Below, piece by piece: positions 1 to 16,097 of a stretch of 16,097 nucleotides of DNA; the first letter of the stretch is position 1; each line of letters starts with the position of its first letter. This DNA is from a candidate division KSB1 bacterium. GTDB taxonomy: Bacteria > Zhuqueibacterota > JdFR-76 > DREG01. Under the pieces are notes generated by a model. The model did no database searches and was not told the DNA's origin. It worked only from the letters and a program-made list of their open reading frames with translations. The position numbers and the translations under genes were made by a program. The stretch covers positions 1 to 16,097 of the forward strand of contig JADFJB010000107.1 in assembly GCA_022566355.1 (NCBI GenBank), in the 5' to 3' direction.

Positions 1-64
1 CAAACCAGCAGGTTTGAAGATTATCGAGCCTGATACAGATAATAATTTTAAATCTAGTAATTAT

Positions 65-898
65 TTATTCGTTACTAGAGCTATCACTTGCAGTATTATC
101 AGAAGCGATCTTGTCGTCCAGAAAAGATTTTGGATTACGACTTTCCTTTACAAGCCTGTTAGGAGACAAAATTGGCTCATCTACATCAGGTAAATTCAAA
201 TCATTAATGTTTTGACTATCATCTTGTCCAGAATCTTCAGGTTGTCCAGAATCTTCAGGTTCTTGTTGTTCATTTGACATTTTTACTTTCTCCTTTTGGA
301 TATTATATTTTAGTGAAATATATGGGAATGATGACAATATCAGGAAAAAAAATGTATATATTAAAAATCTTATTGATTTGCTGAGTTTTTCGTCTCTAAA
401 ATCATTATTCTTTGAATTGTTCGTAGAACTCTCCTGATATTTGCTCAAAATATAATCGTCAAATTTATCTCTCTCACCTACAAAATTGTATTTCTGTTTA
501 ATTATTTTTTTACTTAACCCATAATCTTTTTGAATCTTCACAATATTTTCTGAATATGTTTTTATTTTGCCCACATCTTTTATTATGTCGTCCGCAACAG
601 GAAGAAAAGAATATTTAAAACCTGTAATACCTCTTGCAAGGTAAAAAAAGGAAATTAGCAAAGAAAGAATAGTTAGGAGAAAAAAGAATAGAAACACAAT
701 TGATACAACTGATGTGTTGAGGTGCCATTTCAATTTAATCAAATCGTTCAGAAAATAGAATGAAGCTCCGGACAACACGATGAATATGGTTGTATTGTAA
801 TTTAATCTTTGAATGATTTTTTCTTTTCTATCCAATTCAAAGTAATAGACTTCCCTTGTTATGTTAATCAAAAGTTCTTTAGAAATGTTTTCTGACAT
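65..898 (-). CDS. Three-TM membrane protein of unknown function with acidic C-terminal tail
   Basis: I do not recognise this 277-aa protein. Its N-terminus is a charged amphipathic stretch (about 1-34, with REVYYFELDRKEK). Two hydrophobic segments follow at about 36-54 and 63-87, then a charged soluble region (about 90-175), a third hydrophobic segment (about 177-195) and an acidic, Ser/Asp/Gln-rich tail (about 200-277) that looks disordered. The tail contains PEDSGQ twice, encoded by a perfect 18-bp tandem duplication. No catalytic motif is visible. No Shine-Dalgarno sequence precedes the ATG at 898. In contrast, the internal in-frame Met207 (ATG at 280-278) has AAAAGGAG 9 nt upstream, so the tail may also be made as a separate 71-aa protein or may once have been its own gene. 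The paired N-terminal membrane segments after a charged helix vaguely recall two-TM effector-type proteins, but that is only a resemblance. It is the first gene of the window and has no evident operon partner. Confidence 0.7.
   Translation of the reverse strand: MSENISKELLINITREVYYFELDRKEKIIQRLNYNTTIFIVLSGASFYFLNDLIKLKWHLNTSVVSIVFLFFFLLTILSLLISFFYLARGITGFKYSFLPVADDIIKDVGKIKTYSENIVKIQKDYGLSKKIIKQKYNFVGERDKFDDYILSKYQESSTNNSKNNDFRDEKLSKSIRFLIYTFFFLILSSFPYISLKYNIQKEKVKMSNEQQEPEDSGQPEDSGQDDSQNINDLNLPDVDEPILSPNRLVKESRNPKSFLDDKIASDNTASDSSSNE
224..259 (-). repeat. 18-bp perfect tandem repeat (2 copies) within the membrane protein gene
   Basis: TTGTCCAGAATCTTCAGG occurs twice in direct succession (224-241 and 242-259). 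The period is a multiple of three, so the copies add an in-frame PEDSGQ duplication to the acidic tail. This is a simple slippage-type expansion that would tolerate copy-number change without frameshift. Confidence 0.9.
278..297 (-). promoter_or_regulatory. Strong internal Shine-Dalgarno and ATG in frame with the membrane protein
   Basis: On the minus strand AAAAGGAG (297-290) lies 9 nt before an ATG (280-278) that is in frame with the larger protein (Met207). It would give a 71-aa acidic protein starting MSNEQQEPED. The start of the full-length protein at 898 has no such site. This suggests an internal translation start or a former gene boundary. The sequence match is clear; its use is inferred. 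Confidence 0.4.
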
Positions 899-1308
899 AT
901 TTTTTTAAATTTTAGTTTTAGAAGTATTTATCAGAAGATTATAAAATTTTTGCTCATAATCTATTTTAAAAAATAGCAGAGACATTTAGATAATTCCACA
1001 CTTTTATTTTTTGTCATGTGAATAAATAGGCGAGACTTATATACGGATATTTGCTCGGACATGTCTTGAACTTCATCGGTGCCGATTCAATTTAAATCAA
1101 TAATTATTAGAGAACCTCAAGGTTATGCGTGATGGGGACTCTGTTTACTTTTACATAAAAAAGAAAAAGGGTGACTTGGAGAATTGAAATGTCTAACATT
1201 TACTTTACTCAAAGCGCTTTATTATGTAGGTCTTTAAAATATTTGATATTATGTATTGTTTTTCTCATGTACTTTTATCCCATATTGAATGATCCCCCAT
1301 ATCAGATT
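899..1308. other. Intergenic region, no recognised gene
   Basis: This 410-bp gap lies upstream of the leftward membrane protein gene and downstream of the leftward MATE gene. I see no RNA gene, convincing promoter or clear terminator. A patch at about 1030-1090 is less AT-rich than its surroundings. A short plus-strand frame at about 1123-1190 reads VMRDGDSVYFYIKKKKGDLEN before a stop, which looks protein-like but has no start and is cut off upstream by a stop. It could be the remnant of a decayed gene. The 63-codon plus-strand frame at 1171-1362 has no support and runs into the MATE gene. Confidence 0.4.
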
Positions 1309-2661
1309 CTACTTTCTATATTTACCTGTTTTTGTAAAATAGTAAAACCTCGACGCATGTGAGATAGCTGCAAAAGTCAAACCTGCAATCATGCCAATCC
1401 ATAACCCTTGTGCACCCATGCTGCGCACGATTCCCAAATAATACCCCAATGGAATGCCAATAATCCAATAAGCAATGATATTGACAAACATAGGAACACG
1501 TGTATCCTTTAAACCTCGCAAAGCGCCCATAGCGCTTGCCTGCAAACCGTCGGAGATCTGGAAAATAGCAGCCATGAGCAATAATTGAGCTGCAACATTT
1601 ATTACCGCCAAATCCGTGCTATATATTTTCACGATGGCGTATGGCAGAAGATACATCATAGCAGCGGTTAGACACATTACCATCACCGAAAGTCCGCCGC
1701 TAACATATCCGGCAATCCTGACACCATCATAATTTTTTTCACCCACTGCAAATCCAACCCTGGATGTGGTGGCAAAAGAAAGTCCCAATGGAATCATAAA
1801 GGTGAGTGACGCAACATTAATTGCAATCTGGTGTCCCGCCATAATGGCAACGCCCAAAGAACCGATGATTAAAGCCGCGATAGCAAACATTCCAACTTCC
1901 ATCCCCAGGCTCATTCCATTTGGAATTCCAATGTGAAGAATCTCCCTCATGTATCTCCAATTTGGCAGGCTCATTTTATGAAATATTCGAAAATGCTGGT
2001 TGTGCCGCATACGGAAGGTGTATATGAGCATCGCGGTTAGCATAGTCCACCAAACCATCGTGGTAGCCCATCCTGCTCCAATAGCGCCTAATTTTGGGAA
2101 TCCAAATTTACCATACATAAGGGCATAATTACCGATAAAATTGACTGGGATTGCTATTAGAGAAAAATACAGGTTGGGTTTGGTAATAGATATTCCTTCA
2201 TTAAAAAATCGCAGGGTGAGATAGGCGAAAGTCGCAGGGAAACACCATGAAATTGCCTTAAGATATCCCATACTAATTGGAATGATTTCGGGTGCAATCT
2301 GCATAAAATGCATGACGATTTCCAGGTTCCGAACCAAAAAAAATGATGGAATTGCAAGCATTTGACTGAGCAACAATCCCTGCCAAACCGTTTTTCCAAT
2401 CTGGTCGATTTTACGTTCGCCATAAAATTGTGCCACTATAGGACTCACCGCTAGCAATACACCGAGCACAACAAGAAAAATGGGGACAAAAAGACTTCTA
2501 CCGATTGCAACAGCTGCCAGATCTTTCGCACTTAAATTTCCCGCCATTACTGTGTCGATAAATCCCAGGGTTTGCTGAGCCAGGAGGGAGACAATGATGG
2601 GTCCACCCAAACTAACCGTTGCACGGAATTCTTTAATGACTGGTGGAGAAAAGATATTCAT
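1309..2661 (-). CDS. MATE family multidrug efflux transporter, NorM type
   Basis: This 450-aa polytopic inner-membrane protein has about 12 hydrophobic segments in two homologous halves and is the normal length for the MATE family. Such pumps exchange Na+ or H+ for cationic drugs, dyes or metabolites. The N-terminal stretch QTLGFIDTVMAG and the following LAAVAIGRSLFVP closely match the NorM/MdtK subfamily. Three acidic residues important in NorM of Vibrio cholerae (D36, E255, D371) appear one position earlier, as D35 (FIDTVMAG), E254 (LGMEVGMF) and D370 (QISDGLQ), which supports a working cation-coupled pump. ATG at 2661 is kept because the protein begins directly with the usual short cytosolic leader; no Shine-Dalgarno sequence is apparent. 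The upstream gap contains several dyads that could bind a regulator. The real substrate cannot be told from sequence. Confidence 0.95.
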   Translation of the reverse strand: MNIFSPPVIKEFRATVSLGGPIIVSLLAQQTLGFIDTVMAGNLSAKDLAAVAIGRSLFVPIFLVVLGVLLAVSPIVAQFYGERKIDQIGKTVWQGLLLSQMLAIPSFFLVRNLEIVMHFMQIAPEIIPISMGYLKAISWCFPATFAYLTLRFFNEGISITKPNLYFSLIAIPVNFIGNYALMYGKFGFPKLGAIGAGWATTMVWWTMLTAMLIYTFRMRHNQHFRIFHKMSLPNWRYMREILHIGIPNGMSLGMEVGMFAIAALIIGSLGVAIMAGHQIAINVASLTFMIPLGLSFATTSRVGFAVGEKNYDGVRIAGYVSGGLSVMVMCLTAAMMYLLPYAIVKIYSTDLAVINVAAQLLLMAAIFQISDGLQASAMGALRGLKDTRVPMFVNIIAYWIIGIPLGYYLGIVRSMGAQGLWIGMIAGLTFAAISHASRFYYFTKTGKYRK

Positions 2662-2774
2662 CGAAATAGAATTTTTATATTAATCTATTGTAAGTACCAT
2701 AAATAAAGGGTATCCCTTGAAATTAATCAAAGTCCATGAATGGACGTATTTATACCTTGTCTTGTAATAATCTC

Positions 2775-2792
2775 AGGATCATTCATGATCCT
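2775..2792. repeat. Inverted repeat AGGATCAT-TC-ATGATCCT
   Basis: Perfect 8-bp arms are separated by 2 bp. The symmetry and length resemble a binding site for a dimeric repressor. It lies about 115-130 bp upstream of the MATE start codon on the minus strand. Confidence 0.5.
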
Positions 2793-2835
2793 TAAAGCAA
2801 AACCAGCGTTACCGTTCACAGCAACACAGCAATAA

Positions 2836-2855
2836 TTGGTTAATTAATTAACCAA
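2836..2855. repeat. Perfect 20-bp palindrome
   Basis: TTGGTTAATTAATTAACCAA is its own reverse complement over all 20 bases. Its 12-bp core TTAATTAATTAA recurs inside another perfect palindrome between recN and murA (14688-14707). It may be an operator for the MATE gene or a transcript-end structure for the helicase gene. Confidence 0.55.
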
Positions 2856-2961
2856 CGCGGAAATATCAAACAGTGAAGATATGTTTATTATTTAATATCC
2901 CAATTTGTTATTAAAGATTACAAATCCCCCAAAAAAATCTCGGGAATAAGGTTTCGGATAA

Positions 2962-5900
2962 TCATAAAAACAACTCTAATTGTAGTTTAGGCTTCTCCTT
3001 TTTGATGGTTTTTCTTGTGACAGGCATTTGCGTAAACTCTTTTAAAGTATTTTCGATATCGTATAGATAGTGTGACGGCATATTAGTCATTCTCTGGCCA
3101 AAAAGATACCTGGTTTTAGCATTCACTAAAATTAGTTTTTCTTGAGCTCGCGTCATGCCGACATAAAAAAGCCGGCATTCTTCATCCGGTTCAGACAACT
3201 TATCATCCTTCAGGTACGGAATCAAATTTTCTTCACATCCAACGATAAAAACAACAGGGAATTCAAGTCCTTTTGAAGAATGAAGGGTCATTAAACTAAC
3301 TCGATCGGATTTTGGATTATAATCATCCACAGCGTTGTACAAGCTGGCATATTCTAAAAAATCACCAAGGCGGTTTTCAAAAGAAACAGCTTTTAAGATC
3401 AGTTGCTTGATGCGTTGTTGAGTATCTTCGCTAACTTTTCTTGAATTTGTACCTAGGATAAAAGTATGAATGGATTCAATTAATTTTGAGACCGGTTTTT
3501 CTTCAGCATCATTTTTCAATTCATACAGGAAATCAATAGTTTTCCGGATTCGATGTTTAGAGGAAGTGTTCAGGTTTAATTCATCTAATTTTTGTAGGAT
3601 TAGATCCCTGGATATTTCCATGGAACCGTTCTGATTAATAGTGTCTGTAAAGTTTACTTTTTTATCATTCAGATCTGGATTTAATATTTCTTCTATAAAA
3701 AACAGCGAGTTCGTATCGTGGAGAAACCATAAAAAAGATAGGATTTCTTTGATCTCTTTTTTTTGGTAAAATGATACTTTCCCTGTTATCTGGAAGGGAA
3801 TTCCGGATCGTTTGAAAGCGACTTCCAAAAGCCTACTTTGCGCTCCCAATCTATATAGAACGGCAAAATCAGAAAAGGATCTTGTTTTCTCATCATCGTT
3901 TTCGGCTACGCGACCAGAGTCAATCGAAAAATAGCTTGTACCACCAACCATTTGCTCAATTTGATGCACCACGTATTCGGCTTCCGCTTTATCCGTAGGC
4001 GCTCTGTAAACATTCAGTTTCGTATCACTAACCAGGGTTGACCATAATTTATCATTTTTCCGGACCTGGCTGTTCGCAATCACTTGTCCGGAAGCATTTA
4101 AGATATTTTGGGAAGAACGATAGTTCTGATTCAAATAGATTGTTTTCGCATGAGGATAATCCTCACGAAATTTAAGGAAGTATTCTCGATTGGCGCCTCG
4201 AAATCCATAGATTGCTTGATCCGGGTCTCCGATCACACAAAGATTACTCCCTTCAGAAATTAGGTTTTGTAGCAATCTATACTGGGCATGGTTGATATCT
4301 TGATATTCATCCACCGAAATCCAAGGGTATCGTTTTTGATACCTCTTTAAAACATCAGAGTATTTATTAAACAAAGTAACGGTTTTTGAAATTAAATCAT
4401 TGTAGTCTAACAGGTTGTTTTCTTGCAATCTCAATTCATAATGCTGGTAGTAAGATTGAAATTCGAAATCATCTTTAAAAACTATTTCGAATTCCGGAGA
4501 ATCAGGCAATAGGAGCTTGTTTTTAGCTGTAGAGATCTTTTCGAGGTTTTTCAATATCTCGCTTTCCTTCAATTTTGGATTCGCTTGTTTTAGAATCTTT
4601 TTAGCGTCTGAATCACTGCAAATTGAAAAATTAGATTGTAAACCTATTTGATGCCCCTCTGAACGTAAAATCATCGCACAAAAAGCATGAAAAGTTTTAA
4701 TTGTAATCCGTTTTGAAGTCTCCTCATTTAACAATCTAGACAGTCGTTGTGCCATTTCTTCGGCGGCTTTATTTGTAAAAGTGATGGCCAGAATATTTTC
4801 TGGTGAAATATTTCTTTCAATAATTAAAAAGGCTATTCGGTATGTAAGTGTGTGCGTTTTTCCTGTTCCCGGACCAGCTAGGATGATCAGAGGAAGATCC
4901 GTGTTTTGCACCGCTTCTTTTTGCTGTTCGTTTAGGTTTGATAATATCCTGGATTTTATGATCTTTTCTGAAGGTTTGCTTTCATTATAATCTTTTATTG
5001 ATCGACTGTCAGAATTGATGTTCGGAATCGTAGTTTGGATTTGTTGTTGATTCCATAAATCAAAATCAACTTTCTCCGAAACTTCGTTACTGTTTAATTT
5101 TTCTTTTTTTTTCCTATCTTTCTTTTTAGAAACAAAAAACCCTAACTGGTTAGAAAAATCCTCACGTTCTTTGTCATCAAATAACCGGATAACCCCATAC
5201 TCGCCATCAAAGCCGGCTACTGGTTTAATCTGTCCTTCTCGCATCCTTTTAATGGCCTCGGAAAAGACAGTTCCGCCCGTTTGAGCAATGTCTTCCAAAG
5301 GAATGTCCTGCAAAATGGATAATTCGGATCCGAGTTTGGACAATAGTAAATTATAACATTCCTGCACCCTTTTTGTATTCACGCCCATATTAAAAACTTC
5401 AGCAACGACTTCCGGTAAAGGGATCAGACTTTTAAACGGATGAACCTTTGCCGGTTTCTGCCCATAATTTCGGTCCGCCAATTCCTGGATGCGATGCATG
5501 ACTCCAACTGTGACAAGTCTGCCACACTTGGGGCAAATGCCATTATGCTTTTGAGTAGTTTCGGGATCCCAGTTTATATCACATTTTCGATGGCCATCGA
5601 AATGATATTTCCCTTCCTCAGGAAAAAATTCAATTGTGCCTAAAAAGGAATCCGATCCTTTATTCTTTAATGCGTTAAAAATTGTTGGATAGGAGAGATC
5701 AGTATCAAAAATATTGGCCTCCCTGCCTAATTTCTGCGGTGAATGGGCGTCGGAATTTGAAACCAAAGTATAATCATCCAAAATTGAAAGGCGCCAATTC
5801 ATAGGCGGGTCGGATGAAAGTCCTGTCTCCAAAGCAAAAATGTGGGGTGTCAAATCATCAAAACATTCTCCAACAGAATCAAAGCCGGATTTTGAACCCA

Positions 5901-6417
5901 GCAATGCGAACCAGGGTGTCCAAATGTGGGCGGGGATCAAATAAGCCTGTGGGTCTGTTTGCAGGACGATTTCAAGTAAATCCCGAGAACTCAGCCCTAA
6001 AATTGGCCGGCCATCCGATCTGATATTACCGATTTTTTCTAGCTCGGCCTGGAATTTTTCGACAGCTGCAAAGCTGGGCAAAAAAACCACATTGTGGATC
6101 TTACGAACTTTATCGTTCTTTTTGTATATATTGCTGATTTCACCAGCCAGCATAAAACGGACTTCACCCTGGCAAGCTTTGTGCACTTCCTTTTGTAGCG
6201 GTTTTGCAATGTCATCTTTTAGTCGAAACAACCCCTCTTCGGCTGGTTCTAATTTCTCTTTCATCTCCTCCAGCCATCCAGGATGAGCGATATCGCCAGT
6301 CCCAACTACTGTTATCCCTTTGAGTTGAGCCCATTTGGTTAAATGTTCAAAATTTAAGGTCTTGCTTGTTGCTCGTGAGAAATAAGAATGGATGTGTAAA
6401 TCTGCAATAAATTTCAT
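2962..6417 (-). CDS. EndoQ-like PHP nuclease fused to UvrD/PcrA-type DNA helicase
   Basis: This 1151-aa two-part protein probably acts in DNA repair. Residues 1-430 match the PHP-type endonuclease Q / YqxK family, which nicks DNA 5' of deaminated bases such as hypoxanthine and uracil. Visible metal-site motifs are DLHIHS (H8, H10), GTGDIAHPGW (D42, H45), GEIS (E93), PAHIW (H164) and NSDAH (D223, H225). A zinc-finger-like C279...C295-P-K-C298 follows. A lysine-rich linker (about 430-490) leads to a full superfamily 1A helicase: LNEQQ (495-499), Walker A AGPGTGKT (514-521), VDEYQD (702-707), GDPDQAIYGFRG (730-741), NYRSS (765-769), TLHSSKGLEF (1044-1053) and VGMTRA (1086-1091). The spacing between motifs IV and V leaves room for a 2B domain. 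The protein ends in QLELF-L, a likely clamp-binding peptide. ATG at 6417 has AAGGA 9 nt upstream. Nuclease substrate and coupling to unwinding are inferred from the two families. Confidence 0.93.
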   Translation of the reverse strand: MKFIADLHIHSYFSRATSKTLNFEHLTKWAQLKGITVVGTGDIAHPGWLEEMKEKLEPAEEGLFRLKDDIAKPLQKEVHKACQGEVRFMLAGEISNIYKKNDKVRKIHNVVFLPSFAAVEKFQAELEKIGNIRSDGRPILGLSSRDLLEIVLQTDPQAYLIPAHIWTPWFALLGSKSGFDSVGECFDDLTPHIFALETGLSSDPPMNWRLSILDDYTLVSNSDAHSPQKLGREANIFDTDLSYPTIFNALKNKGSDSFLGTIEFFPEEGKYHFDGHRKCDINWDPETTQKHNGICPKCGRLVTVGVMHRIQELADRNYGQKPAKVHPFKSLIPLPEVVAEVFNMGVNTKRVQECYNLLLSKLGSELSILQDIPLEDIAQTGGTVFSEAIKRMREGQIKPVAGFDGEYGVIRLFDDKEREDFSNQLGFFVSKKKDRKKKEKLNSNEVSEKVDFDLWNQQQIQTTIPNINSDSRSIKDYNESKPSEKIIKSRILSNLNEQQKEAVQNTDLPLIILAGPGTGKTHTLTYRIAFLIIERNISPENILAITFTNKAAEEMAQRLSRLLNEETSKRITIKTFHAFCAMILRSEGHQIGLQSNFSICSDSDAKKILKQANPKLKESEILKNLEKISTAKNKLLLPDSPEFEIVFKDDFEFQSYYQHYELRLQENNLLDYNDLISKTVTLFNKYSDVLKRYQKRYPWISVDEYQDINHAQYRLLQNLISEGSNLCVIGDPDQAIYGFRGANREYFLKFREDYPHAKTIYLNQNYRSSQNILNASGQVIANSQVRKNDKLWSTLVSDTKLNVYRAPTDKAEAEYVVHQIEQMVGGTSYFSIDSGRVAENDDEKTRSFSDFAVLYRLGAQSRLLEVAFKRSGIPFQITGKVSFYQKKEIKEILSFLWFLHDTNSLFFIEEILNPDLNDKKVNFTDTINQNGSMEISRDLILQKLDELNLNTSSKHRIRKTIDFLYELKNDAEEKPVSKLIESIHTFILGTNSRKVSEDTQQRIKQLILKAVSFENRLGDFLEYASLYNAVDDYNPKSDRVSLMTLHSSKGLEFPVVFIVGCEENLIPYLKDDKLSEPDEECRLFYVGMTRAQEKLILVNAKTRYLFGQRMTNMPSHYLYDIENTLKEFTQMPVTRKTIKKEKPKLQLELFL

Positions 6418-6431
6418 TATTTATAATCCTT
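6418..6431 (-). promoter_or_regulatory. Ribosome binding site of the nuclease-helicase gene
   Basis: On the minus strand AAGGA (6431-6427) lies 9 nt before the ATG at 6417. It supports this start, which also begins exactly at the conserved MKFIADLHIHS of the PHP domain. Confidence 0.7.
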
Positions 6432-6451
6432 GGTTGAAGTTTGAGTTATTA

Positions 6452-6468
6452 TTTGAAATATATAAGTA
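6452..6468 (+). repeat. Left direct repeat flanking the decayed S23-type insertion
   Basis: TTTGAAATATATAAGTA matches TTTGAAATATATAAATA at 6838-6854 in 16 of 17 positions. With one small gap the similarity extends upstream through AGTTA on both sides. The pair brackets the inverted heptad repeats and the broken gene, as a target-site duplication would. Confidence 0.65.
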
Positions 6469-6504
6469 TTCGGCCATTAGCTTTTAGCTGTTGGCCTTTA
6501 GCTT
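6468..6504 (+). repeat. Left inverted heptad repeat array
   Basis: The array reads as consecutive degenerate heptads: CATTAGC, TTTTAGC, TGTTGGC, CTTTAGC. It pairs imperfectly (25 of 37) with the reverse complement of the array at about 6801-6837. Most differences are transitions. The last codons of the broken gene (KLKANS and stop, ending at 6484) lie within it. Confidence 0.55.
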
Positions 6505-6801
6505 ACTGATGGATTGTTTATCATTTTGTTCACTATTTAACTGATCCATAATCATTTAACCATCTTTTGTTGGGATTAAAGATAGTTCTTAAATGATGAT
6601 TCATTGAGTTTCCAATTCAAATGATGAACCTAAAGAAATTTCTAAAAACTGCTTCAAATATATTTGACTGTTTCGGTTGCAACCCGCGGGCAATATTTGA
6701 TGGTATAGATACAACCGAAACGACTGATTTGACTTTTTAATTAACCCGTATTCTCTTAAACAGGAAGCCATTCTGCCAATCCCGAAGCGTCGGGATGGCA
6801 A
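6484..6801 (-). pseudogene. Broken four-helix-bundle protein gene (23S rRNA intervening-sequence protein family)
   Basis: Conceptual translation on the minus strand across frames gives the family signature in order. EYGLI comes first, then VVSIPSNIA in another frame (compare the usual AVSIPANIAEG), then GCNRNSQIYLKQFL and EISLGSSFELETQ in the first frame. After a stop the match continues as III, stop, ELSLIPTKDG, stop, and a tail ending SISKLKANS and a final stop at 6484. Two compensating frameshifts lie at about 6721-6733 and 6683-6688. Three in-frame stops lie at 6603-6601, 6591-6589 and 6558-6556. The first 15-20 residues of a typical 115-125-aa member are not recognisable; they seem replaced by the hairpin and heptad repeats. 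The intact family forms small four-helix proteins of poorly known function, often encoded within intervening sequences of 23S rRNA genes. This copy cannot make a normal protein. Confidence 0.8.
6775..6799. repeat. GC-rich hairpin at the 5' end of the broken gene
   Basis: ATCCCGA (6779-6785) and TCGGGAT (6790-6796) pair perfectly around a 4-nt AGCG loop. GCC (6775-6777) and GGC (6797-6799) extend the stem past a bulged A. It stands out from the AT-rich surroundings and looks like a small dispersed palindromic repeat. No T-tract follows, so it is unlikely to be an intrinsic terminator. Confidence 0.6.
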
Positions 6802-6837
6802 TAGCTAATAGCCAAATGCCAATAGCTGAATAGTTAC
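6801..6837 (-). repeat. Right inverted heptad repeat array
   Basis: On the minus strand this reads as degenerate heptads AGCTATT, GGCATTT, GGCTATT, AGCTATT. It mirrors the left array at 6468-6504 and ends next to the right direct repeat. Confidence 0.55.
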
Positions 6838-6854
6838 TTTGAAATATATAAATA
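6838..6854 (+). repeat. Right direct repeat flanking the decayed S23-type insertion
   Basis: TTTGAAATATATAAATA differs from the left copy (6452-6468) at one position. See the left copy for interpretation. Confidence 0.65.
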
Positions 6855-6971
6855 GTTTAATAAAGATTTCAACAAAATGAAAGGCATATTTAGTAGCATT
6901 AGTAGAATAATGTATATATATAGTATTAAATTAACGAACTTTTGAATTTGATTAAGTTATCCAAATTTATC

Positions 6972-7000
6972 TTGCTTTAGCCTACTGAATTTTTTATATT
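6972..7000 (+). promoter_or_regulatory. Candidate promoter of the riboflavin operon
   Basis: TTGCTT (6972-6977) and TATATT (6995-7000) are separated by 17 bp, a good sigma70-type arrangement. Transcription would begin at about 7006-7008, some 14 nt before the first helix of the FMN riboswitch, which is a typical distance. The surrounding sequence is very AT-rich, so chance matches are possible. Confidence 0.5.
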
Positions 7001-7020
7001 CAATCAAATTTGAAGCTGTA

Positions 7021-7140
7021 AATCTTCAGGGCGAGGTGAAAGTCCTCACCGGCGGTGAAAGCCCGCGACTCCCGGTGTAAGCCGGGACTGATTCGGTGTA
7101 ATTCCGAAGCCGACGGTTAAAGTCCGGATGGAAGAAGATT
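7021..7140 (+). ncRNA. FMN riboswitch (RFN element)
   Basis: The conserved FMN aptamer is seen in full: GGGCGAGGTGAAAGTCC, CACCGGCGGT, AGCCCGCGA, an extra stem CCCGGTGTAAGCCGGG, then GATTCGGTGTAATTCCGAAGCCGACGGTT... through AGTCCGGATGGAAGAAG. The closing helix P1 pairs AATCTTC (7021-7027) with GAAGATT (7134-7140). Bound FMN stabilises this fold and lowers expression of the riboflavin genes downstream. The expression platform is the intrinsic terminator at 7163-7201. The 5' strand AATCTTCAGGGC (7021-7032) is also fully complementary to GCCCTGAAGATT (7165-7176), the 5' arm of that terminator, which gives a ready antiterminator when FMN is absent. Confidence 0.98.
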
Positions 7141-7162
7141 GAAATGAGGTATGTTTATCGCA

Positions 7163-7201
7163 TAGCCCTGAAGATTATTGAGTCATCAGGGCTATTTTTT
7201 T
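7163..7201 (+). terminator. Riboswitch-controlled intrinsic terminator
   Basis: TAGCCCTGA (7163-7171) and TCAGGGCTA (7186-7194) form a perfect 9-bp stem with a 14-nt loop, followed by seven T residues (7195-7201). It stands between the aptamer and ribD and should stop transcription when FMN is bound. Its 5' arm is shared with the 12-nt antiterminator helix described for the riboswitch. Confidence 0.93.
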
Positions 7202-7242
7202 GGTAATAGTAAAGAGTTTAAGAATTAGAAAAAAATTGTATT

Positions 7243-8343
7243 GTGAGTCAGATTAATTCAAATAAAAAAGATCATTACTTTATGCGGAGAGTAATGAAAT
7301 TAGCAAAAAAAGGTGAGGGATCTACATCTCCGAATCCGCTTGTGGGTACGGTTGTTGTAAAAGACGGACAGATCGTTGGGGAGGGTTATCATCGCAATTA
7401 TGGCGGGTCGCATGCAGAAGTATTTGCCTTAAACAATGCCGGTTCAGATGCTTATCTATCAGACCTCTATGTAAATCTGGAGCCCTGTAATCATTACGGG
7501 AAAACGCCGCCATGTGTTAAGCGGGTTATTGAATCTGGTGTTTCAAGAGTTATTATAGCCAATCTAGATCCAAATCCGATGGTCAATGGGGCTGGGCTCA
7601 AAAAACTACAAGATGCTGGAATCTCAATTGAGACAAATATCTTAGCTGATGATGGCGAAAAATTAAATGAAGCTTATTTCAAATACGCACGGACTGGAAA
7701 ACCATTTGTTATTCTAAAATGGGCCCAGAGTCTGGATGGCAGGATAGCAACCCGTTCTTTTCATTCTAGCTGGATTTCAAACGAAAAATCAAGAAAGAAA
7801 GTCCACCAGTTGCGCAAATCAGTGGATGCTGTATTAATAGGAGCCGGTACTGTTAAACATGATAACCCTCAACTTACGGTTCGCCACGTAAAAGGAAAGC
7901 AACCCTGGCGCATCGTCGTTAGTAGGAATCTGGATATTCCATTCGAATCTAAATTGTTTAATGACGAATTCAGAAACAAAACAGTTGTTTTTACAGCTAA
8001 AACTGATGCAAAAAAAATAAATAAATTTGAAAAGCTGGGTGTCCATCTCGAATTCATAAATAATGAAAATGATAGAAGTACATTCAACCAAATACTAGAA
8101 TGGATGTCAAAGAAGAACCTGATCTCTCTGCTTGTAGAAGGTGGTAAATCAATACTCACTTCTTTCATTAAAACCGGACTTGCTGATAAGTTAATGATAT
8201 TTGTGGCGCCTAAATTGATCGGAGAAGGAATTGATGCAATTGGCGATCTTTCAATCCACTCCATGATGGATAGCACTGAACTTAAAAAGACGTCATACAA
8301 AAAAATCGGGACAGATATTTTGATAGAAGGTTATTTGCATTAA
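7243..8343 (+). CDS. ribD: Bifunctional pyrimidine deaminase / reductase RibD
   Basis: RibD carries out the second and third steps from GTP to riboflavin. It deaminates the diaminopyrimidine 5'-phosphate and then reduces the ribosyl chain with NADPH. The 366 aa are the usual bifunctional length. The deaminase domain (about 10-145) has the zinc site H57-A-E59, P81-C82 and C91 (HAEV, EPCNHYGKTPPC), with E59 as proton shuttle. The reductase domain (about 153-366) has ILKWAQSLDGRIAT, WISN and IGAGTVKHDNPQLTVR. The start used here is GTG at 7243, with only a weak upstream A-rich stretch. An ATG at codon 14 is an alternative, but starting there would begin directly at MRRVMKLA and remove residues that usually precede the first helix. 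This is the first gene of the riboswitch-controlled operon; ribE begins 2 nt after its stop. Confidence 0.96.
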   Translation: MSQINSNKKDHYFMRRVMKLAKKGEGSTSPNPLVGTVVVKDGQIVGEGYHRNYGGSHAEVFALNNAGSDAYLSDLYVNLEPCNHYGKTPPCVKRVIESGVSRVIIANLDPNPMVNGAGLKKLQDAGISIETNILADDGEKLNEAYFKYARTGKPFVILKWAQSLDGRIATRSFHSSWISNEKSRKKVHQLRKSVDAVLIGAGTVKHDNPQLTVRHVKGKQPWRIVVSRNLDIPFESKLFNDEFRNKTVVFTAKTDAKKINKFEKLGVHLEFINNENDRSTFNQILEWMSKKNLISLLVEGGKSILTSFIKTGLADKLMIFVAPKLIGEGIDAIGDLSIHSMMDSTELKKTSYKKIGTDILIEGYLH

Positions 8344-8345
8344 AC

Positions 8346-8990
8346 ATGTTTACAGGATTAATAGAAAAAGTCGGTCAAATTTCAGGGATTCAAGAAATTC
8401 CTGATGCACTTCAATTTAAGATTTCATGTGAACCCATCGCTAAAGAATTAAATATTGGTGATAGTATTGCGGTCGATGGGGTGTGTCTAACCGCAATAAA
8501 AAAGGAAAAGAATAATTTTTGGGTCGAGGCAGTTCGTGAAACGTTGAATAGAACTTCGCTTTGTAAGAGAAAAAAGGGAGATTTGGTTAATCTGGAACAA
8601 TCACTCCGAATCGGACAAAAATTGGGCGGCCATTTTGTTCAAGGCCATGTTGATGCCGCCGGAACGGTTGTGGGCTTAAAGCAGCAGGGTTCGATGCAAT
8701 GGTTAACTGTCGAATACCCGGATTCGTTAAATCGCTACATTATTGAGAAAGGCTCGATTGCGATTGATGGAATCAGCTTAACGGTTGCAAGAAAAGAGAG
8801 ATCAAAAATTAGCATTGCGATCATTCCACATACTTTTAGTAATACTAATTTAAAGACTAAAAGTATTGCAGATTTGGTGAATTTGGAAGTGGATATGATG
8901 GCAAAATATATAGAAAACATGATGTCACCACAGGTTAAGGAGAATGAGGCAAAACTTTCTGAAGATTGGATTAAGGAACAGGGCTTTTAA
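8346..8990 (+). CDS. ribE: Riboflavin synthase, alpha chain type
   Basis: This enzyme makes riboflavin by dismutation of two 6,7-dimethyl-8-ribityllumazine molecules, returning one pyrimidine precursor. The 214-aa protein starts with the family's MFTGLIEKVG and has two similar beta-barrel halves. The first (about 1-90) carries VDGVCLTA with C47, and the second (about 97-187) carries GGHFVQGHVD and IDGISLTV. The C-terminal helix after about 188 is a little longer than usual. Its ATG lies 2 nt after the ribD stop and has no separate good Shine-Dalgarno sequence, so translational coupling to ribD is likely. Confidence 0.96.
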   Translation: MFTGLIEKVGQISGIQEIPDALQFKISCEPIAKELNIGDSIAVDGVCLTAIKKEKNNFWVEAVRETLNRTSLCKRKKGDLVNLEQSLRIGQKLGGHFVQGHVDAAGTVVGLKQQGSMQWLTVEYPDSLNRYIIEKGSIAIDGISLTVARKERSKISIAIIPHTFSNTNLKTKSIADLVNLEVDMMAKYIENMMSPQVKENEAKLSEDWIKEQGF

Positions 8991-9007
8991 TAATAAGATA
9001 TTAAGAC

Positions 9008-9024
9008 AAAGGACTAGAACAATG
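9008..9024 (+). promoter_or_regulatory. Ribosome binding site deciding the ribBA start
   Basis: AAAGGA (9008-9013) lies 8 nt before ATG at 9022. The alternative upstream ATG at 8944, inside ribE, has AAGGAG (8937-8942) but only 1 nt away, too close to work well. Confidence 0.65.
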
Positions 9025-10248
9025 GGATCAAATGGTAATGGTGAACACAACTTTAATACAATAGAAGAAGCAGTTAATAGTTTTCGAAAGGGTGAAATCA
9101 TCATTGTTGTCGACGATGAGAATCGTGAAAATGAAGGAGATTTTATAACCTCAGCAACTTTCATCACGCCGGAAAAAATTAATTTTATGGCTACTCATGG
9201 GCGGGGGCTAATTTGTGTGCCCATGTTGGAGGATAGATTAAAACAATTAAATTTAAAGCAAATGGTTAGTGGCATTAGCGATAAAATATGCAATTTTACC
9301 ATCTCGGTAGATGCAAAAAATAACACTACAACCGGGATCTCAGTATTTGATAGGGCTGAAACGGTTCGAGTCCTAATCGATCGGAATACAGAACCGAAAG
9401 ATTTATTGCGGCCTGGGCACATTTTCCCATTAATAGCTCATGAGGGGGGTGTGCTGCAACGAGCTGGCCATACGGAAGCTACTGTTGATTTAGCAAAATT
9501 AGCCGGAATTTATCCGGCAGGAATCCTTTGTGAAATTATGAACGAAGATGGTACAATGGCCAGGGTTCCGGAGTTGATTCAGATTGCTAAAAAATTTCAA
9601 ATGAAAATCATAACAATCAAAGAGTTAATAGCCTATCGAAAAAGAAATGAAAAATTAATTAACCTTGTGGCCTCAGTAGATTTTCCTTCGCGTTTTGGTC
9701 ATTTTAAATTGAATTTGTTTGAAAGCACAGTAGATCATTCACAACACTTAGCATTGGTAAAAGGAGACATCAATTCTCAGGAACAAGTCCTGGTAAGATT
9801 ACATTCTCAATGTTTGACTGGAGATTTATTGCATTCACTTCGGTGTGATTGTGGTGAACAATTAGAGACTTCCCTCAAACTGATTAATGAAACAGGGAAT
9901 GGTATTTTACTTTATATGTGCCAGGAAGGAAGAGGAATTGGATTGACCAATAAGATTAAGGCATATGCACTACAGGATTTGGGTAAAGATACCGTGGAAG
10001 CAAATGAAGTATTGGGTTTCGAAGCTGATTTAAGGGATTACGGAATTAGCGCTCAGATATTAAAAGAATTGGGAGTTCAAAAAATATTACTTCTAACAAA
10101 CAATCCACAAAAAGTCGTGGGATTGAAAGAGCATGGTTTTGATGAGGTTAAACGTCGCCCTCTTGAAATCCAGCCAAATAACAATAATAAAAGATACCTG
10201 ACCACTAAAAGAGATAAGCTGGGTCATCTCATTTTAGAAGATGTTTAG
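9022..10248 (+). CDS. ribBA: Bifunctional DHBP synthase / GTP cyclohydrolase II RibBA
   Basis: RibBA feeds both branches of riboflavin synthesis. Its N-terminal domain makes 3,4-dihydroxy-2-butanone 4-phosphate from ribulose 5-phosphate, and its C-terminal domain opens GTP. I chose ATG at 9022 (408 aa), not the in-frame ATG at 8944. AAAGGA lies 8 nt upstream of 9022, the shorter protein starts close to the conserved domain, and the longer form would overlap ribE by 47 nt with a non-family leader. DHBP synthase motifs are DDENRENEGDF (31-41), HGRGLICVPM (59-68) and RAGHTEATVDLA (147-158). Cyclohydrolase II motifs are the zinc cysteines C264, C275 and C277 (SQCLTGD, LRCDCG), QEGRGIGL (301-308), Y315, R338 and LLTNNPQKV. 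Residue 300 is Cys where many homologues have Arg or Asn. Confidence 0.96.
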   Translation: MGSNGNGEHNFNTIEEAVNSFRKGEIIIVVDDENRENEGDFITSATFITPEKINFMATHGRGLICVPMLEDRLKQLNLKQMVSGISDKICNFTISVDAKNNTTTGISVFDRAETVRVLIDRNTEPKDLLRPGHIFPLIAHEGGVLQRAGHTEATVDLAKLAGIYPAGILCEIMNEDGTMARVPELIQIAKKFQMKIITIKELIAYRKRNEKLINLVASVDFPSRFGHFKLNLFESTVDHSQHLALVKGDINSQEQVLVRLHSQCLTGDLLHSLRCDCGEQLETSLKLINETGNGILLYMCQEGRGIGLTNKIKAYALQDLGKDTVEANEVLGFEADLRDYGISAQILKELGVQKILLLTNNPQKVVGLKEHGFDEVKRRPLEIQPNNNNKRYLTTKRDKLGHLILEDV

Positions 10249-10285
10249 ACCAGGGAGTTTATTATATTAACCTTCCGGAGGGTGA

Positions 10286-10756
10286 ATGCTGCAACCTATT
10301 GAAGCACAATTAAACGCTAGTGGGAAAAAATTTGCTATTGTAATTTCCCGTTTTAATGAGTTTATTACTAGTAAACTTCTTGAAGGAGCAAAAGATTGTA
10401 TCATACGTCATGGTTGTAATGAGGATGAAATCCAAACAATTTGGGTGCCGGGTTCTTTCGAAATTGCCCTAATCGCAAAGATGTTGGCGGAAACAAAAAA
10501 ATATGATTCTATTATCTGTTTAGGCGCAGTGATCCGAGGGTCGACACCTCATTTTGATTATGTTGCCGGAGAAGTATCAAAAGGAATTGCTAGTGTGTCA
10601 TTATCTACAAATTTACCTGTTATTTATGGTATTATTACGGCAGATTCGATTGAACAAGCAATTGAACGTGCAGGAACAAAAATGGGGAACAAAGGTTGGG
10701 ATGCTGCATTAACTGCTATTGAAATGGCCAATCTTGCGGATATTATTAAAAAATAA
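10286..10756 (+). CDS. ribH: 6,7-dimethyl-8-ribityllumazine synthase RibH
   Basis: RibH condenses the pyrimidinedione with dihydroxybutanone phosphate to give lumazine, the substrate of riboflavin synthase. The 156 aa are the normal subunit length for this oligomeric, often capsid-forming enzyme. Visible motifs are SRFNEFIT (21-28), WVPGSFEIA (53-61), [14 protein letters not shown] (80-93, catalytic H89) and [11 protein letters not shown] (127-137, with R128 and K132 for phosphate binding). GGAGG (10277-10281) gives a strong ribosome binding site 4 nt from the ATG, shorter than ideal. It is the last riboflavin gene; the next ORF starts directly after its stop. Confidence 0.96.
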
Positions 10757-12970
10757 ATGAAAAGATTTTTATTATATACGTACAATTTTTTAGTTATTTT
10801 TACATTCACCTTTGGATTTTTTTCACAAATATTAGGACAAAGTAGGGAATGGCAATCTATAACAAACAAATCATCCATTGAAGATATAACGATCAAAGAT
10901 AATCTATTAATCTGTGCCACTAATGGCGGGGTACTGATTTTTGATCGAAACACTGAAGAGTATGTCGGTTCATTTACCAACACGGAAAACCTTAGCCATA
11001 ATCACGCCATCCAGGTTGAAATTGATGACAACAACAACTGGTGGTTTGGTCTGCAAAATGGCGATTTGAACAAATACAATATAAGTGAAAACAAATGGGA
11101 GCTTTTCAGAGATTTTGACAGATTATCCATTCATGACATGGAATTGCATGGAGATAGTCTGTTCATAGCCTTGAATATAGGTGTGAGTGTTTTTATACTC
11201 AGTAAACAAGAAGCTAAAGAGACCTATAAGAAAATGGGTAACATCCCCGTAGAAATTGACGCTTTTGACGCATTGATTGAATGGCCATTTATCTATGTGG
11301 CAACGGATTTTGGCGTCTCCGTCGCGGATTTAAGGCAAATAAATCTGAAAGCGCCACAAAGTTGGGATAACTTTACCATCTCAGACGGTTTGGCTTCAAA
11401 TAAGATCAATGCATTAGAATCTTTTAATGGTGATATTTTTATTAGCACCGAAAGAGGTGTTCAAAAATTGAAAAACGGAGAAATTCAAACGGTTTACTCC
11501 TCAATTCTTAGCAGTGCAGTTGCAGCTTTTTCTAAAACTGAAAATGAATTGTACGCTGCAGTCAATAAATATGTTTATCAATATGATCCGGATTTGGACC
11601 GATGGGATCGCCAATTAACTTTAACCGACTTGATTACGACTTTCGTCGTCGATGAAAATGGCGATTTATGGTTGGGTGCTGAAAAGAAAGGCTTAATTAA
11701 ATGGGAAAAAAATTTGGATGAATTAGATTTTTTTATTCCTGATGGTCCGGCAGGTAATAATTTCGCAGATTTGTTTTTTAATTCGGAAGGAAAATTATGG
11801 TGTGCTAGTGCTTCTCAATTTGGAAATGGCGTTTATGTTTTTGATGGTGAAAAATGGGCAAATTTCACTAAGTCGAGTGGTGACCTGCCAGGAAATGAAT
11901 CAGTTACAGTAATAGAGGATCAAAACAAAAATATTTGGGTCGGAAGTTGGGGGAAAGGTGTGTTTAAATTTGGTTCTAATAATTCAATAGAAGTGTTTAA
12001 CGAAACGGGTGGTCACTTATCCGGTATTCGAGAAAATTTGAGTTTTGTAGTTGTGAACGAAATGGCCATAGACCAGGAGGGTACCCTTTGGATGGGGAAT
12101 TTTAATGCATTCAATGGAAATAAATTGGTAGCAGTTACAAAAGATGGTCAATGGATTAAATTTGGTTTTGAGGATGGAATATCATCTGCAAATCCTATAT
12201 CAATTGCCATTGATCAGCTAAACCGTAAATGGGTAGGAACAGACGGGGGTGGTATTTATGTCTATGATGACAATCGAACGCCAATTGATAAATCAGATGA
12301 TACAGTAGCCATCCTGGATGGATCTCTTGGATTGTCCTCAAACATTATAAAAGCAGTTGCCATAGATGAATTCAACGTGGTTTGGATTGCTACCAGTGAA
12401 GGCCTGGAGTATTATCAAAACGGAGTAGTTCGACAGCAGTTTGGTTTGATCACAAACGAAATTAATACAATTGCCATCGATCCTGTTGGAAATAAATGGG
12501 TAGGTACATCTTCCGGGTTTAGCATTCTGGGCCGGGATGATTTTCGCTGGACTCATTATACGACTGAAAACAGCCCGCTGGTTAGTTCAAATGTGGTGAG
12601 CTTTGCATTCAACAGAAAGACCGGAACATCTTTTATCGCCACATCAAATGGCCTTTCTATTTTTCAAACCCTATTTGTGGAACCATATGAAAAGTTGGAG
12701 CAATTGACTTTGTATCCAAATCCTGTAATGATCGGAGCTTTCGAAACCAATGTTATTGTGGATGGACTTTGCAGGAATTGCGATCTGAATATTTATACCG
12801 CAAGCGGATTTTTGGTTCGAAAATTGGTGACAGCGTCAAAAGGCGGCCGTGCAATTTGGGATGGCAGGAACAATGAAGGTGATTTAGTAGCCAGCGGCAT
12901 TTATTTGGCAGTTGCGGTTGATCCTGACGGCATAGCAAAGAGTGGGAAAATTGCAGTAATCAATCAATAA
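10757..12970 (+). CDS. Secreted beta-propeller protein with FlgD-Ig / type IX-like C-terminal domain
   Basis: This 737-aa exported protein is related to the two-component-regulator propeller / PorZ-like group. A hydrophobic signal peptide spans about 1-28 (cleavage probably near LGQ-S). About a dozen propeller blades follow. They are marked by W-G/V-based strands such as WWFGL, LWLGAE, IWVGSWGKGVFKF, LWMGNF, KWVGTDGGGIYVYDD, VWIATSEG and KWVGTSSG. The C-terminal domain (about 650-737) has LYPNPV, LNIYTASG, IWDGRNNEG and SGIYLAV before a final KIAVINQ. That pattern is typical of FlgD-Ig or type IX secretion sorting domains in FCB bacteria. I see no kinase or DNA-binding part, so it is not itself a classical regulator. 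It starts at TAA-ATG directly behind ribH and lies 8 bp before recN, so it is probably in the same transcript. In Bacteroidetes, PorZ works in surface attachment of type IX cargo; that role here is only a possibility. Confidence 0.85.
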   Translation: MKRFLLYTYNFLVIFTFTFGFFSQILGQSREWQSITNKSSIEDITIKDNLLICATNGGVLIFDRNTEEYVGSFTNTENLSHNHAIQVEIDDNNNWWFGLQNGDLNKYNISENKWELFRDFDRLSIHDMELHGDSLFIALNIGVSVFILSKQEAKETYKKMGNIPVEIDAFDALIEWPFIYVATDFGVSVADLRQINLKAPQSWDNFTISDGLASNKINALESFNGDIFISTERGVQKLKNGEIQTVYSSILSSAVAAFSKTENELYAAVNKYVYQYDPDLDRWDRQLTLTDLITTFVVDENGDLWLGAEKKGLIKWEKNLDELDFFIPDGPAGNNFADLFFNSEGKLWCASASQFGNGVYVFDGEKWANFTKSSGDLPGNESVTVIEDQNKNIWVGSWGKGVFKFGSNNSIEVFNETGGHLSGIRENLSFVVVNEMAIDQEGTLWMGNFNAFNGNKLVAVTKDGQWIKFGFEDGISSANPISIAIDQLNRKWVGTDGGGIYVYDDNRTPIDKSDDTVAILDGSLGLSSNIIKAVAIDEFNVVWIATSEGLEYYQNGVVRQQFGLITNEINTIAIDPVGNKWVGTSSGFSILGRDDFRWTHYTTENSPLVSSNVVSFAFNRKTGTSFIATSNGLSIFQTLFVEPYEKLEQLTLYPNPVMIGAFETNVIVDGLCRNCDLNIYTASGFLVRKLVTASKGGRAIWDGRNNEGDLVASGIYLAVAVDPDGIAKSGKIAVINQ

Positions 12971-12978
12971 TACATTAA

Positions 12979-14682
12979 ATGCTCAAAAAATTATTTATTA
13001 AGAATTTTGCACTCATTGAGGAATTAAATCTCGAATTCTCCAATGGATTTAATGTGCTTACCGGCGAAACCGGAGCTGGTAAATCCATGGTTATTAATGC
13101 GTTGAATTCAATTCTTGGGGAAAAAGTATCGCCAGGTATGCTACGTTCTGGTACTGATAAAGCAATTGTTGAAGGAGTATTTCACGGCATTCCGGAAAAA
13201 ATTGAATCGTTCTTAATTGAAAATGAGATCGATGTTTTTGAAAACGAACTAATTTTGCGTAGAGAATTAAATGAATCCGGCAGATCCAGAACTTTTATCA
13301 ATGATTGTATAACCCAAATATCTATACTTAAAAGTGCATCAGAAATTCTCGTCGATTTACACGGCCAACATGAGCATCAATCTTTATTAAAAACTGACAA
13401 CCATTATGAAATTATTGATAGCTTCGCTAATTTGGATCAACTGTCGAGATCTATGAAGAACCAATACGATGGAATTATTGAACACCAACAAAAGCTGCAT
13501 ACTTTGCAATCCAAAGCGGCAACCGTAAGAGAAAAACAGGAATTTATAAGATTCCAAATAAACGAAATTGAGTCGTTAAATTTATACTCTGGCGAAGATG
13601 AGGAGCTTTCCCATGAAGAAAAAGTCCTGGCTAATTATGAAAAATTAAGCTCATTCTGTAACGAGATCTACAAGATTTTGTATGATCAAGAGCATGCAGC
13701 TATGGCAACAATTGATGCTTCAATCAATAAGCTGGAAGAATTAGAAAAAATCGATCAGTCTTTCTCGAATATGACCAAGAATCTTAGAACAGCCAACATC
13801 CATATAGAAGAAGCAGCTCGGTTTGTGAATGATTATTTATCCAAAGTTGAATTTGACCAGGAAAGATTGGAAAGTATTCGGGTACGGTTAATTGAAATTC
13901 AAGGGATTCAAAAAAAGTATGGCATGCCAATTCCTGAAATTCTGGAAAAAGTAGAGTCATTAAACAAAGAGCTCGCTGAAATTAAAAATCTAGATGATAC
14001 ATTGGAAATTCTGCAAAAACAACTTTCTACCGGAAAATCGGAACTACAGAATTTTTGTCTTGAATTATCCGAGCAACGAAAAAAATCAGCCACCACATTC
14101 CAAGTTCAAATAGAAAATATCATCCGGCAAATTGGAATGGAAAATGCTTTTATCAAGATTGTTTTTGAAAATTATCCACCAAATGATGGGGGTGGCATAT
14201 TGCTTCCGGACGGCCATATTGCAAAACAAAATGGCATCGATAATATTGAACTCTATGTCTCCACAAACCCAGGTGAGGGTTTTAAACCTTTAGCTGAAGT
14301 AGCTTCAGGTGGAGAATTATCTAGGATTATGTTGGCGATAAAATCCGTACTGGCCGGGAAAGATAAAATAGGTGTTCTGGTGTTTGACGAAATTGATATT
14401 GGCATTTCCGGTAGAATTGCTGAATCTGTTGGCCGAAAATTGAAAGAATTGTCAGCTACCCACCAGGTAATTTGTGTGACCCATCTACCTCAAATTGCCA
14501 GTTTTGCTGATAAACATTTTTCAGTGCGTAAGATTGTTAGTAATGGAACAACCATTACCCAAGTTCATGAATTAGCGCGAACAGATCGGGTCAAAGAAAT
14601 CGCAAGTTTGATTGGTGGAGAGAAGGTGACTGACACAGTCATTAAAAATGCTGAAGAAATGCTCAATATCAACTCGATTTAA
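12979..14682 (+). CDS. recN: DNA repair protein RecN
   Basis: RecN is an SMC-like ATPase that acts early in repair of DNA double-strand breaks in the cytoplasm. The 567 aa are slightly longer than the E. coli protein. The N-terminal ATPase half has LKKLFIKNFALIEEL and Walker A GETGAGKS (29-36). The middle (about 150-375) is rich in heptad-like charged helices with a break, as expected for the short coiled coil. The C-terminal half has the signature ASGGELSRIMLAIK (442-455), Walker B VLVFDEIDIGISG (466-478) and VTHLPQIAS (500-508). It starts 8 bp after the propeller gene with no clear ribosome binding site, so coupling is likely. A 127-bp gap to murA follows. Confidence 0.96.
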   Translation: MLKKLFIKNFALIEELNLEFSNGFNVLTGETGAGKSMVINALNSILGEKVSPGMLRSGTDKAIVEGVFHGIPEKIESFLIENEIDVFENELILRRELNESGRSRTFINDCITQISILKSASEILVDLHGQHEHQSLLKTDNHYEIIDSFANLDQLSRSMKNQYDGIIEHQQKLHTLQSKAATVREKQEFIRFQINEIESLNLYSGEDEELSHEEKVLANYEKLSSFCNEIYKILYDQEHAAMATIDASINKLEELEKIDQSFSNMTKNLRTANIHIEEAARFVNDYLSKVEFDQERLESIRVRLIEIQGIQKKYGMPIPEILEKVESLNKELAEIKNLDDTLEILQKQLSTGKSELQNFCLELSEQRKKSATTFQVQIENIIRQIGMENAFIKIVFENYPPNDGGGILLPDGHIAKQNGIDNIELYVSTNPGEGFKPLAEVASGGELSRIMLAIKSVLAGKDKIGVLVFDEIDIGISGRIAESVGRKLKELSATHQVICVTHLPQIASFADKHFSVRKIVSNGTTITQVHELARTDRVKEIASLIGGEKVTDTVIKNAEEMLNINSI

Positions 14683-14687
14683 AATCA

Positions 14688-14707
14688 AAATTTAATTAAT
14701 TAAATTT
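14688..14707. repeat. Perfect 20-bp AT palindrome after recN
   Basis: AAATTTAATTAATTAAATTT is fully self-complementary and begins 5 bp after the recN stop. Its first 14 bases (AAATTTAATTAATT) recur at 14725-14738. With no G or C in the stem it would be a weak terminator. The later T-rich stretch (14741-14772) could assist termination, or the pair could be a protein-binding site upstream of murA. Confidence 0.5.
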
Positions 14708-14747
14708 AGTGATTAGATGTCTTGAAATTTAATTAATTCCTTCTATT

Positions 14748-14780
14748 TTTGTTTTAGTCTTTTTCATTTTTCTACATTTG
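14748..14780 (+). promoter_or_regulatory. Candidate murA promoter of Bacteroidetes type
   Basis: TTTG (14748-14751) and TACATTTG (14773-14780) are 21 bp apart and fit the TTTG / TAnnTTTG consensus for the primary sigma factor of Bacteroidetes. The start of transcription would fall about 25 nt before the murA ATG. The region is T-rich, so a chance match is possible. Confidence 0.4.
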
Positions 14781-14809
14781 TCGTCCAAATCTAATAAAAC
14801 AAAATATTT

Positions 14810-16063
14810 ATGGATAAGTTTGTAATTCATGGAGGTAAGAAACTTTATGGCACTGTAGCAATTTCGGGTGCAAAAAATGCCATTTTGCCACTTCTAGCCG
14901 CTACCTTGCTTGCTCCCGGGTCCTATTCGTTTTCAAATGTTCCAAATCTGCGTGATGTACGAACCATGGTTCGGTTATTGACACAGATGGGGGTAACAAC
15001 AAAAATATCGGACAATAACCTGGATGTAACGGTTCCTGAGAAACATTCTTTGGAAGCACCCTACGATTTAGTCCGAACCATGCGAGCTTCTTTTTATGTA
15101 TTAGGTCCTATTGTTGCAAGATTTGGATATGGTAAAGTCTCCCTTCCGGGTGGCTGTGCCTGGGGGCCGCGTCCGGTCAACTTCCACCTTGAGGGATTGA
15201 AAAAGATGGGAGTGGATATTGAGATCGACCAGGGTTATGTCATCGGGAAATGTGACCAACTGCATGGTGCACACATTTCATTTGATATCCCCAGCGTTGG
15301 AGCAACCGGCAATCTTCTAATGGCGGCGACCCTGGCGAAAGGCACAACAATTCTGGAAAATGTGGCAATGGAACCTGAAATTCAACAGTTAGCTGAATTT
15401 TTAATCAAAATGGGTGCACAAATTTCAGGAATCGGAACCAAACAGTTCGAAGTAATAGGTGTGCCTGCACTACATCCTGCGAGCATGGAAATCATCCCTG
15501 ACCGTATTGAAGCCGGAACATATTTAGCGTGTGCAGCCATAGCTGGTGGAGAAGTGACGATTACAAATGTAAATCCGGATTATTTATCAGCTGTTTTGTC
15601 GAAGCTTGAGTCTGCAGGCGTGAACTTAACTCAAAATGAGGATAGGATTAGAATTCAATCGGATGGTAGATTGAATCCAATAAATATTACCACAGACGTT
15701 TACCCCGGCTTTCCAACCGATATGCAGGCACAATGGATAGCTATGATGACCACAGCCAGGGGGTCATCGACGATCACCGATAAAATTTATTTTGATCGCT
15801 TTACCCATGTAAGCGAACTCAATCGTTTAGGCGCCAATATTGAAGTTGATGGCAATACTGCAATTGTTCGTGGAGTAGCGGAATTAAAGGGAGCGACAAC
15901 TATGTCTACCGATCTAAGGGCAAGCGCTTCATTAATTCTTGCCGGTTTAATTGCACAGGGAAAGACAGAGATTCTCCGGGTTTATCATATTGATCGCGGT
16001 TATGAAAAAATTGAAGAAAAACTCCGAGGGCTTGGAGCAGATATTCAAAGAGAAAAAGAATAA
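14810..16063 (+). CDS. murA: UDP-N-acetylglucosamine 1-carboxyvinyltransferase MurA
   Basis: MurA moves enolpyruvate from phosphoenolpyruvate to UDP-N-acetylglucosamine, the first committed step of peptidoglycan synthesis in the cytoplasm. At 417 aa it is the usual length. The active-site residues line up with E. coli MurA: K22-N23 (SGAKNAILPLL), C116 in the mobile loop (GGCAWGPRP), R121, D304 (FPTDMQAQ) and R396 (IDRGYEKI). The loop cysteine, the target of fosfomycin, is present, which predicts sensitivity at the level of this enzyme. The usual small residue after GGCA is Trp here. ATG at 14810 is well supported because the protein begins with the family's MDKFVIHGGKKLYG. It likely has its own promoter in the 127-bp gap after recN. 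No gene follows in the last 34 bp. Confidence 0.97.
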   Translation: MDKFVIHGGKKLYGTVAISGAKNAILPLLAATLLAPGSYSFSNVPNLRDVRTMVRLLTQMGVTTKISDNNLDVTVPEKHSLEAPYDLVRTMRASFYVLGPIVARFGYGKVSLPGGCAWGPRPVNFHLEGLKKMGVDIEIDQGYVIGKCDQLHGAHISFDIPSVGATGNLLMAATLAKGTTILENVAMEPEIQQLAEFLIKMGAQISGIGTKQFEVIGVPALHPASMEIIPDRIEAGTYLACAAIAGGEVTITNVNPDYLSAVLSKLESAGVNLTQNEDRIRIQSDGRLNPINITTDVYPGFPTDMQAQWIAMMTTARGSSTITDKIYFDRFTHVSELNRLGANIEVDGNTAIVRGVAELKGATTMSTDLRASASLILAGLIAQGKTEILRVYHIDRGYEKIEEKLRGLGADIQREKE

Positions 16064-16097
16064 GGGTTCTTTTATATTTTTTTAATAGAAAATAGAG

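Follow-up and report, generated by a model that had tools for sequence, protein, structure and literature searches.

Enzymes of the endonuclease Q (EndoQ) type nick DNA beside deaminated bases. The lesion is then left on a 5' end, and the step after the nick needs either strand displacement or an extra cut. For this point the discoverers of EndoQ could offer two conjectures, strand displacement by a polymerase with Fen1 or removal by a helicase (PMC4357722). The sliding clamp PCNA binds archaeal EndoQ (KD, 55 nM) at a C-terminal box of the enzyme and stimulates it through this box, and bacterial EndoQ has been noted to carry a beta-clamp motif (PMC4858679); the beta-clamp consensus is QL[S/D]LF (PMC3919608). 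Unwinding by PcrA from a nick is known from rolling-circle and ICE replication, in which the nickase is a RepD or NicK relaxase (PMC3542172). A nuclease is also paired with a UvrD-family helicase in Gabija (GajA-GajB) and in other nuclease-UvrD defence systems.

Here we analyse a stretch of 16,097 nucleotides (the window) from a candidate division KSB1 bacterium of the phylum Zhuqueibacterota, in which sequence, residue mapping and predicted structure agree in supporting an EndoQ-type nuclease and a complete UvrD/PcrA-type helicase in one chain, as a preliminary description had proposed. The RepD and NicK relaxases are separate, sequence-specific proteins that become covalently attached to the 5' end, whereas the window encodes a single chain whose nicking is expected at lesions.

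Results

The fusion gene is a single uninterrupted open reading frame on the reverse strand (positions 2962 to 6417, stop codon at 2962-2964) that begins with ATG and encodes 1,151 amino acids; an ORF check of the window showed the coordinates given earlier for one fusion gene to be exact. All features below are on the same strand. The EndoQ module (aa 1-413, positions 5179-6417), supported by its match to PfuEndoQ, its structure and its kept residues, comprises the PHP nuclease, zinc and C-terminal domains. It is followed by a hinge motif, QLGFF (aa 424-428, positions 5134-5148), a linker (aa 429-486, positions 4960-5133), the SF1A UvrD/PcrA-type helicase (aa 487-1132, positions 3022-4959) and a C-terminal motif, QLELF (aa 1146-1150, positions 2968-2982). 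Residues 426-486 and the tail bearing QLELF have pLDDT values under 50 and are predicted to be disordered. The linker was earlier described as basic, which holds for the window protein (KKKDRKKKEK), but its sequence varies among relatives.

The TIGR00375 profile matches aa 5-410 (E = 2.4e-52, 178.6 bits), and PfuEndoQ (5zb8, 7k30) matches aa 5-415 (E = 6e-57). The AlphaFold model has the EndoQ fold (Z = 42.3 and rmsd 2.8 over 388 residues against 5zb8_B); helicase matches dominate a structure search with the full model, and EndoQ is still found at Z 42. With residue roles taken from PMC8307549 and PMC4357722, every PfuEndoQ residue that we mapped is kept, which bears out the claim that all PHP metal-site motifs are present: D6, H8 and H10 are retained, and E76, H84, H139, E167, D193 and H195 correspond to E93, H108, H164, E197, D223 and H225. 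D223 and H225 belong to the PHP domain's metal-binding motif, SDAH (aa 222-225, positions 5743-5754). In the window protein, as in 39 relatives, all the PHP metal ligands and catalytic residues are conserved. H139, G169 and S171 of PfuEndoQ reportedly keep normal bases out of the pocket (PMC8307549); G169 and S171 correspond to G199 and S201, and H164, G199 and S201 are invariant in the 40 bacterial sequences.

The zinc-finger-like segment of the preliminary description is real (aa 276-298, positions 5524-5592) but has the form H276-x2-C279 ... C295-x2-C298, a His-Cys3 site where PfuEndoQ has four cysteines. The ligands occupy the positions of the four cysteines, and the histidine, which replaces PfuEndoQ Cys249, does not vary across the 40 sequences compared; zinc binding is likely retained. 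A PHP phosphatase lacking the EndoQ zinc region, the case that would speak against the assignment, was checked for, and both the zinc domain and the base-pocket residues were found. The 178.6 bits of the window protein fall short of the TIGR00375 equivalog cut-off of 326.6 bits, as do the scores of all genomes in the window's phylum and in our Desulfobacterota sample; we class the module as EndoQ-type and not as a TIGR00375 equivalog. It shares with described endonuclease Q enzymes (PfuEndoQ, TkoEndoQ, MacEndoQ and Bacillus pumilus EndoQ; TIGR00375, COG1379) a whole-length match, the fold, all tested catalytic and base-pocket residues, the zinc domain and a clamp-binding-type motif right after the domain, and differs from them in its fusion to a helicase, its His-Cys3 site and its score below the cut-off.

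The C-terminal part matches the UvrD-helicase (E = 1.1e-82) and UvrD_C (E = 1.9e-50) domain profiles, and its structure matches Deinococcus radiodurans UvrD at Z 44. As proposed earlier, the SF1A motif set is intact: motifs Q, I (the Walker A sequence GPGTGKT, aa 515-521, positions 4855-4875), Ia, Ib, II, III, IV, V and VI are all present on an SF1A fold, and across 40 fusions none of their key residues varies. The helicase has the complete motif set and the 1A/1B/2A/2B fold of PcrA, UvrD and Rep (TIGR01073, TIGR01075 and TIGR01074). However, the PcrA profile aligns to aa 492-1140 at model positions 2-650 of 725 only, so that the C-terminal Tudor region is missing, and scores 534 bits against the TIGR01073 equivalog cut-off of 911 bits. 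Because canonical PcrA proteins of the window's phylum also fall just under this cut-off (up to 901 bits), we give the missing C-terminal region and the phylogenetic tree more weight than the score. In the tree, the helicases of fusions group with those encoded next to EndoQ genes in a single clade (SH-aLRT, 99) that is separate from canonical PcrA, including the genomes' own PcrA. The genome also carries an ordinary PcrA (a 745-aa frame on another contig, C52), and the idea that the fusion substitutes for the cell's PcrA was rejected.

The Tudor domain of PcrA serves in targeting to RNA polymerase and UvrB. Its apparent loss and the gain of a clamp-type tag lead us to infer that the fused helicase is a dedicated paralogue beside the cell's ordinary PcrA. 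Neither the missing Tudor region nor the two clamp-binding-type motifs had been mentioned in the preliminary description.

A clamp-type pentapeptide stands at the very C terminus of 66 of 79 complete fusions, compared with 0 of 24 canonical PcrA proteins and 1 of 1,001 neighbouring ORFs, and a hinge motif of the form Q-x-x-[hydrophobic]-F stands right after EndoQ in 58 of the 79 (raw sequence counts, in which relatedness is ignored). Hinge residues Q424 and F428 are at least 90% conserved in 40 fusions. QLELF fits the QL[S/D]LF type at positions 1, 4 and 5 and lies in a segment predicted to be disordered and accessible; QLGFF sits where archaeal EndoQ has its PCNA box. Like archaeal EndoQ in its complex with PCNA (PMC4858679), the fusion is a putative damage nuclease with a sliding-clamp-type motif where the EndoQ domain ends, but the putative partner here would be the bacterial beta clamp instead of PCNA, and the fused helicase carries a second motif that is closer to the consensus. 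What appears to be new is this C-terminal pentapeptide of the fusions, together with a second motif after EndoQ.

The fusion is not unique to the window's genome. A long frame of this kind occurs in 55 of the 69 EndoQ-bearing genomes of the window's phylum, about 60 fusions were found in the Desulfobacterota sample, and further members come from more than a dozen other phyla, with identities of about 55-75% in EndoQ and 30-50% in the helicase; in comparisons of fusions, the EndoQ part evolves more slowly. The earlier expectation that databases contain similar fusions, of which no biochemical description is known, agrees with our survey and with the literature searched, in which we found no such description. 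We rejected an assembly or binning artefact: MurA, encoded by the same contig, has its closest match within the genome's own family (72%), the rib-recN-murA gene order recurs in relatives, and the fusion is present in dozens of independent genomes.

At seven loci, a separate EndoQ gene is followed on the same strand by a UvrD helicase gene, at distances from about 90 nt to overlapping, and helicases beside unfused EndoQ belong to the fusion-helicase clade; such an arrangement, with EndoQ directly upstream, is frequent among unfused EndoQ genes. Tree distances of EndoQ and helicase correlate (r = 0.77; 0 of 2,000 permutations as high). Many bacteria have unfused EndoQ, some with no helicase gene adjacent, so EndoQ can evidently function without a helicase partner. 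The immediate neighbours of the window gene are MATE and riboflavin genes, and the locus also includes recN and murA. At about 10 loci of Desulfobacterota or "Deltaproteobacteria," the fusion gene is divergent from a cluster of an rdgC-like gene, a further gene, dnaN (the clamp) and gyrB; this dnaN neighbourhood is limited to related genomes.

The preliminary description had suggested a link to missing Ung or EndoV. Of the 82 genomes from the window's phylum, all but one carry uracil-DNA glycosylase (UDG; 81 genomes, 80 above the cut-off), which contradicts the first link; a replacement of UDG by the fusion was rejected, and uracil repair in the phylum is therefore redundant. The second link was found in the window's phylum, where EndoV occurs in 12 of 69 genomes with EndoQ and in 8 of 13 without it (Fisher P = 0.002, with related genomes treated as independent and no tree correction; P = 0.007 for genomes at least 90% complete), but it did not replicate among 247 Desulfobacterota genomes (P = 0.17, or P = 0.09 when only fused EndoQ is counted). 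Within its own order, six of six relatives have EndoV and lack EndoQ, and the window's genome shows the reverse. An apparent replacement of EndoV is a lead only, for the window's phylum.

Discussion

By sequence and model, the window protein combines a complete core of the 3'-5' SF1A type, an intact EndoQ active site and two clamp-binding-type peptides predicted to be accessible. We think it probable that the fusion is a one-chain excision-repair machine for deaminated and abasic nucleotides, tethered to the replication sliding clamp; the route of recognising, nicking and peeling that the preliminary description proposed would be its core. The EndoQ module would flip out a uracil, hypoxanthine, xanthine or abasic residue and cut immediately on its 5' side, so that one end has a 3'-OH and the other, which bears the damage, a 5' phosphate. 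At this nick the helicase part would load on the undamaged strand and, tracking 3'-5' there, move downstream relative to the lesion and peel off the damaged strand beginning at its 5' end, in a way similar to that of PcrA at a nick made by RepD. The machine would be kept by the clamp at newly made DNA, where a polymerase would extend the 3'-OH before the displaced flap is cut and the gap sealed; the clamp tag would take the place of the PcrA Tudor domain.

Such a mechanism would fill the step after the EndoQ nick: a conserved EndoQ-helicase fusion that bears tags of the clamp-binding type suggests that in many bacteria the strand is displaced at the clamp, and hints at a counterpart on the bacterial beta clamp of the tethering known with PCNA in archaea. 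A more far-reaching version, about which we are doubtful, is a widespread undescribed pathway in which a single clamp-bound molecule would locate a deaminated base or an abasic site, nick on its 5' side and unwind the strand that carries it. Its two motifs could fill both binding clefts of the dimeric beta clamp, with the nuclease on one side of the ring and the helicase on the other, so as to replace the strand after replication. If true, bacteria would have an excision route driven by a helicase that runs in parallel with base excision and nucleotide excision repair. Weighing against the excision-machine reading are the TIGR00375 score below cut-off (178.6 versus 326.6 bits), the histidine zinc ligand, the redundancy with UDG, the restriction of the EndoV pattern to the window's phylum, the existence of unfused EndoQ and the restriction of the dnaN context to related genomes.

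The helicase might instead act before the cut, with or ahead of the fork, exposing single-stranded DNA that EndoQ scans and cuts in a replication-coupled manner. Clamp motifs at both module ends, the dnaN-gyrB neighbourhood in some Desulfobacterota and the ability of EndoQ to cut uracil and hypoxanthine in single strands (PMC11354406) would fit, but EndoQ acts poorly on abasic sites that lie in single strands (PMC11354406, PMC6202378), EndoQ structures contain bent duplex DNA (summarised in PMC8307549) and cutting a single-stranded template at the fork would break it; we regard this order of events as unlikely. It is also improbable that the EndoQ module has drifted, either to mainly abasic or oxidised-base incision or to a PHP 3'-5' nuclease that trims ends while the helicase unwinds. 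The tested metal ligands and the pocket residues that reportedly exclude normal bases are invariant in the 40 bacterial sequences, and the EndoQ part changes more slowly than the helicase part, even though the score below cut-off, the exchange of Cys249 for histidine and the presence of UDG and PcrA in the same genomes could be read as signs of drift.

A further reading is a defence protein that cuts uracil-containing or modified DNA of phages and plasmids and unwinds it. Bacillus EndoQ has been proposed to act against viruses (PMC8307549), and UvrD-family cross-matches link the helicase to Gabija GajB models. We consider this very improbable and found no supporting context: the GajB match (310 bits against 534 for the PcrA model) covers the helicase part alone and is a generic UvrD cross-match, with no GajB-type helicase beside GajA; neighbours are riboflavin, recN and murA genes here and dnaN-gyrB in Desulfobacterota; and no copy was found among 72,556 plasmids or 50,697 phages. 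Gabija also differs in nuclease fold and, by score, in helicase clade, and the window has no defence neighbours. We give hardly any credence to the idea that two adjacent repair genes were joined neutrally, with no coupling of their mechanisms: the fused form and helicase motifs are kept across many phyla, split pairs remain adjacent and both module ends retain their clamp-type motifs. The variable linker and the existence of separate EndoQ genes speak in its favour.

For strand displacement after the nick, one purified protein suffices as a test. Members of the family in Desulfonema magnum (a complete isolate genome), Saccharopolyspora hirsuta and Actinoallomurus soli provide material for experiments.

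A nuclease and a helicase in one chain

The fusion gene (6417 to 2962, minus strand) is a single frame of 1,151 amino acids, and profile matches, residue mapping, and predicted structure agree with the preliminary description in placing an EndoQ-type module and a UvrD/PcrA-type helicase in one chain. Residues 5 to 410 match TIGR00375 (E = 2.4e-52, profile search), and residues 5 to 415 match the solved PfuEndoQ (E = 6e-57). In the latter alignment every tested catalytic residue is identical, as are three pocket residues that are said to exclude normal bases (residue roles according to PMC4357722 and PMC8307549). The zinc site is His-Cys3, versus Cys4 in PfuEndoQ, with the His invariant among the compared sequences. 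The NCBI cut-off for TIGR00375 was reached nowhere in the window's phylum or the Desulfobacterota sample; automatic annotation may therefore overlook the EndoQ part.

Residues 492 to 1140 match the PcrA profile (534 bits) and include the Pfam domains UvrD-helicase and UvrD_C; the SF1A signature residues are invariant across 40 full-length fusions. Positions 2 to 650 of the 725 in the PcrA model are covered. Unlike PcrA, the fusion helicase lacks the C-terminal region with the Tudor domain, which binds RNA polymerase and UvrB (PMC8318588). The AlphaFold model (mean pLDDT, 83) contains two well-predicted modules separated by a disordered stretch (426 to 486) and followed by a disordered tail (1134 to 1151); at a pTM of 0.59, the relative placement of the modules is not predicted. 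In structure alignments, the EndoQ module matched PfuEndoQ (Z = 42.3, rmsd 2.8, 388 residues) and the helicase module matched Deinococcus radiodurans UvrD (Z = 43.9, 611 residues).

Both modules belong to known families, and databases surely contain fused entries. As had been supposed, such entries appear to lack a biochemical description: a search of freely accessible papers found none that describes an EndoQ-helicase fusion. The anatomy of the protein is solid, and the function proposed below is read from sequence and modeling.

Distribution and evolution of the partnership

EndoQ was found in 69 of the 82 searched genomes of the window's phylum; for 55 of the 69, the match falls within an open frame of 750 amino acids or more, too long for EndoQ alone. 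In these surveys fusion was judged by frame length, with direct confirmation of the helicase in two sets of loci. Desulfobacterota encoded EndoQ in 165 of 247 genomes (61 of 150 listed frames were at least 900 amino acids), and in Actinomycetota it was rare (about 4 clear cases in 197) and mostly fused. A scan of named genomes yielded 80 loci. By record title (MAG titles can be wrong), fusions occur in Chloroflexi, Latescibacterota, Desulfobacterota, Myxococcota, Gemmatimonadota, Fibrobacteres, Elusimicrobia, Binatia, Planctomycetes (Pirellulaceae), Bacteroidales/Chitinophagales, Cloacimonetes, Caldithrix, Alphaproteobacteria, and Actinomycetes. Neither the fusion nor EndoQ was detected in 72,556 plasmids or 50,697 phages searched. 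In a Peregrinibacteria MAG (CPR; locus L118, 6001 to 9721), EndoQ is overlapped by an 865-amino-acid UvrD-like frame ending in QLELFS, an unusual pair in genomes as small as those of CPR.

At 7 of the 80 loci, EndoQ is separate and the next same-strand gene encodes a UvrD helicase; spacing within these pairs ranges from about 90 nt to an overlap. Helicases of fusions and split pairs formed one clade (SH-aLRT, 99), from which 24 canonical PcrA sequences stood apart (support, 99). Fused EndoQ domains grouped together with 94% support, in a group that also includes a few split or solo members. Distances in the EndoQ and helicase trees, both quick trees with long branches, were correlated (r = 0.77; none of 2,000 permutations was as high). 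A single early fusion followed by splits and losses, the number of events not being fixed, appears to fit better than many unrelated fusions.

Clamp-type motifs and a proposed mechanism

At its very C terminus the fusion reads QLELF-L. In the published consensus for clamp binding, QL[S/D]LF, positions 1, 4, and 5 weigh most (PMC3919608). Among 79 complete fusions, 66 have Q[LMI]x[LMI]F within their final 15 residues, compared with 0 of 24 canonical PcrA sequences and 1 of 1,001 other ORFs encoded at these loci. Endings of QLRLL or QLSLL are seen in several fusions from actinobacteria, a phylum for which variant clamp motifs have been reported (PMC3919608). A weaker motif (QLGFF, residues 424 to 428 of the window protein) comes after the EndoQ domain in 58 of the 79. 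In archaeal EndoQ this position is occupied by the PCNA box, which mediates binding (KD, 55 nM) and stimulation by PCNA (PMC4858679). The hinge motif of the fusions was anticipated, because the authors of that study had already pointed out beta-clamp motifs in bacterial EndoQ; the helicase-end motif seems to be new, as does the presence of both motifs in a single chain.

About ten Desulfobacterota or "Deltaproteobacteria" genomes carry, divergent from the fusion gene, a cluster with an RdgC-like gene, dnaN (clamp), and gyrB, possibly a replication-linked neighborhood. These genomes are one related group and lend weak support to a clamp link. At loci L090, L092, L096, L102, and L127, the cluster (about 800 to 5900, upstream of the fusion) also holds an unknown 174-amino-acid gene.

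The EndoQ cut falls 5' of the lesion, so that one side of the nick ends in a 3'-OH and the other carries the damaged nucleotide at its 5' end (PMC4357722, PMC8307549). Lesion removal requires displacement of the strand downstream of the nick, which a 3'-5' helicase achieves only when tracking on the intact strand. PcrA tracks along the intact strand at the RepD nick. Action of PcrA at relaxase nicks has been described (PMC3542172). Most likely, the helicase half supplies strand removal, the step missing after the EndoQ nick, and clamp tethering of the fusion would bring in the polymerase. Evidence from sequence and predicted structure backs the parts of this machine; nicking, helicase loading, direction, and clamp binding by the fusion are what we infer.

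Relation to UDG and EndoV

The preliminary description raised the possibility that carriers of the fusion lack Ung or EndoV. UDG (Ung) is nearly universal among these genomes; the fusion is therefore no stand-in for UDG, and replacement of that enzyme was ruled out. The EndoV part held in the window's phylum, where EndoV is rarer in EndoQ-bearing genomes (Fisher P = 0.002, a statistic that ignores kinship), but not among Desulfobacterota, where exclusion was not significant (P = 0.17). The pattern is striking within the window's own order, where all six order-mates of the window's genome encode EndoV and lack EndoQ. In Saccharopolyspora hirsuta (G083:C6:142004-142552; genome of locus L132), an EndoV match lies inside a 724-amino-acid open frame, far longer than EndoV alone and possibly an EndoV fusion.

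Origin and surroundings of the window gene

The EndoQ module is closest to that of another family of the window's phylum (f12; about 71 to 74%), and searches of six relatives from the window's own order turned up no EndoQ. MurA of the same 16-kb contig is closest to that of a same-family genome (72%), followed by the same order (67%). The fusion is a native gene, probably acquired horizontally; transfer within the phylum is the simplest reading, and losses in other members of the order may be an alternative.

An FMN riboswitch (7018 to 7143, plus strand; Rfam RF00050, 114.6 bits) lies upstream of the riboflavin genes ribD-ribE-ribBA-ribH, which together with genes for a propeller protein (N-terminal PorZ-like match), recN, and murA span 7243 to 16063 on the plus strand. 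This rib-propeller-recN-murA order recurs in relatives of the window's genome (G002, G003, G006, G018, and partly G005). A 277-amino-acid protein (65 to 898, minus strand) has no Pfam match and contains hydrophobic stretches resembling transmembrane segments; its DNA is 28% G+C, lower than the rest of the window.
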